In this document: one piece after another, positions 1 to 64,000 of the stretch
How positions within the stretch are numbered: the stretch's first letter is position 1
Layout of the letters: each line of letters starts with the position of its first letter
Assembly: GCA_003054655.1 (NCBI GenBank)
Contig: QAYZ01000014.1
Location: 372,001 to 436,000, forward strand
From: Spartobacteria bacterium LR76
Lineage (GTDB): Bacteria; Verrucomicrobiota; Verrucomicrobiia; Chthoniobacterales; Terrimicrobiaceae
Length of the DNA: 64,000 bases
Direction: 5' to 3'
The notes under the pieces: generated by a model
What the model saw: only the letters and a program-made list of their open reading frames with translations
Told to the model about the DNA's origin: nothing
The model's database searches: none
Position numbers and translations under genes: made by a program

Positions 1-3000
1 GGTGAAAAAAACGTCTTTCCGACTGCGACCTGACTGAAGTTGTCTTTGAAGTAGGGCACCTTGCTGCCGTCGCCCCGATAGTTATTGCCCTCGTCTGGCT
101 TGTTGATATAGGCGCCATCGGCCGTAACCGCCACGCCATTGTCAAAATCCCCGTACGCCTGAAATGCCTTGGCGGATCGGTCTGGCGCTCCGGCGCTCTC
201 TTTGAATTTGGGGAACTTGGGAAAGAACTTGTTGTCATATTTGGCATTTGCCACGAGCCGATCCGCGAGCGGCGGCTCGAAAAAACCGGCGCCAAAACCG
301 GGCGATGGCCCGCCTTCGGTGTCGGACAACGCGCTTCCCGTCATCTGATTGAGGATTTGTGGCAGGGGGTTCAGATAGTTTTCGGCACCTGCCGCCACCC
401 TTGTGGTGTTGAAGTATCCCAAGGTCGGCATGAAGACTCCCGGCGGAACGTAGGAACTGCCGGCGACCAGTCGGAAATCGCCGTGGTACGGGATGACCGT
501 CCGAAAGGTATCTGTCGGCCAGATGATGGACCCCGCTCCATTCCTGGGTCGCCCATCGGGATTCGTCAATCGTCCGCCACCGTGGCCATCGATCGCACCA
601 TCTCGCTGGAACGCCCACCAATACTGCATGTCCGTCGCGGGAGTGCCTTGGCCTCTATTTCCCTCGGCACTGGCGGGCGTACCGGAGGTTTTCAACTCAG
701 GAATAGGGAAATCTGCCGCCGGAAATTCCAGGTCGATAGTTTGCACGACGGCGGAGCGACTTAGGATCTTTACCCGCACCGTGCCGCCGGAAAACTGCAT
801 CACCGGGTTTGGCCCGCTTGGCACCGAAATCGTAATGGGAACCCCGACGAGGTTGTACGGAGTCAGGTAGGGTTTGGATTGGACATCGGCTGGCAGCGGT
901 GCGCGGGCCTCCGAGACATAGCGGTCAACGAGCCCTTTGCGGCTTCCGATATAAGATCCCCACGGATGGTATCCCCAGACTCCGGTATCGCCAAAATCTA
1001 CAGTCACCGGAGACGGAATCCCGAGAGAGATGCCGTTGACCTGCAAACCACCCAGTTGCTCGACTTCCAGCGTGTAATCCATGGCAAACTGCGTCCAGCC
1101 GTGCGCAGGCGCAAAGAAGTCAAAGATCAGCATCGCCTGAATGCGGCGCTCGGTCGCTGCCAAGGGAGCTACGAGGGTCTTGTTTTTCGGATAGGTGGCA
1201 TCTCCCGGAAAACTGTTGCTTGCGCGCTTGGCATCCGCTACCGAATCGCTTCCGTTGGGAGGACCGACGGGCGCACTTGCGGTTCCTGCGGCGCCGTCTG
1301 CACAGCAGATAAAAAAAAGTCCAGCTTCGGAGATCGTTGCAAAGCGCCCGAAGCCCTGAAGCGAGGTGGTATCTGGAACGCCCGAGGGATAAGAGGAGCC
1401 CAAGCCTTGAGGAACCTTCAGCGGCGTGACTGTCCCATGGCCTTTCCAGACATCCAGCGTGGTGGTTTTTCGCCCTGTGGTAAATTGCACGGCATTGTCG
1501 GCGGCACTCTGGGAGCTATAGCCGTTCGGCGTGAGATTATCGTCATAGAGGTTTGTGCAGCGGATATAGTCCAATATCTCGACGAGCAATTGATCCCGAT
1601 CGTCGACGCTCGTTTTTGATCGCAAGGTGCTTCCGTACCCGGGTAACGGCAGATCCGACAGGGCGCGCAAATAGCGGAGTAGTTCCTGGTTGCGCGGAAT
1701 GCCAGCCCAGTCGGCGGTGGGACTCTTGGAGTTTTCTCTTTGGAAATAGTAGGGTTCCCCGCCGATGGTCGAGCAGAAGGCTATCAACCGGTCATATGCT
1801 GTCGCACGGGATGCATTGGTTGTAAGATGATTATAGACTACCGGCCAGACTGCGACGCGGGGTGTGTTGAAAAGAGTGACTTCTGGAGCGCGGCTGGAGG
1901 CAGTGAGAAAGAACCTCGCCGCCTCGAGTTTTTTGCTCGTTAACCCCGACGCTGCGGTCTGCGATGTCCTGTTACTGCTAAATATTAACTCGTCAACGCT
2001 CGCATAAAGTCGGTCGGCATCCGGCTTCAATGCGCCTGGGGCGATCACTGTGCCGGCATCCGACCCTCCGCCGACGACCCGGGGAACGATCTCGTAAATC
2101 GCGTCCCGTTCCGCTTTCGTCAGCGGTTCCGTGAGCGTGGCGCTGTCAGCAAACAGGACCGGGGAAAGCGCCGTCATGGCGGGGTGTCCAGGATACCGCT
2201 GGAACTCTCCTTGAGCGGGCTGTTTGTCGGCAAGCGCCCAGTCATCCTTGGCAATCACATGCGGTGTATCCCAATAGGTTCCCTCGGAGGATGTATTGAC
2301 GTTTACCTTGCAGGTTTCGTCATCCGTCCAGAAGGCAATCCGCCCCGTCACCGGATTGTCTTTGGTGGCTCCCGCGACGACGGCCTGGCATCCGCTTCCG
2401 GTGGGTGCCACGATCTTGCCATCCTGCAGGACATACAGCCACTTCACCGGCATGGGAAGCCGCAGATCCTTCTCCTCGCCAGTCAACTTGCTTCCGGTCG
2501 GCGGTGAGCTGACGGAGAACCCCTCCACGCTCCCCAAGGCTCTGGGATCGAGGATGGGAAACTGCGGGATCCGGTCTAGCGTCGGATCATTTGGGTTTCG
2601 CCCCATCACTGGAGCGTTCAAATCCGTCCAGAGCGCGACGTCGTCCGACCACGTTCCCGAAGGCAAATCCGTCCCTTGGCTGAACGCAGTGGAGATCAAG
2701 CCATCCGCCGAGTACAGCTTGTATACCTTTTGTACGGCGCTGCCGGGATTGCCCGCTGCACCGGAGGTCCGAATCATTCCAGGTTGCGAGTTCCATGAAA
2801 CATCCTTTCCCTGGGTCGTGGCGTCGCGAATCTGGCTTTGCACCAGATTAATCGCCGTCTCAGCCAATTGTCGCGTGGATGCGGAGGAAAGATAGGCGGA
2901 TGAAGCTGAGCGCTCCGTACTCGTCCGGGTCAAAAAAGCTACTACCAGCCCCAATACGAGAACAAGCAGCGCCAGAACAATGACGAGCGCAGCGCCTCGA

Positions 3001-3083
3001 TGTCGGCGGTCTCCCCCGAACGAGTCCCCCGGACGAAGAAATGTTTTTCCAGACAAGGGCGTTTTTTTGAAAAACCTTTTCAT
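1..3083 (-). CDS. Verru_Chthon cassette protein A, copy 1 (partial, C-terminus off the left edge)
   Basis: This frame is open from an ATG at 3083 to the window edge, giving about 1,027 residues without the C-terminus. The N-terminus has a basic stretch and one hydrophobic helix (HRGAALVIVLALLVLVLGL), resembling large minor pseudopilins of the GspK/PilX type: Gly at -1 and no Glu at +5. It shares blocks with the complete copy at 48936-52619, for example FWTDDETCKVNVNTSSEG here against FWADDETCKLNINTSSEG there, and DGAYINKPDEG near the left edge against DGAYINKADEG. Comparison with that copy suggests roughly 200 residues are missing. It is the last visible gene of a tight operon B-C-D-A, starting 17 bp after the D gene. 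The family is known only as a Verrucomicrobia four-gene cassette protein; a role in a pseudopilus tip is inference. Confidence 0.85.
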   Translation of the reverse strand, partial: MKRFFKKTPLSGKTFLRPGDSFGGDRRHRGAALVIVLALLVLVLGLVVAFLTRTSTERSASSAYLSSASTRQLAETAINLVQSQIRDATTQGKDVSWNSQPGMIRTSGAAGNPGSAVQKVYKLYSADGLISTAFSQGTDLPSGTWSDDVALWTDLNAPVMGRNPNDPTLDRIPQFPILDPRALGSVEGFSVSSPPTGSKLTGEEKDLRLPMPVKWLYVLQDGKIVAPTGSGCQAVVAGATKDNPVTGRIAFWTDDETCKVNVNTSSEGTYWDTPHVIAKDDWALADKQPAQGEFQRYPGHPAMTALSPVLFADSATLTEPLTKAERDAIYEIVPRVVGGGSDAGTVIAPGALKPDADRLYASVDELIFSSNRTSQTAASGLTSKKLEAARFFLTASSRAPEVTLFNTPRVAVWPVVYNHLTTNASRATAYDRLIAFCSTIGGEPYYFQRENSKSPTADWAGIPRNQELLRYLRALSDLPLPGYGSTLRSKTSVDDRDQLLVEILDYIRCTNLYDDNLTPNGYSSQSAADNAVQFTTGRKTTTLDVWKGHGTVTPLKVPQGLGSSYPSGVPDTTSLQGFGRFATISEAGLFFICCADGAAGTASAPVGPPNGSDSVADAKRASNSFPGDATYPKNKTLVAPLAATERRIQAMLIFDFFAPAHGWTQFAMDYTLEVEQLGGLQVNGISLGIPSPVTVDFGDTGVWGYHPWGSYIGSRKGLVDRYVSEARAPLPADVQSKPYLTPYNLVGVPITISVPSGPNPVMQFSGGTVRVKILSRSAVVQTIDLEFPAADFPIPELKTSGTPASAEGNRGQGTPATDMQYWWAFQRDGAIDGHGGGRLTNPDGRPRNGAGSIIWPTDTFRTVIPYHGDFRLVAGSSYVPPGVFMPTLGYFNTTRVAAGAENYLNPLPQILNQMTGSALSDTEGGPSPGFGAGFFEPPLADRLVANAKYDNKFFPKFPKFKESAGAPDRSAKAFQAYGDFDNGVAVTADGAYINKPDEGNNYRGDGSKVPYFKDNFSQVAVGKTFFS

Positions 3084-3100
3084 GGGAGATATGAGGTGGA

Positions 3101-3772
3101 TCAGCGTCGGTATTCCGTGGCGCGACCTGTCACGGGATTAACTCGCAGAGTGAAATAGTTGAGCGGGGGCACGGACTGATCCTGCTCCGCATGGATGGTC
3201 AGAAAGTCATTGGTCGTGATCGATCCTCCCAGCGATCCCGCCGAGTCGATCCGGATACCGCTGTACGCGCAGTTTCCGTAGCCGGGAACATTCATGGAGC
3301 CACGAATGGAGGGATCCGCCGTAAGCAGCGGGGAGAGTTCCGCCCGCGAGGAAATAATCGTTCCCACGGGAAGTTTGTCCACCCGCCCGATCATCGATGG
3401 CGAGCTTCCCGACGCATCCGCCATCCAGAGCTGAATGGCTCGATAGGAAGAAACTCCATTTTCCTTTAGCTCGATGAAACGCACTTCCACCTCCCTGTTT
3501 TTCAGCGCGGCGTATTGCCTCGCCTGAGCCAGTCGATCAGTCAAAAGTTGCCCTGCTTCGGCCACGTTCCGGCCTCGACTGATCGATTGGAATGCCGGAA
3601 TGGCCAGCGAGGTCAGCACTCCCAGAATCACGATCACGACGAGAAGCTCGACCAGTGAAAATGCCGCAGAACTCCGCGATGTTCGCCGGAGTCGTTCAGG
3701 CTCCACGGTACAGGCCTTGGCAGCCAATCTGGAGCCTGTCTGCGAAAAGGAAATTCTCACGGACTCGTTCAT
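3101..3772 (-). CDS. Verru_Chthon cassette protein D, copy 1 (GspH/FimT-like pseudopilin)
   Basis: The protein of about 223 residues carries a type IV prepilin N-terminus: a basic leader, then AFSLVELLVVIVILGVL with Glu at mature position 5, and Ala rather than Gly just before the processing site. The remainder is a soluble, strand-rich domain, and the C-terminus LRVNPVTGRATEYRR matches the end of the second D protein (LQIDPLTGRVQIFR), which fixes the family. The single-helix, short, strand-rich layout is that of GspH/FimT minor pseudopilins. I chose the ATG at 3772 because it overlaps the stop codon of the upstream C gene in an ATGA arrangement; an in-frame ATG at 3784 would add four residues. 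It lies between C and A of cassette 1 and is probably translationally coupled to C. Confidence 0.85.
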   Translation of the reverse strand: MNESVRISFSQTGSRLAAKACTVEPERLRRTSRSSAAFSLVELLVVIVILGVLTSLAIPAFQSISRGRNVAEAGQLLTDRLAQARQYAALKNREVEVRFIELKENGVSSYRAIQLWMADASGSSPSMIGRVDKLPVGTIISSRAELSPLLTADPSIRGSMNVPGYGNCAYSGIRIDSAGSLGGSITTNDFLTIHAEQDQSVPPLNYFTLRVNPVTGRATEYRR

Positions 3773-4866
3773 TGCATCTTGCATTCCTTGAGAGGGATCG
3801 TCGTGGTGAAAATACGGAACCCGTATCCTTTTTCTCCCATCCGGCGCTCGAGGGTTTTGAGATCCTCTTCAAACTGGTTTTGACTCGGTGACTGAAATAT
3901 CCCCTGGAAGAGCGAGGTTATTTCACTGGGCGGCGTCGACGATCGGCAGACGCGGGCAGCGGTAACCTCATCCAGCGCGACCAAGGTGATCTGGAGAACA
4001 GGCGGGAGCTGATGCACGTTATCCGGTTGCGGCCATTTGGAGGCGGCAGCGCTGTTGGGCCGCGAATCGAAAGCGAACCCCTTGGAGGGACTCAGATCGG
4101 TCAATTCCTTGCCCTCAGGATCGTCGGAAGGAGATCTCCGCGGCCAGATCAGAGCATAGACGATGTTGTCCGCGACAGGAAGCGCCTGCTGGCTCAAACC
4201 CTGAACCCATAAGTTTCCCGTCTTTGTCTTGAAGACCTCAAAACTCTCCGCAGGCTGGATCGCCTGCATCAGGCGGAAACGGTACTTGGATTCCCCGCTC
4301 GGAAATGGAGCGGGTAAAGCGACGCGATCTCCATACTGAATGAAGTACCCGCAGGCATTAAGAAGCTGCTCGAGATTTTTGTACTGGGAGTTTGCACTCC
4401 GGCCAGAGGGGAGCTGAAAAACAACTGCTTGGCCGGTTCCAACCGTTCCCGGCAGGCTGGTGTAGCCGCTTCCTGGGACACTGCCCGCGTCTCCCAAAAG
4501 AAAATGAAGGTCGGAATTTCGTCCGTAATTTGTCGGCTGGAATGTCGAGGCATTGTCGGGTGTCCGGTACGCTCCATTAGCGTCCAGATAATCCCAATAG
4601 GTATTCAGCGTTGCCTGGCTCAACGAGCGGGTCATGAGCTCAAAGGCCGTTCGCGCCTCCTGAAATGCGGAAACACTTTGCGTGCTCCGCCCAACCAATC
4701 GGCTCGTTTGTCCAATGATGGAAAGTAGCAGTGCCAATAGCAGGATGAAAACTGCGCAGGCGACGAGCAGCTCCAGCAACGTGAAAGCACCTGCCCGAGT
4801 TCTCCCCGATATGCACCGATCACATCCGGTCTGTTTGTCCGGTGAAATCCCAGATATCCAAGTCAT
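3769..4866 (-). CDS. Verru_Chthon cassette protein C, copy 1 (GspJ/PilW-like pseudopilin)
   Basis: The product of about 365 residues has a prepilin signal, GAFTLLELLVACAVFILLL, with Ala at -1 and Glu at +5, followed by a long exported region. The sequence just after the helix (SRLVGRSTQSVSAFQEARTAF) and the block around YWDYLDANG recur in the C protein at 52619-53635 (FDTLTRTLGQATLNTYYDY), so the two are paralogues. Length and architecture fit GspJ/PilW. The ATG at 4866 follows the B stop codon by one base; an upstream ATG at 4890 would overlap B by 23 bases and is less likely. The C-terminal part ends with a segment rich in charged residues (LERRMGEKGYGFRIFTT), also conserved in copy 2 (LERRLSARNIGYRVFRT). 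Confidence 0.85.
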   Translation of the reverse strand: MTWISGISPDKQTGCDRCISGRTRAGAFTLLELLVACAVFILLLALLLSIIGQTSRLVGRSTQSVSAFQEARTAFELMTRSLSQATLNTYWDYLDANGAYRTPDNASTFQPTNYGRNSDLHFLLGDAGSVPGSGYTSLPGTVGTGQAVVFQLPSGRSANSQYKNLEQLLNACGYFIQYGDRVALPAPFPSGESKYRFRLMQAIQPAESFEVFKTKTGNLWVQGLSQQALPVADNIVYALIWPRRSPSDDPEGKELTDLSPSKGFAFDSRPNSAAASKWPQPDNVHQLPPVLQITLVALDEVTAARVCRSSTPPSEITSLFQGIFQSPSQNQFEEDLKTLERRMGEKGYGFRIFTTTIPLKECKMQ

Positions 4867-4867
4867 C

Positions 4868-5371
4868 TCAGTGACCGTTGTTGGCAACATGCAATACTGC
4901 CTTGGTCCTGGTGTGGGTCCTCAAGTCTTCGATCTCAATCCTGAATACCCGTAACGAGGTTGATGCATCGTTCGCGTGGTCGCTTCCGGGGAACTGTGGT
5001 GTTTCCTGTCCTGCACGCACATAAAATCGAGCATCTTGGTCGTTTGAGGAGACAACTTGTCCGTCGCTGTCAAACCATGACTCGACAGGGGCGGACGCAC
5101 TTGGAGATTGCGCAAAAAGCGCGCTGGAATCCGCCATGCAAAGACGGGCGTCCAACTCCTTGATGATCTGAGCCCTCACCGTGTCATCGGCAGCCTGGCG
5201 CAATCCCCCCAATCCAACAGGGAGCAAGCCAACGACCGTCATCACGGCAAAAATGGTCAGACCGAGCGCCAGGGTTACTTCCACAAGGGTGAAACCCTCC
5301 TGTTTTTGAAACGACGAGATAAGTCCCGGGAGCCGGACCTTTGCCGATGATGCGCTGTGTGGGGGAAACAT
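4868..5371 (-). CDS. Verru_Chthon cassette protein B, copy 1 (GspI/PilV-like pseudopilin)
   Basis: This first gene of cassette 1 encodes about 167 residues with a classical prepilin site, EGFTLVEVTLALGLTIFAVM, having Gly at -1 and Glu at +5. The helix runs on into GLLPVGLGGLRQAADDT, matching GLIPVGLSTFRDAMSTT in the second B protein. Size and the conserved hydrophobic stem resemble GspI/PilV. Two starts are possible, ATG at 5371 and ATG at 5410; the shorter gives a 32-residue leader, already long for a prepilin, so 5371 is preferred. Upstream lies a 285-bp divergent region shared with the sugar isomerase gene. No GTTAACTGG element is present there, unlike in front of cassette 2, so the two cassettes seem to be regulated differently. 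Confidence 0.82.
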   Translation of the reverse strand: MFPPHSASSAKVRLPGLISSFQKQEGFTLVEVTLALGLTIFAVMTVVGLLPVGLGGLRQAADDTVRAQIIKELDARLCMADSSALFAQSPSASAPVESWFDSDGQVVSSNDQDARFYVRAGQETPQFPGSDHANDASTSLRVFRIEIEDLRTHTRTKAVLHVANNGH

Positions 5372-5656
5372 GGCTTCCCCCAATATATGCCTATAAATGA
5401 TGTCCGGCATAAACCGATTTTCGATTTAGAAAGCGGACAGGCCTTTATAATTCTTGCCAATGTAGTCGCCCCGTCCCGGGCGGAAATGACATCGATTGCG
5501 CAATCCGGACATCTTTTCTTTCGTAATTGCGTTCTCCCGCCCGCCGCTCCAAGGTTTGTCTTTCTGGAATCCGGACGCATCTATGAACGGGACATCGTCT
5601 CCTACGAGTGACTATGAAGTTTCTCCGCGAACGTCAGCATTCCGCACGTACCACTT

Positions 5657-6415
5657 ATGAGTCTCCCAAACACCCTTCACTCCTCCCAAGGCGAATCCCC
5701 GCTTTCTCGTTCGAGGATCAATCTCGCCGTCGCCACCGCCAAGTCCGTTCTCGAAAAGCTCTCCTTTCCACTCCCTCCCTTTGCTTACTGGTCTCCGGAT
5801 CAATGGCGCCAGGCAGGTGAGGACTCGGCAGAGATCCGTGATTGTATGCTCGGCTGGGATGTCACCGATTTCGGAAGCCAGTCGTTTGAAACTCTCGGGC
5901 GTACTCTCTTTACCCTTAGGAACGGACGGTCGGACCGCCACGGCTATCCCAAAACCTACGCCGAGAAGGTATTGATCGAGCCCGAGGGGCAGCGCTCTCC
6001 TCTGCACTGCCATCTGTCAAAGCGGGAAGACATCATCAATCGCGGCGGAGGCCGGGTGGTCGTTCTTCTCTATCAATCGACGAAAGACGGGACTCCCGAT
6101 ACGAGCTCTCCGCTGGATGTTCAGGTCGACGGTTTTCGGAAAAGGATCGCAGCCGGTGAGCTCGTGTCTCTTCGCGTCGGCGAAAGCCTGAGTATACCGC
6201 CACGTACCTTCCATCAGTTTTGGGGGGAGGGAGGTGTGGCGGTCGATGGTCTGCGACATTCCATAAGTGTCGAAGTTTCTTCCGTGTGCGACGACTGGAA
6301 TGACAACGTGTTTTTCGACTCTTGGGCTGCCCGGTTTCCAAAGATCGTGGAGGACGCGGAGCGGACGTGTTTTCTCTGTCATGAATATCCGCCTTTGATT
6401 CCTCGCGTGCTTTAG
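5657..6415 (+). CDS. D-lyxose ketol-isomerase family (lyxose/mannose isomerase)
   Basis: The 252-residue protein matches the cupin-fold D-lyxose isomerase family, which interconverts D-lyxose and D-xylulose and often D-mannose and D-fructose in the cytoplasm. Visible hallmarks are YAEKVLIEPEGQRSPLHCHL (about 101-120) with the metal-binding pair His117 and His119, the following Glu124 in KREDI, and a further His186 in RTFHQFWGEGG. There is no signal peptide. It is transcribed divergently from pseudopilin cassette 1 and convergently with the GHL6-type glycosidase. In a window with a mannanase, a mannoside phosphorylase and a beta-mannosidase, conversion of mannose to fructose is a sensible job, but activity on mannose cannot be read from the sequence. 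The ATG at 5657 has no obvious Shine-Dalgarno sequence. Confidence 0.82.
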   Translation: MSLPNTLHSSQGESPLSRSRINLAVATAKSVLEKLSFPLPPFAYWSPDQWRQAGEDSAEIRDCMLGWDVTDFGSQSFETLGRTLFTLRNGRSDRHGYPKTYAEKVLIEPEGQRSPLHCHLSKREDIINRGGGRVVVLLYQSTKDGTPDTSSPLDVQVDGFRKRIAAGELVSLRVGESLSIPPRTFHQFWGEGGVAVDGLRHSISVEVSSVCDDWNDNVFFDSWAARFPKIVEDAERTCFLCHEYPPLIPRVL

Positions 6416-6605
6416 GCTGTGGAACCTGAATGACGGCAGCAACCTCGGTCATTGTTGCGGGGAGCGCTTGTCCGCGGGAGTGTTTGTCGAGGCGGGCCAG
6501 AGTCTCCCTGTGGATGTAGCTGACTGACAGAGAGCCGTTAGGCTTCCTCGGGAAGAAAAATCGAGGCGGATACTGGGCTTATGCGAGCAAGACACAGACA
6601 ATGTC

Positions 6606-6634
6606 CGGAGCGGCGGCGCTTCGCCGCAACTCCG
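6606..6634. terminator. Hairpin between convergent genes
   Basis: An outer arm CGGAG/CTCCG and an inner GC-rich arm CGGCG/CGCCG around a short loop form a strong stem in the 234-bp space between the isomerase gene and the 3' end of the GHL6-type gene. No uridine run follows on either strand, so this is a stem-loop with a possible terminator role only. Confidence 0.4.
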
Positions 6635-6649
6635 AGCCTGCATCGTCTC

Positions 6650-8653
6650 TCAAAAATAGTCGGGAACTTCTAGCAGCAGCCGGCCGCTCGCCCAGGTTGG
6701 CAGCATCCATTCGCCGTCGCGTACTGGAGTCAGCAGCTCGCCGGAGGGAAAGACACGGACGCAACGAGCCGCAGTGGGCAATCTTAGGATCTGCCCGGCG
6801 AAGGAGGACCGCTCTTCGATCATGTCGATATTAAGAGCCTTTCGGACCGGGATATAGTGGAGCAGCGTCAGGATCAAATCTCTCCCGCGCCGACGCGGAT
6901 AGATCTGGACTGTCGTGGCTAAGCCGTATCCGAATGTAGGTGGTCCCGCCAGCCGAAGCATCGATTCACGCCAGGCATCCCGTACCGCGATGTTTCCCGA
7001 CTGACGGTATTCCCGGAAAATTGGATCAGCGAAGTAAACGAATCGCTCACCTGCAACAACGGCAGGTTCTGCACTCGGTATCGGCTTTGGTGGTGCTTGA
7101 AGATGAGAGCAGTATCGGACCGCATCTCGGTTGAAATAAGGATGTACGCGCTCTGCTAGAATTTCACATTCAGGCGCGGTAATGACAAACCCCTTCTGGT
7201 ATATTACCCGATCCGCCAAAGCCAGGTCCGCTGAGAATTCCGCCTTTGTGCGCCAGTACGTTTGTTCATATGCGCACGTTCCGGAGATGCACACGGGAAC
7301 AAAGTCGAGCAGCCATGTCCCGTCGGCGTCACAGGCGCCGGCGTGGGAAATCAGCAAACTTCCTCCCTGGTCATAGAAGACCCCCAGCTTTCCTGCAAAC
7401 TCCGGAGTCATTGTCGTAGTGTCGCCGAGGATGACCAGATCCAGGCCGTCGAGCTCGCTTTCCACGTCGAGCACACGACATTCATAGTGCGCTTCTTCGC
7501 ACATTTGGATCGCTCCTTCGTCGGATTTTGCAGTGGTCTCGGGGTTGATACGCGGGGCTCCACTTGTGGCGATGCCGACCTGCACCAGCGGTGTCGATCC
7601 TGCATAGAAAGGCTCCGCCTTCGCTACTTGTTCATACACCTCTCCGATCAACTTGTAGGCGGCCGGATCGGGCTTCCCGCGTGGCGGCAGTTGATCTCCC
7701 ACCGAGTTGGCGCCGCCCATCGCTTGAGGACGGAAACATTCAAACTCCAGAGCCGCCAAGGGTTTTAGACCGCCGAAATCTCCCCAGGAACTTTGAAATC
7801 GTCCGGTCATTCCCAGCCATGGTTTACCCCAGTGGCCGGTAGATCGAGCTAGACGCGGATAATGAAAATACCCCCATGCCCCGGAAGGCAGGGACTCGAT
7901 TTCCATATGGCTCATGTTCCCGTATCGGGCGCGTGCTCCAAGGCCACGCTCCAGAAAGATGTCTGATCCCGCATTAAAAAACACTGTGGCATCCGGCCTC
8001 GCGTCCCGGATGAGTTTCCAATATCGAGCCGAAAACTCTTCATGCGCCTTGGCAATGAAATGCTCTCCTCCCTCGGAACTGTCGTCCATCAAGCCGAAGC
8101 GTTCGCGGAATTTTACACTCTCCGGCGACCAGCAGGCGCCCTTGGGGAAGAAGCAGATGTCGTAAAAGAATCCATCCACTTCCTTCCCATAGCGGGAGAT
8201 CACCTCCAGGGTGAGATCTTCCAGGAGCATCTGGTAGTCGGGATGCAGCCAATTCACAAACCGCCACGTGCCAGGTAATCCCCTCCAGTCGGCAAAATGA
8301 CCGTCCTTGAACATCGCTCGCCACTCCGGCCGCTCCTGAGCGGTGAGAGCGTCCCACCCGACGGTCAGGTAAATCGGACAGCGAATTCCCTCCCTGTGCA
8401 ACGCCTCGATCTGCTCGCCGAGAAGATCCCGTCCCGAGGGAGTCAGGGTCGGATGGATTCTTCCAACCTGTGACGGGTAGTACGTGTACCCGTGATGGCA
8501 TTTCGCAAAGATGGTGACGCTATTTACGTGCGCCCGTTTCATCGTTCGCGCGAAGTCTGCGGCGTCAAAATCCGCCCCCACTTCGGGAATGTGTGGTGAA
8601 GTATGAAAGTCCAGATGGACCTGACGTTGGTGAGTGAGCAGTGGTGAGGACAT
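6650..8653 (-). CDS. GHL6-type glycoside hydrolase with beta-galactosidase trimerisation-like domain
   Basis: The 667-residue protein begins with HLDFHTSPHIPEVGADFD and the block HVNSVTIFAKCHHGYTYYP, typical of the 'hypothetical glycosyl hydrolase 6' TIM-barrel family. The barrel core includes EVDGFFYDICFFP around 150-165. Roughly residues 390-580 look like the class I amidotransferase-like trimerisation domain found in GH42 relatives (DLVILGDTTTMTPEFAGKLG, then GGSLLISHAG). No signal peptide is visible, so it probably acts in the cytoplasm on an imported oligosaccharide. It follows the MFS transporter gene after 109 bp and may share its transcript, although a direct repeat sits just before its start. 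Substrate unknown; some relatives are annotated as alpha-L-fucosidases, which I do not assert here. Confidence 0.72.
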   Translation of the reverse strand: MSSPLLTHQRQVHLDFHTSPHIPEVGADFDAADFARTMKRAHVNSVTIFAKCHHGYTYYPSQVGRIHPTLTPSGRDLLGEQIEALHREGIRCPIYLTVGWDALTAQERPEWRAMFKDGHFADWRGLPGTWRFVNWLHPDYQMLLEDLTLEVISRYGKEVDGFFYDICFFPKGACWSPESVKFRERFGLMDDSSEGGEHFIAKAHEEFSARYWKLIRDARPDATVFFNAGSDIFLERGLGARARYGNMSHMEIESLPSGAWGYFHYPRLARSTGHWGKPWLGMTGRFQSSWGDFGGLKPLAALEFECFRPQAMGGANSVGDQLPPRGKPDPAAYKLIGEVYEQVAKAEPFYAGSTPLVQVGIATSGAPRINPETTAKSDEGAIQMCEEAHYECRVLDVESELDGLDLVILGDTTTMTPEFAGKLGVFYDQGGSLLISHAGACDADGTWLLDFVPVCISGTCAYEQTYWRTKAEFSADLALADRVIYQKGFVITAPECEILAERVHPYFNRDAVRYCSHLQAPPKPIPSAEPAVVAGERFVYFADPIFREYRQSGNIAVRDAWRESMLRLAGPPTFGYGLATTVQIYPRRRGRDLILTLLHYIPVRKALNIDMIEERSSFAGQILRLPTAARCVRVFPSGELLTPVRDGEWMLPTWASGRLLLEVPDYF

Positions 8654-8667
8654 GGGAAACTTTGTGA

Positions 8668-8701
8668 AATCGCGGGCTAGTCAAACCAGGTAATCGCGGG
8701 C
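8668..8701 (-). promoter_or_regulatory. Direct repeat upstream of the GHL6-type gene, operator candidate
   Basis: The 10-mer AATCGCGGGC occurs at 8668-8677 and again at 8692-8701, exactly 24 bp apart, 15 to 48 bp before the ATG at 8653. Tandem direct repeats at about two helical turns are typical of AraC-type binding sites, and two AraC regulators are encoded near 16-18 kb. The link is inference. Confidence 0.35.
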
Positions 8702-8762
8702 AATCGGACCGTCTCCACGATTCGCGACGTTTCAGAGACTTCTCTTCTCACGGGAATCCTTA

Positions 8763-10169
8763 TTACCCGACCGTCGCCGGCTTTCGCTCCGCCGGGGGAC
8801 TGTAGGATTCGTCGCCGCCAAGCTTCTTCCAGTCACGGTAGAGGAGGATCATGAAAATAAGGCAGATAAACTGACATCCCGCCACCCACGCCGGATAGTA
8901 TCGATACTGGCTCAGCGGTGCTTCCATCCGGTTGTCGAGCCAGTCCAGCCAAGCACCCACCAGGATGCCTGCCAGCATCGTAACCGGGCCTGCTATGATG
9001 GCTCCCGCCGTGTTAAATTGGCCGAACCTGTCCTTGGGAAACAGCCGCATGGCCATCGGCATCTGTGCGGCCACGTAGAATGCCTGGACGCTGATGTGCA
9101 GTACAAACAAAACCATGTAGATCGCCCGAGACTGCTCCGGAGGCATGTCGAAGATTAGGAACACAAGCTGCAGCGGCACGACCACAATTAGACCCACCAG
9201 CCCGAGAAGAATCACACGGATTGGATGCCAGCGGTCCGCGAGAGCTGCGGCCGGATAAAGAACAAATGCGCTCACCACTCCGGCCACGCCCATCAGCTTT
9301 CCAAATTGATCGAGGCTCAACCCCACCGATTCTGCAAAGAAGACGCGGAAGGCGATCATGGCGAAACTGATTCCCCAAAAAATGCTCCCCAGGATGATCC
9401 ACCAGTAAAACCGGTGGGAGTAACACTCCACCGCATAGGTGCGCACGCTGGACCAGACGCGATGCAATCCCTGGCCCGGAAGTTCCTCTGGAGGGGGATA
9501 ATCTCCTTCCTTCACGTGCAAGCACATCGCGACAAAAAAGACGCCGTATAACAAAGCGCTGCCAATGAATATTTCCGGCATATGAGTTTCGCTCTTGCCG
9601 AAAAGGAAATATTGAAAGCCTGAAGTCGCCGCGATCGCCACAATCCGAAATAGAGCCATGAAGCGGGACAGAAGCTCAGTCGGCACGACATCATTGAACA
9701 AGTACAAATAGGTGCTGGTAATGAAGGTGTTGAGAAACTGAAAGGCGATCACGAGAAAAGCCAGAAGCCAGAGAGTGACCTGCGTTGGCGTCATATTGGA
9801 GAACAGCGTCGCCTGCAGCCATGCAGCGACCCAGTCGCTCGACCCGATGAGAACGAGCGTAAGGGTCACGAACGGGGTGGCTCCCAGCAGGTAGGGAATC
9901 CGTCTGCCCCAACGTGTGCGAGTGCGGTCGCTCGCCATGCTGATCACGGGATGCACCGTCATGCCGACGAATGCGGGCACCGTCGTCAGGGCCAGACCAA
10001 TGAGCCAGTTCGGGGCGTCGAGCGACTTCAGTTTCAGAGGGATAAAGCTTCCTGCGACGATCTCCATCAGGTTGAAAATGAAGTCGCCCCAAAGAAGCCA
10101 ACCGAACAAGGCAACCAGCCCAAGCTTGGTGTAGGTCAGCGTCCCGGCCCGGTAGGTTTTCTTAGACAT
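8763..10169 (-). CDS. MFS sugar transporter (GPH/SLC45-like)
   Basis: The 468-residue protein is very hydrophobic with about twelve membrane helices. The loop between helices 2 and 3 carries SDRTRTRWGRRIPYL, the signature seen in glycoside-pentoside-hexuronide symporters and SLC45-like sucrose/maltose carriers. It should sit in the inner membrane and import a sugar or small glycoside with a cation. It is upstream of, and on the same strand as, the GHL6-type glycosidase (109 bp gap), suggesting import followed by hydrolysis. The ATG at 10169 was chosen because the first helix (LGLVALFGWLLWGDFIFNLM) starts soon after. The substrate is not predictable from the sequence alone. Confidence 0.82.
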   Translation of the reverse strand: MSKKTYRAGTLTYTKLGLVALFGWLLWGDFIFNLMEIVAGSFIPLKLKSLDAPNWLIGLALTTVPAFVGMTVHPVISMASDRTRTRWGRRIPYLLGATPFVTLTLVLIGSSDWVAAWLQATLFSNMTPTQVTLWLLAFLVIAFQFLNTFITSTYLYLFNDVVPTELLSRFMALFRIVAIAATSGFQYFLFGKSETHMPEIFIGSALLYGVFFVAMCLHVKEGDYPPPEELPGQGLHRVWSSVRTYAVECYSHRFYWWIILGSIFWGISFAMIAFRVFFAESVGLSLDQFGKLMGVAGVVSAFVLYPAAALADRWHPIRVILLGLVGLIVVVPLQLVFLIFDMPPEQSRAIYMVLFVLHISVQAFYVAAQMPMAMRLFPKDRFGQFNTAGAIIAGPVTMLAGILVGAWLDWLDNRMEAPLSQYRYYPAWVAGCQFICLIFMILLYRDWKKLGGDESYSPPAERKPATVG

Positions 10170-10577
10170 TGTCTGAAGTTGAGATGCTCGTTAAGGTGCG
10201 CAATGAACGGGGAGATGGGGAGCCGAACGATGAGTTAACGGCTGACGGCAGCCCGATAATGATCGAAGTGGGCCGGGAATCTAGATGAAAACGGTTGCCG
10301 AGAGATCGCGGAGTCACTCGCCAAGCGCATCTGATCCAGGGATTTCCGGGTGCTTGCGGCATTAGCGGGCTCGATTCCGATCTCGTTGTCACATCCTGTC
10401 AGTTCTTTTGTCTTCCTGTACGATAGAGGGTGCGGATGGAGAACACGCAGCACGTGTCGCGCGAGCGAGGAACGCTATTACGTCTTGCGTTTGGTACATA
10501 AAGGACGACCGCTAGCAGACTTGGGCAGATAGCACATTCTGCTAGCGGTCGATACATCCCCAGCTTCCGAACGGACT
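10170..10577. other. Intergenic region between PEP-CTERM gene and MFS gene
   Basis: This 408-bp stretch has no convincing gene. The left part must hold the promoter of the MFS gene. The right part holds a long perfect inverted repeat (10506-10551) just after the PEP-CTERM stop codon. A GTTAAC hexamer near 10232 lacks the flanking bases of the 47-60 kb operator and is not counted as one. Confidence 0.6.
10506..10551 (-). terminator. 14-bp inverted repeat after the PEP-CTERM gene
   Basis: CGACCGCTAGCAGA (10506-10519) and its exact complement (10538-10551) flank an 18-base loop, starting 27 bp after the stop codon of the upstream minus-strand gene. On that strand the stem is followed by TCCTTTATG, only weakly T-rich. 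A transcript-end hairpin is most likely; a mobile-element end or protein-binding site is possible. Confidence 0.55.
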
Positions 10578-11402
10578 CTAGGCAGCGAGGGAAGCCCGGC
10601 GACGTTGAGCGCGCATTACCAGGACTCCCAAGCCAATCACTCCCAACACCAGGGCATTCGGCTCGGGAACCGAGACTGCGGAGAGGTTGTCTAGATAGCC
10701 GATCCCCGCAGCAGTTGTTCCCGTCCTGACCCAGGCGCTCGTCCATGAGCTCACATCAGCAACTGATCCGATGGATACGCTGGCCTGGGTCTGCGCTGCG
10801 TTAAAGAACGCCTGGGTGTAAGACACATCGCCAGCAGTCAGGTTTTTGTAAAACAAGGTCGCTGTACCCGTTGAGAGATTCCAGACACTCTGGATGCTAT
10901 ACCACGAATCATTCGTGAAGAGGATGTCGTTACCACTGGCGTTTTTGGCGTTGTAGGCCGTTCCGAACCCTCTTTCACGAAGGAACAGGGTGCCATTCCA
11001 AATGCCGAAGTGTGCGGCATCAGTGCTCGCCAATCCTATTCCAAAGAGCTCCACCGATCCTGATGTATCCTGATAGGCCTGAAAGGTAAGGGTAACCGTG
11101 TCGGAGGAAGTCAGGCTTCCCGCCGCAAAAAAGTTCTTCTTGGAGACAACTGCGCCCGACGCCACCGTTCCATTGGACAATCCGTATGTTCCTCCAGGGC
11201 CAGCGATCGGTGTGGTTGCCACTTGGGCGTTATTAGTGCTCGTCCAGCCGTCCTGGCCGTTTATCGATCCCGTCGTTAGGGAATTGAAATTATAATCAAC
11301 TAGGGTCGCCGCTTCTGCCGGAGTCGGAAGAAATGTCGCGGCCGTGATCAGTGGTATCGCGAGGAGAGATGCTATTTTTGTTTTTGCAAGGTAGGTTTTC
11401 AT
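10578..11402 (-). CDS. PEP-CTERM sorting domain protein
   Basis: The 274-residue protein has a signal peptide (MKTYLAKTKIASLLAIPLIT, cleavage near PAEAA), a strand-rich body of concanavalin/LamG-like character, and an end VPEPNALVLGVIGLGVLVM followed by RAQRRR: the PEP motif, helix and basic tail of exosortase substrates. It should be exported, processed by an exosortase (none in this window) and left at the surface or released. The ATG at 11402 gives a clean signal peptide; an upstream TTG at 11462 would add 20 unlikely residues. It follows the LamG-like gene after 117 bp on the same strand. Its leader contains CAACCTCCC eight bases before the ATG, shared with the PEP-CTERM gene at 45808-47550. 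Confidence 0.85.
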   Translation of the reverse strand: MKTYLAKTKIASLLAIPLITAATFLPTPAEAATLVDYNFNSLTTGSINGQDGWTSTNNAQVATTPIAGPGGTYGLSNGTVASGAVVSKKNFFAAGSLTSSDTVTLTFQAYQDTSGSVELFGIGLASTDAAHFGIWNGTLFLRERGFGTAYNAKNASGNDILFTNDSWYSIQSVWNLSTGTATLFYKNLTAGDVSYTQAFFNAAQTQASVSIGSVADVSSWTSAWVRTGTTAAGIGYLDNLSAVSVPEPNALVLGVIGLGVLVMRAQRRRASLAA

Positions 11403-11410
11403 TGTTTGTG

Positions 11411-11419
11411 GGGAGGTTG
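11411..11419 (-). promoter_or_regulatory. CAACCTCCC leader motif
   Basis: On the coding strand CAACCTCCC ends eight bases before the ATG at 11402. The same nine bases lie nine bases before the ATG at 47550. This is roughly the complement of a Shine-Dalgarno sequence, so it is not a normal ribosome-binding site; function unknown. Confidence 0.3.
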
Positions 11420-11519
11420 AGTGAGCTGATTTATGTTTGATGGTTATCGGCCGGACTGACAATTATTGCCTCTTTTTCGTCTGAGACATTGATTTTAAGA
11501 AAACGACATCGTCGCTGGA

Positions 11520-12305
11520 TTACTTTGCAAGTTTGTCGACCTCATCTTGGACATCTGTTCCAGAGAGGCATTGGTTCCATACCAGCACGCGACCGATGAT
11601 CATCTGGACCTCCGGCATGCAACCCACCAGGAAGGGCGTCGTAGCCTTGTACAAAACGGGCGGAACGTACTTTGATTTTTCGCTGGCCAGTAACTCTCCA
11701 TCGTCATTGTAGAGTTGCACCTTAAGCAACTGACCTGGTTCGTACTGCCCTACAATGACGACCCAAGTTTCGCCAGGAAGCTCAGTAAGCTCCACTCCCG
11801 CCAGCGATTTTTCTGACAGGTTGCCAAATTGACTCACTCCAAAGCTCAATCCGGCTCCGTTTGCGGAGAAGCTGAGGCCGATAACTCGCCCGTCCTGACC
11901 TACGTCCCAGCGGCCGACGAAGAAAAACGGCCTCGCTGGGTAGGGATTTAATGTCCCGAATTTGCACCGGATCATGAAGGTAAATGCACCGGTTCCAAAC
12001 AGTGGATCTCCATCGGCGTATTCGATCCGCACAGCCTCAAGCGAAGGAAGAAGCATCTCCTTGTCTCCCTGCATGGGCTCGATTCCATTGAACTGCAGTT
12101 GGCGCTGGTGCGAGCTCTTGTCCTCGATGGTTCCTGCAGACACGGTAAGGTCGAGAATGGGGGGCTCGGCGCGGACGGTGGCCGCAAAGAGTAGAGCTAC
12201 AGCAAAAGTTGACGAAAATAGCCGACATGCATTCCTCCGGACCTTGAAGATTTGTGACGATGCCAGCCTTCCTTTCCCATTTTGAATCAATGTTCCAACT
12301 TTCAT
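11520..12305 (-). CDS. Secreted LamG/concanavalin-like domain protein
   Basis: The 261-residue product has an N-terminal signal segment (RRNACRLFSSTFAVALLFAA, cleavage near VRAEPP) and then one jelly-roll-like domain of the LamG type. Typical strands are visible: FGTGAFTFMIRCKFG, LPGETWVVIVGQYEPGQLLK and a closing IGRVLVWNQCLSGTDVQDEV. Such domains bind carbohydrates or surface partners; no catalytic motif is apparent. The ATG at 12305 lies two bases after the stop codon of the GH42-like gene, so translational coupling is likely. An open extension upstream to 12650 lies inside the GH42-like gene and is not used. It probably assists the enzyme encoded just before it. Confidence 0.7.
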   Translation of the reverse strand: MKVGTLIQNGKGRLASSQIFKVRRNACRLFSSTFAVALLFAATVRAEPPILDLTVSAGTIEDKSSHQRQLQFNGIEPMQGDKEMLLPSLEAVRIEYADGDPLFGTGAFTFMIRCKFGTLNPYPARPFFFVGRWDVGQDGRVIGLSFSANGAGLSFGVSQFGNLSEKSLAGVELTELPGETWVVIVGQYEPGQLLKVQLYNDDGELLASEKSKYVPPVLYKATTPFLVGCMPEVQMIIGRVLVWNQCLSGTDVQDEVDKLAK

Positions 12306-12307
12306 GA

Positions 12308-14701
12308 TTATTCCTCGATTTTGAACCAGTAGGTATTTCCGGATTGGAGGTTGAGTTTGTGCTCGGTTCCGAGCGGTGATGTGAGGTTGAAGGGAGGCAC
12401 AGCCTGGAGCGATGCCGGCCTGTTTAGGTGAAGCGCAATAGGGCCGGTTTTCGACGGATGAATGCTTAGCCAATTCGGACCCGCAGCCACGGCATTGCCT
12501 ACAGGCGCGATCTGCCAGGATGAGGTATACGCGGCGATGGCTGCGATCATATCCCGGGACAATGTATATCCCCCGACAAAGATCGAGGTTGATGGACCTG
12601 ACTGCCGAACGGCGATAGCGACCTTCGAGGTATTCGGATACGTCAGGCATGTTTGGGCGGCCGGATCGATAACTTGCAACCCGATTGCGTTCACTGGAGC
12701 TAGCGGCTGCCGGGAAAGGATTCCTTTGTCTACGACGAAGGGCCGCGCGATGGAACCTCCGGATGGAGTGACATTGGGGATGTCGCTTTCAATGGGGGCA
12801 ACCTCAAGTCCGCAAGTCTTGGAAATGCGAGCAAGGTCAGTATCTCGCTGGACATAGCCGGTTCCCTGTAGCCACACTAGAGCGGCTCCCACTTGCTTTA
12901 TGGACTCCACCTGTTCGACGAACTTCTGATCAAAATCGAGAATATTGCAAAACAGGTAGACCTTGGCGGGCGGGACGAGGCCTTCCCGGAAGTCATCAGC
13001 ATAGTAAACGCGATACGGCACGCCGGAGCTGTTCAGTTCCAGTTGTTGCCCGGCAGTCCAATCATAGGGTCTTCCCGCCAGGGCCTGCTTTAGATAGGAA
13101 ATTGAGCGCTCGTCGTAGATCACGGCGACATCTCCGATTGGCTTGTTCACGGGCGCAAAGGAGAACCCGGAGAGAATCTCCCTGATGTTCTTGGCTTCCT
13201 CCCAAATGGTCGGATCTTCCAGCATCAGATCGCCGTAGATCGGATGAAACATCCCTCCGGCGCTATTTTGCCAGAGCAGAGCGAGTTCGCGGCGCCACAT
13301 GGCGCCCAACTCACCGGCATTCCGCGCATAACCCCGTGAATTGCTGGAAATGGTGATCGTTCCGAACCGGCCTTCAGTGTTGGGGATCATCCACGTCTGG
13401 TGGTCCATGTCTGCGAGGAGCAGCTTGCCGTGCAACGGATAGGAAGCGGAAATTGCAGCCATACCCCCGGGAGCTCCTAGGCCGCGTCGATCGGCGCCGT
13501 AGTTTGGCTGCGCAAAGTAGAGATCGATGTTTTTGCTTCGAAGGAGCAGTCCATTTGCAGTCATACCGATTCGTGCCCCGCCGTCTCCCGCGCACACTCC
13601 GATCAGCTTATCCGGCCCGGCAGCATCACGTGCGATTTTGGCAAAGTACTCCACGAACTCCGCCCGTCCTTCGGCATTGAACCTCCGCCAGTCAATGTTT
13701 CGCTGCTCGGTTTTCATGTTGAAGAATTCCTCGTTCCCCGAGAGATCCTTGACCCCGGGCGGGACGGCTTCGTCAAAGCTCGCCAGTTGGCGATTCCATG
13801 CTGCCGACAGGTTCTCCGTTGTGCCGTATTTGGCTTTGAGCCATTCTTTCCAGGCCGCCACCGCCGGTTTGCTGTAGTCTCCCAGTAGCGACGGATCCTT
13901 GACTCCTTGGAAGTTGGGCGGCTCCCAGGCATAAAGCTGCCAGTCCTGACCACCTCCAAGCACGTAGCCCACCACGCGCTTGCCTTCCAGTGACGTCTCA
14001 ACCGTATGAATCAGCTCCCGGAGCGCCTCCCCCGTTTCGTCGCGAAAGACCTTCGAGTACCCTGACCAGGCATAGCGTTCATGCTTCTTGGCCGGATCTT
14101 TCGTTCCAATGCGCTCGAAATGCGCAGCGGCGACTCGCTTTTCGCCGCTCTCGGTAAGGTGCAACTCGTCGGGATGCTCGTCATCCCATCCGGAATACAC
14201 ATCGATCAACGGCCACAAAATGATCTTGGCATTGGGATACGTCAGCAATACCCGGGAGAGCGCATTTTCGACATCCTCGCGGATATACCGCCCCGGACCA
14301 TCCCAGAAAGACCTCTGCTGATGTCCGTTGCGGTAGGAGCCGTAACCAAACTCAATCGGCAGCCAGACTACGTCGTAACCTGCATGCTTCCAGATTTTGA
14401 CACGCAGAATATGTGGGGGAACCCAAGCCTTGAGTCCACCTACAAGCGGAGGCTTCGACTTTCCATTCAGGAGCAACTCCAACTCCCCTGCGTCGTTTAG
14501 CCGGACCTCTCCAGTTGACGGTCGCGACTGCCTGAGGATTTCATCCAAATTGGCTCGTTCCAATCGCTGCTCTTTTGTTAACAGCGGTGCGACCTCCGGT
14601 TCCGGCCTGTTAGGTTGATTCGTTTGTTGCCCAAAAAGCGGAATCATAAAGGACAGGTGAACGGTAGCAGCGATGGCGGGCAGGGAGATGGGGCGGCGCA
14701 T
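12308..14701 (-). CDS. Secreted GH42-like (beta-galactosidase-like) protein
   Basis: The 797-residue protein starts with a signal peptide (LPAIAATVHLSFMIPLFGQQ) and contains a long TIM-barrel region of the GH42/clan GH-A type. Visible blocks include AGYDVVWLPIEFGYGSYRNG, RVVGYVLGGGQDWQLYAWEP, WLKAKYGTTENLSAAWN and LLLADMDHQTW. The region from about 520 (GDVAVIYDERS) to 640 resembles the Rossmann-like trimerisation domain of GH42 enzymes. It should act in the periplasm or outside the cell on a galactose-, arabinose- or related polymer; specificity is unknown and I cannot place the two catalytic Glu residues with certainty. It heads a transcript with the LamG-like gene. The 219-bp upstream region is bounded by a terminator at 14921-14949. 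Confidence 0.65.
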   Translation of the reverse strand: MRRPISLPAIAATVHLSFMIPLFGQQTNQPNRPEPEVAPLLTKEQRLERANLDEILRQSRPSTGEVRLNDAGELELLLNGKSKPPLVGGLKAWVPPHILRVKIWKHAGYDVVWLPIEFGYGSYRNGHQQRSFWDGPGRYIREDVENALSRVLLTYPNAKIILWPLIDVYSGWDDEHPDELHLTESGEKRVAAAHFERIGTKDPAKKHERYAWSGYSKVFRDETGEALRELIHTVETSLEGKRVVGYVLGGGQDWQLYAWEPPNFQGVKDPSLLGDYSKPAVAAWKEWLKAKYGTTENLSAAWNRQLASFDEAVPPGVKDLSGNEEFFNMKTEQRNIDWRRFNAEGRAEFVEYFAKIARDAAGPDKLIGVCAGDGGARIGMTANGLLLRSKNIDLYFAQPNYGADRRGLGAPGGMAAISASYPLHGKLLLADMDHQTWMIPNTEGRFGTITISSNSRGYARNAGELGAMWRRELALLWQNSAGGMFHPIYGDLMLEDPTIWEEAKNIREILSGFSFAPVNKPIGDVAVIYDERSISYLKQALAGRPYDWTAGQQLELNSSGVPYRVYYADDFREGLVPPAKVYLFCNILDFDQKFVEQVESIKQVGAALVWLQGTGYVQRDTDLARISKTCGLEVAPIESDIPNVTPSGGSIARPFVVDKGILSRQPLAPVNAIGLQVIDPAAQTCLTYPNTSKVAIAVRQSGPSTSIFVGGYTLSRDMIAAIAAYTSSWQIAPVGNAVAAGPNWLSIHPSKTGPIALHLNRPASLQAVPPFNLTSPLGTEHKLNLQSGNTYWFKIEE

Positions 14702-14920
14702 GGGAAATGAGAGAAGGGGAGAAACCGTGAAAAGTGGGATCCCCTTCCGTTTAGGCTCATTCTTCCGCTTTCACAACGGAAACCGCTCTACTTTAAGTGT
14801 CATGAGTTGTGAAAAATTGACATTGAAAGATGCCCTTTCGGTGCGGAAGCGACGGAAAAAATTACCCGCGGTTCATGAAAAGATTGAAGAGAGAAGACTC
14901 TCGATTGTCGTTTTCAAATG

Positions 14921-14949
14921 AAAAAGGACTCCCTGCCGGACGCAGGGAG
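14921..14949 (-). terminator. Rho-independent terminator of the GH172 gene
   Basis: On the minus strand the stem CTCCCTGC / GCAGGGAG (14949-14942 and 14936-14929, five-base loop) is followed by TCCTTTTT. It lies 35 bp after the stop codon of the GH172 gene and separates it from the GH42-like transcript. Confidence 0.8.
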
Positions 14950-14983
14950 CCCTCGAATCACTTCGATCAAATGTCAGGACGGG

Positions 14984-16129
14984 TCAGCAGACCTCAAGGT
15001 AATCGCGATCGGGAAGGGGGGGGAACGGTTTTGAGATGGTCGTCTGATACCAATAGGCAACCGAGGCGATATCGTCCTGCAAGGCGAGATAGCGACCATG
15101 TCCCCGCCATCCCAGTGCTTGAATCGTGACTTTGAGATCCTTCTCAAAGCGAATCGGATCCACGATATGCCAGCGATACATGCCAAACCGCTGCTGCGAG
15201 TTGTAGACGCCATCCGGTCGGATCACCTGCGGCAGCCCCGCGTAGGGCGTCGTGTATTCCTGATATTGTTTGGTGTCCTGATTTTCAAAATTATACGACC
15301 CGCAGAAATAATCCTCCGTGCCGGTCCCGCAAATTGTGGGAAATTCATCGTCCCCATCCATGAAGAACTTGATCTCACCCTCGCCCCACCAACCGTTGTT
15401 GTTGACTCCCCACGCCATGTAGGTGCCCACGTACTGACCTTTGCCCTCAATACCATCGACGATCGTGTAGACTTCCTTGTAAGGAATGGGATTTACCCTG
15501 CGGAATTGCGCGTGAAAATATCCGGCGTCCTCCGGTACCTCCTCAAGCGAGTAGTTGATCTGGTAGAACAAGGTCATGTTCTCGAAACCAATATTTTCGA
15601 AGGTGATGCGACATTTCCGTTTGAAGGGCATCGGCCAGTAACAGTTGAAGGCGCTGCCGGGATTCACGCACACGGCTAGCGACGAAATCTGCGCAAACTT
15701 GTTCCAGCCACAGGCGAAAAAGTCTCCGACTGGACATTCGACGGACGGCGTCTCGCTACCGTCCCAATAGATGCGAATGATCGAGTGGCGCCAATGACCG
15801 GTGGGCGTCATCCAGATTTGCTGGATCACGCCGGGACCATCGACGTCCATCAGCGTCGTGGTCTCCCCCGCTTTGACGCAAATAAGGGGACGAACTTTCC
15901 ACCCTCTGCCGAGATCGCGGGAACAACTATGGGGAGCCCAGCTCTGGCCGATGCGTTCGACTTCGGGCTGAGGGGTTTCGGAAAAGTCAGCCATGCCTCC
16001 TTTACCTTTTTCACCATAGACATTCTCTGGCGAAATCGAGCGGGTTTGAGCTTTGGCGACAAGCGGGAGACTGGAGAGGGAAAGACCGAAGGAATTCATA
16101 AGAAAGGATGAACGAAAAGCAGGTTGCAT
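14984..16129 (-). CDS. GH172 (DUF2961) glycoside hydrolase
   Basis: The 381-residue protein has the two most conserved blocks of DUF2961/GH172: WWGEGEIKFFMDGD (about 247-260) and CGTGTEDYF (about 267-275). Known members act on fructofuranose or arabinofuranose linkages, and Glu residues of these blocks are the catalytic pair in studied enzymes. An N-terminal hydrophobic segment (LMNSFGLSLSSLPLVAKAQ) suggests export. I chose the ATG at 16129; a GTG at 16147 and an ATG at 16099 are alternatives. It is divergent from an AraC-type regulator with only about 59 bp between the starts, so local control by that regulator is likely. A strong terminator closes the gene. Confidence 0.88.
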   Translation of the reverse strand: MQPAFRSSFLMNSFGLSLSSLPLVAKAQTRSISPENVYGEKGKGGMADFSETPQPEVERIGQSWAPHSCSRDLGRGWKVRPLICVKAGETTTLMDVDGPGVIQQIWMTPTGHWRHSIIRIYWDGSETPSVECPVGDFFACGWNKFAQISSLAVCVNPGSAFNCYWPMPFKRKCRITFENIGFENMTLFYQINYSLEEVPEDAGYFHAQFRRVNPIPYKEVYTIVDGIEGKGQYVGTYMAWGVNNNGWWGEGEIKFFMDGDDEFPTICGTGTEDYFCGSYNFENQDTKQYQEYTTPYAGLPQVIRPDGVYNSQQRFGMYRWHIVDPIRFEKDLKVTIQALGWRGHGRYLALQDDIASVAYWYQTTISKPFPPLPDRDYLEVC

Positions 16130-16188
16130 CGTTCGTTCGCGATTCACAATGGACTTTCCGAGGGAACATTTGTACTATCTTAGGATTC

Positions 16189-16986
16189 ATGTCGGCAGTG
16201 GTTCGTTTTTTCGCCCGATCGCCGCTCTTGGGAACGCGGTTTCGTCCGCGCGCTTACGGCCTTCGTGAAGCCATGATGACAGGGTTCGTCAACCGACCGT
16301 GCGGCACGGGCGACTATTTGATTATGTATTTCCACAACCCTGTCCGCGCCGGATGTTCGACCGCAGCGAAATGGGTCGGTCCTCAGACGCTGTATATCTG
16401 GGCGCCGGACGATCATCAGTTCTACGGAAACGAGCGGCGACGGTACGTTCATTCATGGCTGCATTGCGACGGGTCGGCGGTCAAACGCTGGCTCGGTCCT
16501 TTTCTAAGAAAACCGCTGATTCTGAATTCGCCTCAGTCGTTTTTGTCTTTCCTTTCGGCGCTGCACGAGGAACTCGCGGCGCATCAAGCTCCCGACGAGA
16601 TCATCGCGGAGAATCTATTCGAAAACTGGGTTCGTGACCTTGAGCGCGAACTGGCAGGCATCCTGCGACCGCCGGCGCGGCTGGCTGTAGTGAGGGAGTT
16701 TATGGATACCCACTATGACAAGCCTTTGGCACTGGAGGAACTCGCGCACATGGCGAACTGGTCTGCAGCCCATTTTTCCGAGGAGTTTCGCCGGCATTTC
16801 GGGGTTGCTCCTATTGCCTACCTCATTCGCCAGCGCATGAATCATGCGCACTACCTGCTCCGAGATGTAACACTCACCGTGGCGGAGGTCGCGCTGAGAG
16901 TGGGCTATGAGGATCTTTATCATTTTTCCAAGCTTTTCAAGCGACACTGTGGCATCTCACCAGGCGCTGTCCGGGCAAAGGGATAG
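16189..16986 (+). CDS. AraC-family transcriptional regulator 1
   Basis: The 265-residue protein has an N-terminal sensing region (YLIMYFHNP, then a cupin-like stretch TLYIWAPDDHQFYG) and a C-terminal double helix-turn-helix of about 100 residues: LALEELAHMANWSAAHFSEE and TVAEVALRVGYEDLYHFSKL, ending in FKRHCGISPGAVR, the AraC/XylS signature. The reading frame is open further upstream, but the ATG at 16189 is preferred because upstream starts would overlap the 5' end of the divergent GH172 gene. It probably binds in the 59-bp intergenic space and responds to a sugar released from the GH172 substrate; the ligand is not predictable. Confidence 0.85.
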   Translation: MSAVVRFFARSPLLGTRFRPRAYGLREAMMTGFVNRPCGTGDYLIMYFHNPVRAGCSTAAKWVGPQTLYIWAPDDHQFYGNERRRYVHSWLHCDGSAVKRWLGPFLRKPLILNSPQSFLSFLSALHEELAAHQAPDEIIAENLFENWVRDLERELAGILRPPARLAVVREFMDTHYDKPLALEELAHMANWSAAHFSEEFRRHFGVAPIAYLIRQRMNHAHYLLRDVTLTVAEVALRVGYEDLYHFSKLFKRHCGISPGAVRAKG

Positions 16987-17181
16987 TTGCCGCGCGAGGA
17001 CGATGTGGGTCGGTTGCCTCTCCCGGAGTCCATCGTACTAATACGCTTCATCTTGCTGCGGGACGCTTTGTGTCTGGAGATTGGTGGTCGTATGGTTCTG
17101 GTACAATTCTCCGCTCTCATTGACAGCGCGGTTCTCTCATGTCATTTATTCTGAACCCCCCGCCGTTTCCTAAAAGCTGTT

Positions 17182-18312
17182 ATGCGAGATTGGACCAAAC
17201 TTTTTCGATCCAAGAAAAATGTCATGCGTTGGAATGCCAATTTGGCGGAGTCTCTCGCTCATTGCCATTCCTTGGAAATGGGAGGCTGGCACTTCCGCTG
17301 CGTAGAATGCCACCTTTCCACCGGCACCTATACCACCGGGCATACCTGTACCTGGCATTCCCACAATCAATATCAAATAGAGGTTCCGGTTTCCGGGGCT
17401 TTCGAGTTCTATTCCACGGATGCCGTCAGCGGGAAAGCGACACTTCGCCCGGGTGAGGCCATCCTCATCCCATGGAAGCACGCTCATCGTTTCAAATGCG
17501 TCAAAACCGGTGCAATGATCGGCATTTCGCTCGAACTGATCCCCACACCGGAATCCATTCGCCAGAATGGGTGGATGATAACCAGCTTTCAAAAAACCAA
17601 CAGCGCGGAGGTCAAGCTACGCGCGTACGACCTCCTTCATTCCGGCTTGATGGAGGAGGATACTTCATTTAGCGCCCGCATCAACGCTTCCTTGCTCTTT
17701 TTGCTGCTCGCAGCAATTGTCCGGAAAACCATGCCGCTTTCGGTGAATGAACCGGCTAATGTCCAGAATCGCGCGGTGGAAGCTCGCGGCCGCGAAATCA
17801 TCGGAAAGATCGTGAAGCTGCTGGACGACAATCTTGGCGCGGACATCAGCCTCGGACAAATATCCAAAGAGATAGCATTAAGTTCTCGCCAGATCCACCG
17901 ACTGTTCGTCCGGCATGTCGGCAAAAGCCTCCATGATTACCTCCTGGAACGCCGTCTCGAGGAGGCGCGCAAATTGATCGGCACGCGAAATTCAGAACTT
18001 CAGATTAAGGAAATCGCTTTCGCGTGCGGCTTCAACTCGCTCTCATATTTCTGCACGGCGTTCAAACGTTTTTACGGAGTGACACCAAGCTCCCTGCTTC
18101 TGCCAACCGTCGCGCTCAAATCCGGCACCACGTTCCGGTTGTTCAGCACCCAGGAGGAGGCACTCGCAGCTGGCTCTTCAGCATCAATCAACGCGTTCAA
18201 AACCCAGGAGGAAATATTCGGTCCCGATTCGCCCGATCGAACCAGGAAACTTCCAGAGGACAGACGAGGAAGCTCTCCAAGGCCGATTCATCGGCCTAAA
18301 AGCGCTGTTTGA
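17182..18312 (+). CDS. AraC-family transcriptional regulator 2 with unusual C-terminal tail
   Basis: The 376-residue protein begins with a cupin sensing domain (HTCTWHSHNQYQIEVPVSG, then LRPGEAILIPWKHAHRFKC) and carries an AraC DNA-binding domain around 215-310: ISLGQISKEIALSSRQIHRL and IKEIAFACGFNSLSYFCTAF, ending FKRFYGVTPSS. AraC proteins normally stop shortly after this point, yet this frame runs on for about 65 more residues rich in Ser, Pro and Arg (IFGPDSPDRTRKLPEDRRG). The last part is read from DNA that, on the other strand, is a decayed copy of the 3' end of the sialidase-like genes. The original stop was probably lost when that DNA arrived. The regulator likely controls the sialidase/GH2 cluster nearby (inference). 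Confidence 0.82.
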   Translation: MRDWTKLFRSKKNVMRWNANLAESLAHCHSLEMGGWHFRCVECHLSTGTYTTGHTCTWHSHNQYQIEVPVSGAFEFYSTDAVSGKATLRPGEAILIPWKHAHRFKCVKTGAMIGISLELIPTPESIRQNGWMITSFQKTNSAEVKLRAYDLLHSGLMEEDTSFSARINASLLFLLLAAIVRKTMPLSVNEPANVQNRAVEARGREIIGKIVKLLDDNLGADISLGQISKEIALSSRQIHRLFVRHVGKSLHDYLLERRLEEARKLIGTRNSELQIKEIAFACGFNSLSYFCTAFKRFYGVTPSSLLLPTVALKSGTTFRLFSTQEEALAAGSSASINAFKTQEEIFGPDSPDRTRKLPEDRRGSSPRPIHRPKSAV

Positions 18313-18475
18313 TGGTCAAATTTTGCGCGCAAACGCCGTGGAAACTCGCGCGCGTCCGTCTCCATCTCTACTGCCGCTCTCTCCCGCCATCGCGCAAGAC
18401 TCCATCGACCATAGATGTCATGATTTTAAGACCTCCTCCCCCACAAGCGATCGCGCTTTTCCCCGGGGCGCGCCT
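18262..18475 (-). pseudogene. Relic of the 3' end of a sialidase-like gene (third copy)
   Basis: This minus-strand stretch aligns by eye with the last part of the two intact sialidase-like genes (19741-19950 and 24190-24400). Shared words on the plus strand include GCGCTGTTTGATGGTCAAAT and CCATCGACCATA, with many substitutions and small indels between. It corresponds to the C-terminal LamG-like coding end (the IKQRF and MVDGI regions), but no continuous reading frame remains. It begins inside the tail of AraC regulator 2 and ends about 28 bp before the oxidoreductase stop. It shows that this gene was once present at least three times here and that a copy decayed or was truncated. Confidence 0.75.
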
Positions 18476-18503
18476 CATTAGAAAATATTTCCAGAATAAT
18501 TAA

Positions 18504-19667
18504 CTAAGCTTCAGTTTCGGAAATCGCATCCCAATAGGGCTGGAGATCCCTGATATCGCCGGTAGTCGTGGCCGCATCGATGCCAAAAGCCACGACACAG
18601 GCACGCAGGCCGTCAAGAGCAGTGGCCAGAGGCGGCTCACTCTGGGTGAGTGTTCTTTCCAGGTTTCGCGCCATGACAATATCGCCGCCGCCATGCATAT
18701 CCGAGATGCAGCAGTCGATAATTTCCGGATCCGTGTTCCATCCAATCTTCCGACATTCAATCACGCCGGTATAGGCGTTTGCGCGCAGAGTCCCTTCCGT
18801 GCCACAAAGGAAAAAACGGCGCTCGAGAATGGCTGTGTTGCAATTTGTATGGAAAGTTCCCCGTACGCCCCCGGAATATTGGATGATGGCGACCTGGTTA
18901 TCGAGGATAGTCGCGCCGGGAGAGAAAGGCGAAACGCCATGGGGGTCGGGCCATGCGCTGTAGGCGAGGGCATTCCCGGGACCGATCCCGATCTTTTCAA
19001 CCAAGCCCTTGTTGGCCTCGACAAAAATATTGCGACCGCCGAAACTGGCGACCTTCAGGGGAAGCTCGCCGGTGATCCAGTTGGCCAGGTCAAGATCGTG
19101 GCAGCATTTTTCCAGAAGATGCGAGCCTGCGACATCCTGGTCGCGCCGCCAGTTTCCGAAGATATAGCCGCCATGATTAAAGTCGAGTGTCTCATTGAAC
19201 TCGAAGGAAATGAGTTTTCCAATGGCACCCTCGGCTATCAGCTGCTTCACCCTTTGATAAAAGGGCGAGTATCGAAGCACCAATCCGAAGCTGAAGACTC
19301 TCCCCGTTTCCTTTTCTGCCTGGCGCACGCGCAAGCAATCCTCAAATCGCGTGGCCAATGGCTTTTCGCAGAAAACGTTCTTTCCCGCTCGCATGGCTGA
19401 GACGGCCTGATCTGCATGGTGGCAATTGGGTGATCCGATAAAAACCCAATCGATGTCTGCATGTACGAGGCTATCCGCGGAGTCGAATATCCTGACGTCT
19501 GAACCGAACTCCTTTTGCACGGCTTCCTGCGAAAGAGGATCAGGATCATGAACGCCCGTAATCACAATCGTTCCCTTGGATTCCTCAAGAAGGAGGGCTA
19601 CAACGCTTCGCAGGCGCATTCCCGCGCCCAAGAGACCGATCCTAACCGGAGAAGATGAGCTTCTCAT
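18504..19667 (-). CDS. Gfo/Idh/MocA-family NAD(P)-dependent oxidoreductase
   Basis: The 387-residue protein has an N-terminal Rossmann fold with GLLGAG (11-16), the family motif CEKPLA (100-105, Lys102) and the C-terminal-domain motif HDLDLANW near 190, the expected positions of the catalytic Lys and His/Asp. Members oxidise or reduce sugars, inositols and related polyols or cleave glycosides through redox chemistry, in the cytoplasm. Its ATG at 19667 overlaps the stop codon of the sialidase-like gene by four bases (ATGA), showing translational coupling; the two probably act on the same substrate. No Tat or Sec signal is visible, although some paralogues in this phylum are exported. Substrate unknown. 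Confidence 0.85.
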   Translation of the reverse strand: MRSSSSPVRIGLLGAGMRLRSVVALLLEESKGTIVITGVHDPDPLSQEAVQKEFGSDVRIFDSADSLVHADIDWVFIGSPNCHHADQAVSAMRAGKNVFCEKPLATRFEDCLRVRQAEKETGRVFSFGLVLRYSPFYQRVKQLIAEGAIGKLISFEFNETLDFNHGGYIFGNWRRDQDVAGSHLLEKCCHDLDLANWITGELPLKVASFGGRNIFVEANKGLVEKIGIGPGNALAYSAWPDPHGVSPFSPGATILDNQVAIIQYSGGVRGTFHTNCNTAILERRFFLCGTEGTLRANAYTGVIECRKIGWNTDPEIIDCCISDMHGGGDIVMARNLERTLTQSEPPLATALDGLRACVVAFGIDAATTTGDIRDLQPYWDAISETEA

Positions 19668-21646
19668 AGAACTTGAGAGGCGTCTGCCTTCATCCGGAGA
19701 TTGGACAAAGCCTCCATTTCAGCCGAAAGAAGCGGGCGGGGATAGATTCGAAAACTCTTCAAGGCCGCTCCGTCGGCTTTGAAGCGCTGTTTGATGGTCA
19801 AATTTTGCGTGCAAATGCCGCGGAAGTTCGCGCTTAGCCGTCCCCATCCAAACTGTCGTTCATTGCCGCCATCGCACAAGATTCCATCGACCATAAGCGT
19901 GATGATCTTAGGGCCTCCGTCCACGCAAACGATGACACTCCCCCCGATGCCGTCGGGCCACAGATTACCATTCGTGGTCCAGGAGTGCTCCGTTCTTCCG
20001 TCGGACAGGACGATTCTAATCCTTCGGTCCTCCGTCCATTCCAGCCGGAACCCTCCATGGGAAGGATGCCAGGCTCGGACGATGATTCCTGGCGCCTGCA
20101 ACTCATCAGGGGCCAACTCGCATTCGAACGTGAATCCCGCCCTTTGATCGGCTGTGCCATGGGGAGGCACCGGGGATACCGTAACAAAGGGAGGCAGAGG
20201 CGTTACATGGGTGGGGTGAGTGGCTTGTGTCCATTCGAAAAGCGCTTCCTTCCGAAGCTCCTCCCCCGAAAACCCGCTCGGACCTGATCTCAAAGCACAA
20301 GCCAGATTTTCTCCCAGGCAATGCACTCGCGCGATCGTCTTCTGGGTTTCGGTTAAATAAATCTTTACGCCTTCCTCCAGCAAATCGGGATAGCTAATGC
20401 GTACCAAGGGGTCGTCCTCATAGAGAACGATCTCGGGATTTCCCCAGACAAGCGTCACGCCGTCTTTCCCCTGGATTTCCCATCCGCGCACCATCCACGC
20501 GGGATTGCGGTCATCGTATGCCCGGCAACATCGCCAGACATTGTTTCCCAGCACGTCGCCGCCATGATTATGAAACCAAAGCACGTATCCTCCATGGGCC
20601 AGTCTCCACACAAAACATGCCGCCCGAGGATGCTTGACGCGGCGACCGTCCGCATAGACCAGATAGTCTGGCTCGCTCCAGGTATGCCCTAGATCACGGC
20701 TGTAGCTTCCCACGGGAAACCCGTCGATCGATCGGTAAACCGAAAACAGCGAACCATCACTTAGTTCGCAAACGCATTGTTCCTCGGCGATCGGGCCTCC
20801 GCCTTCGGGCGTTCGCAATCCCTTATCCCCGTCCGGCAGCGTGATCCACGAGGCCTGTAGTGGATCCTGCAGGGTCAAGAGGTCGTCGGAACGGACAAAA
20901 GCTCCTTCCGATCGGGTGAACCCGCCCTGGCCGAACCCTGCGACCTTGTGAAGTGGCAGAATCACCGAATCCCCGACTATCCGCGGTTTCCCGACATTCC
21001 AGAAAAGCCGCACCCTGCCCCCCGTCGAGTTCTCCCGGTCGATGTCAAATTCTCGCACGGGAATCACGCCTCGCTGGTCCGACCACGTGCGTCCCCCATC
21101 GTCGCTCCAGCGGAAAACAAAGTATCCGTGAGAGTCCATGCGATGCGTGATGTTATCGGCGTACGGAGGATTCTCCGCTGGCAATTCCCGAATATCCTCC
21201 ATGTTATAGACATAAAACACGACGACTCTTCCGGACGGCAGAAGCAAAGGCACTACCCACGAGGCTTCCGGTCCTCCAGGAGGTTCGATGCAGACGGGTT
21301 CCGACCATGTCTTGCCGGAATTCTCGCTTCGGATGGAGATAACATGCTGGCCGTGGGAGCCTTCCTGCCCTTCGCCCGTGGTGAGGACGCACAGCCATTT
21401 CCCTTCGCCCATCCGAACCATGTAAGGTTGATCCGCATAAAACTTGGCCGGGATGAGTATTCCTTCACTAAGGAATCTCGAATCGGCGGTCTCTCCCTTC
21501 CATCCAAGCCCTCCCCAACTCGCCTCGTTGTTGATTTCGTCTTCACAGACCTCTTCAACAATACTGTTTTCAAATTGGAATTTAGCCGGAACATCATCGC
21601 GAGTCCGCCTCGAACGCGAGGGCTTGGCTTCCATGGAAATTGACAT
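19664..21646 (-). CDS. Sialidase-like (BNR/Asp-box) protein with C-terminal LamG domain, copy 1
   Basis: The 660-residue protein is a beta-propeller of the sialidase superfamily: three Asp-box motifs are visible (SENSGKTWSE, SDDGGRTWSD, SRDLGHTWSE). Residues from about 490 onward form a LamG/concanavalin-like domain (HSWTTNGNLWPDGIGGSVIV, then RPLLSAEMEAL). No signal peptide is seen. I did not find a convincing FRIP motif or arginine triad, so true sialidase activity is doubtful; another glycosidase or lyase activity is equally possible. It is nearly identical to the protein at 24115-26070 from about residue 175 on but clearly different before that. It is coupled to the oxidoreductase gene and has its own leader, which duplicates the leader of copy 2. 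Confidence 0.78.
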   Translation of the reverse strand: MSISMEAKPSRSRRTRDDVPAKFQFENSIVEEVCEDEINNEASWGGLGWKGETADSRFLSEGILIPAKFYADQPYMVRMGEGKWLCVLTTGEGQEGSHGQHVISIRSENSGKTWSEPVCIEPPGGPEASWVVPLLLPSGRVVVFYVYNMEDIRELPAENPPYADNITHRMDSHGYFVFRWSDDGGRTWSDQRGVIPVREFDIDRENSTGGRVRLFWNVGKPRIVGDSVILPLHKVAGFGQGGFTRSEGAFVRSDDLLTLQDPLQASWITLPDGDKGLRTPEGGGPIAEEQCVCELSDGSLFSVYRSIDGFPVGSYSRDLGHTWSEPDYLVYADGRRVKHPRAACFVWRLAHGGYVLWFHNHGGDVLGNNVWRCCRAYDDRNPAWMVRGWEIQGKDGVTLVWGNPEIVLYEDDPLVRISYPDLLEEGVKIYLTETQKTIARVHCLGENLACALRSGPSGFSGEELRKEALFEWTQATHPTHVTPLPPFVTVSPVPPHGTADQRAGFTFECELAPDELQAPGIIVRAWHPSHGGFRLEWTEDRRIRIVLSDGRTEHSWTTNGNLWPDGIGGSVIVCVDGGPKIITLMVDGILCDGGNERQFGWGRLSANFRGICTQNLTIKQRFKADGAALKSFRIYPRPLLSAEMEALSNLRMKADASQVL

Positions 21647-21648
21647 GC

Positions 21649-21729
21649 CAAAATATCAACGCCGGATGCTCCGATTAGGCCACAACGTCCGCTGTTACAA
21701 AAAGGACGAATGTTTGGAAAACGCGACAT
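21649..21729 (-). repeat. Duplicated 81-bp leader, copy 1
   Basis: This gap-free 81-bp block just upstream of sialidase-like gene 1 matches 26073-26153 with nine differences, all transitions. It contains AACGTCCGCTGTT (21684-21696), a short dyad 38 bp before the ATG, whose counterpart in copy 2 is GACATCCGCTGTC; the outer pair changed from A:T to G:C in step. It probably holds the promoter and an operator. Confidence 0.65.
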
Positions 21730-21768
21730 TGCTTCCGGGACTATGGAGCGTCCGCGCGGCGACAGTCG

Positions 21769-24084
21769 CTAATCTTGTTCGATTTGTCCGGCTATTGCCT
21801 CGGTAAGCCATCGACGATAATGCGAAAGATCAAAGGGCGGGTGACCGGCAAGATAGTGGTTGAGGTCGGTGGCTTTCCGGGAGGTCCACTCGATCCGATA
21901 CAGGGTTTGCCTGTGCGGGTCGTACGGAAGCGAACCTACGACCTGGGCGGAGTTGGCGGACAGGACGTGTTCTCCGGAAGAGATTTCCCGTTCTGCCGCA
22001 AAATCCCGGATGACAAATCGGATGAACGCCTCGTGCCGGAGATCGTTCACGGCGACGATTTGTTGACTATCACTCTCCGGTTCCCGCAGCATGACGCACA
22101 CGTCCTTCTGGCTGCGCCGGATGAACTCGTAAGCTAGCTTTCTATTGAAATAATAGTCGACGACCGCATCCGAAAATTGCGGCCAGCCGTCCATAAGGTT
22201 CCACCAGAGAATGCCTGTACGTCGCCATTTCGCGCTTCGGAACCTTTCGATGAAAAATTTCAGAGCTTCCGCCTGCGTGGCCTGGCTGGCGAAAACGAAG
22301 TCTTCAAGGGCTTCTGGCACTTGGCCGAACAGGGCTTTCACTTGGTTGAACATAAGGTTCACCCGGAAATCGGGCGGCGAGAAAAGCGACGTGTCGAGAC
22401 GAGGGTTGGTCGAATGCAGAATCCACTCGTCGTTGTTTTGCGGCGGCCAAATTTTGTCCGGCGACAAAAAACGGCGTAGCGACTCGACGGACGGACAGCC
22501 GTGATAGCCAATTTCGCTGGCGAAATGGCACGCCGCTTTCGTGTAAAAGTCGTCCTTGAAATAGCCGCGCGGCCCCCAAAGATGGTTTTCCGGGGAAAAT
22601 TGCGTCCCGCCTTGATGGAAGGCCGTTTCATCAATGTAGGGCGAACTCGGCAGATAAGGCCGCCCAGGGTCTTCTTCCCTGAGCACCGCCGGAATCAACC
22701 GCCGGGTCAACGCATTCCGGTTGGGGTCGCCCGCCTGCAGCCAGAAATGCGCCTCGTCGCATTCGTTGTCACCCGCCCACAAAACCAGGCAGGCGTGATG
22801 CCGCAACCGTCGTGCCACGTGACGCACTTCCTCGGCCAGTTTCGCCTGAAAAGACTCGTCCTGCGGATACAATGCGCACGCCATGGCAAAATCCTGCCAG
22901 ACCATGATTCCATGCTCGTCGCACCAGTCGAAAAGATAGTCGTCCTCATAGACATTTCCACCCCAGCACCGGATCATGTTGCAATGCAAATCCTCCAACA
23001 TCGGAACGATTTGCGGGAGGCGCAACCGATCCCGCCAGTGAAAGGCATCCACCGGCACCCAGTTCGTTCCCTTGATGAAAACCTTCTCTCCATTCACGAG
23101 GAAAACGAATTCCCCGCTCCCGTTTTCGTCGGTGACGCTTGTACGAACGAGTTCGATCTTCCGGATGCCATGCCGGAAACGGCGCGCGTCAACTTGGGTG
23201 CCGTCCTTCAGCAACCTGACTTCCACCTCGTAGAGACGAGAATCGCCGGAACCTCGCGGCCACCAAAGCTGAGGCAGGGAAAGCTTGACGCGCAGACGCC
23301 CGACGGGGGAAAGCATCTTCTGGGAACCGGAAAATACGGATGCCCCGCACCGTCCCTCCACGGTAATTTCGTAATCCGCATCGCTTTTCGGTTGCAGGTG
23401 CGCTTCATAAGACAATGTTAGTTCCGCCAGTGAGTCGTCCGGTTCCAAAATTGCCGTATCGAGGTGGCACGTCTCCAGGCGTTCCACCGGTCGGAAATCC
23501 ACTCTCGCGGGCCGCCAAAGTCCCGCCGACACGGCACGCGGCATGATGTCCCATCCATACATGTGCGGTGCCTTGCGAACGGGAAGCGACTCATACGTCC
23601 GTTCCGGTGCCCACGGTCCCAAGGGGTAGGTGACCTTTTTCGCTTCTTCGACCGTGGGCCGGATATGAACCAAAAGCTCATTCCGGGCTTGGAGGACGGA
23701 GCCGATGAAAAACTCATGCGCGATCAGCATGTTGTCGCACGATCCCAATTTCGTTCCGTTCAAATAGACATCGGCAAAACAATCCACCCCTTCGAAGACA
23801 AGCCACGGTTCCATCTCCTCCGACCACTCGTCCGCCGCAAATTCTCGCGCGTAGAAAACATGCAAATTTTCCAGATGCTGAATTTCGAGAATGTTCCGAC
23901 CGACAAATAGATCTTTCAGCAACCCGTTGCTTTCCATATCGCTTTCCAAGCATCCGGGAACCGTACAGGGATAGATGGGCAGTCCAGCCTTCCTCAGCTC
24001 GCCGAAGTCGGAAACTTGGACGGATTCACTTTTTGTGAATGTCCACTGCCAGAAGCCGTCAAGTGGGATGAAGGGACGAGACAT
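21769..24084 (-). CDS. GH2 beta-mannosidase-like enzyme
   Basis: The 771-residue protein has the GH2 layout: N-terminal jelly roll (PWLVFEGVDCFADVYLNGTK at about 93-112), immunoglobulin-like domain, then a TIM barrel from about 335 (FIKGTNWVPVDAF). The acid/base is Glu441 in LWAGDNECDE and the nucleophile Glu524 in HFASEIGYHG, both in the form usual for beta-mannosidases and related exo-enzymes. The C-terminal domain is short compared with typical beta-mannosidases (about 820-890 residues). No signal peptide is seen, so it should act in the cytoplasm on imported manno-oligosaccharides. It lies between the two sialidase-like genes, 30 bp after the second, and is probably co-transcribed with it. 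Confidence 0.85.
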   Translation of the reverse strand: MSRPFIPLDGFWQWTFTKSESVQVSDFGELRKAGLPIYPCTVPGCLESDMESNGLLKDLFVGRNILEIQHLENLHVFYAREFAADEWSEEMEPWLVFEGVDCFADVYLNGTKLGSCDNMLIAHEFFIGSVLQARNELLVHIRPTVEEAKKVTYPLGPWAPERTYESLPVRKAPHMYGWDIMPRAVSAGLWRPARVDFRPVERLETCHLDTAILEPDDSLAELTLSYEAHLQPKSDADYEITVEGRCGASVFSGSQKMLSPVGRLRVKLSLPQLWWPRGSGDSRLYEVEVRLLKDGTQVDARRFRHGIRKIELVRTSVTDENGSGEFVFLVNGEKVFIKGTNWVPVDAFHWRDRLRLPQIVPMLEDLHCNMIRCWGGNVYEDDYLFDWCDEHGIMVWQDFAMACALYPQDESFQAKLAEEVRHVARRLRHHACLVLWAGDNECDEAHFWLQAGDPNRNALTRRLIPAVLREEDPGRPYLPSSPYIDETAFHQGGTQFSPENHLWGPRGYFKDDFYTKAACHFASEIGYHGCPSVESLRRFLSPDKIWPPQNNDEWILHSTNPRLDTSLFSPPDFRVNLMFNQVKALFGQVPEALEDFVFASQATQAEALKFFIERFRSAKWRRTGILWWNLMDGWPQFSDAVVDYYFNRKLAYEFIRRSQKDVCVMLREPESDSQQIVAVNDLRHEAFIRFVIRDFAAEREISSGEHVLSANSAQVVGSLPYDPHRQTLYRIEWTSRKATDLNHYLAGHPPFDLSHYRRWLTEAIAGQIEQD

Positions 24085-24114
24085 GGGGAAAAAGAGTTGC
24101 CGCGAAGAGAGCTT

Positions 24115-26070
24115 TCACAGGGATTGCAGGGAAGCGACTTCCGTTTGATGCCGGAACAAAGCCTCCATTTCAGCCGAAAGAAGCGGGCGGGGATAGATTC
24201 GAAAACTCTTCAAGGGCGCTCCGTCGGCTTTGAAGCGCTGTTTGATGGTCAAATTTTGCGTGCAAATGCCGCGGAAGTTCGCGCTTAGTCGTCCCCATCC
24301 AAACTGTCGTTCATTGCCGCCATCGCACAAGATTCCATCGACCATAAGCGTGATGATCTTAGGGCCTCCGTCCACGCAAACGATGACACTCCCACCGATG
24401 CTGTCGGTCCACAGATTACCATTCGTGGTCCAGGAGTGCTCCGTTCTTCCGTCGGACAGGACGATTCTAATCCTTCGGTCCTCCGTCCATTCCAGCCGGA
24501 ACCCTCCATGGGAAGGATGCCAGGCCCGGGCGATGATTCCTGGCGCTAGCAACTCATCCGGCACCAATTCACATTCGAACGTGAATCCCGCCCTTTGATC
24601 GGCTGTGCCATGGGGAGGCACCGGGGATACCGTAACAAAGGGAGGTAGAGGCGTTACATGGGTGGGGTGAGTGGTTTGTGTCCATTCGAAAAGCGCTTCC
24701 TTCCGAAGCTCTTCCCCCGAAAACCCGTTTGACCCTGATTTCAGGGCGCAAGCCAGATTTTCTCCCAGGCAATGCACGCGCGCGATCGTCTTCTGGGTTT
24801 CGGTTAAATAAATCTTCCCGCCTTCCTCCAGCAAATCGGGATAGCTAATACGTATCAGGGGGTCGTCCTCATAGAGAACGATCTCGGGATTTCCCCAGAC
24901 AAGCGTCGAGCCGTCTTTCCCCTGGATTTCCCATCCGCGCACCATCCACGCGGGATTGCGGTCATCGTATGCCCGGCAGCATCGCCAGACATTGTTTCCC
25001 AGCACGTCGCCGCCATGATTATGAAACCAAAGCACGTATCCTCCATGGGCCAGTCTCCACACAAAACATGCCGCCCGAGGATGCTTGACGCGGCGACCGT
25101 CCGCATAGACCAGATAGTCTGGCTCGCTCCAGGTATGCCCTAGATCACGGCTGTAGCTTCCCACGGGAAACCCGTCGATCGATCGGTAAACCGAAAACAG
25201 CGAGCCATCACTCAGTTCGCAAATACATTGTTCCTCGGCGATCGGGCCTCCGCCTTCCGGCGTTCGCAATCCCTTATCCCCGTCCGGCAGCGTGATCCAC
25301 GAGGCCTGTAGTGGATCCTGCAGGGTCAAGAGGTCGTCGGAACGGACAAAAGCTCCCTCCGAGCGGGTAAACCAACCGTGGCCGAATCCTCCGACTTTGT
25401 GGAGCGGCAGAATCACCGAATCCCCGACTATCCGCGGTTTCCCGACATTCCAGAAAAGCCGCACTCTGCCCCCCGTCGAGTTCTCCCGGTCGATGTCAAA
25501 TTCTCGCACGGGAATCACGCCTCGCTGGTCCGACCATGTGCGTCCCCCATCGTCGCTCCAGCGGAACACGTAGTGCCCGTGGGAATCCATGCGATTGGTT
25601 ACACCTGGCGGATTTTCCGTCGGCAACTCCCTGATGTCATCCATGTTATAAACGTAAAACACCACGATCCTGCCGGAGGGTAGGATCAGTGGCACCACCC
25701 AGGAGGCCTCAGGTCCACTGGAAGGCTCGATACACACGGGTTCAGACCAAGTCTTGCCGTGATCTTCGCTCCGGATGGAGATAACGTGCTGTCCGCGGGA
25801 CCCTTCCAACCCGTCGCCCGTGGTGAGCACACAAAGCCAGTCTCCTTTGGTTGTCCGAACCACATAGGGCTGATCCGCGTAATACCGGGCAGGTATCGTT
25901 ATTCCTCCACGAATCAGTCTCGAATCGAAGCCCTCTGCGCACCAGTCGAGGCCGCCATAGCTCATATCGTGATTGATTTCGTCGTCAGGAGTGCTGTTCC
26001 CGGCGTCGAAATCAGTCAAGACATCATCGCTGAGAGATTGCAACTGCTGGGAGCCGATGAATGTTGCCAT
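24115..26070 (-). CDS. Sialidase-like (BNR/Asp-box) protein with C-terminal LamG domain, copy 2
   Basis: The 651-residue protein has the same plan as copy 1 (19664-21646): three Asp boxes (SEDHGKTWSE, SDDGGRTWSD, SRDLGHTWSE) and a C-terminal LamG-like domain. From about residue 165 to the end I count only about twenty amino-acid differences from copy 1, and the DNA is almost identical including silent positions. The first 165 residues differ much more, with unrelated N-termini. That step suggests recent gene conversion over the 3' two thirds. It heads an operon with the GH2 gene. It has no visible signal peptide, and its exact activity is unknown. It is divergent from the protease/PEP-CTERM gene. 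Confidence 0.78.
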   Translation of the reverse strand: MATFIGSQQLQSLSDDVLTDFDAGNSTPDDEINHDMSYGGLDWCAEGFDSRLIRGGITIPARYYADQPYVVRTTKGDWLCVLTTGDGLEGSRGQHVISIRSEDHGKTWSEPVCIEPSSGPEASWVVPLILPSGRIVVFYVYNMDDIRELPTENPPGVTNRMDSHGHYVFRWSDDGGRTWSDQRGVIPVREFDIDRENSTGGRVRLFWNVGKPRIVGDSVILPLHKVGGFGHGWFTRSEGAFVRSDDLLTLQDPLQASWITLPDGDKGLRTPEGGGPIAEEQCICELSDGSLFSVYRSIDGFPVGSYSRDLGHTWSEPDYLVYADGRRVKHPRAACFVWRLAHGGYVLWFHNHGGDVLGNNVWRCCRAYDDRNPAWMVRGWEIQGKDGSTLVWGNPEIVLYEDDPLIRISYPDLLEEGGKIYLTETQKTIARVHCLGENLACALKSGSNGFSGEELRKEALFEWTQTTHPTHVTPLPPFVTVSPVPPHGTADQRAGFTFECELVPDELLAPGIIARAWHPSHGGFRLEWTEDRRIRIVLSDGRTEHSWTTNGNLWTDSIGGSVIVCVDGGPKIITLMVDGILCDGGNERQFGWGRLSANFRGICTQNLTIKQRFKADGAPLKSFRIYPRPLLSAEMEALFRHQTEVASLQSL

Positions 26071-26408
26071 TGCAAAATATCAACGCCGGATACTTCGATT
26101 AGGCCATGACATCCGCTGTCATAAAAAGGACGAACGTTTGGAAAATGCGACATCGTTAGTGCCGCCCCCGTGGGGAAGACATGTCTCCTTGGTGCTCTGG
26201 TGAGTAAAGCGGCGTGTAAAAAAATGCGAGCAGGGTACTGAGCGTACCACCAGTTGGCTGGACGGAAAACTTCCCCCGCAATGCTCTTAACTCCGGCCGC
26301 CTTATTCACTAGGTGACGAGCAAAGAGAGTCGTATTTTCAAAAGCCATTTCGGGATATTTGAATTCTCCATCGTTGCCGCCGCGTGGACATTGAAGACCA
26401 TTAGGGCG
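26071..26408. other. Divergent intergenic region, sialidase-like gene 2 / protease-PEP-CTERM gene
   Basis: 338 bp holding the 81-bp duplicated leader at the left. The remaining 255 bp up to the ATG at 26409 contain no convincing gene or hairpin; they must include the promoter of the plus-strand operon. No GTTAACTGG element is present. Confidence 0.55.
26073..26153 (-). repeat. Duplicated 81-bp leader, copy 2
   Basis: Counterpart of 21649-21729 (72 of 81 positions equal, no gaps). The dyad GACATCCGCTGTC lies at 26108-26120, again 38 bp before the ATG. The leader is better conserved between the paralogues than the first 165 codons that follow, as expected of a selected regulatory region. Confidence 0.65.
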
Positions 26409-29141
26409 ATGATAAAGTTCCCCCTCCGAAAACTTCTTTCGATCTGTCTCCTGCTGTCAGTCGCAGACGGCTACGGCATTCAGGTCGCCGGGGAATCATC
26501 AGAAGCCAATTATCGCTTTGCTTCCGGATTCACGACGGATTCTCCAGTTGAAAACACGAGCCCATTGTTTATTGGAGCTGACTATGACTGGTCCGCCATC
26601 GGATGGATGACGGGTACCGCCACTGCCAGTACAACCCGGGTCACCAATGTTACCATGGTGAGTCCATTGCACGCGTTCAGCGCCCGGCATAATGGCATCT
26701 GGTCGCTGGGCAACAACGTCCGATTCGTTTCCGAGAACGGAAGTGTTGTGAACGTTGGCCTGTCGTCCAGCAATCCTGCGATTTCCATTCCGGGCCAGAG
26801 TCATGATATCAATATCACTCCGTTGGACCGGACTCTCTTGAACTCCGAAGGAGTAACTCCACTGCGACTCCTCGACGTATCCACCAACAACTATGTGGGC
26901 ATGGATGCTTTCGTCATGGGAAGCCACGACAAGACAACCGGGCAGATTGTGGCCACTACTCACATAAAATCTGTGACGCCTTACTCAGGGCAAGGCACCA
27001 TCAATGTCACTCTGAATCCTACTGATCCCACTGTGTCATTTCAGTACTGGGAAGGCGGCGATTCCGGGAGTCCCATCCTCATCCGATATCAGAACACCCT
27101 GACCATAGCCGGCTCCGCGTGGGGCGCGGGCGGATTGGGCGGCTCTCTGCTATCAACGAGGGCAGAGTACAATCCCGTCAAGGCCGTAAACGAGAGAATG
27201 GCGCAAACCGGGTACGCGCTTCGTTGGGCTATTTATGACAACCCCGCGGACGCAGCAAATACCGCCAATGTCTGGCAAGGTGCCACGTCGGATTTCGCGC
27301 AAGCCGGGAATTGGAGCAAAGGAGCTTCTCCCAGCCAGCTTCCGGCGGTCTTCGACTCCGACGACGCTACCGCAAGCCATAGCATCGGCTTAACCCAAAG
27401 CGCCGACGTGCGCGGCATTTTGTTCCGCGAATCCGCGTCCACTCAAGGCTATGCCTTTTCCGGAAGCGCTTCGGTAGGTGTCGGAGCATCGGGTATTCAA
27501 AACCGGTCTCTCGCCACGCATGTTTTTAATATCCCGGTCACCCTTTCCGAGTCCCAGAACTGGGAGGCAATCGGCGGGAATCTCGTCGTAAACGGAGGAA
27601 TCTCCAACAATGGCTATCTGCTTGTTGTTCAAGGAGGCAAGGATACCGCGCTGAACGGTGCGATCTCTGGTACGGGAAGCCTGGCCAAGGACGAGGCCGG
27701 CGTCCTGTCGCTGGGCGGAGCGAATACCTACTCCGGAGGAACGTTCATCCACGACGGCACGGTTAAAGCCCTCGTCAATGGAGCGATTCCTATCGGAGGC
27801 ATGGTGATCTTCGATACGATGAATCCTGGCGCGACTCTGGATGTGAATGGGAAATCGCTGGTCTTTGGCAGCATCAACTCCTTGCGAGGCGGTCTGGGAA
27901 TTGTCAATATGAATGGCGGCTCCATTACCATCGGAGGGACGGACCTTTCGTCCTCCTACTCAGGTGTTTTCACGGGAGGCGGAGTCGTTAACAAAGTGGG
28001 TTCGGGAAACATCACGCTCGCCGGTGATAATAGCGCCTATAGTGGAAAGTTTGTCTTTGAAGGCGGGAATGTGGTCGTCGGCTCCTCCAGCGCCCTTGGT
28101 GGAGGAGAGCATATCGTTAAGACAGGGGCCCGGTTGCTGACTGCCGATAGCCTGGACGTTCGTGGAAACGTCCGGATATCAGCGAATCAAGACTCCAGTG
28201 CCACCATGAACGCGGGTTACGTCTCCAGCGTTGCCATTGCTCTGGGGAGTGCCACGCAGGTTTCCTACCAGGGAGACCTTACACTGGAACGGACAGGTAC
28301 CGGGACCGGCCTGATCAAGTATGCGTTTCAAACGGGAGGAACCGGAGCGCAGACGTTGCGCGTCGATGGGAATATTTCGACATCAGGAAATTCACTGGGG
28401 AAGGTTTCTCTTGAAGGGTGGGTGCAGTCTGACTCAACGGCTACAGTCGAATTTCACGGGCGTATCAGTGATGTCGGCGGCCCCGTCTTGCAAGTAGTGG
28501 CGACCGGCATCGCTGGTGGAACGATCGTTCTTTCGTCCGCGTCCGGGAATACCTTCTCGGGAGGTGTCACAGCCCTGGCAGGCACTTCATTGGTCATTAG
28601 TAACTCTACCGGGTCTGCCACGGGAAACGGGAGTGTGGAGATTTACGCAAACGCCTCACTTTCCGGATCCGGCGTTATTGCTCCCACGGGGAATCATGGA
28701 CTATCAGTGCTCAGCGGCGCTCGTATTGCCGCAGGTCGCAACGGAATCGGCATGATGACAATCGACCTTTCCCAATCAACCGGGAAGGCCGATTTCCAGG
28801 CTGGCTCAAGTTTCCTTTTTGATCTCGCCGACAATCACGCCAGCGATCGGTTGACCTTCTTCGGAGCTGCCAGTGGAGATATTCTCTTTTCGTCAAATAT
28901 AATAGATTTCGCCTCCTCTAGTGATCTTTCCCCTGGACTCTACACTCTCTTCACGTTCGATTCTGCCGGAGCTTACTCGGGTGGACTTGTGATAGGCACC
29001 GGCCTGGAGGCCTATGATGCCCATCTTGTTTTCAATCCGACCAATATCCAGCTCCAGATTGTTCCCGAAGCCAACATCACACTGCAGGTCTGCCTGGGCC
29101 TCGCCATCGTTGGGGTGATGAGTTGGAAAAGAAGGCGCTGA
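26409..29141 (+). CDS. Surface protein: trypsin-like serine protease domain, PATR repeats, PEP-CTERM
   Basis: The 910-residue protein starts with a signal peptide (LRKLLSICLLLSVADGYG). Residues about 45-300 look like a chymotrypsin-fold protease: TMVSPLHAF (His88), NITPLDRTL (Asp140) and WEGGDSGSPILI (Ser219 in GDSG). After that come autotransporter-associated beta-strand repeats (LSLGGANTYSGGTFIHDGT, ITLAGDNSAYSGKFVFEGG, IVLSSASGNTFSGGVTALAG). The end VPEANITLQVCLGLAIVG plus MSWKRRR is a PEP-CTERM-like anchor with PEA in place of PEP. No autotransporter beta-barrel follows. It should be an exported, exosortase-sorted fibre-like protein with protease activity, possibly self-processing. It is upstream of the esterase gene (23-bp gap). 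The ATG at 26409 gives the signal peptide; earlier in-frame codons do not. Confidence 0.8.
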   Translation: MIKFPLRKLLSICLLLSVADGYGIQVAGESSEANYRFASGFTTDSPVENTSPLFIGADYDWSAIGWMTGTATASTTRVTNVTMVSPLHAFSARHNGIWSLGNNVRFVSENGSVVNVGLSSSNPAISIPGQSHDINITPLDRTLLNSEGVTPLRLLDVSTNNYVGMDAFVMGSHDKTTGQIVATTHIKSVTPYSGQGTINVTLNPTDPTVSFQYWEGGDSGSPILIRYQNTLTIAGSAWGAGGLGGSLLSTRAEYNPVKAVNERMAQTGYALRWAIYDNPADAANTANVWQGATSDFAQAGNWSKGASPSQLPAVFDSDDATASHSIGLTQSADVRGILFRESASTQGYAFSGSASVGVGASGIQNRSLATHVFNIPVTLSESQNWEAIGGNLVVNGGISNNGYLLVVQGGKDTALNGAISGTGSLAKDEAGVLSLGGANTYSGGTFIHDGTVKALVNGAIPIGGMVIFDTMNPGATLDVNGKSLVFGSINSLRGGLGIVNMNGGSITIGGTDLSSSYSGVFTGGGVVNKVGSGNITLAGDNSAYSGKFVFEGGNVVVGSSSALGGGEHIVKTGARLLTADSLDVRGNVRISANQDSSATMNAGYVSSVAIALGSATQVSYQGDLTLERTGTGTGLIKYAFQTGGTGAQTLRVDGNISTSGNSLGKVSLEGWVQSDSTATVEFHGRISDVGGPVLQVVATGIAGGTIVLSSASGNTFSGGVTALAGTSLVISNSTGSATGNGSVEIYANASLSGSGVIAPTGNHGLSVLSGARIAAGRNGIGMMTIDLSQSTGKADFQAGSSFLFDLADNHASDRLTFFGAASGDILFSSNIIDFASSSDLSPGLYTLFTFDSAGAYSGGLVIGTGLEAYDAHLVFNPTNIQLQIVPEANITLQVCLGLAIVGVMSWKRRR

Positions 29142-29164
29142 AAAAATCTTCCGAGTTTCTCCTC

Positions 29165-31228
29165 ATGAAAAGAACCTTTCTGGTTTGGTCCGTCATTCTT
29201 TGCCTGGTCTATGGCCCGGCCCGAGCTGATGTAACGCTGCCGGCAATAATCTCCGATCATATGGTGCTGAAGAAAGACGCTCGCGTACCGATCTGGGGAC
29301 GAGGCGCGCCAGGAGAGGAGGTCATCGTTAGCATGAGTGGCCAATCCGCAAAAGCGAATGCCAGTCCAGATGGGAGATGGAGAATCCTTCTGAACCTGGC
29401 CGACTCAGGGCCCGGCCCATTTCAGCTGACCGTGCAGGGAAAAAATACGATCACGATTAGCGACGTTGTTGTCGGCGCGGTTTGGGTGGCTGCGGGCCAA
29501 TCCAACATGGAATGGCCTATCCGGAGAAGCAAGGATGCGCAGGCGGAGATTGCCAGCTCCTTGAACCCCATGTTACGCCAGTTTGAAGTCGCCAAATGCG
29601 CCTCTCCAGAACCCAAGGAGGACTGTCAGGGCCGTTGGGTGACTACGTCGCCGGGGACAACCGGTGCTTTCAGCGCGGTAGGCTATTATTTCGGCAAGGC
29701 ATTACAAAGCGACCTCGGGATTCCCGTGGGACTCATTCATTCATCTTGGGGTGGGACGTCTTCGGAATCTTGGACAAGCACGGCGGCTCTCGACGCAGTG
29801 AAAGAGTTCAAAACCGCCAAGAACGAAATCCACTCTTTCGTCAAGCGACATCCGGAAAAGCAAAGACAATGGGCGATCGACTTCACGGAATGGCTCAAAA
29901 CCAATCATCGAGAGGATAGTTCCGGGAGAGACAAAAACCAGTTCGCTGCTCCCGACACGCCGATTTCAGACTGGCAACCAGTCAAAATCCCAGGACCAGT
30001 CCAAACGGGGAAGATTTCCGGTAGAGGTGCCGTCTGGATACGCACCGAGATCGACATCGCCCAGCCCGGGAGCAATCTTCTGCCGCTGGACCTGGGTGCT
30101 ATGGAAGGCTTCGAAAGCGTTTATTGCAACGGAGTTCCCATCGTCTCCCTGGACTATCGAAATTATCCGGGTGTTGGCTATATTCGAAGACTGGGAAAGT
30201 ACAACATCCCGGCAAACAAGCTGAGACCCGGAAAGAATGTCATCGCCATCCGCATCTACGCACCATCGGATGAGGCGAGTTTTCCCACCTCGATAACGAT
30301 CGGTGACAAGATTCCCAATGCAGGTTGGACGGCCGCGGAAGAGTACTCTCTCCCCGTCCTGACCGCTTCTCAAAGATCCTCGATGCCCAAGCCGCCGGAG
30401 GCACCTCCACCGCCGCAGAGCGTCGCATCATTCCTTTTTAACGGAATGATCCGCCCGATCATCCCGTACGCGATTAGCGGCGTGATCTGGTATCAGGGAG
30501 AGTCCAATGCCGAGCGAGCATTCCAATATCAGACCGCATTTCCCTTGCTCGTTGAGGATTGGCGCCGATCATGGCAGCAGGGTGAATTTCCCTTCTATTT
30601 CTGCCAGCTTCCCAACTATCTTGCCAAGAAGCCCGCTCCTGGCGAAAGTGCATGGGCCGAACTCCGGGAAGCCCAGTCGATGGCGCTCTCTCTGCCCGCC
30701 ACCGGCCAGGCCGTTCTCATCGACCTCGGCGACTCCCGGGATGTCCACCCTGTCGATAAACGGGAGGTGGGGCGGCGGCTCTCGCTCATAGCACTTGCCA
30801 AGGACTATGGACGGAAGATCCCTTTCTCCGGACCGGTCTTTCAGTCGGTGACTTTTGAATCTGGGAAAGCCAGGGTTCGATTTTTCCATGCCGATGGAGG
30901 GCTGAAGGCCACTCCTGTTCCTGCGACTTATTCCGTGAGCAGTCGGGATAATGAAACTGCTCCGATGGTTCGCAATAATCCGAATAGTGAACTCGAGGGC
31001 TTTGCGATCTGCGGCGAGGACAAAAAGTGGGTGTGGGCGAACGCAAAAGTCGAGGGAGACAGTGTCATCGTCTGGTCCGACAAAGTGGCGGCCCCCATCG
31101 CCGTGCGTTATGGCTGGGCGGATAATCCCACCGTCAATCTCAGCAATGGATCCGGCCTGCCCGCGTCGCCGTTCCGCACCGACGATTTTCCGGCTACGAC
31201 GCAAAATGCCAGATACACCGGGAGGTAG
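29165..31228 (+). CDS. Sialate O-acetylesterase-family esterase (SASA/CE20-like)
   Basis: The 687-residue protein has a signal peptide (MKRTFLVWSVILCLVYGPAR) and the catalytic features of the SASA family: AAGQSNMEW with nucleophile Ser113, GLIHSSWGGTSSESW, IWYQGESNAE, and DSRDVHPVDKREVGRRL carrying the Asp/His. A carbohydrate-binding-like insert interrupts the hydrolase (about 250-390). Homologues remove acetyl groups from sialic acid, xylan or xyloglucan; near the sialidase-like genes either is possible. It should act in the periplasm or at the surface. The ATG at 29165 avoids overlap with the preceding gene and begins the signal peptide directly. It is followed 37 bp later by the ABC-transporter operon, probably on the same transcript. 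Confidence 0.85.
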   Translation: MKRTFLVWSVILCLVYGPARADVTLPAIISDHMVLKKDARVPIWGRGAPGEEVIVSMSGQSAKANASPDGRWRILLNLADSGPGPFQLTVQGKNTITISDVVVGAVWVAAGQSNMEWPIRRSKDAQAEIASSLNPMLRQFEVAKCASPEPKEDCQGRWVTTSPGTTGAFSAVGYYFGKALQSDLGIPVGLIHSSWGGTSSESWTSTAALDAVKEFKTAKNEIHSFVKRHPEKQRQWAIDFTEWLKTNHREDSSGRDKNQFAAPDTPISDWQPVKIPGPVQTGKISGRGAVWIRTEIDIAQPGSNLLPLDLGAMEGFESVYCNGVPIVSLDYRNYPGVGYIRRLGKYNIPANKLRPGKNVIAIRIYAPSDEASFPTSITIGDKIPNAGWTAAEEYSLPVLTASQRSSMPKPPEAPPPPQSVASFLFNGMIRPIIPYAISGVIWYQGESNAERAFQYQTAFPLLVEDWRRSWQQGEFPFYFCQLPNYLAKKPAPGESAWAELREAQSMALSLPATGQAVLIDLGDSRDVHPVDKREVGRRLSLIALAKDYGRKIPFSGPVFQSVTFESGKARVRFFHADGGLKATPVPATYSVSSRDNETAPMVRNNPNSELEGFAICGEDKKWVWANAKVEGDSVIVWSDKVAAPIAVRYGWADNPTVNLSNGSGLPASPFRTDDFPATTQNARYTGR

Positions 31229-31265
31229 CCCTTCGGCTTCCCTCCGTATTGACTCATTCCTGAAT

Positions 31266-32249
31266 ATGGCCAGCTCACCGTGCGAGTATCCGAGGTTGCC
31301 CGTATCCCCGCCGCTTCCGGCGAGGGGACGCACCGCCGGGCCCGTTATCGTCGTGCTGATTTTTGGCGGGACGATACTTTTCCTCTGGTGGAGCGCCGTC
31401 CACTCAGGCCTTGAAAAAGCGGTTCCGCCGGAAGAACTCCTCGGGAAGGCGTGGGAGGCGTTTCGGCAGATCGAATTCGAGAAAGCCGCCAGACTCTTTC
31501 AGATCGTCGAGTCCAGCACCCCCGAAGACTCGGAGACCCACATCGAGGCTATTTACGGGGAGGCGTCCTGTGCGAATCATCGCCGATCCGGGCGGGACCT
31601 GAAACGGGCTCTGGCACTTTACGAGGCGATTCAAAAACAGCATCCGGCCAGCCTGTGGGCGCCATGGGCGGCGCTCGCCGCCGTTCGAGCCAGTCATCTC
31701 GAACCCTCCGACCTGGAGCTTCCTTACAAAAAACTCAGCTCCAAATATGTGAAGGTTTATCAGGAGCATCCAAATACGCCCGCTGGCGAGGAGGCGTTTC
31801 TTTACCATTGCCGGATCATAGCTTCCCTGGGTTCCCGAGAGGAGGCCTCGAAACTCCTGCGGGAAATTGACGATTTCCTGAGTCGCCATCCGGGGGCGGT
31901 TTATCAACCTCTTCTCGATGCCATGGCGGCGGAATGTTATCACATTCTGGGCCGGGAAGACGATCGGATCGAAGCGATGGCGCGATCGATTGCCGCCTTT
32001 GAACGCGACCCGACGGTTCCCTTCTATGAACTTTCCAGTGCGTACTGGAACGTCGCCTATGCTGCGGAATTCGAGGCGGGAAACTTTGCCGTCGCCAGGA
32101 AGTATTATGAACTATTCTTGAAGGAATTTCCCAACGAGGATCGCGCTTTTGGTTGCCGACAAGCCCTGGCGCGCATTGATCGCGTCGAAAAAGCTCTCCG
32201 GGAGGGAAAACAGCCCGAGGCGGAATGGCTCGCCGTCCCGTGCCAATGA
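31266..32249 (+). CDS. Membrane-anchored TPR-like protein of the sugar ABC operon
   Basis: The 327-residue protein has one N-terminal membrane helix (PVIVVLIFGGTILFLWWSAV) and then a helical-repeat region of TPR type: AWEAFRQIEFEKAARLFQIV, ALALYEAIQKQHPASLWAPW, SKLLREIDDFLSRHPG, ARKYYELFLKEFPNEDRAFG. It is probably anchored in the inner membrane with the repeats in the periplasm, where it may scaffold the transporter or a cell-envelope complex. Its stop codon overlaps the start of the binding-protein gene (ATGA), so the two are coupled. The start is uncertain: ATG at 31266 is taken, while an upstream ATG at 31206 would overlap the esterase gene by 23 bases. A TPR partner is not a standard part of sugar ABC importers. 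Confidence 0.7.
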   Translation: MASSPCEYPRLPVSPPLPARGRTAGPVIVVLIFGGTILFLWWSAVHSGLEKAVPPEELLGKAWEAFRQIEFEKAARLFQIVESSTPEDSETHIEAIYGEASCANHRRSGRDLKRALALYEAIQKQHPASLWAPWAALAAVRASHLEPSDLELPYKKLSSKYVKVYQEHPNTPAGEEAFLYHCRIIASLGSREEASKLLREIDDFLSRHPGAVYQPLLDAMAAECYHILGREDDRIEAMARSIAAFERDPTVPFYELSSAYWNVAYAAEFEAGNFAVARKYYELFLKEFPNEDRAFGCRQALARIDRVEKALREGKQPEAEWLAVPCQ

Positions 32250-33949
32250 AAAAGGTCCTTGGCCAAGTTATCGTTAGGTTTCCCTGGGTGGTCATCTCCG
32301 CGGTTTTTCTTTGGTCGGTCTTTTCCATCGTCTTGCGAAAAGAGAGCGAGCCGTCTCCAGGGGAAACGGTTATCCGTCTCGCCCATTGGCAACTCGAGCC
32401 CGGAGTGCGGGAGGGGTTCGCCGAAATTGCCGCCGAATACGAAAAGCTGCACCCTGGCGTCAGGGTCATCCAGCAAGCCATTCCTGAAAGCACCTATGGC
32501 CAATGGTTGAGCACCCAGCTCATAGGTGGCACCGCGCCCGACATTGTCGAGGTGGGTATGGTGGACTATTCCCTGCTCCTCGTCTTCTACAGCCGCTATC
32601 TGCTGCCGCTCTCCCCTTACATCACGCGCCCGAACCCATACAATACCGGCACCGAATGGGAGGACGCGCCGCTCTATAGCACATTCAAAAACGGAATGAT
32701 CCATTCCTTCATTCCGGAGATTCAGGAATACATGGTGATGCCCCTTGCGATGGGCAGTGTCCGACTTTTTTACAACAAGACCTTGCTCACGGAACTCACC
32801 GGCCTCAACGCCCCTCCGACCGAGTATCGGGCCTTCATGGAAATGATCCAGGTGATCCAGTCGAAGAAGATGCCAAACGGGCAGCCTTACGCAGCTTTCT
32901 CGGGCTCACGCTATCACTTTTCGCGACTGGAGGATAGCATGGCGAATCCCCTTAGCTATGGCACCATCCGGAAGATTGATTTCAACCGCGATGGACGATT
33001 CAGCAACAACGAGATGTTCCTGGGGTTTCTAAGCGGTAAAATTGACTTCTCCGACCCCTCTTATATGGCCAGATTTCACATGGTCGAAGACCTGACGAAA
33101 ATGTTCCAGTCCGGCTGGGCTGGCCTTTCCCGGGACGAGGGCTTTTTCAGTTTTGCCCAGCAGCGAGCGGTGTTCACTGCCGCAGGGATTTACGAGAACT
33201 CAGCCATCCAGAGCCAGGCCTGCAGCAAGTTTGAGCTGGGGATCATGGACTTCCCCGTTCCAAACCAGGACGATCCGATCTTTGGTCGCGCCTTCGAGGG
33301 CAGGCGATATGAAAAGCCAGAAGGCAACATGCCCATGGGGATTGTCCGTACCTCCCGGCATCCAGACGTTGCCGCCGACTTCCTGCTTTTTCTCGCCAGC
33401 CAAAAGCAGAACGAAAAATTCAATGCACTCTTAAAGTGGATTCCCATTGTCAAGGGAGCGAAGATCGCCCCGTCGCTTGAGGTCTTTGAACCCAATGTCA
33501 ATGGCGTCACCTCGGCATTCGACCCCAACGCATTTGGAAACTCGACCGTGAGGTGGAACCAACTCTACTCCCTCTTTCTGATCCATCAGATTCCCTACGC
33601 GGACATGGCCCACGAGTTTACGAAATTTTACATCAATGACGGACGGGAAAATTTCCGCAAAATGCTGCAAAACCGACGGCGATCCCATTCGCAGAACGAA
33701 GCCATTCTCGTCGGACTTCGTCAAACCATCCTCTCGGGGGTGGAGGACTCGGCGAAATCCGCAGGAAACAAATATCGGACGATCCTGCGGCGCCAGATCG
33801 CGGATGAACACAACCTGCTGTTGCAGGAGCGGATCTTCACGGATCCGGAGTCGGCCAAAGGGGAAACCCTGTACAAATACACGCCAGAGGCACTGGAAAA
33901 TGCCAGGCGACGCCTGAATTCTTCCTCCTCTGCCGAGCGCTTTGAATGA
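32246..33949 (+). CDS. Sugar ABC transporter, family 1 solute-binding protein (membrane-anchored, extended)
   Basis: The 567-residue protein is a family 1 extracellular solute-binding protein: ETVIRLAHWQLEPGVREGF, EYEKLHPGVRVI, LIGGTAPDIVEVGM and, later, AVFTAAGIYENSAIQSQ. The N-terminus is an uncleaved-looking helix (WVVISAVFLWSVFSIVL) with no lipobox Cys, so it seems tethered to the inner membrane. It is over 100 residues longer than usual: the C-terminal part (about 460-567) is charged and probably helical or coiled coil (QNEAILVGLRQTILSGVEDS, ILRRQIADEHNLLLQERIF). The ATG at 32246 overlaps the TPR gene stop. It delivers an oligosaccharide to the fused permease encoded directly after. Confidence 0.85.
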   Translation: MKKVLGQVIVRFPWVVISAVFLWSVFSIVLRKESEPSPGETVIRLAHWQLEPGVREGFAEIAAEYEKLHPGVRVIQQAIPESTYGQWLSTQLIGGTAPDIVEVGMVDYSLLLVFYSRYLLPLSPYITRPNPYNTGTEWEDAPLYSTFKNGMIHSFIPEIQEYMVMPLAMGSVRLFYNKTLLTELTGLNAPPTEYRAFMEMIQVIQSKKMPNGQPYAAFSGSRYHFSRLEDSMANPLSYGTIRKIDFNRDGRFSNNEMFLGFLSGKIDFSDPSYMARFHMVEDLTKMFQSGWAGLSRDEGFFSFAQQRAVFTAAGIYENSAIQSQACSKFELGIMDFPVPNQDDPIFGRAFEGRRYEKPEGNMPMGIVRTSRHPDVAADFLLFLASQKQNEKFNALLKWIPIVKGAKIAPSLEVFEPNVNGVTSAFDPNAFGNSTVRWNQLYSLFLIHQIPYADMAHEFTKFYINDGRENFRKMLQNRRRSHSQNEAILVGLRQTILSGVEDSAKSAGNKYRTILRRQIADEHNLLLQERIFTDPESAKGETLYKYTPEALENARRRLNSSSSAERFE

Positions 33950-33950
33950 C

Positions 33951-35945
33951 ATGATCGAAAAACGCATCCCCTGGCGCCACGTTCGATACCACTGGGAAAT
34001 CTATCTCTTCGCCGTACCGGTCGTCTTTCTTCTCGCGCTCTTTCATTATTATCCGACGGCGAGCAGCATCTACCATAGCTTCTTCCGCTGGAATGGCGCC
34101 GATATATCGGAGTTTGTTGGCTTCAAGAATTACCGGGATCTCTTTGCCTCGAAGACCTTCTGGCAATCCTTCCGGGTCGCTTTTCTTCTCGGTGGCTGGA
34201 ATGTCGTGAAAATGGCACCGGCTCTCATCGTTGCCGTATGGATCCACCGCTGCCGCAGCGAACGCGCACAATTTTTCTACCGAGTTATGTTCGTGGTGCC
34301 GATAGTCATCCCGTTTCTGGTCGTCGCCCTGATCTGGCGGACATTTTTTTTCGAGGCCACCCAGGGCTTATTAAACACGGTTCTTTCCGGTACAGGCTTT
34401 ATGACGGTCCTGTGTCGCCTCGACGCTTTTTTCCATTGGGGAGGGATCTTCGTCGAGGGGGGGCATCCCGCGTGGCTCGGTGATCCCCGGCTCGTGCTTG
34501 CCGCTTGCGTCATTTGGGGATTTCCTTGGATCGGTTCCTTCGCGGTGCTAACCCATCTCGCCAAGCTCCAGAACATTCCCAAGGAGATCTACGAAGCCTC
34601 GGAAATTGACGGAGCCACGTGGTGGAGTAAATTCTCCCGGATCGAGGTGCCGCTTCTGATGAGTTCCATCTATCTGATGCTTGTCTTCGTGATTATCGGA
34701 ACCATCAAGGATGCCAGCATGATCATCGCCCTGACCGGAGGGTTGGATGGCGGTCCGGGGGGGCTGGCCACGGTGCCGGCGCTCTTCATGCTGCGCAAGG
34801 CGCTGGTGAATCAGGAAATGGGGGCTGCATGCGCGGTAGGCATCATTCTCACCGTGGTCGTGATGACCCTGCAAAAACTCAGCGCGTATTTGCTAGGCGA
34901 AGAGCGATGTTCTTCGCCGGGAAGAACCGCTGTCCGTCTCTTGGGACTGCTTTTCGCCGCGGCGCTCCTTTTGCTCCTTCCGGAGTGGCGTACGATCGGC
35001 GTTTTTCTTTTCCTCGGGTGTTTTCCCTTCTCCGCTGTGTTTGCCTTTCTCCGCGAAAGGATTCCCTTTCCAAGCCTTCCTTCGCGTCGGGAAGGCCTGA
35101 AATCGTCCAGCTTCTTGTCCGAAAAAGTGAAGGATTTTTTCCTGCGATTTTTCAAGCACGCCGGGATCTGGACCGTGCTGACGTTCGCATTTGTGCCTGT
35201 CTATCTGATGCTCATCGTCAGCGTGAAAACCAATCAACAGTTTTACGAGGCTCCGGGAGTTCTCACCCCTCCCATGCAGTGGCGGAACTGGATCGACGCT
35301 TGGGGAATGATCTCGCCCAGTCTTGCCAACAGCATCTTTATCTCGACGACAAGCACCGTGATCACCCTCTTCCTGTCGCTTTGCGGAGCCTACTTCTTTA
35401 CCCGCCTCCGGATGCCGCTTTCGGGTTTCCTTTGGAATGCCCTGCTTATTCTTCTCATGATGCCGACGATCGCCAACTTGGTCCCACTCTTCCGGCTTCT
35501 CGGCAGCATGAATCTTCTGAACACCTTTACCGCCTTGATTTTCGTGGGAGCCTCCAGCGGCCAGATTTTCGGCATTTTTGTTCTGCGCAATTTTATCGCA
35601 GACATTCCGGGAGACTTATTCGAGGCGGCGGAGATCGATGGTGCGAACCATTTTCAGCAAATGATGATTGTCGTCCTCCCCCTTTGCGGCCCGATTCTTG
35701 GCACCATCGGGGTCATGCATTTCATCAACGAATGGAACGAATTTGTCCTGCCTCTCGTCGTGATGAGCGACACCGCCTCCCTCCCTGTCATGGTGCAGTT
35801 GCAAAGACTTGCCGGAGAATATGTCAAATTTTTCGGCCCGCTTATGGCAGGATACGCCATTGCCAGCATCCCCGTGATCGCCCTGTTCATGTTTTCGATG
35901 CGTTTGTTCGTCAGGGGACTGACTGATGGCGGATCGAAAGGCTGA
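33951..35945 (+). CDS. Fused sugar ABC permease (UgpA/MalF-like plus UgpE/MalG-like in one chain)
   Basis: The 664-residue membrane protein holds two complete permease units. Unit 1 (about 10-320) ends with the cytoplasmic coupling loop KEIYEASEIDGATWWSKFSR (about 211-231). Unit 2 (about 400-664) has GDLFEAAEIDGANHFQQMMI (about 554-573). These are the two EAA loops that each normally sit in a separate subunit. A linker of about 80 residues with two or three extra hydrophobic segments (VRLLGLLFAAALLLLLPEW, TIGVFLFLGCFPFSAVFAFL) joins them, keeping both EAA loops on the cytoplasmic side. No stop codon or frameshift separates the halves in this assembly. The ATG at 33951 follows the binding-protein stop by one base. 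The ATPase is likely the MsmX/UgpC-type protein at 38857-39975. Confidence 0.88.
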   Translation: MIEKRIPWRHVRYHWEIYLFAVPVVFLLALFHYYPTASSIYHSFFRWNGADISEFVGFKNYRDLFASKTFWQSFRVAFLLGGWNVVKMAPALIVAVWIHRCRSERAQFFYRVMFVVPIVIPFLVVALIWRTFFFEATQGLLNTVLSGTGFMTVLCRLDAFFHWGGIFVEGGHPAWLGDPRLVLAACVIWGFPWIGSFAVLTHLAKLQNIPKEIYEASEIDGATWWSKFSRIEVPLLMSSIYLMLVFVIIGTIKDASMIIALTGGLDGGPGGLATVPALFMLRKALVNQEMGAACAVGIILTVVVMTLQKLSAYLLGEERCSSPGRTAVRLLGLLFAAALLLLLPEWRTIGVFLFLGCFPFSAVFAFLRERIPFPSLPSRREGLKSSSFLSEKVKDFFLRFFKHAGIWTVLTFAFVPVYLMLIVSVKTNQQFYEAPGVLTPPMQWRNWIDAWGMISPSLANSIFISTTSTVITLFLSLCGAYFFTRLRMPLSGFLWNALLILLMMPTIANLVPLFRLLGSMNLLNTFTALIFVGASSGQIFGIFVLRNFIADIPGDLFEAAEIDGANHFQQMMIVVLPLCGPILGTIGVMHFINEWNEFVLPLVVMSDTASLPVMVQLQRLAGEYVKFFGPLMAGYAIASIPVIALFMFSMRLFVRGLTDGGSKG

Positions 35946-35988
35946 GCATCGCCTCGAAGTCCGCCAAAAACCACGAACCACTTTACCC

Positions 35989-38697
35989 ATGTGCCACGTC
36001 TTTCGGTTCCTCCTGTTTTTCCCCGTCGCTCTCGGGTCTTTATGGTCTGCGGATATCCATCTCAGCCCGGGGGGGGCGATCTCCACTCTGGAGGCGGCCC
36101 GCGACGCCGCCCGCCTAGCCGCGAAACCCGCGCGAATCATCGTCGGCAAGGGGGTATTCTCGATCACAGAACCCCTTGCATTGGGTCCTCAGGATTCACA
36201 GGTCACCTGGGAGGGAAGTTCCGACGGCCAGTCTGTCATCTCGGGTGGTCGCAGGATTGGAGGCTGGAAACCTGTCGGAGGCGGTCTTTGGCGCGCCGAG
36301 ATCGCTGAGGTGCGCGAGGGGAAATGGCACTTCGAGCAACTTTGGGTCAATGGCTGCCGGGCCGTGCGCGCTCGCACTCCAAACAAGGGCTTCCTCCACA
36401 TGGACGCCCCGGCCACTTCCGGCATTTTTCCCAATGAAGGGCCGGATGAGAAAAAATGGGAGGACAGCCTCCGGAATCTAGCGTTTTGCGCCTCACCCGA
36501 AACCATTAGGGAACTGGGCAAGGCAACTCCCGGGGAACTTGGAGACATTACCCTGATCGTTCCTCACAATTGGGATGTCTTTCACTACCACGTGAAAAAG
36601 ATCGATCACGTGGCAGGTGCGGTGTTGATGAAGCCTCATGAGGAGGCCGAGTTTCGCCAACTGCTGCCAATCAAGGATCCCAGCGGTCGTTTTTACGCAG
36701 AGAACTATCGCGCCGCTCTGGACGCACCTGGAGAATGGTTTCTGGGGCGTGACGGAGGCCTTCACTACTATCCACTTCCAGGCGAGGATATGTCACATGC
36801 GGAAGTCGTGGCCCCCCTAGCGAATACGTTGGTGAAAGTCGATGGAGCCGAGAACATCACATTCAGAAACATATCCTTCGTTCACCAGCAATGGACCATG
36901 GACGCCAATGGATACGGCGATTCCCAATCATCGCATCGCTTGGGTGCTGCCATTGAAGTGAACCGCTCGAAAGACATCATCTTCGAGCAATGCGAAATTG
37001 CCCACATCGGCACCTATGGGATTTGGTTCGACCTCGACGTAACAAAAAGTGGAATAAGGCATAGCCATATCCATGACCTAGGAGCGGGTGGAGTTCGGGT
37101 CGGCCCCACGGCTCAACTGAACGACCTCGTTGAGGGAACCGGCTTCATCACCATCGACAACAATATCATCCAACAGGGCGGGCGAATCTTTCCCGACGCC
37201 GTCGGCGTTCTGGTTGGCTACGCAAGCGACAACGCGGTTACCCACAATGACGTTGGAGATTTCTTCTACACTGGAATTAGCTCCGGTTGGCATTATGGCT
37301 ACGGCGAGTCTTTCGCATATCGAAACCGCTACGAGAACAACCATATTCATCATCTGGGATGGGGAGTTCTGAGCGACATGGGCGGATTCTACAATCTCGG
37401 GGCAGCCCTGGGCACGGTGGTGAAAGGGAATCATATTCACGACATCAGCCGGTATCGCTACGGAGGATGGGGGATATATGCCGACGAGGGTACAAGCGGG
37501 ATTCTAGTTGAGAACAATCTCGTGCATGACACCACCGATCCCGGGTTTCGGCAGCACTATGGATTTTATAATATCATCAGGAACAATATCTTTGCCTTCG
37601 GAAAAAACGCACAGATCGGTCGCTCCAAGCCCGAGGGAAGGCTTCGGTTTATTTTCGAAAGAAACATCGTGGTTTGGAATGAGTCAGCGGATTTACTGGA
37701 GGGAGACGCATCCAATTGGAACTATCAGGAAAAGCCGCTCCCCGGTGAGCCGAAGAAAAGCTACGAGATACGTAACAACCTATACTGGCCCATAGGAGGC
37801 AAAATGCCCGCCCGGCTTGCCGGGACTTGGACTTGGGAGGAATGGCGGCAGCGCCGGGACAAAGGTACTATCGTGACTGACCCCCTGTTTGAAAATGTGC
37901 TTGCCCGCGATTTTCGGCTGAAAGCCGACAGCCCCGCCAAGGAGATTGGCTTTGTACCGTGGGACTTAAGCCGGGCGGGCGTACGCGCCGACGGTCCAAA
38001 AGGCGCCGCCTGGCCGCGCTTGGCCGCGCAATTGACGTTCCCGAACTGGAGCGAAGACTCCCAGCCGTGGCCCCGACGTCCTTTCACTATCAGACGGAAC
38101 ACCTTTGAAAATGCCGCTCCGGGAACACTGCCACTCCTCACAGCTGACCCTCATACAGAGAACGAAGGAGACTTGATCGCCGTCTCAGAAGATGTCTCGT
38201 CGCCCATCCCATTGGACGGAAGCTCTTTGGCGAAATCCTTGAGATCCGTGAAGTTTCAACGGACAGACGGTCCTTCAAGCCGCCATGGTCCGTTTCTCAC
38301 CCTGTCGCCAAACTGGGAAGAGGGAACATTCAAGATCACCTTTGACGTTATGGGACAAACGGGCGCCGATTGGTTCTTTGAAATGCGAACTGCTACCTAC
38401 GGCGAATACAGTGCAGGCCCCCGCATCTCGTGGCAACACGGAAGCCTTGTCGCCAACAAATCTGTCACCTTGTGTGATCTTCCTCCGCGTGAGTGGGTGC
38501 GCGTATCAGTTACGGCAACCCTTGGCACGGGTAGATGGAACTTGTCTTTGACTCGGCAAAACGGGACAGTTCAGAATTTCGAAGACCTTCCCTGCAAAAT
38601 GGATTGGAACCGGTGTTCCAGCCTTGTTTGGGTAGCTGCCGCGGAAACGAACGCCGCGTTTTTTATAGATAATCTGGAGATTTCAGCGATGCCATAG
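35989..38697 (+). CDS. Secreted right-handed beta-helix glycosidase (GH141-like)
   Basis: The 902-residue protein has a signal peptide (CHVFRFLLFFPVALGSLWSA). The N-terminal region has the 'ISGGRRIGGW...LWRAEI' and 'QLWVNGCRAVRARTPN' blocks typical of beta-helix enzymes of the GH141/GH120 type, followed by parallel beta-helix coils rich in NNIIQQGG, NNHIHHLGWGVLSDMGG, NHIHDIS and NNLVHDTTDPG. A C-terminal jelly-roll-like domain (about 740-902, FDVMGQTGADWFFEMRTATY) may bind carbohydrate. Known GH141 members act as alpha-L-fucosidase or xylanase; specificity here is open. It is the last gene of the ABC operon (43-bp gap after the permease), so its product likely generates the ligand for that importer. 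Confidence 0.7.
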   Translation: MCHVFRFLLFFPVALGSLWSADIHLSPGGAISTLEAARDAARLAAKPARIIVGKGVFSITEPLALGPQDSQVTWEGSSDGQSVISGGRRIGGWKPVGGGLWRAEIAEVREGKWHFEQLWVNGCRAVRARTPNKGFLHMDAPATSGIFPNEGPDEKKWEDSLRNLAFCASPETIRELGKATPGELGDITLIVPHNWDVFHYHVKKIDHVAGAVLMKPHEEAEFRQLLPIKDPSGRFYAENYRAALDAPGEWFLGRDGGLHYYPLPGEDMSHAEVVAPLANTLVKVDGAENITFRNISFVHQQWTMDANGYGDSQSSHRLGAAIEVNRSKDIIFEQCEIAHIGTYGIWFDLDVTKSGIRHSHIHDLGAGGVRVGPTAQLNDLVEGTGFITIDNNIIQQGGRIFPDAVGVLVGYASDNAVTHNDVGDFFYTGISSGWHYGYGESFAYRNRYENNHIHHLGWGVLSDMGGFYNLGAALGTVVKGNHIHDISRYRYGGWGIYADEGTSGILVENNLVHDTTDPGFRQHYGFYNIIRNNIFAFGKNAQIGRSKPEGRLRFIFERNIVVWNESADLLEGDASNWNYQEKPLPGEPKKSYEIRNNLYWPIGGKMPARLAGTWTWEEWRQRRDKGTIVTDPLFENVLARDFRLKADSPAKEIGFVPWDLSRAGVRADGPKGAAWPRLAAQLTFPNWSEDSQPWPRRPFTIRRNTFENAAPGTLPLLTADPHTENEGDLIAVSEDVSSPIPLDGSSLAKSLRSVKFQRTDGPSSRHGPFLTLSPNWEEGTFKITFDVMGQTGADWFFEMRTATYGEYSAGPRISWQHGSLVANKSVTLCDLPPREWVRVSVTATLGTGRWNLSLTRQNGTVQNFEDLPCKMDWNRCSSLVWVAAAETNAAFFIDNLEISAMP

Positions 38698-38769
38698 CCT
38701 ATAATCTGCGCAGGCAGATGTGACTTCCTTGTCAGGTTAAGTCATACTCCTGGAGGTGTCCTGGTTCGG

Positions 38770-38799
38770 CTGGCGTGGCAAAAAAAACGACACCGCCAG
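38770..38799. terminator. Hairpin between convergent operons
   Basis: CTGGCGTG at 38770-38777 pairs with CACCGCCAG at 38791-38799 (one bulge) around a loop containing eight A on the plus strand. It lies between the ends of the beta-helix and ATPase genes and could end transcription from either side, but the T-run is in the loop rather than after the stem. Confidence 0.45.
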
Positions 38800-38856
38800 G
38801 GGCCGGGATGCAAATCCGAACTGGCAGCGAGCTTCTATGCTGATGTTGCAATCTTT

Positions 38857-39975
38857 TTAAGCAATGCGGACGGTTGTTATAGGATCGAAAAGATGGATGT
38901 TTTCTGTCTTGATTGCGAATAGGTGCTGATGTCCAGCATCACTTTGATTGACGGTTGAACGACTGCGGCAGATCAGCGAGTGTCTGCCGGTCCCAATATG
39001 GATATAGCTTTCTGATCCCATGGGTTCGACCAGATCGATGATCGCGGTGAAGGCGTTCTCCGACGAACCTTTGTTTGAGGTGACCATCTCGCAATCTTCA
39101 GCGCGCACTCCTAGGATGACTTCCTTTCCAATATAGGGTGATACCACTTCACGAGCTTGGAAATTCAGGGTGACGGCGCCGTTCTGCTTTTCCCGGAAAA
39201 AAACTGCTCCGCCCGCTCTTTCCAAGGTGCCTTCGACGAAGTTCATCGGAGGGCTTCCGAGAAAGCCCGCCACAAAAAGATTCGCCGGTTCGTGGTAGAT
39301 CTTGAGTGGAGTGTCCACTTGCTGAATGAAACCGTCTTTCATCACGACAATGCGAGTGCCCATGGTCATCGCTTCGATTTGATCATGGGTAACGTAAATG
39401 ACTGTGGCCTCGAGACGCTGGTGGAGTCTTGTGATCTCCATCCGCATCTGCACACGCATTTTTGCGTCGAGGTTCGATAGCGGTTCGTCAAAGAGAAAGA
39501 CCTTCGGGTGGCGAACGATCGCACGTCCGACCGCCACACGTTGGCGCTGACCTCCCGATAGTGCCTTTGGTAGACGCTCAAGATATTGCCTGATGCCCAG
39601 GATGTCTGCTGCCTCCATTACCCGCTTATGGATTTCCGCTTTTGGGTATTTTCGCAGTTTGAGGCCGAACGCCATATTGTCGTACACACTCATGTGCGGA
39701 TAGAGCGCATAGTTTTGGAAGACCATGGCGATATCGCGATCCTTGGGCGGCACGTCGTTCACCAGCTTTTCATCAATGAAGACTTCGCCTCTAGAGATTT
39801 CCTCCAAGCCCGCGATCATCCGCAGGCTTGTTGACTTGCCGCAGCCGGATGGCCCAACGAATACCACAAATTCGCGGTTAGCGACCTCTAGATTAAAGTC
39901 TGTGACGGCAGTAACGTCTGCGCCTCTTTCGCCAGGATAGATTTTATAGACGTTTCGAAGAGTAACGTTTGCCAT
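38857..39975 (-). CDS. Sugar ABC transporter ATPase (UgpC/MsmX/MalK family)
   Basis: The 372-residue protein has all ABC motifs: Walker A GPSGCGKST (41-49), Q-loop VFQNYALYPH, signature LSGGQRQRV (139-147), Walker B VFLFDEP (159-165) and the H-loop VTHDQIEAM. The C-terminal third is the TOBE/regulatory domain of the MalK group (FLGSPPMNFVEGTLE, then VILGVRAEDCEM). It energises an oligosaccharide importer; the nearest partner is the fused permease at 33951-35945, whose operon converges with this gene. Being monocistronic and on the opposite strand, it may serve several importers as MsmX does in Bacillus. It starts at the ATG at 39975. A 9-bp palindrome TCGTGACGA lies about 15 bp upstream. Confidence 0.9.
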   Translation of the reverse strand: MANVTLRNVYKIYPGERGADVTAVTDFNLEVANREFVVFVGPSGCGKSTSLRMIAGLEEISRGEVFIDEKLVNDVPPKDRDIAMVFQNYALYPHMSVYDNMAFGLKLRKYPKAEIHKRVMEAADILGIRQYLERLPKALSGGQRQRVAVGRAIVRHPKVFLFDEPLSNLDAKMRVQMRMEITRLHQRLEATVIYVTHDQIEAMTMGTRIVVMKDGFIQQVDTPLKIYHEPANLFVAGFLGSPPMNFVEGTLERAGGAVFFREKQNGAVTLNFQAREVVSPYIGKEVILGVRAEDCEMVTSNKGSSENAFTAIIDLVEPMGSESYIHIGTGRHSLICRSRSTVNQSDAGHQHLFAIKTENIHLFDPITTVRIA

Positions 39976-40847
39976 GGATTTTGTTTCTAGTCGTGACGAG
40001 AATGACAGGGAATCTAAGTCCTCCGTTGAGCGAACTGGAGATTAACAGGAGAGGTGATCCAGAGTAGTCTGGCTTTAGTCGAAGGTCAATGCACTCTTTC
40101 CCTTGATTGTTATCCTTCTTTTTGGATATTGCCGACCAAGAAACGAAGGAGCGATAGTCCCCGCAAGACGCATGTTTGCGCAAAGAGTCCATGCCTGAAT
40201 GGACCATTTTTGAGGCGAACCGATGTGGTGGGTCTAGAGGCCTCAGATCGGTTGAGATTATTCAGGAGTTAAGTGAATGTAGATGCTCCGACTTCATCAA
40301 ATGGGTCCCCTTTTCGAAAAGATGGGCGAGCGTAATAACGCTTTCCGCAATCTCGCCAAGGGATGCGTTTGGCCCACGGAAAGAAGCCGGTCGTGGTTCC
40401 TACTATCCGCGAGTATTTTCTAGACTGACTTGAGGCAAACACGCCACCTCAGCTTTCGCCCAGTACGCACGCTCGTTATACCAGCATCATCCGAAAGTTT
40501 CTTGCTTTCCTTGGCGACGATGCGGCTGCCGAGCTCCAAGCGCTATCGGCTGAGAGGATCGATGCCTTCATCACGCATGAAGCCGAGGAGGTATTGGCAC
40601 CGAAAAGTCAGAATTTGAACTTGAGGGCCGCCCTCGGTAAGGCTTTCAAGTGGGACTACATCAAAATCAATGTCGCGAATACGGTTGAGCGTTAGTACGG
40701 TGTTGGTGGGAGAGTCCATTGTCGTCATGGATATAGAAGCAACTCAGACGACGAACTTGCGCGAAAAGCGCTTAACGGCTGCGCTTGCGTCAAGTCCTGG
40801 CGGTTGCCGGACTGTCGCATCAGGCGGAGGAGGGAGTGGGGAACCGT
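39976..40847. other. Gene-poor region with an integrase relic
   Basis: 872 bp without an intact gene. The left 390 bp should hold the ATPase promoter; I see nothing else definite there. The right half contains the decayed recombinase fragment (40363-40695). It probably marks a past insertion boundary between the ABC operon and the 41-64 kb cluster. Confidence 0.6.
40363..40695 (+). pseudogene. Relic of a tyrosine recombinase (core-binding domain)
   Basis: One reading frame gives VVVPTIREYFLD, a stop (TGA at 40426, probably once TGG), LEANTPPQLSPSTHARYTS, IIRKFLAFLGDD, LSAERIDAFITHEAEEVLAP and RAALGKAFKWDYIKIN, then ANTVER and a stop. This matches the SAM-like N-terminal domain of phage-type tyrosine recombinases, where 'TYxEFxxxWLE', 'RYxxIIRxFLxFLG' and 'LRAALGxAxxxGxIxxNPA' are typical. 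A few residues seem deleted before RAALG, and the catalytic domain (Arg-His-Arg-His-Tyr) is absent. It is a remnant of a mobile element, unrelated to the pseudopilin and enzyme genes. Confidence 0.72.
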
Positions 40848-41546
40848 ATGAAGATCGAAATGGATCCTATGTGCCTTCCCCGGAAGGCGTACTCCCTAAA
40901 TGAAACCCTGGAAACAGCCGTGACCGGCTGGGAACAGTACCTGAGCTCCCCGTCGATGACGAACCGGGAGCGCCTCGTTGAGGCGCTCGACCTGCTGGTC
41001 CACCAGCGAGTGCGCGCGGTGTGCGCGCAGTCGGATGTATTGACCTCTCTTAGCGAGGACATTCGCCAGCGCGCTCACGAGCGATTGCTCGGTTATCTCG
41101 GGCAGAACCGGAATCTGCGGATGGCTACCTTTGAAGGTGACCGGCCATCGATGGCGGAAGCGATTGAGGCGGTCGTCCGGCGAGTGGTCGGCTATGCCAA
41201 GAGCGAGGAACTGCGCGAGCGCACCCGGACCGCACAGTATGAACTCTCCATGGCCGAGGTGCCCGAACTTCCCGCCTACCATCCGAGCCTGAGAAGCGCG
41301 ATCAGTGATCTGACTGGCGATGAGGTCTTTTCTCTTGCCCGCCGGATCCTGCGTCGGGCCGCCCGTCAGAGGGTATTGCCGCGGGGACACGCCGCGCTGG
41401 GGCGTCTCGTCTATCTCGACGGCATTCCTCAACGTGACGTTGCGCGCCGCCTCGGAGTTTCCGAGTCAACCATCTGCCGTTGGCTTAAGTGCGTGCGGTC
41501 ATTCCTCAGTAATGCGGTGGAGTGCGAGGAATTTGGTCTGAAATAG
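40848..41546 (+). CDS. Small protein with C-terminal sigma-70 region 4-like helix-turn-helix
   Basis: The 232-residue protein ends with LVYLDGIPQRDVARRLGVSE followed by STICRWLKCVRSFL, a helix-turn-helix of the region 4 type found in ECF sigma factors. The N-terminal 150 residues are helical and charged (LVEALDLLVHQRVRAVCAQS, MAEAIEAVVRRVVGYAKSEE) and could correspond to a diverged region 2, but the usual region 2 aromatic and DNA-melting motifs are not evident. The ATG at 40848 is preceded by AGGAGGG, one of the few Shine-Dalgarno-like sequences in the window, at slightly long spacing. It sits next to the integrase relic and may have arrived with it. It could be an ECF-like sigma factor or a DNA-binding protein of an element. 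Confidence 0.55.
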   Translation: MKIEMDPMCLPRKAYSLNETLETAVTGWEQYLSSPSMTNRERLVEALDLLVHQRVRAVCAQSDVLTSLSEDIRQRAHERLLGYLGQNRNLRMATFEGDRPSMAEAIEAVVRRVVGYAKSEELRERTRTAQYELSMAEVPELPAYHPSLRSAISDLTGDEVFSLARRILRRAARQRVLPRGHAALGRLVYLDGIPQRDVARRLGVSESTICRWLKCVRSFLSNAVECEEFGLK

Positions 41547-41608
41547 TTTGCATATAAGTCTGGGTGACACAGACGGTGATGCATCTGGGTGCCGGGGAGC
41601 AGCATCTA

Positions 41609-41639
41609 CTCGGCAAAACGCTCTATGTGTTTTGCCGGG
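41609..41639. terminator. Hairpin between convergent genes
   Basis: CGGCAAAAC (41611-41619) and GTTTTGCCG (41629-41637) form a perfect 9-bp stem with a 9-base loop; outer C:G and T:G pairs extend it. It lies between the HTH gene (plus) and the SGNH esterase gene (minus), a likely bidirectional terminator. Confidence 0.6.
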
Positions 41640-41661
41640 CCAGCCGTCGGTGGGAATCTAT

Positions 41662-42747
41662 TCAGTGAGCAGGATCGGAAGGAGGGGGAGCTTTTCGCAA
41701 GAGATCTGTGATCTGACTGGAAAGGTTGGATTTTACCTTCTTGATGATTTCCAGGTTTGCGGTCGCATCAAAAATAGCGTCGACGCTTTCATAGGAGCCG
41801 CGAGGCTTGATGTACTCGTCGACATTTTTTCGGAAAGCATCCTGGAGGAACTCCGGCACGGAAACCGGGCGATCACGCTCGGTTAGGGATTTTTCTATAC
41901 TCTCGTATTCGGATCGGCTCAGAGCTTGGGTGAGGGAGAGGACTTTGGCGCCCGAACTTCCGCGGTAGGTGACGGTCACGTCCCAGACCTGCGGGATCTG
42001 AGCCCACGCGGCGCGAGCCTTGGAAAGCTGCGAGTCGTCGAGGCCAAAGGCCTCCAGAACAGATGCCGCGATCAGCTCTGCCCCATGCGGGTTGGGATGC
42101 ACGCCATCGACCGTCAGGATTCTCCGCGGTTTCGGCGTGGCCGAAAACACGGCGAGTGCATCGGCATTCGGATCGGCGAGCAGGCAGTGCTTTTCGGCAG
42201 CCAACTTCCGGAGGAAGGCGGTGTAGTCTGTGAGCTTTGCATTGAAGGCATTCTCTGGTTCCTCCATGATGGGCGTGGCGGTGAGGATCATGACCCCGAT
42301 GTCGGCAGCTTGGGCCTGATCCACGAGGGAGGTCATGTTCCTCTTGTAGTCCTCGAGGGCGACGCCGCGATCCCCGTGCCATACGTCGTTGACTCCGCAA
42401 CTGATCGTCACCCAATCGGGCTTTTTCTCGAGGACATCTCGGCTTAACCGGGCCAGCATATCCTTGGAGCTGTTTCCACTCACTCCTGCGGGCAGCGGCG
42501 TGATCTCGACTCCATTTGCCTTCAAGCCTGCTGCTACTAGGCGCACGTAACCTCCCGGCTGGTTCCAGCCGTTGGCGGTGATGGAGTCGCCGAGAAAAGC
42601 GACTTTTTCGCCGCCTTTTAGTGCCAGGGGAGAGTCAGCCGCGCGGGCCGATGCGCAGGCAAAGACGAGAGCGATGGAGAAATGCGCGACGATGCGGATA
42701 TGGGTAGGCGCGAATGACATTTTCGGATAATGAATCAGTCGTTTCAT
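41662..42747 (-). CDS. Secreted SGNH/GDSL hydrolase (esterase)
   Basis: The 361-residue protein has an N-terminal export signal (AHFSIALVFACASARAADS) and the SGNH blocks: FLGDSITANG with Ser55, Gly in block II (GVSGNSS), SCGVND with Asn120 in block III, and DGVHPNPHG with Asp214 and His217 in block V. It resembles carbohydrate esterases that remove acetyl or other acyl groups from plant polysaccharides. Two ATG codons (42747 and 42720) are possible; both keep the signal. It is the last gene of a minus-strand series beginning with the PATR/PEP-CTERM gene and the GH50-like gene, 18 bp after the latter, so it likely deacylates the same polymer. Confidence 0.85.
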   Translation of the reverse strand: MKRLIHYPKMSFAPTHIRIVAHFSIALVFACASARAADSPLALKGGEKVAFLGDSITANGWNQPGGYVRLVAAGLKANGVEITPLPAGVSGNSSKDMLARLSRDVLEKKPDWVTISCGVNDVWHGDRGVALEDYKRNMTSLVDQAQAADIGVMILTATPIMEEPENAFNAKLTDYTAFLRKLAAEKHCLLADPNADALAVFSATPKPRRILTVDGVHPNPHGAELIAASVLEAFGLDDSQLSKARAAWAQIPQVWDVTVTYRGSSGAKVLSLTQALSRSEYESIEKSLTERDRPVSVPEFLQDAFRKNVDEYIKPRGSYESVDAIFDATANLEIIKKVKSNLSSQITDLLRKAPPPSDPAH

Positions 42748-42765
42748 CACTCAGTACTCAGGCGA

Positions 42766-45603
42766 TCAGTTTTCAACGATACGAGCTTTACCCCATAGTC
42801 CGCGGTCCCCGGAGTTGTCCGAGGTGCCGTTCCAAACCAGTTGAGCCGAGCGGGCTTTGCCGTCGTCGCTGTAATCGATAGCGATGTCGAAAAGAATCTC
42901 CATGTCCGGATTTGGCTCGATGCCCAGGGCCTTCCACGGGATCATCGCCTCGAGGACATACCCGTCGCCGGTAACATCCTTCACCGCCAGTACCTGGCAC
43001 ATCTTGCTATCTTCCGGATGATCGACGATGTGAATCCGGGCCGGCTCGCTTGCGCCAATCAGTATCTGACGGTCGCTGAAGATCATCGTTCCAGGCGTTG
43101 AGATTTCCTTGGCCCCGATGAAAAGCTCCACACCATCGGCACCCCACATTCCTTTGTCATCGCGCAGGTTTTTTAGTGGCGTCGGATCCTTCACCTGGAT
43201 CAGGAAATAGAGATTCGAGTCATCCCAGCACATGCGGAAGTCTCCACGCAGGTTGGGGTTTGTCTTTCCCATCATCTGTCGGCTGGACTCGATGGGCTCG
43301 CCGGGCACCCCCGGCCAGTTGTTGGTTGTGCCATCGATCTGAATGCCGGGAAGCGCCCGCGGTATCGCGATCTTCTTTCCGGCCTGCGTGCCAGCTTTTC
43401 CGTTGAAGCGCGGATCCTCGTAGGCATACGGCTTTTCCTTGCCGAGCATTACATCGTAGATGCGTGCATTGGTCTCGCGGCACGCGGCGACCAGTTCCTC
43501 GTAGGGTCGATCTGTCACATCGACCAGCCCGGTGTTGTTGCCCTCGCCATTGAAACCCTGGAAGAATCGTCCGGAGATCGCCTGATCCGTGTAGATGAAC
43601 CATTCCACCCCGACGACAAAAGGCAGCGCGGCTGACTGCTCGACATAGTTGCGATAGGCGGCGCCGCGTTCCTTTTGATCGGCGACCTCCTTGGTTGAGC
43701 CGAGACCGCGATCCGAGCAGCTGAAGTACCATTCACTCAGGATGAGCGGCTTGCCTCCGCTCCATTCATTGACCTTTTTAAGAAAGCTCTCCTCGATGGC
43801 GTAGGTATAGTAGTTGACGCTGATGACATCGAGATGCTTGCTGGCGATGCGAACCAAATCCTCGTTGTTCGCCGTGTGCGGAGTCCATCGGCTGCCGATC
43901 AGCAAGTGATTGGGGTCAAACTTGCGAAAGGTTTTTTCCACCAGCGAATAATAAGTCTCCAGGTAAAGGCGGTAGAACTCCCGCATGTCGGCCGCAGCCA
44001 CGTCGTTGCGGATGAAAAGAGGCTCGTCCTTGAGAGCATCAAAGCTGGCGAAAGGATTGGCAGGTCCCCAGGCCGAGTTAAACTTTTCGATGGTGCTGTA
44101 TTTTTCCTGGAGCATTGAAACCAGCTTTGCCTTGGCTGGCGACTGGCTGGATTTCAGCCTGGGAATGACCTTGGGGAGATTTTCAAGATGCTGCTCGTTT
44201 CCCAGGAAGTAGCCGATCAGCAGCGGGTCATTGGCGCGTGGGGTCACTTTCTTTGCAAATGCCGTCTCAAGAGCTGCCTCCACTCCTGGGGCAAAAGGGT
44301 CCATCAACTCGGCTGCGCCCAGGTTCTCCGGCAGAACAGGGATGGCATCCCTTTTGCCCAAAGGTAAAAAGCCAACTCCCGGAAAATTGCGCGAGCGCAT
44401 GGCTTCCGTGTTGGCTGAGAACGCCCCGGCACTGTTAAACCCCCACATCTTCAGCCGGGGAATGATCTGCGCGGTCCAGTCCTCAAGAGTGAAGGGCTTT
44501 TTGAATTTCCTGATCCAATTTGCCGCAAAAAAAGACATGATGCCCATCGAAGGTTTTCCGTCGCGCCAGGCGGTGGCAAACTCGCCTGTTGGCTCAGGCA
44601 GCCATTCAAAGATCTTTTCGCGACCCTTGACGAGGGTGTGGTCATCGGTGCTGGAAATGCCGCACACGCCCAGGTGAAAAAACGCGTTGCCCTCGGGGGT
44701 GACGAGTATCTGCCGGTCACCGACTTTTTGGACGTGAAAGAAACCCGTCTTGCTGAGGTGAAGCTGCTCGCCGCTTCCCGCCAGACCACCGTAGATATCC
44801 TGATCGCCTGGGGGAACGAATGCAGCCAGGGCGAGAGCTTCCTTCGCCGCATCTGCCTCCAGTTCCTCGTCGCGCGTGACCTTGCTTGCGAACTCCTTCC
44901 TCGCACTCTGGCCATATCGATCGATGAGAAACTTCCGAGGTTCATCCGAGTTCACTTTCGCGCTTTCCGTACTTCCGTCGAAGGGGCCAACTTCCAGAAG
45001 GAAGGTCGATTTCCCAGGGTTTGTTGCAAAGGTAAAGTTCAGGATGTACATGAAAACGGGCCAGTTGAACGCCCGGTTGTCCTGCACCTGTTGATAATCA
45101 GCGGGAGTCTTGATGGAGAACCCGTCGCCCATCGCGTCGAGGAGATTGAACTGCTTTGCCGTACCTTGTGCGATGATCTGCTTGTCAAAAGTCTCGGGGA
45201 AGGGCTGCAACGCTGCGGAGCCAATGGAAAACTTTCCGCCTTGCTTGAAATTTACCGGGATCTTCGTCGCAAAGGTAAACCCGAGCGCGTTCGTCGGCAC
45301 GCCGGAAAAGGAGCACGCGATGGTTCCATTCCCTCGGGATAGATCCATGGTGAATTCTCCTCCGCTCGGATAACGGGCGACGATCTTTTCGGTTCCCTCG
45401 AGTTCCACCGATGGCTTCTCTCCCTTATAATCGGTCGGTCCCATTCTGAGACCCGGCACGGGCAGGGTGAATTTCCCCATAGACCCGGCATCGATGACCA
45501 CTCCTTCCGCCGAAGCGGACAAAGTGACTTTGGTATCGCTGGCGACTGCGGGAAGGGAAAAGAAAAGGAGACAGGCAAGGGAAAACGTTAGCGCTGGTTT
45601 CAT
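42766..45603 (-). CDS. Secreted GH50/GH42-like glycoside hydrolase with N-terminal beta-sandwich and C-terminal CBM9-like domain
   Basis: The 945-residue protein has a signal peptide (LTFSLACLLFFSLPAVASD). Domain 1 (about 30-208) is a beta-sandwich also encoded alone at 47637-48290. The catalytic region starts near 285 (VTPEGNAFFHLGVCGISST) and is a clan GH-A barrel most like GH50 beta-agarases: acid/base Glu470 in LIGYFLGNEQH and nucleophile Glu624 in PLILSEWYF, before WFIYTDQAISGRFFQGFNGE. The C-terminal 200 residues (IDGTTNNWPG, WDDSNLYFLIQVKD, YVLEAMIPWKALGIEP) form a CBM9-like sugar-binding domain. It is exported and cuts a polysaccharide of unknown type. It lies between the PEP-CTERM gene (204 bp) and the esterase gene (18 bp). 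Confidence 0.75.
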   Translation of the reverse strand: MKPALTFSLACLLFFSLPAVASDTKVTLSASAEGVVIDAGSMGKFTLPVPGLRMGPTDYKGEKPSVELEGTEKIVARYPSGGEFTMDLSRGNGTIACSFSGVPTNALGFTFATKIPVNFKQGGKFSIGSAALQPFPETFDKQIIAQGTAKQFNLLDAMGDGFSIKTPADYQQVQDNRAFNWPVFMYILNFTFATNPGKSTFLLEVGPFDGSTESAKVNSDEPRKFLIDRYGQSARKEFASKVTRDEELEADAAKEALALAAFVPPGDQDIYGGLAGSGEQLHLSKTGFFHVQKVGDRQILVTPEGNAFFHLGVCGISSTDDHTLVKGREKIFEWLPEPTGEFATAWRDGKPSMGIMSFFAANWIRKFKKPFTLEDWTAQIIPRLKMWGFNSAGAFSANTEAMRSRNFPGVGFLPLGKRDAIPVLPENLGAAELMDPFAPGVEAALETAFAKKVTPRANDPLLIGYFLGNEQHLENLPKVIPRLKSSQSPAKAKLVSMLQEKYSTIEKFNSAWGPANPFASFDALKDEPLFIRNDVAAADMREFYRLYLETYYSLVEKTFRKFDPNHLLIGSRWTPHTANNEDLVRIASKHLDVISVNYYTYAIEESFLKKVNEWSGGKPLILSEWYFSCSDRGLGSTKEVADQKERGAAYRNYVEQSAALPFVVGVEWFIYTDQAISGRFFQGFNGEGNNTGLVDVTDRPYEELVAACRETNARIYDVMLGKEKPYAYEDPRFNGKAGTQAGKKIAIPRALPGIQIDGTTNNWPGVPGEPIESSRQMMGKTNPNLRGDFRMCWDDSNLYFLIQVKDPTPLKNLRDDKGMWGADGVELFIGAKEISTPGTMIFSDRQILIGASEPARIHIVDHPEDSKMCQVLAVKDVTGDGYVLEAMIPWKALGIEPNPDMEILFDIAIDYSDDGKARSAQLVWNGTSDNSGDRGLWGKARIVEN

Positions 45604-45770
45604 GGGATTTTTCTAGGGGATGAATGATCTCTGCCCGGGCGCGCTGATGGTCTTTGCCGCCCGGTCGTCGGAGGGAGGGAGTTGGAGGCCGTCTGCACTG
45701 CGGCCTCCCCGGGATCAGGCACCTCAGGGAAGTGGTAAGTGAGCAGAACGTCTCTATGAAAGAACATTAT

Positions 45771-45793
45771 ATCCCGGTTTTTTGGTCCGGGAT
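45771..45793 (-). terminator. Stem-loop after the PATR/PEP-CTERM gene
   Basis: ATCCCGG (45771-45777) and CCGGGAT (45787-45793) pair perfectly around a nine-base loop, 15 bp after the stop codon of the minus-strand gene. The T-run is inside the loop, so it may be an RNA-stabilising or partial-termination hairpin that raises the first gene over the GH50-like gene. Confidence 0.5.
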
Positions 45794-45807
45794 CCATGCT
45801 GGCTGAA

Positions 45808-47550
45808 CTACGCGATGCGTTTGTTGCGGCGTGAGCGTAGCACCAGGAACAAGCCCGCTCCAATCAACAACGCGGTTGTCGAAGGCTCCGGAATTACGAC
45901 CAGGTTCAGCCCGCTCGCCTGAAAGTACGCTGATTTTCCGCCGCCCAGGTCATAGGCATTGGAAATACCGATATTGGAGACATTGGTCAGGCTGACCGTG
46001 GCGGAGCCATTGATGAGCGCATAAGTGCCCGAGGCTGTCGCGGAGGAAAGCCCGACGAGATCCGCCACGCTGAAGCCGCCGAAGGTCACGGAAGCCCCGT
46101 TCACGGTCAGGGTGTTTGTCAGGCTGAAGACAAACTTCGCGCCGGACTGCAAGGCAAGGGAGCCGCCGATTGTCCCATCGCCACCGATGGATGCTCCCGA
46201 GTTGACCGTGACAGCGCCTGTTGCGGCGGAACTGTCTCCTTCAATGAGCAGCGTTCCGGCTGAGACTGTTGTCGTGCCATTATAGGTGTTCGTGCCGGTG
46301 AGGACCCATTTTCCGTTTCCCGCCTTGATCAGGTTTAGCGTAGTGGCTGATCCATTGGTGATGGCTCCGATGGAATTTGATGCCGTGCTGCTGCCCTGAA
46401 GCGTGAAGTTTTTGACTCCGCTGCTTGCGCCGGCAATCCCGTTGCTGACGATCAGCGCCCCACTGCCGTCGGCCTGCAGGGCGGAGGCGGAGGAGTTGAT
46501 CTGGAACGTCTTGGCTGTGGTTTCGCCGGAACCATTGTAGATCAGGCTGCCGCTGTCCGCCGGCAGGCTGCCTAGCTTGATGGATCCGCTTCCGAGGTTG
46601 GTATTGATGGAGCCCACTTTAATGGCTCCGCCGCGGATGACGGTGCCTCCGCTTGAGGTATTGGTTCCGGTGAGTGTGAGCGTTGTTGTCCCCGTTTTTG
46701 TCACGCCTGACGATGCGCCGACTCCTGTGATATTGTTTGCAAACGTATAGTCTGAAGTCTGGGCGAAGGTCAGCACCGTGCTGTTGTCATTCAGATTCAC
46801 TGCGCCCGTGCCCAGTGAGCCTGCGGTGCCTCCCAACGTGAGCGAGCCGCGTACGTCCGTGGTGCCGGAGTAGGTGTTGGCACCGGTGATGGTTTTGGCT
46901 CCTCCACCCCAGATCCAGAGATTGGCCGTTCCACTGATGACCCCGTTCAGGGTCAACGCACCGCGGGAAACCATGATCTGCTGATTGCCGGAGACCGCGA
47001 GGTTCGCGTTCATCGTCACGTAGGGCAGATTCGAACTGCTCACCGAGCCGACATCGATCAGGAAATTTCCCACCGTCCCTGCTCCGGCAGACGACCCGTA
47101 GCTCGTACTGGTGCCGCTCAGCGTGATGGTCTGTCCGCCCACCGTCGAGCCAATGGTGATGATGTTTGCGCTATTGGTATTCGCGTAGTTGAAGAAAAGC
47201 GTGTTTCCCGTCTGGTTTCCATTGAGGCTGACGGTGAATGGTGAGGTCACGGTGGATCCCCCCGCCACGAAGACGAGATTGTCAGTGGCTGAGGTGCTGG
47301 TTTGAAACGCTCCGCCGCCTCCGCCGGTGGAATCGGTGTTCCAGAAATTGCTTGTGCCCCAGGTTCCCGTCGGCACATCACCCGCTCCCGCCGTCGTACC
47401 ATTCGTGTCCCAATAAAGATTCGTCGCCGATGCGGAAGCCATCGCAACTGCCAGTGCGGCCAGGGTGCTGAGTACCGGTTTCGTCTGCGCGAGGGGAGCA
47501 CCGCTGTGTCCGGTGCATGACTTTTTGGCGGTGGATAAGGTGGTGTTCAT
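45808..47550 (-). CDS. PATR-repeat PEP-CTERM surface protein
   Basis: The 580-residue protein has a long signal region (KPVLSTLAALAVAMASASA), repeated autotransporter-associated beta-strand units (KTITGANTYSGTTDVRGSLT, TTLTLTGTNTSSGGTVIRGG, GKWVLTGTNTYNGTTTVSAG) and a C-terminus VIPEPSTTALLIGAGLFLV with a basic tail RSRRNKR. It should form a beta-helix fibre sorted by an exosortase; no autotransporter barrel is present. A GTTAACTGG operator lies 78 bp upstream of the ATG at 47550, and CAACCTCCC lies nine bases before the ATG. Composition is very rich in Gly, Thr and Ser. It is the first gene of the series leading to the GH50-like enzyme and esterase, perhaps holding the polysaccharide near them. 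Confidence 0.85.
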   Translation of the reverse strand: MNTTLSTAKKSCTGHSGAPLAQTKPVLSTLAALAVAMASASATNLYWDTNGTTAGAGDVPTGTWGTSNFWNTDSTGGGGGAFQTSTSATDNLVFVAGGSTVTSPFTVSLNGNQTGNTLFFNYANTNSANIITIGSTVGGQTITLSGTSTSYGSSAGAGTVGNFLIDVGSVSSSNLPYVTMNANLAVSGNQQIMVSRGALTLNGVISGTANLWIWGGGAKTITGANTYSGTTDVRGSLTLGGTAGSLGTGAVNLNDNSTVLTFAQTSDYTFANNITGVGASSGVTKTGTTTLTLTGTNTSSGGTVIRGGAIKVGSINTNLGSGSIKLGSLPADSGSLIYNGSGETTAKTFQINSSASALQADGSGALIVSNGIAGASSGVKNFTLQGSSTASNSIGAITNGSATTLNLIKAGNGKWVLTGTNTYNGTTTVSAGTLLIEGDSSAATGAVTVNSGASIGGDGTIGGSLALQSGAKFVFSLTNTLTVNGASVTFGGFSVADLVGLSSATASGTYALINGSATVSLTNVSNIGISNAYDLGGGKSAYFQASGLNLVVIPEPSTTALLIGAGLFLVLRSRRNKRIA

Positions 47551-47559
47551 CGAATGCGA

Positions 47560-47568
47560 GGGAGGTTG
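47560..47568 (-). promoter_or_regulatory. CAACCTCCC leader motif
   Basis: Second copy of the nine-base leader word, nine bases before the ATG at 47550; see 11411-11419. Confidence 0.3.
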
Positions 47569-47622
47569 GGGTTGCTAGGGTTACCAACTAGGCCTCTCCT
47601 CGCGATGCGACAAGGTGCGTGG

Positions 47623-47637
47623 CGCTTACCAGTTAAC
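47623..47637 (-). promoter_or_regulatory. Operator site 1 (GTTAACTGGTAAGCG)
   Basis: First of five sites sharing GTTAACTGG plus a WWANCR tail. It lies 78 bp (from the core) before the ATG of the PATR/PEP-CTERM gene and points toward it. It overlaps the stop codon of the upstream small secreted protein gene. Confidence 0.7.
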
Positions 47638-48290
47638 TAGAGGGTCATCGTTGTCGGCTGGATCTTAATCTGGAAGGAACCAGCAACAGGGGGAGTTTTG
47701 AAAAGCACCTTGCTCTTGAAAGAGAAGCCATTCATTCCCCCATTGCGATAATCGACCAATCCCTGCCAGTCTGCCGGCATATCGAGCGAAACCGCATCTC
47801 CCGTGGGGGCGGCAAAGACAAACACTCCTTTAGCTCCGTCGACCAGATTCGGCGAGCCGGAAATGTCGGGAAAGGTTTTCGGAGTCTGATTGCCGAAGGC
47901 GTAGCGACCTCCCAGCACGAACTCTGTGCGGATGAACATCGAGAAAAACAACCCGGCGGCATCGGCCGGAAGATTTCCATATGTGCAGGTGACCTCTCCG
48001 GGCGCGCTGACTTCATACCGGAACGTGGCCCCAGATTTGAATGAGACTGACACCTCGGTCTCGGTGCTGCTTGTGATCTCGGGTTTTTCCCGTTCGGAGG
48101 CCGGTTTGCCCTGGATGATCAACTGAGGCAGTTCCATCGTGATCGACCCAAGCGCCGTTTCCATGTGCAAGCCGATCTTTGTCGGATTCGCCTTGGGATT
48201 ATCATTGAACGTCGAGAGGGCGATATCGTCGGCGGCCAGGCGGGTCATGGCTGCCGCACACAACAGGATGGAAGCGAGGAGGAGTTTCAT
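47637..48290 (-). CDS. Small secreted beta-sandwich protein (stand-alone homologue of the GH50-like N-terminal domain)
   Basis: The 217-residue product has a signal peptide (MKLLLASILLCAAAMTRLAA) and no catalytic motif. It aligns by eye over nearly its full length with residues about 35-208 of the GH50-like enzyme at 42766-45603: SAPGEVTCTYGNLPADAAGL against RGNGTIACSFSGVPTNALGF, FVLGGRYAFG against FKQGGKFSIG, and SLDMPADWQGLVDYR against SIKTPADYQQVQDNR. So it is a free copy of that domain, probably for polysaccharide binding. It follows pseudopilin gene D by 10 bp as the last gene of cassette 2, suggesting it is exported or displayed together with the pseudopilus. The ATG at 48290 is chosen for the signal peptide. 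Confidence 0.65.
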   Translation of the reverse strand: MKLLLASILLCAAAMTRLAADDIALSTFNDNPKANPTKIGLHMETALGSITMELPQLIIQGKPASEREKPEITSSTETEVSVSFKSGATFRYEVSAPGEVTCTYGNLPADAAGLFFSMFIRTEFVLGGRYAFGNQTPKTFPDISGSPNLVDGAKGVFVFAAPTGDAVSLDMPADWQGLVDYRNGGMNGFSFKSKVLFKTPPVAGSFQIKIQPTTMTL

Positions 48291-48300
48291 AATCTGGAAT

Positions 48301-48939
48301 TCATGGACGGAATATTTGGACACGGCCAGTAAGAGGATCGATTTGCAGAGTGGCAAAGTTGGCACCTTGGGCGACGGAACGGTCGCCCTCCATCACCAAC
48401 GTCAGAAAGCTGTTGTTCCTGGAAAGCGGATCGTTTCCGGAGGCCGGAATCGCCGAACCATCGGGCTTGAAACGCAAGGCGACAAAGGGCGGGTTTCCAT
48501 AACCCCCGACGCGGACCGGCGATGTCTGACTGGTCATGGTCAGCATGCCGGATTGGGTGGTGTCCGAGGAAAAGATGACAGGGCTGGAAAGATACCGGGG
48601 GCGCGTGAGAGGATTCGCCGATGCGCCATCGATCACGTAGGCCTGAACGGCCCGCCAGACCTTGGGCGAGGCGGATGGTGATTCATTGAAGTCCGGGAGC
48701 TGAAAAAATCTCACCTCCACCGGAAGGTTGCGCGAGATTGCCATCTGTCGGGCGTAGCCGAGGAGATCGCTGACGGCCAGGCTTTCCGATCCCAGCTTGG
48801 AAGCCCGGAGAGTGCCGATCATCCCTGGCAATGTCAGTGCAGCCAACAGTGCGACGATGGCCATAACCGTCAGCAACTCGACGAGGCTGAAGGCGCAGGC
48901 GCGTCGATCCCGCATAAAGACGCCGTCGGTTCCGCTCAT
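48301..48939 (-). CDS. Verru_Chthon cassette protein D, copy 2 (GspH/FimT-like pseudopilin)
   Basis: The 212-residue protein has a prepilin N-terminus, ACAFSLVELLTVMAIVALLA, with Ala at -1 and Glu at +5, then a strand-rich domain ending LQIDPLTGRVQIFRP. This end and the segment SRNLPVEVRFFQLPDF correspond to the copy 1 D protein (KNREVEVRFIELKE). Its ATG at 48939 overlaps the stop codon of gene A (ATGA). Here D follows A, whereas in cassette 1 D precedes A, so the two genes have exchanged places while keeping tight coupling. An in-frame ATG at 48915 is an alternative start with a shorter leader. Confidence 0.87.
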   Translation of the reverse strand: MSGTDGVFMRDRRACAFSLVELLTVMAIVALLAALTLPGMIGTLRASKLGSESLAVSDLLGYARQMAISRNLPVEVRFFQLPDFNESPSASPKVWRAVQAYVIDGASANPLTRPRYLSSPVIFSSDTTQSGMLTMTSQTSPVRVGGYGNPPFVALRFKPDGSAIPASGNDPLSRNNSFLTLVMEGDRSVAQGANFATLQIDPLTGRVQIFRP

Positions 48940-51900
48940 GGGGCAAACTCCCTCGCATTAATGACCCGTGTTTTGTAAAGTTTCCCAAGCGCGGTTTGCT
49001 CCCCCGGTTGCGCATAGTCGGGGATGCGCTGGTCGTTTGGATCGATGTAACGCTCGATAATCTCAGCTCCCCGATCCTCGGCTACGACACGATCGACGCC
49101 CTCCCGCCACACAGTAGGGTCGCTCCCCTTGATTTTCTTTAGGCTTTGCGCACGGTAGTGAATTGTAAAGGTGTTCGATTTCGTGGTGAGCCGGGGATAA
49201 ATATCTGCATAGGGTTTTTCTCGGCTGTTGTCTCCGGTGAGCCGCCGGGTATCCCAGTAGGTGGACATGCTGGAGTACGACGGCGCGTCAGATGGCACCA
49301 GATGGATGCTGCAAATCTCGGCCGCCGATCGAAAAATATCGGGATCGACCGTGAGCCCGTAAGCCTTTGGATTAAACCTTCGAGCAAACCCTTCCAGGGT
49401 TTTGTCGGCATCGACGTCTTTACGGAAATAGACGTTCGAAGGTGCCTGACTTGGAGCGCCGGAGGTCTTGTAGGTATCGGCTTTCGCGTCGGGAATGGAA
49501 AGCAGCTTCTCGGACTTCAGGACGGCCCGGACGGCGGTATCCCTTGTCAGGTAGGTGAAGGGAACCATCTGGTAGTTCATATTCACCCGGCCAGCGGTCG
49601 AGAGCGGCTCGCTGATGGCGTAAGGTTCAACCACCGGCATGTGAAAGAGATCCAGAAAGAGGTAATCCGGCGGCTGCCCGGCACTCGATGCGCCCGTGAC
49701 ATCGCGATCCTTGTTCCCTGCATGAAGGCCGGTGGGATCAGGTCGAAAGAGAAGTGTTTGCCACGGTCGATTCGTGAGCACTCCGGTCGGCAGCGAGCCA
49801 AACGTGACCGGGGAGGGAATGAGCCGGTTGGGCGAGAAATATGTCGGCCCGGGATCGACGCCGGATTGGAAGTCGATTCCGAAGTAAGGCTGGTAGGTGC
49901 CCTTGCCAATATCGCCCTCGTCCGCCTTGTTGATGTAGGCTCCGTCCTGCTGGTTGGCGATCCCGTTGTCCCAGTCGCCCACGAGACCGGGTGCCTGAAA
50001 GACCCCGCTGTGAGATGGGACGATCGTGTCCCGTACCGAGCTCCAGCCATATCCGATATAGGGGGATTCGCCGCTCGCATTGGGGTCGGCGCCGTTGATG
50101 GTATACTGGTCGCGGTAGCTAGTGTAAGCAGGGCTGCTGACATTGGCCAGCTTGCCCCCGGTGCCTCCGTAAAACGGATAGTTGTTTCCGGCGCGCAGCA
50201 TGTGGGCAAAGCGCTGGCTAGTATTATTGAAGTATTCATGCGCAGCGAAAAGATTGTCCGAAGGCTTGACCTCCTCGCGCGCGGCAATGAGGCGGATGTC
50301 GCCGGGCGTCGCGACGACGCTGCGGACCACATCCGTCTTTGAAACAAAGGGATACGCGCGATTTCCCCCGTCGATGCGTCCCCCGCCCAGGAACTTGCGG
50401 TAGTTTACGACCGATTTGGTGCTGTCGTTCGAGTTCTTGACCTTGTCTGGAGCAAGGGAGGGCGCCGGGAAGGGGGAACTGCCAGATGAAGGAAAGGTTA
50501 TCGTCACGGTCTGCACCAGCTTCCCGATGACTTTTCCGCTGGAGTCCAGCGCATGGATCTCCACCTTCACGTCGCCTCCCGTGAAGTTGAAGGTCCCATT
50601 TGCCGTCATGTCGCTGGCCTGGCCAGTGTATCCAGTGATCGCGCTGATAAATGGGTAGGAGGAATTTGTCAGCTGACGGAACCCGACAATGCCGCCGAAG
50701 TAGGTGTCGCCAGCCACGCTGAGATCATTGACTCTCCCGGTGAAAGCGCTTGCGGGGAAGCCCATGGAAACCGGATTGCCCGACCCGCTGTCCCACTTGA
50801 ATCCGTCGAGTCCGCTGATTTTAACGGTGAACCACGGCCGGGCTTGCACCAGTCCCAGCGAGGGATCGAAAAACTGGACAAAGAAACCGGCCTGTACGCG
50901 GATCTTGCCGGGTTCGACGCGGGGGATCACGTTTCCCTTTGCATCCGTCGTGTCGGTGGGATTTGTCGTGTTGTCAGCCGTGCCGATAAAGACCAGCGAT
51001 ACGCTCTGCACGGTGGGAAAACGTCCGAACCCTCTCGTATGGGTCGTGGAATCCACGATGGGAATGACCTGTCCGACTCCGCCATTGTAGGCATCGAATT
51101 TCTGTGTGTATTTGCCTGCATCCGTCAGGGTGCTGTCCCGGAGATTTGTGCAGCGGATATAGTCAAACATCTCGGTCAGGATCTGGTTGCGGTCGTTGCC
51201 ATACTTTGCCGCGAATGATCCGCCGAAGCCTGGAATGTCCTGCGACGTCAGGCTCCTCAGATACTCAAGCAGCATGCGATTGCGTCCCAGCCCGTCGACC
51301 GAGGGTGTCGCAGGCAGGTCGGTGGTGGCATCGTTCGGGTCCTGCCGGGTGAAATAATAACGATATGGGACGCCGAGGTCGTTTCGCATGGTGGAGCAGA
51401 AGGCAATCAGCTTGTCAAAGGCCGTACGATGCGTGGCATCATCGGAGGCGCTCAGCGGCCACATGCTGATGCGCGGCTGATTGAAGAGGTTCACGTCCGG
51501 CGCACGACTGCTGGCGGTGAGGAAGAATTTGTTTTGCTCCAGAGTGTCCTGGTTGATGACTGCGGCATTATTTTGTTCACGTTCACCGGATGCCAGGATC
51601 GGCTTGAAGACGATCTCGTCGATGCTTGCGTAAAGGCGGTCGGGGTCCGGGTTGAGAGCCCCCGTGGCTTTTTGCGTGCCGCCTTCCGACCCGCCGCCCG
51701 TGATGCGCGGGGTGATGGAGTAGATCTGATTCGCGGTCAGGTTCTTGAAGACCGTGCTGAGCGATGTCATTGCGGGATGACCGGGGTAGCGCTGGTACTC
51801 ATGCTGGGCAGGCTGATACACGGCCAGGTTAAAGTCATCCGTGCTGTACGCACGAGGCGTATCCGTGAAGACGCCTTCGGAAGAGGTGTTTATGTTCAGT

Positions 51901-52619
51901 TTGCAGGTTTCATCATCTGCCCAGAAGGCGATACGCCCGGTGATGGGATTTGCATCGGTTGCTCCAGCCACCACGGCCTTGGTTCCTCCTGTGTCGGACT
52001 GAGGGGCGACGACTGTGCCGTCGGCCAGTACGTAGAGCCAACGCACCGGCATGGGGGCGGGATTACTCCCGGTTCCTACCGCGATCGGGGCATCCGGGCT
52101 AATGTCAAAGCCCTCGACGTTGCCTTTGGCTCCGGGATCGAGGATGGGATAGATCGTCTTTGTCCCGGAAGTCATCGGCTGATTCAGGTCGGTAAAAATG
52201 GCGGTCTGGCTGGCCCAGTCGGACGGAACTTTTTCCGTGTCCGAGTACGGGTCGAATGCGCCCGTGCCTGTCATCGCGCTGGAGGTAAAAAGTTTGTACC
52301 AGCTCGCGGGCTTGCCTGCCGCATCGTAGGTGCGGATCATTCCGGGCTGGGAGGCCCAGGCCATAGGTGCCCCCGTGTTGTCCACGCCTCGGGTTCCCGC
52401 ATTGATCTGTCCGATTGCGAGATTTACGGCTGATTGTGCGAGGAGCCTCGACGAGGCTCCCTCCGCATAGGATTTGGAAGACTGCAGTTCCGTATGCACG
52501 GTCGAGAAGAACGCGAGCGCAAGAGCGGCAAGGAAGACGAGGCTTGCGAGGACGATCACCAGCGCCATGCCGCAGCGCGGATCGTGCCGTTTTGCGTTGA
52601 GCGGTAATTGCGCGTTCAT
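48936..52619 (-). CDS. Verru_Chthon cassette protein A, copy 2 (GspK/PilX-like)
   Basis: The 1,227-residue protein begins with a short leader and a hydrophobic helix, CGMALVIVLASLVFLAALAL, with Gly at -1 but no Glu at +5, as in GspK, the tip pseudopilin of type II secretion. Downstream is a very large exported region with conserved blocks FWADDETCKLNINTSSEG, PGHPAMTSLSTVFKNLT, YASIDEIVFKP, ILTEMFDYIRCTNL and LFLDLFHMPVVEPYAISEPL, several of which are also seen in copy 1. It is three to four times larger than GspK, so extra domains probably recognise a substrate. The ATG at 52619 overlaps the C stop codon by one base; an ATG at 52631 is possible. No enzyme motif was recognised. Confidence 0.87.
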   Translation of the reverse strand: MNAQLPLNAKRHDPRCGMALVIVLASLVFLAALALAFFSTVHTELQSSKSYAEGASSRLLAQSAVNLAIGQINAGTRGVDNTGAPMAWASQPGMIRTYDAAGKPASWYKLFTSSAMTGTGAFDPYSDTEKVPSDWASQTAIFTDLNQPMTSGTKTIYPILDPGAKGNVEGFDISPDAPIAVGTGSNPAPMPVRWLYVLADGTVVAPQSDTGGTKAVVAGATDANPITGRIAFWADDETCKLNINTSSEGVFTDTPRAYSTDDFNLAVYQPAQHEYQRYPGHPAMTSLSTVFKNLTANQIYSITPRITGGGSEGGTQKATGALNPDPDRLYASIDEIVFKPILASGEREQNNAAVINQDTLEQNKFFLTASSRAPDVNLFNQPRISMWPLSASDDATHRTAFDKLIAFCSTMRNDLGVPYRYYFTRQDPNDATTDLPATPSVDGLGRNRMLLEYLRSLTSQDIPGFGGSFAAKYGNDRNQILTEMFDYIRCTNLRDSTLTDAGKYTQKFDAYNGGVGQVIPIVDSTTHTRGFGRFPTVQSVSLVFIGTADNTTNPTDTTDAKGNVIPRVEPGKIRVQAGFFVQFFDPSLGLVQARPWFTVKISGLDGFKWDSGSGNPVSMGFPASAFTGRVNDLSVAGDTYFGGIVGFRQLTNSSYPFISAITGYTGQASDMTANGTFNFTGGDVKVEIHALDSSGKVIGKLVQTVTITFPSSGSSPFPAPSLAPDKVKNSNDSTKSVVNYRKFLGGGRIDGGNRAYPFVSKTDVVRSVVATPGDIRLIAAREEVKPSDNLFAAHEYFNNTSQRFAHMLRAGNNYPFYGGTGGKLANVSSPAYTSYRDQYTINGADPNASGESPYIGYGWSSVRDTIVPSHSGVFQAPGLVGDWDNGIANQQDGAYINKADEGDIGKGTYQPYFGIDFQSGVDPGPTYFSPNRLIPSPVTFGSLPTGVLTNRPWQTLLFRPDPTGLHAGNKDRDVTGASSAGQPPDYLFLDLFHMPVVEPYAISEPLSTAGRVNMNYQMVPFTYLTRDTAVRAVLKSEKLLSIPDAKADTYKTSGAPSQAPSNVYFRKDVDADKTLEGFARRFNPKAYGLTVDPDIFRSAAEICSIHLVPSDAPSYSSMSTYWDTRRLTGDNSREKPYADIYPRLTTKSNTFTIHYRAQSLKKIKGSDPTVWREGVDRVVAEDRGAEIIERYIDPNDQRIPDYAQPGEQTALGKLYKTRVINAREFAP

Positions 52620-53635
52620 CAGGAACTCCATTTCGCTCCCGGCAGGGGAACCTTTGTGCGGAAGACACGATAGCCGATGTTCCTTGCGGACAGGCGGCGT
52701 TCCAACTCGGCGATGTCTTCCTCCAGCTTTGCTTCGGACGAGGAATCAAGGAAGAGTCCGTCCAGGCCGACATCCGGTGCGGTGGCGGGATTGCCGAGGC
52801 GCTGTGCGGAAGGCTCGTCTATCACGACCATGGCGACCTCCACCAGCGGCGGAAGCTGATGGGCTGTCGCTGGCTGAGGGCTGGATGTGGCGTCCTTCAT
52901 CGAGTCATATTCGTAGCCGGAAACCAACGGCGAGGCGCTTCCATCGAGGCTGGAGACTTGCGGCAGGATGACGAGCGCGATGACGTTCTCGGCGATCTGA
53001 TGGACCGGCGGATCGCTCGATGCCAGCGGGCCGGTGAACCATGCCGTCGATCCCGTGTCGGCATAGACCGAGAGATTCTGCGTCGGCTGGAAAAACTGCA
53101 TGAGACGAAATCGATGGCGCGTGGCTGGCTTATTCGATCCCAGGGAGTCCAGGAACGCCGGACGGAGCGGATCTGCGCCGTACTGGATGAAGAACCCTGT
53201 CGAGTTCAGAGCGGAATCCAGATGCTCGAAGCTCGCCTTGTTGGAATAGCCCAGCGGAGCCTGAAAGAAGACAGCTTGTGTCACCTGGCCCGGGACGAGC
53301 GCCTTGCCCGTGACAAACTGAAGATCCGAGTTCCTCCGGTAGCGTGTCGGATTCGCCAGGTCGTCGTAATCATAATACGTGTTAAGTGTAGCCTGTCCCA
53401 GCGTGCGGGTGAGCGTGTCAAACGCAGCCCGCGCTCCCTGGATCGCCTCCACCCGGGAGTTGGTGCTACGCCATGCGTTGGTGGTCTGCTGGGTGATGCC
53501 GAAGATCACGACCATGATGATGGCCATCACCGCCGTCGCAGCTAAAAGCTCGATGATGGTGAATGCCCGTCCTGCGTTCTCTTGTCGCCGAGAGACGCCG
53601 GGCTTGAGATCGGTTCCTGGATGCTGACATCTCAC
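52619..53635 (-). CDS. Verru_Chthon cassette protein C, copy 2 (GspJ/PilW-like pseudopilin)
   Basis: The 338-residue protein has a prepilin signal GRAFTIIELLAATAVMAIIM (Ala at -1, Glu at +5). It then has the C-type body with FDTLTRTLGQATLNTYYDYD, FFIQYGADPLRPAFLDSLGS, RHRFRLMQFFQPTQNLSVY and LPPLVEVAMVVIDEPSAQRL; equivalent blocks in copy 1 are FELMTRSLSQATLNTYWDY, FFIQYGDRVALP and YRFRLMQAIQPAESFEVF. It starts with GTG at 53635, in a GTGA overlap with the stop codon of gene B; no in-frame ATG exists near it. Gene A follows with a one-base overlap, so the B-C-A-D genes form a chain of coupled translation. Confidence 0.87.
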   Translation of the reverse strand: MRCQHPGTDLKPGVSRRQENAGRAFTIIELLAATAVMAIIMVVIFGITQQTTNAWRSTNSRVEAIQGARAAFDTLTRTLGQATLNTYYDYDDLANPTRYRRNSDLQFVTGKALVPGQVTQAVFFQAPLGYSNKASFEHLDSALNSTGFFIQYGADPLRPAFLDSLGSNKPATRHRFRLMQFFQPTQNLSVYADTGSTAWFTGPLASSDPPVHQIAENVIALVILPQVSSLDGSASPLVSGYEYDSMKDATSSPQPATAHQLPPLVEVAMVVIDEPSAQRLGNPATAPDVGLDGLFLDSSSEAKLEEDIAELERRLSARNIGYRVFRTKVPLPGAKWSS

Positions 53636-54078
53636 AACGAATCGACGGGCTTCGGCAGGATCACGGAGCAGGTGTTCGTCAGAGAGGGCTGGTTGCGGCT
53701 GGAGATGCGGATCACCACGCGCTGGGCTGCGGCCATGGGTGACAAATCCGTCGGCGCTGCCACCGATGCCGTGAAGACGCGGCGCTGGTCTCCCTGCCCG
53801 TCCACCGGGATGCCGCGTTCATCGAAATAGTAGTTGGTAGCCGACAAATTGGAAGCGTCTGTACGCAATACTTCCGCGGTGATTACACTAAGGATTTCCG
53901 ATTGCGTGGTGGTCGACATCGCATCCCGGAAGGTGGATAGACCCACCGGGATTAGCCCCATCACACCCAGCATCGCAAACGAAACGATTCCGATGGCTAG
54001 TACTGCCTCGACAAGGCTAAACGCTCCACGCCCTAAACGGCGGCAGGTGTCTTTTTTTTGCTGCGGGCAAAATTGCAT
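53632..54078 (-). CDS. Verru_Chthon cassette protein B, copy 2 (GspI/PilV-like pseudopilin)
   Basis: The 148-residue protein has a prepilin signal GAFSLVEAVLAIGIVSFAML (Ala at -1, Glu at +5) followed by GVMGLIPVGLSTFRDAMST, the conserved stem of B proteins (copy 1: VVGLLPVGLGGLRQA). The first ATG is at 54078; a longer TTG start at 54120 would give an unusual leader. It is the first gene of cassette 2. Upstream, between it and the 3' end of the GH3 gene, lies operator site 2 (54193-54207) pointing toward B, so the whole cassette is likely under the control proposed for the enzyme operons. Confidence 0.86.
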   Translation of the reverse strand: MQFCPQQKKDTCRRLGRGAFSLVEAVLAIGIVSFAMLGVMGLIPVGLSTFRDAMSTTTQSEILSVITAEVLRTDASNLSATNYYFDERGIPVDGQGDQRRVFTASVAAPTDLSPMAAAQRVVIRISSRNQPSLTNTCSVILPKPVDSL

Positions 54079-54192
54079 GGGGGTGTCAGGTAGGTTATCG
54101 TGACGAACTGTTGTCGACAATACAGTCTTGGGTGTCGGTCTGTTGGACGGTTTACCGATACCTTCTTTTCCGCCATTCCGCTAATTACGAAA

Positions 54193-54207
54193 TGCTTTCC
54201 AGTTAAC
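54193..54207 (-). promoter_or_regulatory. Operator site 2 (GTTAACTGGAAAGCA)
   Basis: Identical over 15 bases to site 4. It lies 120 bp before the ATG of pseudopilin gene B and 15 bp after the GH3 stop codon, pointing toward cassette 2. Confidence 0.75.
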
Positions 54208-54222
54208 CTGGGGTCTTGACGT

Positions 54223-56505
54223 TCATCGAACCTCGAGGACGGCCGAAAGGACGTTCTCCGAGTCTCCTCCCACCATCACGTCGAACTCCCCGGGTTCGAC
54301 GATGAACTCGAGGTTTTCGTTGTGATACCCGAGCTCCGTCTTGCCGACGTCAAATGTTACCGTCACCGACTCGCCGGCTTTGATAAAGACTTTCTGAAAA
54401 CCCTTCAGTTCCTTCGTCGGTCGCGTCACCTGGCTCACGTGATCCCGAATGTACATCTGGACAATTTCGGAGGCGTCAACGAAGCCCGTATTTTTGACGC
54501 AGACGGAAACAGATGTTGTGTCGTCCATGGAGATCCAGGGGGACGAGAGCGTGATCCCGGAGTATTCGAATGTGGTGTAACTTAACCCATGGCCGAAGGG
54601 AAAGAGCGGAGTCGATGGGCTTCGGTGGTACTTCTTCCGGGCGCTCGGTTTATGGTTGTAATAGACTGGCAGTTCCTCAGCCAAGCGAGGGAATGTCACC
54701 GTTGTTTTTGCGGATGGGCACACGTCCCCGAAGAGAATCTCGGCCAGAGCCGTGCCTCCCTCATGCCCGGGATACCAGGCGCAGAGAAGGGCGTCGCTTT
54801 GGCGGGCGATTTTTTCCACCGTATGAGGACGTCCCTGGACGAGGACCGTGACCAGCGGTTTGTCCAACGCGTGCAACCTTTTCACCAGGGCCGCCTGGGC
54901 ACCGCCGAGGTCGATATTTCCCCGGTCAATGCCTTCTCCGCAATCAATGTCGTCGATTCGAGTGTCGTCGGCGATCGCCTGTCCACCCTCGGTGTATTGT
55001 GTATCAAATGGACGTGCGCTGGACCCGCCGACACAGACCACGATCACATCGGCCTTGCTGGCTGCCTCGATGGCCTTTGCAATCCCGGCCTCGGAGGGGT
55101 CGGTGATGCCGCAGCCACGGGCATAGTCCACGAATATTCCGCGAGCGGCGGCGGCCGTCTGTATTCCCTGGAGGATGGTCACCACATTGCTGGTGTCCTG
55201 GTAGCAGACGTAGTCACCGATCTGGTTGTAGAGATTGTGAGCGTTGGGTCCGATGACGGCGATTTTTCGTATTCCGTCAGCCTTCAGGGGAAGGATCCCA
55301 TCGTTCTTCAATAGCACGATGCCTTCTCTTGCGGCCTGCAGGTTAAGCTCCCTGTGTTCACGGCAATGTACGCGAGCACTTTTTTCCGGATCGACATAGG
55401 GATTCTCAAACAGCCCCAGCAGAAACTTGATGCGGAGAATACGTCGGACCGCCTCGTCAATCTGTGGGACGGTGATCCGTCCGCGTTCCAGAGCGTCGGG
55501 CAGAAAGTTGAAGGCATCGTCGCGCAGGCTTTGCTCGATGCCGGCGTCCACCGCCTGGGCGGCGGCCTCAGCCATATCCTGTGCGGTGAAATGATAGTTA
55601 AAGAGCTGGTCGATGCCGCACCCATCCGAAACGACGAATCCCGGGAAACCCCAGTCCTCCTTCAGGAGATCAGTCAATAAATACCTGTTGCGATGGATGG
55701 GGATGCCATCCATCTCCGTGTAGGATGCCATCACCGACATTGCCCCTGCGCCAATGGCTTTCTTGAACTGCGGAAGGAACCGCTCGTGAAGCTCCTGCCT
55801 GCCGCAGTGAACGGGACCGTTGTGCTGGCCGCCCTCGCTTGAGCCAAAGGTGGCAAAGTGCTTGAGCGTTGCCATGGCGGATGAGTCAGCCGTGTAGTCG
55901 CCAGCATGCATGCCGGAGACGATCTGCGCTCCCAGTTCCCCGGTGAGGTAGGCGTCTTCCCCCAGAGTCTCCTCCACCCGGGACCATCTCGGGTCTGTTG
56001 CCAGATCAAGCACGGGAGAGTAGGACATGTGCGTGCCCTCCGAGCGAAGCTCCGTGCCGATCACTCTGCCCACGCGGTACATGAGATCCCGATTCCATGA
56101 GGATGCGAGGCCGATGGCCGCCGGGAATACCGTGGTGCCGAGACCTGCCACTCCATGAGGGCAGTTGGCCGCGAGGAGCGCGGGTATGCCGAGACGGGTA
56201 TGCTCCACCAGATGGCGCTGGATGGCGTTGGCCAGTTCAGCCGCCTCACGTGGGCTGAGCCCGTCCTCACGCGACACCCCGCTCCATGGATCGGCGCGTT
56301 GTACCGCCGAGAGTGTGCCGATGCCGTTTTGCGCCTTGGAGAAAAACTCGTCCGAGAGCTGGATGCAGCGGTCTTTCCCTCGCACGTAGCACTTCCACCC
56401 CGCGAGGTTCTGGTTCATCTGAGCCAGCTTTTCCTCGATGGTCATCATGGACAAAAGTGCGCTGATTCGTTCATCGAGAGGAGCGTGGGGGTCGCTATAG
56501 TTCAT
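54223..56505 (-). CDS. GH3 beta-glycosidase
   Basis: The 760-residue protein shows the GH3 order: N-terminal barrel with GIPALLAANCPHGVAG, KHF (215-217) and the nucleophile Asp294 in GFVVSDGCGIDQL; the alpha/beta sandwich with IAVIGPNAHNLYNQIGDYVC; and the C-terminal fibronectin III-like domain (FGHGLSYTTFEYSGI, then VTRPTKELKGFQKV). Members release glucose, xylose or other sugars from the non-reducing end. No signal peptide is seen, so it probably works in the cytoplasm. It is divergent from the deacetylase gene, with operator site 3 between them and oriented toward GH3. The linkage cleaved is not predictable from motifs alone. Confidence 0.9.
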   Translation of the reverse strand: MNYSDPHAPLDERISALLSMMTIEEKLAQMNQNLAGWKCYVRGKDRCIQLSDEFFSKAQNGIGTLSAVQRADPWSGVSREDGLSPREAAELANAIQRHLVEHTRLGIPALLAANCPHGVAGLGTTVFPAAIGLASSWNRDLMYRVGRVIGTELRSEGTHMSYSPVLDLATDPRWSRVEETLGEDAYLTGELGAQIVSGMHAGDYTADSSAMATLKHFATFGSSEGGQHNGPVHCGRQELHERFLPQFKKAIGAGAMSVMASYTEMDGIPIHRNRYLLTDLLKEDWGFPGFVVSDGCGIDQLFNYHFTAQDMAEAAAQAVDAGIEQSLRDDAFNFLPDALERGRITVPQIDEAVRRILRIKFLLGLFENPYVDPEKSARVHCREHRELNLQAAREGIVLLKNDGILPLKADGIRKIAVIGPNAHNLYNQIGDYVCYQDTSNVVTILQGIQTAAAARGIFVDYARGCGITDPSEAGIAKAIEAASKADVIVVCVGGSSARPFDTQYTEGGQAIADDTRIDDIDCGEGIDRGNIDLGGAQAALVKRLHALDKPLVTVLVQGRPHTVEKIARQSDALLCAWYPGHEGGTALAEILFGDVCPSAKTTVTFPRLAEELPVYYNHKPSARKKYHRSPSTPLFPFGHGLSYTTFEYSGITLSSPWISMDDTTSVSVCVKNTGFVDASEIVQMYIRDHVSQVTRPTKELKGFQKVFIKAGESVTVTFDVGKTELGYHNENLEFIVEPGEFDVMVGGDSENVLSAVLEVR

Positions 56506-56665
56506 GCAGTGTGTCGTCAGTTTGGAAATATTCCCGATGGCGGGGCCGCAACGGGAACTGACTGCTCCGACAGAGCGACGCGCATTCAGACCCAGCGTGA
56601 CATCGGCTTCCCGCTCATGGATGCATCATTCTTGTTTTCGGGAACCAGGCCGGACAGACCTAATA

Positions 56666-56680
56666 TGATTACCAGTTAAC
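56666..56680 (-). promoter_or_regulatory. Operator site 3 (GTTAACTGGTAATCA)
   Basis: It lies in the 228-bp divergent region between GH3 and the polysaccharide deacetylase. It is oriented toward GH3 (about 160 bp from its ATG) and is 53 bp before the deacetylase ATG, so it could serve both. Confidence 0.7.
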
Positions 56681-56733
56681 TTTTGTCGGTATTTGCTCCG
56701 TCCTGGTCTGTCTTCTTGCTAAGGTTTTCCGGC

Positions 56734-57591
56734 ATGAAAGCACCGCGTCGCATCGAGATCCCTTCCTTTCCCAAGAACAAACGCGTGGCCGTGACGACCA
56801 GCTTCGACGACGGGCACACTCATGACCGACGAATCGTGGGAGCCTTCAATGAGTGGGGACTGAAGGGAACCTTTAATCTCAACTCCGGCCTCCTGAGACG
56901 GGAGGGAACTCCCTCTCCCGACGGGGCCCGCAGCTATCTCGATGCGTCGGAGGTCGCAGACCTCTACCGGGGGCACGAGGTTGCCATCCACACGGCGACA
57001 CATCCTCATTTGCCAAGGCTGGATGCCTCGCAGATCGCCCTTGAGGTGTTGGAGGATCGAAAGGCTCTGGAGGATCTCGTTGGCTACCCGGTACGAGGGA
57101 TGGCTTATCCCTATGGAACCTATGACCAGAGAACGATCGATCTGCTGCGCTCCCTGGGAATAGTCTATTGCCGCACGTGTGAAAACGCGGAGCCATGCTT
57201 CCCGCCGAAAGACCCTCTTGCCTGGCCGGCGACCGCGCACCAGTACGCCGCCGGACCAAGCGTGCCGGAGAGATTTCAGCATCTCTATGACAACTCTCGG
57301 CGGGGAGGGGTCTTTTTCATCTGGGGTCACGGTTTCGAGTTTCACGACCGCAATGACTGGGAGGCGCTTGAGCGCATCTATCGTCCGCTATCTGGAAAAC
57401 CTGACGTTTGGTACTGCACAAATATCGAACTCTGTGACTACGAGGATGCGCGGAAACGCCTGGTGATCGCCGCCAATCGCCGAACCGCTTTCAACCCCAG
57501 CGGACTTGCTATTACCATTCTGGTCGACGGAGTGGTGATGGAAGTACCGCCGGGAGCGACTCGTTCACTAATATCTTCCGAAAACACATAG
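56734..57591 (+). CDS. Polysaccharide deacetylase (NodB/CE4 family)
   Basis: The 285-residue protein has the NodB motifs: TTSFDDGHTHD with catalytic Asp25 and metal-binding Asp26, and the metal site HTATHPHL with His86 and His90. GMAYPYGTYDQRT and GVFFIWGHGFEF fit the later CE4 motifs. The family removes N- or O-acetyl groups from chitin, xylan or peptidoglycan. There is no signal peptide with the ATG at 56734; the in-frame extension to 56683 has a hydrophobic run (SVFLLRFSG) but begins with a non-ATG codon next to the operator and is less likely. It is probably a cytoplasmic step on imported acetylated oligosaccharides. Confidence 0.85.
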   Translation: MKAPRRIEIPSFPKNKRVAVTTSFDDGHTHDRRIVGAFNEWGLKGTFNLNSGLLRREGTPSPDGARSYLDASEVADLYRGHEVAIHTATHPHLPRLDASQIALEVLEDRKALEDLVGYPVRGMAYPYGTYDQRTIDLLRSLGIVYCRTCENAEPCFPPKDPLAWPATAHQYAAGPSVPERFQHLYDNSRRGGVFFIWGHGFEFHDRNDWEALERIYRPLSGKPDVWYCTNIELCDYEDARKRLVIAANRRTAFNPSGLAITILVDGVVMEVPPGATRSLISSENT

Positions 57592-57618
57592 TCTGAGAGG
57601 TTCGCTGCATTGCAGGGT

Positions 57619-57635
57619 GCTCGCGAAGCGCGAGC
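57619..57635. terminator. Hairpin between convergent genes
   Basis: GCTCGCG and CGCGAGC pair perfectly around a three-base loop, with AGGG/CCCT nearby extending the stem. It lies in the 60 bp between the deacetylase and mannanase 3' ends. No T-run. Confidence 0.5.
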
Positions 57636-57651
57636 CCTCTGCTGCTTCGCC

Positions 57652-58779
57652 TTAATTCGAGGAGAGCCCGAACAACTCCCGATATCTCTTCGCGGCTTCA
57701 GGCATCTTGGTCATGCCTTTGCCTTCCGGCCAGGGAAAGAGCATGTGGTCTCCATCGGGAGCATTTACATCGAAATAGCAGTGAAAGTAGACGTTGTTTT
57801 CCGGGTTGGTAATGAACTCATGCATCTGCTCGATAAAGTACGGGTTGTCCCGCCCGCCATGCTTTCCGTAGACGAGTCCCCACTCACAGATGGCCAGAGG
57901 CTTGTTGCCATGCTCCCTGGCAAACTTCACCCAAAAGGCTAGTCCGTCACGCCCCGGTAGGTCGGACAAAAGGTTTTCCTTCCAGCTCTTTTCCCGGCGT
58001 ATCTGGATTTCCTCCGGTGTCGCATCCTCCGGCAGGGGGTAGATATCCGGTATCCATGCCTGATCGTACACATCGAGCCCGACGAAATCGACATACTCGT
58101 CGCCGGGCCATGCGGCAAAAGCCTTGCTGCCTCGCAGTCCGATGGTCGGGTTCCAGCAAAACTGCAACTTCTCCGCTCCTGGCACGGCTCGCATCGTCTT
58201 GACGATCTCCCGCCAGTACCCGGCGAATGCCTCGGGATTCTTCCCCGCGCGCCAGGTGTACCAGCCGCCATTGAACTCCCAACCCGGGCGCAAAATGGTA
58301 TTGCCTAAGCCGTTCTTCACCAGATTCCTTGCCAGAGCCTCGAAGTGCGCATCGTAAGCGCCGGCGGCTCCCTGCTCGAGTGAGACTGGTTCTCCCGCTC
58401 CGGAGCCAGTTTTGGGTCCGTCACCTTTCCACGGTCCGACGAGCATCGGCACGCTTAGCACTAGGCGCCGGCCAGGAACTGCATTGACCCATTGTCCCCA
58501 GGGTTTCAAGATCCAGTCTCCTCCTCGCATGAGGTCCCAGGAGTCGAAAGGCAGAAACTCCTCCGCCCAAATGACCGATCGATTAATCCATCTGCTGTAG
58601 GCGTCGAAGTACCCCTCGCTGAGTCGTTTCACGCTCCCTTCGACCACGGTATACGGCGGAGCTTCATTGTTGCCCAGCTGAAGGTGAGCGGGAGCTTCGG
58701 CCTGCAAGGCTGGGCTCGACAGGAATGCCATGAGACCGGCAAGGGCGACACTCGGAATCAGGGGGGGATGGGCGGGCAT
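57652..58779 (-). CDS. Secreted GH26 endo-beta-mannanase-like enzyme
   Basis: The 375-residue protein has a signal peptide (IPSVALAGLMAFLSSPALQA, cleaved near AEAP). It shows GH26 features: acid/base Glu168 in LRPGWEFNGGWYTW, nucleophile Glu299 in PLAICEWGL, and VDFVGLDVYDQAW between. Most GH26 enzymes are endo-beta-1,4-mannanases; some cut mixed-linkage glucan or xylan. The ATG at 58779 begins the signal; a GTG at 58797 is an alternative. It is divergent from the LacI-type regulator, with operator site 4 between the starts and oriented toward this gene (58 bp before the ATG). With the GH130 enzyme downstream this supports a mannan pathway. Confidence 0.87.
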   Translation of the reverse strand: MPAHPPLIPSVALAGLMAFLSSPALQAEAPAHLQLGNNEAPPYTVVEGSVKRLSEGYFDAYSRWINRSVIWAEEFLPFDSWDLMRGGDWILKPWGQWVNAVPGRRLVLSVPMLVGPWKGDGPKTGSGAGEPVSLEQGAAGAYDAHFEALARNLVKNGLGNTILRPGWEFNGGWYTWRAGKNPEAFAGYWREIVKTMRAVPGAEKLQFCWNPTIGLRGSKAFAAWPGDEYVDFVGLDVYDQAWIPDIYPLPEDATPEEIQIRREKSWKENLLSDLPGRDGLAFWVKFAREHGNKPLAICEWGLVYGKHGGRDNPYFIEQMHEFITNPENNVYFHCYFDVNAPDGDHMLFPWPEGKGMTKMPEAAKRYRELFGLSSN

Positions 58780-58831
58780 GGTTTTCTCTTGAACCACTAA
58801 GTCAGTTTATCTTACAGGTCAAAAGCCTCCC

Positions 58832-58846
58832 TGCTTTCCAGTTAAC
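58832..58846 (-). promoter_or_regulatory. Operator site 4 (GTTAACTGGAAAGCA)
   Basis: It lies between the divergent GH26 and LacI-family genes, only 4 bp before the regulator's ATG and 58 bp from the mannanase ATG (core). Binding here would block the regulator's own translation-start region, an autoregulatory layout. Confidence 0.75.
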
Positions 58847-58850
58847 CTTT

Positions 58851-59882
58851 ATGCCCTCCATTACACTCCGGGAACTCGCGGCCCTGGCCGGGTGCTCGCA
58901 TGCCACTGTTTCCCTCGCCCTCAGGAAGCATCCCCGCATCTCGGCGGAGACTCGCGAGCGAATCCTCAAGCTGGCCCGGGAGACGGGCTACAGCCGCGAT
59001 CCCGTGGTTGCGTCGCTCATGACCCAGCTACGCACGACGAAGCGAAATCGCAGCTTTGAAAAAATCGCCCTGCTTTCCTACTGGGACACGCCGGATGCGT
59101 GGCGGACCTCTCCGCACGACACCACCGGATTTCAGGGCGCTTGCTCTCGAGCTGCGGAGCTTGGCTATGAGATTGAGGAGTTTTGGGGCAAGGCTCCGGG
59201 CATTACTTCGCAGCGGTTGAGCAAGATCCTGCATACGCGCGGCATCCGCGGCCTGATCGTTGGTCCTTTGCCCAGGCCCTGGGGACACGTTTCGTTGAAC
59301 TGGACTCACTTTGCCGCTGTGGCGATAGGTAATACTGTGGTGCGTCCCGGCTTGCACCGGGTCATTCACTCGCAGTCCCAGGGAATGAGCCTCGCTCTGC
59401 GATCACTCAAGCATCAAGGCTACGAGCGCATCGGATTCACCAGCCTGATCGACCAGAGCCGTCGCGTCAACCAGGGCTGGCTCGCCGCCTATCTCCTCCA
59501 CTCCTTCGAGCAGCCAGCGAAGCTTCGCGTCCCGCCGCTGATCCTTAAGTCCTGGAACCGGGAGGAATATCGTCGCTGGCTGGAAAAGCATAAGCCCGAC
59601 GCCATCGTGAGCAATTACGATGTCCCGCTTCATTTCCTTTCCGATCTCGGCCTGCGCGTCCCGGAGGATATGGCATTTGCCTCGCTCGACCGCATGCACG
59701 AGACCGACCCTTACGCCGGAATCGATCAACTGCGAGGCAAGATGTTTGGAGCGGCGGTTGATCTGTTGGTCTCGCTGATTGAGGGCAACCAGTTTGGGTT
59801 GTCGGAGCATCCGAAGATTGTCCACTTCGAGGGAGTGTGGAAGGCGGGTCCGACAGTGAAAAAGAAGATAGCCGTCAGCTGA
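58851..59882 (+). CDS. LacI-family transcriptional regulator, candidate master of the 47-60 kb regulon
   Basis: The 343-residue protein has an N-terminal helix-turn-helix (ITLRELAALAGCSHATVSLA, residues 4-23) followed by LRKHPRISAETRERILKLAR and a periplasmic-binding-protein-like sensor domain (FVGPLPRPWG-like segment LIVGPLPRPWG, KHQGYERIGFTSLIDQSRR, KPDAIVSNYDVPLHFLSDLG, MAFASLDRMHE). The hinge region GYSRDPVVASLMTQLR differs from the classical GYxPNxxARxL. It should repress in the absence of an inducing sugar. Operator sites with a TTAA core are found at five nearby intergenic positions, one directly at its own start. That it binds them is inference from position. Confidence 0.88.
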   Translation: MPSITLRELAALAGCSHATVSLALRKHPRISAETRERILKLARETGYSRDPVVASLMTQLRTTKRNRSFEKIALLSYWDTPDAWRTSPHDTTGFQGACSRAAELGYEIEEFWGKAPGITSQRLSKILHTRGIRGLIVGPLPRPWGHVSLNWTHFAAVAIGNTVVRPGLHRVIHSQSQGMSLALRSLKHQGYERIGFTSLIDQSRRVNQGWLAAYLLHSFEQPAKLRVPPLILKSWNREEYRRWLEKHKPDAIVSNYDVPLHFLSDLGLRVPEDMAFASLDRMHETDPYAGIDQLRGKMFGAAVDLLVSLIEGNQFGLSEHPKIVHFEGVWKAGPTVKKKIAVS

Positions 59883-59904
59883 TAATTCACGTCCTTCAGA
59901 TTAG

Positions 59905-59919
59905 GTTAACTGGATAGCA
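59905..59919 (+). promoter_or_regulatory. Operator site 5 (GTTAACTGGATAGCA)
   Basis: It lies in the 82-bp space between the LacI-family gene and the GH28 gene, oriented toward GH28 and about 50 bp before its ATG. Confidence 0.72.
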
Positions 59920-59964
59920 CCGTCGCGCTGGTTTTCGGCAAAGGGACGTTCAAAGGTGCTGCTC

Positions 59965-61371
59965 ATGCGTACCTCTATTGTCGAATCGCCGCCCAATCTC
60001 CAGGGCGGGAGAGATCTCGTCGTCCGAGCGGGGGCGACTGAGACCCATACCGGGATCATCCAGGCCGCAATCGACAAATGCGCTGCGGCGGGCGGCGGCC
60101 GGGTGGTGTTGACTCCAGGCGACTATTGCGCCGGTACGATCATCTTGCGAAGCAGGGTCACGCTTCATCTGGAAAAGGGGGCGATTCTTTCTGGAACCTC
60201 GGACGTAAGCGCGTACCTGCAAAAGACTAGTCAGCAGGGTGCCCGGATCGTGGGAGGCTCAGCGACAGCCCTGCTTTTCGCGGAGAACGCAGACAACATT
60301 GCCATCACCGGGGAGGGCATCGTCAATGGTAACGGCTCGTTTTTTTGGGAAAAACTGGAGACACCACATCCCTGGGTCGAAGAAGCCAGGCGCTTCGGAA
60401 AATGGGTGCCCGCCTTTGACTACAAGGCAAAACCGCGTCCGCGTGCGCTGATCCTTTTTGCGAACTGCTCCAATGTGCGGCTGGAAGGATTTCGGATTCA
60501 GAACTCGCCGGCATGGACAATTCACCTGCTGGCCTGCTCCAGCGTGGTCGTGCGAAGCATCGTCCTGAGGGGAGTCCTGCACGGGTGCAATACGGACGGA
60601 CTGGATCTCGATGGTTGCAGCGACGTACTGGTGGAAGACTGTGATATCTTTACGGGCGACGATGCGATCTGCCTCAAGAACACCAACACCTGGGGGTTGA
60701 AGCGCCGCTCGCACGACATTATCGTGCGTCGCTGCCGTCTGCGCTCCACCACGCATGGATTCACCGTTGGCACCGAGACGCAGGATGACTTTGAGGACAT
60801 CTCGTTCACGGATTCGCAGATCGAGCAGGCAGGGGAATATCACACTCTCACCGGCATCGGCCTAAGCATCCTCGACGGCGGGGCGATTCGCCGGATGCAC
60901 ATTGCGAATGTTTCAATCTCGGATGCTGTAGGCGCCATCCAGATCCGGCTCGGGAATGAAGGCCGCGGCCAATCGGTCAAGGTACCGGGGGAGATTCGGG
61001 ACATCACCTTGGAAAATGTCACCATACGACGCGCGCACGGAAACTCGCTCATCGCCGGGCTGCTGCACCATCCGCTGCAGAACATCATCCTTCGCAATAT
61101 CAGCCTGGAGTTCGTCGACTTCGCAAATCCCGCGAATATCTCGGCAGGGTTTCCGGAGATGGAGTCCGAGTTTCCGCCCAATACGACGTGGAGGTTTCTC
61201 CCCGCCTTCGGATTCTACTGCCGCCATGTCGACGGACTGGAGCTGACCAATGTCACCATCCTGCCTGGAGCGCAGGACGACAGGCCCGCGCTGGCGCTGA
61301 AAGATGTCCGCTCCCTGCATTGTGAGAGCTTCGACGCGGCGGAGTATATCCGTCTCCCGGGCGAGGAGTAA
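59965..61371 (+). CDS. GH28 polygalacturonase-like glycosidase
   Basis: The 468-residue protein is a right-handed beta-helix enzyme with GH28 hallmarks: CNTDGLDLDGC (208-218, catalytic Asp in NTDGLD) and FTGDDAICLKN (229-239, the Asp pair). A third block THGFTVGTETQDD replaces the usual GHG segment, as in exo-acting and rhamnogalacturonan- or xylogalacturonan-type members. No signal peptide is visible, so it probably hydrolyses imported uronic-acid-containing oligomers. The ATG at 59965 is preferred over a GTG at 59956. It is the first gene of a plus-strand series GH28-GH130-symporter with an operator 50 bp upstream. Confidence 0.87.
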   Translation: MRTSIVESPPNLQGGRDLVVRAGATETHTGIIQAAIDKCAAAGGGRVVLTPGDYCAGTIILRSRVTLHLEKGAILSGTSDVSAYLQKTSQQGARIVGGSATALLFAENADNIAITGEGIVNGNGSFFWEKLETPHPWVEEARRFGKWVPAFDYKAKPRPRALILFANCSNVRLEGFRIQNSPAWTIHLLACSSVVVRSIVLRGVLHGCNTDGLDLDGCSDVLVEDCDIFTGDDAICLKNTNTWGLKRRSHDIIVRRCRLRSTTHGFTVGTETQDDFEDISFTDSQIEQAGEYHTLTGIGLSILDGGAIRRMHIANVSISDAVGAIQIRLGNEGRGQSVKVPGEIRDITLENVTIRRAHGNSLIAGLLHHPLQNIILRNISLEFVDFANPANISAGFPEMESEFPPNTTWRFLPAFGFYCRHVDGLELTNVTILPGAQDDRPALALKDVRSLHCESFDAAEYIRLPGEE

Positions 61372-61465
61372 CCCCGTACCGATTTCGTTCTGCCGTCCAT
61401 TTTTTTGAGTTCTGGCATCGCGCTGGAGCTCGCGCGCCATCACGCGCTGAATCAGCACACATCCT

Positions 61466-62461
61466 ATGACTATCGAAACGTCTCTCGGTTCGCTCCGGCA
61501 CACTCCGCCTTGTGTCTGGGAGGACAAGCCCTCCGATTGCCAGGACCTCGTCTGGCGTTACTCGGCCAATCCCATTCTTGGCCGCCGTGCCATTCCGTGC
61601 GCCCAAGCCATTTATAATAGCGCTGTCGTTCCCTTCCGCGGGCGCTATGTCGGCGTGTTCCGCGCGGATCATATGGATGGACTGCCCGGTCTGCATCTCG
61701 GGTGGAGCAACGATGGCATTCGTTGGGACATCGCTAATGATACGCTGCCATTGGAAACGAGTGAGCCGGAATTGACCAAGCCGGCCTACGGCTATGATCC
61801 CCGTATCTGCCTGGTCGATGGACGTTATTACATCACGTGGTGCTGCGAGTATCACGGTCCGACCATCGGCATCGCCTGGACGGAGGATTTTCAGTGCTTT
61901 CACCGGCTGGAAAATGCGTTTCTGCCGCATAATCGCAACGGCGTGCTGTTTCCCCGGAAAATCGGCGGGAATTTCGCCATGCTCAGTCGCCCCAGCGACA
62001 AGGGGCATACGCCTTTCGGAGACATTTACTACTCGGAGAGCCCGGATATGTGTTTTTGGGGCAGGCATCGCTTTGTCATGGCGTCAGGCAGCCTCTGGTG
62101 GGAAGGGGTGAAAATCGGCTCCGGAGCCGTGCCCATCGAAACTCCGGAAGGCTGGTTGCTGTTGTATCACGGCGTGCGAAGCAGCTGTAATGGACTCGTT
62201 TACAGCATGGGTGCGGCTTTGCTCGACCTCGAAAAACCCTGGAAAGTGCGTTGCCGGCTCACTGGCCCCCTCCTGATGCCGGAGCGCGATTACGAGGTGT
62301 ATGGCTCAGTGCCCAATGTCGTATTTCCTTGTGCGGCACTCCATGACGAGGCGGCTGGTCGTCTGGCTATCTACTATGGCGCGGCAGACACCCATGTCGC
62401 AATCGCGTTTGCGCATCGCGATGAACTCGTCGCGAGCCTGCTCCGCTCTCCTGTCGCCTAA
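61466..62461 (+). CDS. GH130 beta-mannoside phosphorylase family protein
   Basis: The 331-residue protein is a five-bladed propeller of the GH130 type: ANPILGRRAIPCAQAIYNSA, VPFRGRYVGVFRADH, YGYDPRICLVDGRYYITW (Asp111 is the expected catalytic acid), HNRNGVLFPRKIGGNFAML and GAVPIETPEGWLLLYHGV. Family members phosphorolyse beta-1,4-mannosyl-glucose or manno-oligosaccharides, or hydrolyse beta-1,2-mannosides, releasing mannose 1-phosphate in the phosphorolytic case. It is cytoplasmic. It sits 94 bp after GH28 and 99 bp before the symporter gene. Together with GH26 and the GH2 enzyme it is the best sequence evidence for beta-mannan use. Confidence 0.88.
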   Translation: MTIETSLGSLRHTPPCVWEDKPSDCQDLVWRYSANPILGRRAIPCAQAIYNSAVVPFRGRYVGVFRADHMDGLPGLHLGWSNDGIRWDIANDTLPLETSEPELTKPAYGYDPRICLVDGRYYITWCCEYHGPTIGIAWTEDFQCFHRLENAFLPHNRNGVLFPRKIGGNFAMLSRPSDKGHTPFGDIYYSESPDMCFWGRHRFVMASGSLWWEGVKIGSGAVPIETPEGWLLLYHGVRSSCNGLVYSMGAALLDLEKPWKVRCRLTGPLLMPERDYEVYGSVPNVVFPCAALHDEAAGRLAIYYGAADTHVAIAFAHRDELVASLLRSPVA

Positions 62462-62474
62462 GGCATGGCCCATA

Positions 62475-62510
62475 CCCCGGCATTGATGGTGGTGTGTTAT
62501 CACTCCGGGG
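62475..62510 (+). terminator. Stem-loop between GH130 and symporter genes
   Basis: CCCCGG (62475-62480) and CCGGGG (62505-62510) flank a 24-base segment that can itself pair (TGAT/ATCA). On the plus strand it is followed by ATGGTTTTAA. It may be a terminator or attenuator that lowers transcription into the symporter gene. Confidence 0.4.
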
Positions 62511-62560
62511 ATGGTTTTAAGCGATCGGTATCCCGACCGGGAAACTGAAATTGATTCTCG

Positions 62561-64000
62561 ATGCATATTCTCGACTGGATTATCACGGTCGTGCCGCTCC
62601 TGGTGGTGCTGCTCGTAGGTATCGTCGTGCAACGCTACATGAAAAGCGTCGCCGACTTCATGGCGGGAGGTCGATTGGCCGGGCGCTATCTCCTCGCTGT
62701 GGCCAAGGGCGAAATGGAGGCGGGCCTTGTAGTGTTTGTTGCCTCTTTTGAGGTCTTCAGTCGGGCTGGCTTTACCCTGACTTGGTGGAACTGGCTGCAA
62801 CCCCCGGTGTTTCTCTTCGTTGCGGTGACGGGCTTCGTCATCTATCGCTTTCGTGAAACTCGCTCTCTCACTCTCGCCCAGTTCTTCGAGATCCGGTACA
62901 GCCGGAACTTTCGTGTTTTTACCGGCATGCTTGCTTTCCTCGCAGGCGTAGTGAATTTCGGGATCATCCCTGCGGTGGGGGCGCGGTTCTTCGTCTACTT
63001 TTTCAAGCTGCCCGACGAACTGACTGTTTTTTCTTTTCCGGTGCCTGCCTACGTCCTGATCATGGCGGTGCTCCTTGTCGTCACGGCTTTCATCACGCTG
63101 ACCGGCGGCATTCTTACCGTGATGATCACCAACTGCGTCGAAGGCATTCTTTCCCAAATATTCTACCTCATCATCATCGCGGGATTGGTCACGATGTTTT
63201 CCTGGTCCGACATCAGTGAGGTTCTGTCCGGGCGGCCTCCGGGGCAGTCCATGCTCAATCCGTTCGACTCGCAGGGCCTCAAGGACTTCAACATCTGGTA
63301 TGTATTGATGGGCATGTTTGTCTCCGTCTACGGAACCATGGCATGGCAAAACGCGAGCGCTTACAATTCGGCTGCCATCTCTGCGCACGAATCGCGCATG
63401 GGCGGTATCCTTGGGCGCTGGCGAGAACTGGGAAAGATCGCTGTGATCTACCTCATGGCTGCTTGCGCCGTGACATTCCTGCAAAGTCCGCATTTTGCCC
63501 AGCAGGCGACTGACGCGCATGCCGCCATCGCCGGTATTGCACAACCCACCATCCGGGATCAAATGACCATCCCGATCGCACTCTCCTATCTCCTGCCCAT
63601 TGGAATTAAAGGCGTCCTGTGCGCCGTGCTTTTAATGGGCATATTTGGAGGAGATTCCACCCACCTCCATTCGTGGGGGAGCATCTTCGTACAGGACGTT
63701 CTCGTTCCCTTGCGCAAAAAGCCTTTTTCCCCCCAGGCCCACATCAGGGCCCTCCGTCTTGCCGTTGTCGGAGTGGCCTTCTTTGCCTTTCTCTTTGGAG
63801 CGTTCTTTAGGCAGACGGAGTACATCTACATGTGGTGGAGCGTCACCACATCCATTTACGTCGGAGGAGCCGGAGTAGCCATTATCGGAGGCCTTTACTG
63901 GAAGCACGGGACAACCGCCGGAGCCTGGGCTGGCCTGTTAACAGGATCTTTCCTTTCGGTCGGTGGAATTCTTGCGCGCCAGATATTCTACACTTCCTTC
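62561..64000 (+). CDS. Sodium:solute symporter family transporter (partial, C-terminus off the right edge)
   Basis: The frame is open from the ATG at 62561 to the window end, 480 residues without a stop. It is a multi-helix membrane protein of the SSS type: helix 1 DWIITVVPLLVVLLVGIVVQ, then RYMKSVADFMAGGRLAGRYL (the loop after helix 1, with 'DFxxAGR'-like sequence), LAQFFEIRYSRNFRVFTGML, and ITLTGGILTVMITNCVEGIL, which resembles the 'GGxxAVxxTDxxQ' region. It should import a sugar or uronic acid with sodium. It is the third gene after the operator at 59905-59919. Typical members are 480-600 residues, so little may be missing. The long open frame on the opposite strand here is a shadow. Confidence 0.82.
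   Translation, partial: MHILDWIITVVPLLVVLLVGIVVQRYMKSVADFMAGGRLAGRYLLAVAKGEMEAGLVVFVASFEVFSRAGFTLTWWNWLQPPVFLFVAVTGFVIYRFRETRSLTLAQFFEIRYSRNFRVFTGMLAFLAGVVNFGIIPAVGARFFVYFFKLPDELTVFSFPVPAYVLIMAVLLVVTAFITLTGGILTVMITNCVEGILSQIFYLIIIAGLVTMFSWSDISEVLSGRPPGQSMLNPFDSQGLKDFNIWYVLMGMFVSVYGTMAWQNASAYNSAAISAHESRMGGILGRWRELGKIAVIYLMAACAVTFLQSPHFAQQATDAHAAIAGIAQPTIRDQMTIPIALSYLLPIGIKGVLCAVLLMGIFGGDSTHLHSWGSIFVQDVLVPLRKKPFSPQAHIRALRLAVVGVAFFAFLFGAFFRQTEYIYMWWSVTTSIYVGGAGVAIIGGLYWKHGTTAGAWAGLLTGSFLSVGGILARQIFYTSF

Follow-up and report, generated by a model that had tools for sequence, protein, structure and literature searches.

CUT1 permeases are textbook heterodimers, and the locus studied here raises the question of whether both of their subunits can be made naturally as one chain and, if so, what joins them and how both keep facing the same side of the membrane. 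A first-pass annotation of the window (the whole stretch of 64,000 nucleotides that was analyzed) had read one frame as such a natural fusion, with 664 residues, two EAA loops, and a join of about 80 residues carrying extra membrane segments. All of these elements could be located, as follows.

33951..35945, forward strand: fused permease of 664 aa, composed of a MalF-like half, a linker with a predicted hairpin, and a MalG-like half
33951..34904, forward strand: N-terminal MalF/GlcT-like half, residues 1-318, with BPD_transp_1 at residues 93-305
34593..34613, forward strand: first EAA loop, EASEIDG, residues 215-221, read from the translation and kept in relatives
34905..35135, forward strand: linker, residues 319-395, the fastest-changing part of the protein (dN/dS 0.35-0.43)
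34917..35060, forward strand: predicted membrane hairpin within the linker, residues 323-370, with modelled helices at 323-342 and 344-357/360-370
35136..35942, forward strand: C-terminal MalG/GlcU-like half, residues 396-664, with the GlcU model at residues 409-661
35622..35642, forward strand: second EAA loop, EAAEIDG, residues 558-564, read from the translation and kept in relatives

The ATG at 33951 lies one base past the stop codon of the upstream binding-protein gene. BPD_transp_1 was matched in two stretches of the 664-residue frame (Pfam, 75 bits), and the join, at residues ~319-395, measures ~77 residues and holds two hydrophobic segments. In NCBIfam, the N-terminal half matches MalF, GlcT, and UgpA and the C-terminal half GlcU, MalG, and UgpE, with all of the named sugar-permease models scoring under their own cut-offs on this protein; relatives of the halves among solved structures are chains of SugA/SugB, MalF/MalG, and AlgM1/AlgM2. 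The protein thus has the two units expected of a CUT1 permease, one MalF-like and one MalG-like, each with its EAA loop, but in a single frame, conserved in relatives, rather than in the usual two separate chains.

Could this frame merely reflect an assembly or sequencing error that removed a stop or a frameshift between malF and malG? In the sister group, which keeps MalF and MalG as two genes, the genes adjoin and some overlap by a few bases, so that one lost stop would join them. However, a search of 58 related genomes gave one match covering both halves not only in G000, the genome of this locus, but also in G001 (97%), G005 (93%), G041 (71%), and G055 (29%). When G000, G001, G005, and G041 were aligned, frame and length proved identical in G001 and G005, with zero indels, and the G041 permease was one residue shorter, the missing residue lying in the linker. 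Moreover, the linkers of 42 distinct fused rows differ widely in length, and a 77-residue linker is not what would result from reading through the short junction seen in the sister group. The probability of an artefact is therefore close to nil, the relatives' sequences refuting it. In both halves, most nucleotide differences from G001 and G005 are at third codon positions; in the same comparison dN/dS is 0.04-0.07 in the halves versus 0.35-0.43 in the linker; judged by these sequences, both halves are under purifying selection. The claim of a natural fusion is thereby borne out.

The first-pass annotation had also called for a survey of homologues, and this survey shows that the fusion is not a one-off. 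Scanning named genomes with an alignment of the C-terminal half and keeping the best 80 of 183 relatives, we found both halves in one frame in 30 loci (L058-L086 and L124), at 60-99% identity; the other 50 of these 80, at 42-54% identity, have two frames in 49 cases, with L108 not judged. Phylum labels of the fused loci were taken from record titles, which include Verrucomicrobia, Chthoniobacterales, Kiritimatiellae, Lentisphaerae, Planctomycetota, Hydrogenedentota, Spirochaetes, and one Nitrospiraceae; since most of these relatives are metagenome-assembled genomes, the odd phyla are possibly misbinned. Verrucomicrobia bacterium LW23 carries both forms, one fused (L068) and one separate (L090). 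In a class-wide search, 39/384 genomes matched at E <= 1e-36, at least 8 of them with the fused form (G000, G001, G005, G041, G084, G122, G140, and G177). A phylum-wide search matched 21/387 genomes at E <= 1e-90, all 21 with the fused form, a cut-off that favors fused forms because separate halves score lower.

To judge from trees built on the two halves with the linker excluded, the fusion of the MalF-type and MalG-type units is old and has one origin for the whole clade apart from L016. In a 90-row tree, made by a quick method and with some long branches, the 33 fused rows of this family make up a single group (SH-aLRT 98); L108, its N-half not being covered, was omitted from this tree, and L054, L057-L060, L139, and L140 were dropped beforehand as repeats of other genomes. 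In a more careful 50-row tree, from which L183 (whose linker is the same as that of L078) and L016 had been dropped, 42 fused rows split from 8 chosen separate rows with 100/100 support. L016 itself (positions 1405-3360, G055) is a second MalF-MalG fusion, 29% identical and distant from the main fused clade on the 90-row tree. Its linker of 61 residues has one hydrophobic stretch by hydropathy, which, if membrane-spanning, would break parity (see below). None of the 387 genomes gave a relative of L016, a count that is uninformative because L016's own genome was not seen among them. Stop-to-stop frames containing both halves (e.g., 628 aa in G036, 627 aa in G037, 611 aa in G045, and 608 aa in G053) were dropped as candidates for further fusions: the nine such frames that were opened (L015, L026, and L039-L045) hold two genes each, sharing a frame or overlapping.

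An AlphaFold model of the 664-residue permease (53-row alignment; mean pLDDT 82.5, pTM 0.79) predicts that the two halves form the usual type I pseudo-dimer. As a whole, the model aligns best with a fused iron permease, FbpB (9j4r_A; 472 residues, Z 23.2, rmsd 4.5, 16% identity), while taken separately residues 9-315 align with the MalF chain 4jbw_H (Z 21.4; SugA likewise at Z ~21) and residues 395-655 with SugB 8hps_B (Z 20.4; MalG likewise at Z ~20). FbpB (9j4r) and FutB thus resemble the permease in having two units per chain and a pseudo-dimer fold, FutB being described in PMC3654945 as having 12 TMSs and internal repeats of six TMSs each. The same paper places two extra helices of MalF at its N-terminus, unlike the linker hairpin described here. 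In sequence, however, the permease does not belong with FbpB and FutB: identity to FbpB is only 16%, its best matches by sequence are to sugar permeases, none of its 13 NCBIfam matches is an Fbp-type model, the halves are sugar-type and come from different families (MalF versus MalG), and the linker helices are additional. PhnU2 (TIGR03262), a putative 2-aminoethylphosphonate permease, has a 546-position model that matches part of the protein, but at 57 bits it falls far below the cut-off of 593. The CUT1 importers MalFGK2, SugABC (LpqY), AlgM1M2SS, and GlcTUV are alike in the sequence and fold of the permease halves, in the EAA loops, in an SBP_bac_1 protein, and in a UgpC/MalK-like ATPase encoded in the genome; they differ in having separate permease chains in place of one chain with a hairpin linker. 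The separate MalF/MalG pairs of the sister clade (e.g., L090 in LW23) have a C-half 42-54% identical and an SBP gene upstream but consist of two genes. In the titles and abstract openings covered, largely outside subscription journals, we found no report of a fused MalF-MalG permease or of the gene cassette described below. Iron importers with two fused units are known (FutB and FbpB), and by its sequence the sugar-type fusion would be a variant not found in that literature.

Taken together, the permease at 33951-35945 very probably forms, as modelled, the complete membrane channel of a sugar importer of the CUT1 type in one chain, in an FbpB-like arrangement. Its linker is predicted to be a two-helix hairpin: hydropathy gives two segments at all four settings, and the model places helices at 323-342 and 344-370 (block pLDDT 80-92), flanked by less certain hinges (block pLDDT 65 at residues 311-320 and 58-61 at 371-390). 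The low confidence of the stretch after the hairpin, at 371-390, together with the fast change of the linker, would also suit a chain that is cut in the linker, or a MalG half that is additionally made from an internal start, such that the working channel would be an ordinary heterodimer. Yet residues 306 to 419 contain no methionine, so that an internal ATG start for a separate MalG half is not apparent, and the fusion has been retained over a deep clade; we consider such a heterodimer improbable. In the single-chain channel that we favor, the linker would exit and re-enter on the cytoplasmic side, forming a single membrane hairpin. Such a hairpin is permissible, since with an even helix count the second half keeps its orientation, and both EAA loops would stay in the cytoplasm.

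The first-pass annotation had held that the linker must contribute a number of helices that keeps both EAA loops cytoplasmic. Across the fused clade, linkers range from 31 to 351 residues and seem, by prediction, to contain 0, 2, 4, 6, or 12 helices. When the 42 rows were classed by linker length (L064, L067, and L179 by eye), 5 had zero helices, 23 two, 3 four, 9 six, and 2 twelve. The parity part of the claim fits these predicted classes, whereas helices as such are not required, given a helix-free clade with linkers of 31-48 residues. With a home-made topology predictor, which combines hydropathy with the positive-inside rule and gives 5 or 7 helices for some C-halves, the helix count of N-half plus linker was even in 43/43 rows (the 42 and L016) at one setting and in 39/43 at a looser one, L071, L074, L080, and L141 being odd. 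Predictor and length classes disagree in places (2 helices for L064; at one setting, 4 for L075 and 0 for L170). By hydropathy alone, most linkers of the six-helix class show 5 helices, those of the twelve-helix class 10 or 11, and several of the two-helix class 1, and because of these odd counts parity is supported rather than proved. The topology and structure predictions that had been asked for agree with the claim insofar as the two modelled linker helices are compatible with parity, the clean pattern appearing only with the positive-inside predictor.

How did such different linkers arise? On the 50-row tree, all five rows with zero helices fall in a single clade (84/91) that lies within the two-helix rows, which makes loss of the helices likely. 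A profile built from 16 one-hairpin linkers matched the first hairpin of L083, L064, and L067 (23, 23, and 16 bits) and the last hairpin of L080, L075, and L071 (17, 13, and 11 bits), in all six cases above the shuffled controls (100 per sequence, best at most 8.1 bits); for L076, L072, and L073 the scores did not exceed those of their own shuffles. In L078, whose model is poor (mean pLDDT 59.5) with the first six of its twelve linker helices the best, the second six-helix block matched a profile of the first at 24 bits (best of 200 shuffles, 8.7), a result that favors tandem duplication. The block profile recognized neither the second block of L072 (0.5 bits) nor the linker of L083, which argues against the simplest duplication story for both, but the second L072 block can be aligned with its L078 counterpart (24% identity, E 2e-14). 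The linkers of L078, L072, L083, and L067 have zero Pfam domain matches. Growth by hairpins, perhaps via more than one route, is likely from these comparisons, and the linker is probably a tolerant site at which hairpins were lost once and multiplied several times. L078 and L080 are 91% identical where aligned, yet their linkers differ by about six predicted helices. The fused family is thus a natural experiment on membrane topology, in which pairs of this type offer a direct way to check whether only even insertions are tolerated, and the linkers of the clade provide a ready set for building single-chain importers to study the asymmetry of the two halves.

To obtain a view of the partners with which the permease would work, we considered its neighbors.

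29123..31228, forward strand: SASA-type esterase (Pfam), in a sugar context
31266..32249, forward strand: TPR protein with an N-terminal membrane segment (weak TPR matches), first gene of a TPR-SBP-permease cassette
32225..33949, forward strand: SBP_bac_1 solute-binding protein (SBP) of 574 aa, in which a membrane segment lies at the N-terminus and no lipobox cysteine is visible
35926..38697, forward strand: beta-helix protein with a weak GH141 match, its start overlapping the permease end by 20 bases
38857..39975, reverse strand: UgpC/MalK-like ATPase with an OB domain, ~2.9 kb downstream (NF008653, 469.9 bits; cut-off 432)

The binding protein, which matches SBP_bac_1 with 55 bits, is the adjoining family 1 binding protein typical of CUT1 systems, and its relatives have the same arrangement of an N-terminal membrane segment. 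A profile found the TPR gene upstream in 26/30 named fused loci, the site not being covered in L073, L079, and L124; the exception is L086, with neither a TPR nor an SBP gene in the 4 kb upstream of the fused permease. Weaker TPR matches occur in 13/50 separate loci, counted with a profile that was built on fused loci and is biased to them, and suggest that this gene was probably in place before the fusion arose. The operon of the fused permease contains no ATPase gene, and in the flanks examined an ATPase match of more than 250 bits to the one at 38857-39975 was present in 0 fused loci and in 7/50 separate loci. The energy source is consequently assigned by elimination, the candidate partner being the ATPase at 38857-39975 or a second UgpC-like ATPase in G000 that is 72% identical to it (L163, G000:C14:210289-211395). 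The latter is a candidate shared ATPase: no permease gene was called near it, by a greedy gene finder that had itself missed L163 and may have overlooked a neighbor, and the permease search found no second CUT1 permease pair in G000. Two other two-unit frames of G000, of 610 aa (C10) and 573 aa (C11), were excluded as transporters of other kinds, the former judged by eye to be nitrate/taurine-like and the latter ferric/phosphonate-like. Two further loci, C12:12494-14069 and C11:1406827-1409345, are presumably a phosphate system and a polyamine system, respectively.

The wider setting is rich in sugar-related genes, with GH2, GH3, GH42-like, GHL6, SASA, BNR, CBM9, and GDSL genes within the 64,000-nt window, and this GH/SASA/CBM9 setting fits an oligosaccharide substrate. 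L058 and L059, which are the records of G001 and G005, likewise have the SASA-type esterase upstream. From all of this we infer sugar transport, an oligosaccharide substrate class, and the ATPase partner. The membrane-anchored SBP, whose gene immediately precedes that of the permease, would bring the oligosaccharide to the channel, where the halves would pair as a type I pseudo-dimer with both EAA loops facing the cytoplasm. These loops would presumably dock onto an ATPase dimer, as in fused FbpB-type importers, and a UgpC/MalK-type ATPase encoded elsewhere in the genome (at 38857-39975, or its 72% paralogue) would drive import. Fusion would set a 1:1 ratio of the halves and make their pairing obligate, and its age and stability suggest that such obligate pairing is workable.

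Alternatively, the extra helices may be more than tolerated and have a task of their own, for instance to keep the TPR protein or the membrane-anchored SBP in place. At least one hairpin is present in 37/42 fused rows, the second helix has a recurring proline-aromatic end, and genes for membrane-anchored SBP and TPR proteins lie next to the permease gene. The zero-helix clade, however, has the same halves, one member (L063) also having TPR and SBP genes, and dN/dS is high in the linker; we consider a separate task less likely than not. Building on the single-chain importer, we therefore put forward only tentatively the fuller picture of a long-lived importer class of Verrucomicrobiota and neighboring phyla, made of a TPR protein, an anchored SBP, a fused permease, and a shared ATPase, in which the joint would be a modular membrane domain with a task of its own, its hairpins gained, lost, and duplicated in steps of two (0, 2, 4, 6, and 12).

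Several further observations concern the surroundings. PATR-repeat (autotransporter-passenger-like) proteins are encoded at 26313-29141 and 45808-47550, in the same sugar-rich region. Relatives carry another CUT1 system, with the SBP fused to a MalF-like permease (L046 5731-8616, L047 2080-4782, L048 1991-4693, L051 4131-6659, and L052 2532-5057); these proteins of 842-962 aa contain SBP_bac_1 and BPD_transp_1 and adjoin a MalG-like gene whose product (557-748 aa) is extended far at its N-terminus and in two cases gives a short GH42 match. The genes directly downstream of the fused loci belong to no one common family. Directly after the permease in L071, L075, L077, L078, and L080 lies a gene for a small protein of ~195-230 aa with a shared GDEIPL.SH stretch, which follows several six- and twelve-helix forms and whose copy in L077 has no Pfam match.

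Follow-up and report, generated by a model that had tools for sequence, protein, structure and literature searches.

The genome of Spartobacteria bacterium LR76 carries the nine-base word GTTAACTGG five times among carbohydrate and surface genes, raising the question of what, if anything, reads it. The window, the whole 64-kb stretch that we analysed, covers positions 372,001-436,000 (forward strand) of contig QAYZ01000014.1 (GCA_003054655.1), part of a draft assembly (G000; 4.75 Mb, 16 contigs, 96% complete). A first-pass annotation had proposed that the word marks the operators of a new LacI-type regulon. All five reported cores are present (47629-47637, 54199-54207, 56672-56680, 58838-58846 and 59905-59913; four on the minus strand, one on the plus strand), with no others in the window, and each extends to an exact match of the 15-base GTTAACTGGWWAKCR, sites 2 and 4 being identical. 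As had been claimed, every copy lies between genes or at a gene end: all five are intergenic, in an interval (47.5-60 kb) of which intergenic DNA makes up 5%, with site 1 overlapping the stop codon of a 242-aa open reading frame by one base. Below, gene starts are by-eye readings of the sequence, and distances run from the gene-proximal end of the element to the likely ATG.

45808..47550, minus strand: PATR-repeat surface protein (PF12951, TIGR02601), presumed target of candidate operator 1
47623..47637, minus strand: candidate operator 1, GTTAACTGGTAAGCG, 72 bp upstream of the PATR gene ATG
48301..48939, minus strand: Verru_Chthon cassette protein D, pseudopilin-like (TIGR02596, 110.8 bits, cut-off 70)
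48936..52631, minus strand: Verru_Chthon cassette protein A (TIGR02600, 1017 bits, cut-off 332)
52619..53635, minus strand: Verru_Chthon cassette protein C (TIGR02599, 283.6 bits, cut-off 256.5)
53632..54120, minus strand: Verru_Chthon cassette protein B (TIGR02598, 69.7 bits, cut-off 51.4), start probably ATG 54078
54193..54207, minus strand: candidate operator 2, GTTAACTGGAAAGCA, 114 bp upstream of the cassette B in-frame ATG 54078
54223..56505, minus strand: GH3 beta-glycosidase (PF00933, PF01915, PF14310), presumed target of candidate operator 3
56666..56680, minus strand: candidate operator 3, GTTAACTGGTAATCA, in a divergent gap, with the GH3 ATG at 160 bp and the polysaccharide deacetylase ATG at about 53 bp
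56734..57591, plus strand: polysaccharide deacetylase (PF01522), possible second target of candidate operator 3
57652..58779, minus strand: GH26 mannanase-type hydrolase (PF02156, E 6e-12), presumed target of candidate operator 4
58832..58846, minus strand: candidate operator 4, GTTAACTGGAAAGCA, in a divergent gap, with the GH26 ATG at 52 bp, ending 4 bp before the lacI ATG
58851..59882, plus strand: LacI-family regulator, 343 aa, presumed binder, recognition helix CSHATVSLALR
59905..59919, plus strand: candidate operator 5, GTTAACTGGATAGCA, 45 bp upstream of the GH28 in-frame ATG
59965..61371, plus strand: GH28 pectinase-type hydrolase (PF00295), presumed target of candidate operator 5
61466..62461, plus strand: GH130 beta-mannoside phosphorylase (PF04041, E 1.6e-64), 95 bp after GH28

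The best explanation of our data is that the five elements are probable operators for the LacI-family protein whose gene lies at 58851-59882, a reading to which we assign a probability of roughly 0.91. It is supported by the exclusivity of the sites, their conservation, their co-occurrence with the regulator, the sites of distant orthologues, covariation with the recognition helix, and the positions of the sites. The regulator has an N-terminal helix-turn-helix (PF00356, residues 5-49, 44.7 bits against a cut-off of 27, E 1.1e-11) and a C-terminal periplasmic-binding-protein-like sensor domain (PF13377, 28.6 bits against 26.5, E 1.7e-6), and a PurR chain could be aligned to residues 138-309. 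The sequence DPVVASL is a candidate hinge helix: it aligns with NxxAxxL, keeping the leucine that in such a helix enters the minor groove, and the linker that follows, LMTQLRTTKRNRSFEK, is longer than in E. coli LacI. The regulator gene is the sole LacI gene found in this stretch of the genome, and candidate operator 4 stands beside its ATG, as the first-pass annotation had noted.

Among the neighbouring genes, what had been named 'pseudopilin cassette 2' is indeed a cassette, which the family models specify as a complete Verru_Chthon cassette (48301-54120) in the order D-A-C-B, with four of four proteins over curated cut-offs. GH130 has no operator of its own in a core search of the window and is possibly in one operon with GH28. 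The 242-aa open reading frame (47637-48365, minus strand) between the cassette and candidate operator 1 matches no Pfam or NCBIfam family, and the congener G001 retains its 3' end.

How exclusive is the element to this cluster? The expectation for the core in the window is 0.14, and none of 100 shuffles reached five copies, bearing out the rarity that had been asserted for it. Across the whole genome the nine-base core occurs seven times, five of them in the cluster (the reversed word occurs 10 times), and all five exact 15-mers fall within C9:419623-431919, the 12.3-kb cluster itself, before carbohydrate or surface genes, with no scattered coding matches. The genome has no copy with one mismatch. 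Allowing two mismatches adds 22 matches, which are background, since the total equals that of the reversed pattern (27 versus 27). This genome scan, which the first-pass annotation had named as a check, supports its proposal of operators and a regulator; the regulon is one local gene cluster rather than a genome-wide set.

An element this short might in principle recur by chance or by recent duplication of intergenic DNA, and one copy, site 3, carries little weight on this point, its flank being 95% identical in a congener. We nevertheless regard this explanation as negligible: 0.06-0.09 exact 15-mers are expected per genome by chance, against five within 12.3 kb; the flanks of the five sites are mutually unrelated; and the elements are better conserved than their flanks.

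The last point comes from comparison with other genomes (the congeners G001 and G002, 97 relatives and a 384-genome draw from the class). In G001, where the regulator's orthologue is 94% identical, each of the five cores recurs at the orthologous place. Base by base, the five 15-mers agree at 73 of 75 positions, as against about 75-80% identity in the aligned regions around the four informative sites, where indels occur near sites 2 and 5. Candidate operators 2 and 5 are kept at 15/15 despite these indels and candidate operator 4 at 14/15, and candidate operator 1 reads GTTAACTGGTAATCG; candidate operator 3 is also 15/15, a copy made uninformative by its 95% identical flank. Both changes fall at degenerate positions: site 1 has T for G at position 13, which the consensus allows, and site 4 differs at position 15. 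The third congener, G002, has no LacI protein above 38% identity to the regulator and no copy of the element. In the rest of the 97 relatives, outside G000 and G001, the exact consensus gave three matches and the reversed control eight; the matches in G067 and G082 were accordingly dropped as background.

More distant genomes extend this pattern. In G133, from another family, a LacI orthologue at 63% identity has an identical recognition helix, GCSHATVSLALR, and its cluster holds an exact site, GTTAACTGGAAATCG, in an intergenic gap. The GTTAAC lies 38 bp upstream of lacI, in the gap that separates it from a PATR gene; farther along comes a Verru_Chthon cassette A gene. The relaxed pattern GTTAACTGKWWADY has one site in G133 (3.8 Mb) and two in G360 (4.1 Mb), all at the lacI locus, and when it was scanned over G000, G001, G002, G133 and G360 all 13 of 13 matches lay at lacI loci, with none in G002 and one match for the reversed control. 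Footprinting around orthologues of the regulator, which had been proposed as a check, supports the LacI reading: five cores kept with the 94% orthologue, an exact site with the 63% orthologue, related sites next to relatives at 47-52%, and none in the congener that lacks an orthologue.

In G360, from another family of the order, the LacI relative shares 47% identity with the regulator and 52% with the regulator's paralogue. Of the six GTTAAC words found there, four lie between genes, two of them as GTTAACTGTTTAAC/T. They stand in the gaps that separate an IS481 transposase gene from cassette B on one side and from lacI on the other, ahead of a PATR gene and ahead of a CBM9 gene; two transposase genes adjoin sites at this locus. 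The IS481 transposase gene (L202, G360:C9:96000-115000, at 8344-9357) separates lacI from the Verru_Chthon cassette and is flanked on both sides by GTTAAC-type sites. On contigs L066 and L067, from Opitutaceae and Rariglobus, orthologues at 50% and 47% identity have the helix CSQTTVS, and the only 13-mers common to the intergenic gaps of these clusters derive from CGGTTTACGGTTAACT. A point against the reading is that at three further loci (L198, L199 and L200), where regulators related at 47-51% have other helices, the motif is absent; this would fit a changed specificity and is no independent proof.

If the word were instead a promoter element, for instance of an ECF sigma factor, it would be read by RNA polymerase and not by LacI. 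All five copies point toward the following gene, confirming the common orientation reported earlier (five of five read 5' to 3' toward the named operon), and a weak sigma-70/ECF-like open reading frame lies 6 kb off (40785-41546, plus strand, between an ABC-transporter gene and GDSL/CBM9 genes; TIGR02937 below cut-off). The orientation is weaker evidence than it appears, because sites 3 and 4 sit between divergent genes. No second block stands at a fixed distance from the word, only columns +24 and +48 being invariant within 60 bp outside the 15 bases; its distance to the start codon ranges from 45 to 160 bp; and in other families it again accompanies the LacI orthologue. A search for sigma-70 promoters at the five elements gave none that could be placed. 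We consider a promoter element highly unlikely.

Similarly improbable, in our estimate, is that the sites serve another transcription factor, such as an AraC-type protein or another of the genome's 50 LacI proteins. Two AraC-type genes do lie in the window, and asymmetric sites are possible for such regulators, yet all the sites surround lacI 58851-59882, one of them abutting its ATG, and the exact motif moves with lacI and its recognition helix across families. The AraC-type genes (16108-18312, plus strand) are adjacent to each other and belong to a second glycan cluster with GH42-like, GH2, BNR and PEP-CTERM proteins.

Other LacI genes, for their part, have different private words. A paralogue at 49% identity in the same genome, with the helix VSRTTVS, lies next to a different Verru_Chthon cassette, and its private word is TTGACWGTCAA, with two exact copies genome-wide, both in the paralogue's cluster, and a third there with one change (L069, G000:C9:212000-230000, at 11748, 11790 and 13628; conserved in G001, L070). 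The word TTGACTGTCAA belongs to this paralogue. For the regulator at C11:244999 the word is TCAAACTGTTGA: one copy immediately precedes its ATG, and another two, of which one differs at a single base, lie ahead of the cassette B gene of its cluster. At up to one mismatch, seven of the 16 genome copies fall in C11:244903-263119 (L099, G000:C11:238500-252500, at 6404, 6487, 12134 and 12185, with further copies to C11:263119). These findings fit a picture in which operator and recognition helix change together among paralogues, and the present cluster is therefore one case of a more general arrangement.

Returning to the operators of regulator 58851-59882, the 15 exact bases had been described as a directional word. 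They resolve into an invariant half, GTTAAC(TG), and a degenerate second half, GWWAKC, rather than a simple word. In this genome the element is only weakly palindromic, which counts against a LacI operator, as does its TG centre. The dyad in the window is partial (G1-C14, T3-A12, C6-G9, around that centre): the right-half bases constant in all copies, G9, A12 and C14, pair across it with C6, T3 and G1. In G360, L202 has the near-symmetric GTTAAC-TG-TTTAAC, and because of this GTTAACTGTTTAAC form we prefer an even operator centred on T|G, which is favoured rather than proven. An odd-centred palindrome, TTAAC-T-GGTAA, fits L066/L067 and the paralogue and leaves the conserved C14 of the window unaccounted for; it was set aside. 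The E. coli lac operator O1 is likewise asymmetric: a LacI dimer binds it across a strong and a weak half. The candidate operators of the window share this strong-and-weak arrangement and differ from O1 in having no sequence similarity to it, in a centre that is even (2 bp) or ambiguous where that of E. coli is odd, and in serving several separate operons instead of one.

We infer from these sequence features how the cluster may be controlled. A dimer of the regulator would bind each element, with one half on the invariant GTTAAC(TG) and the other on the degenerate GWWAKC, and would most likely repress, rather than activate, its own gene and the neighbouring promoters, namely those of the PATR protein, the Verru_Chthon pseudopilin cassette, GH3 and the deacetylase, GH26, and GH28 with GH130. 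Candidate operator 4, at the start of lacI, suggests autoregulation. De-repression of the set would follow when the periplasmic-binding-protein-like domain binds an oligosaccharide freed from the plant polysaccharide under attack, of mannan or pectin type; GH26 and GH130 point to mannan and GH28 points to pectin, and we make no choice between them.

A survey of LacI regulators provides a reference for this arrangement (Ravcheev et al., 2014, PMC4052901). About 90% of its 1300 regulators are local and 72% are autoregulated, and more than 75% of sites lie 30-140 bp upstream of the start codon. The positions found here agree with this: sites precede start codons by 45-160 bp, and one stands at the start of lacI itself. 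As in its local regulons, lacI here stands beside its presumed targets, with repeated intergenic operators, one in an autoregulatory position, and carbohydrate genes. The even palindrome with a central CG (1173 of 1303 motifs, with another central pair in 49) is the common form and not a strict criterion; unlike it, the operators here have a TG centre, which places them in a minority, and one degenerate half. A further difference from those regulons is that a pseudopilin cassette and a PATR surface protein are among the presumed targets. One local LacI with one private operator is thus a known kind of regulon. What is new is the phylum, the operator with its TG centre and degenerate half, and the placing of a Verru_Chthon cassette under probable sugar-sensing control: the survey does not name Verrucomicrobia in its text, and our literature search found no study of verrucomicrobial LacI operators or local LacI regulons. 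The result is a strongly supported candidate LacI operator for Verrucomicrobiota, a phylum of polymer degraders.

The Verru_Chthon family models (TIGR02596, TIGR02598, TIGR02599 and TIGR02600) state neither function nor regulation, and we found nothing in the literature on the cassette or its control; here it is tied to a candidate LacI operator. The tie between this uncharacterised pseudopilin cassette and carbohydrate sensing rests on operators that precede cassettes in the window and in G360, and on the private operators of two paralogues at cassette clusters. With this tie, growth on mannan or pectin becomes a direct test of cassette function. A LacI gene stands within 10 kb of the full Verru_Chthon A gene in 8 of 11 cases in G000, 10 of 13 in G001 and 9 of 13 in G002, or about 70% of cassettes compared with 17-20% of random positions. 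The binomial probability for G000 by itself is about 3e-4, calculated by hand; the three congeners share many clusters and are not independent. A second Verru_Chthon cassette occupies window positions 1-5410 (minus strand; A at about 1-2996, D at 3101-3784, C at 3769-4890 and B at 4868-5410), its protein C scoring just below cut-off. Its nearest LacI gene, C9:363102-364187, lies outside the window and has its own repeated word, CTCTAACAATAGAG, of which no good copy was found upstream of this cassette.

Tentatively, and at somewhat less than even odds, polysaccharide use in verrucomicrobial genomes may be divided among many modules that work in parallel. Each would have a LacI sensor and a private operator word of its own, and often also a Verru_Chthon cassette of its own with PATR/PEP-CTERM surface proteins. 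The cassette might in that case serve as a surface machine specific to one substrate, a pseudopilus for polysaccharide capture or enzyme export, in the role that SusCD pairs play in Bacteroidota.

The set of LacI-family genes is large, at about 50 in the 4.75 Mb of G000 and 43 and 44 over cut-off in the two congeners. With some 45-50 such genes per genome, many of them readable in the same way, these genomes offer a natural data set for the joint change of helix and operator. Five regulators (C2:70204, C3:64080, C9:452781, C11:570535 and C11:1472985) showed no repeated conserved word. Further words seen in the genome are TTCTACAA, GTTACTAAT and AACAATAGAG, and GTTACTAATCGATATTAGTAAC is probably a hairpin. 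Candidate private LacI operators, mostly conserved at the orthologous G001 loci, are TTAAGCGTTCACC, AAACTGTGTTATA, CTCTAACAATAGAG and GGGTTTAC/CGTAAACC, with positions at L087 (6575, 7680), L094 (6578, 7716, 8798), L096 (306, 6547, 7765) and L083 (5319, 6786).
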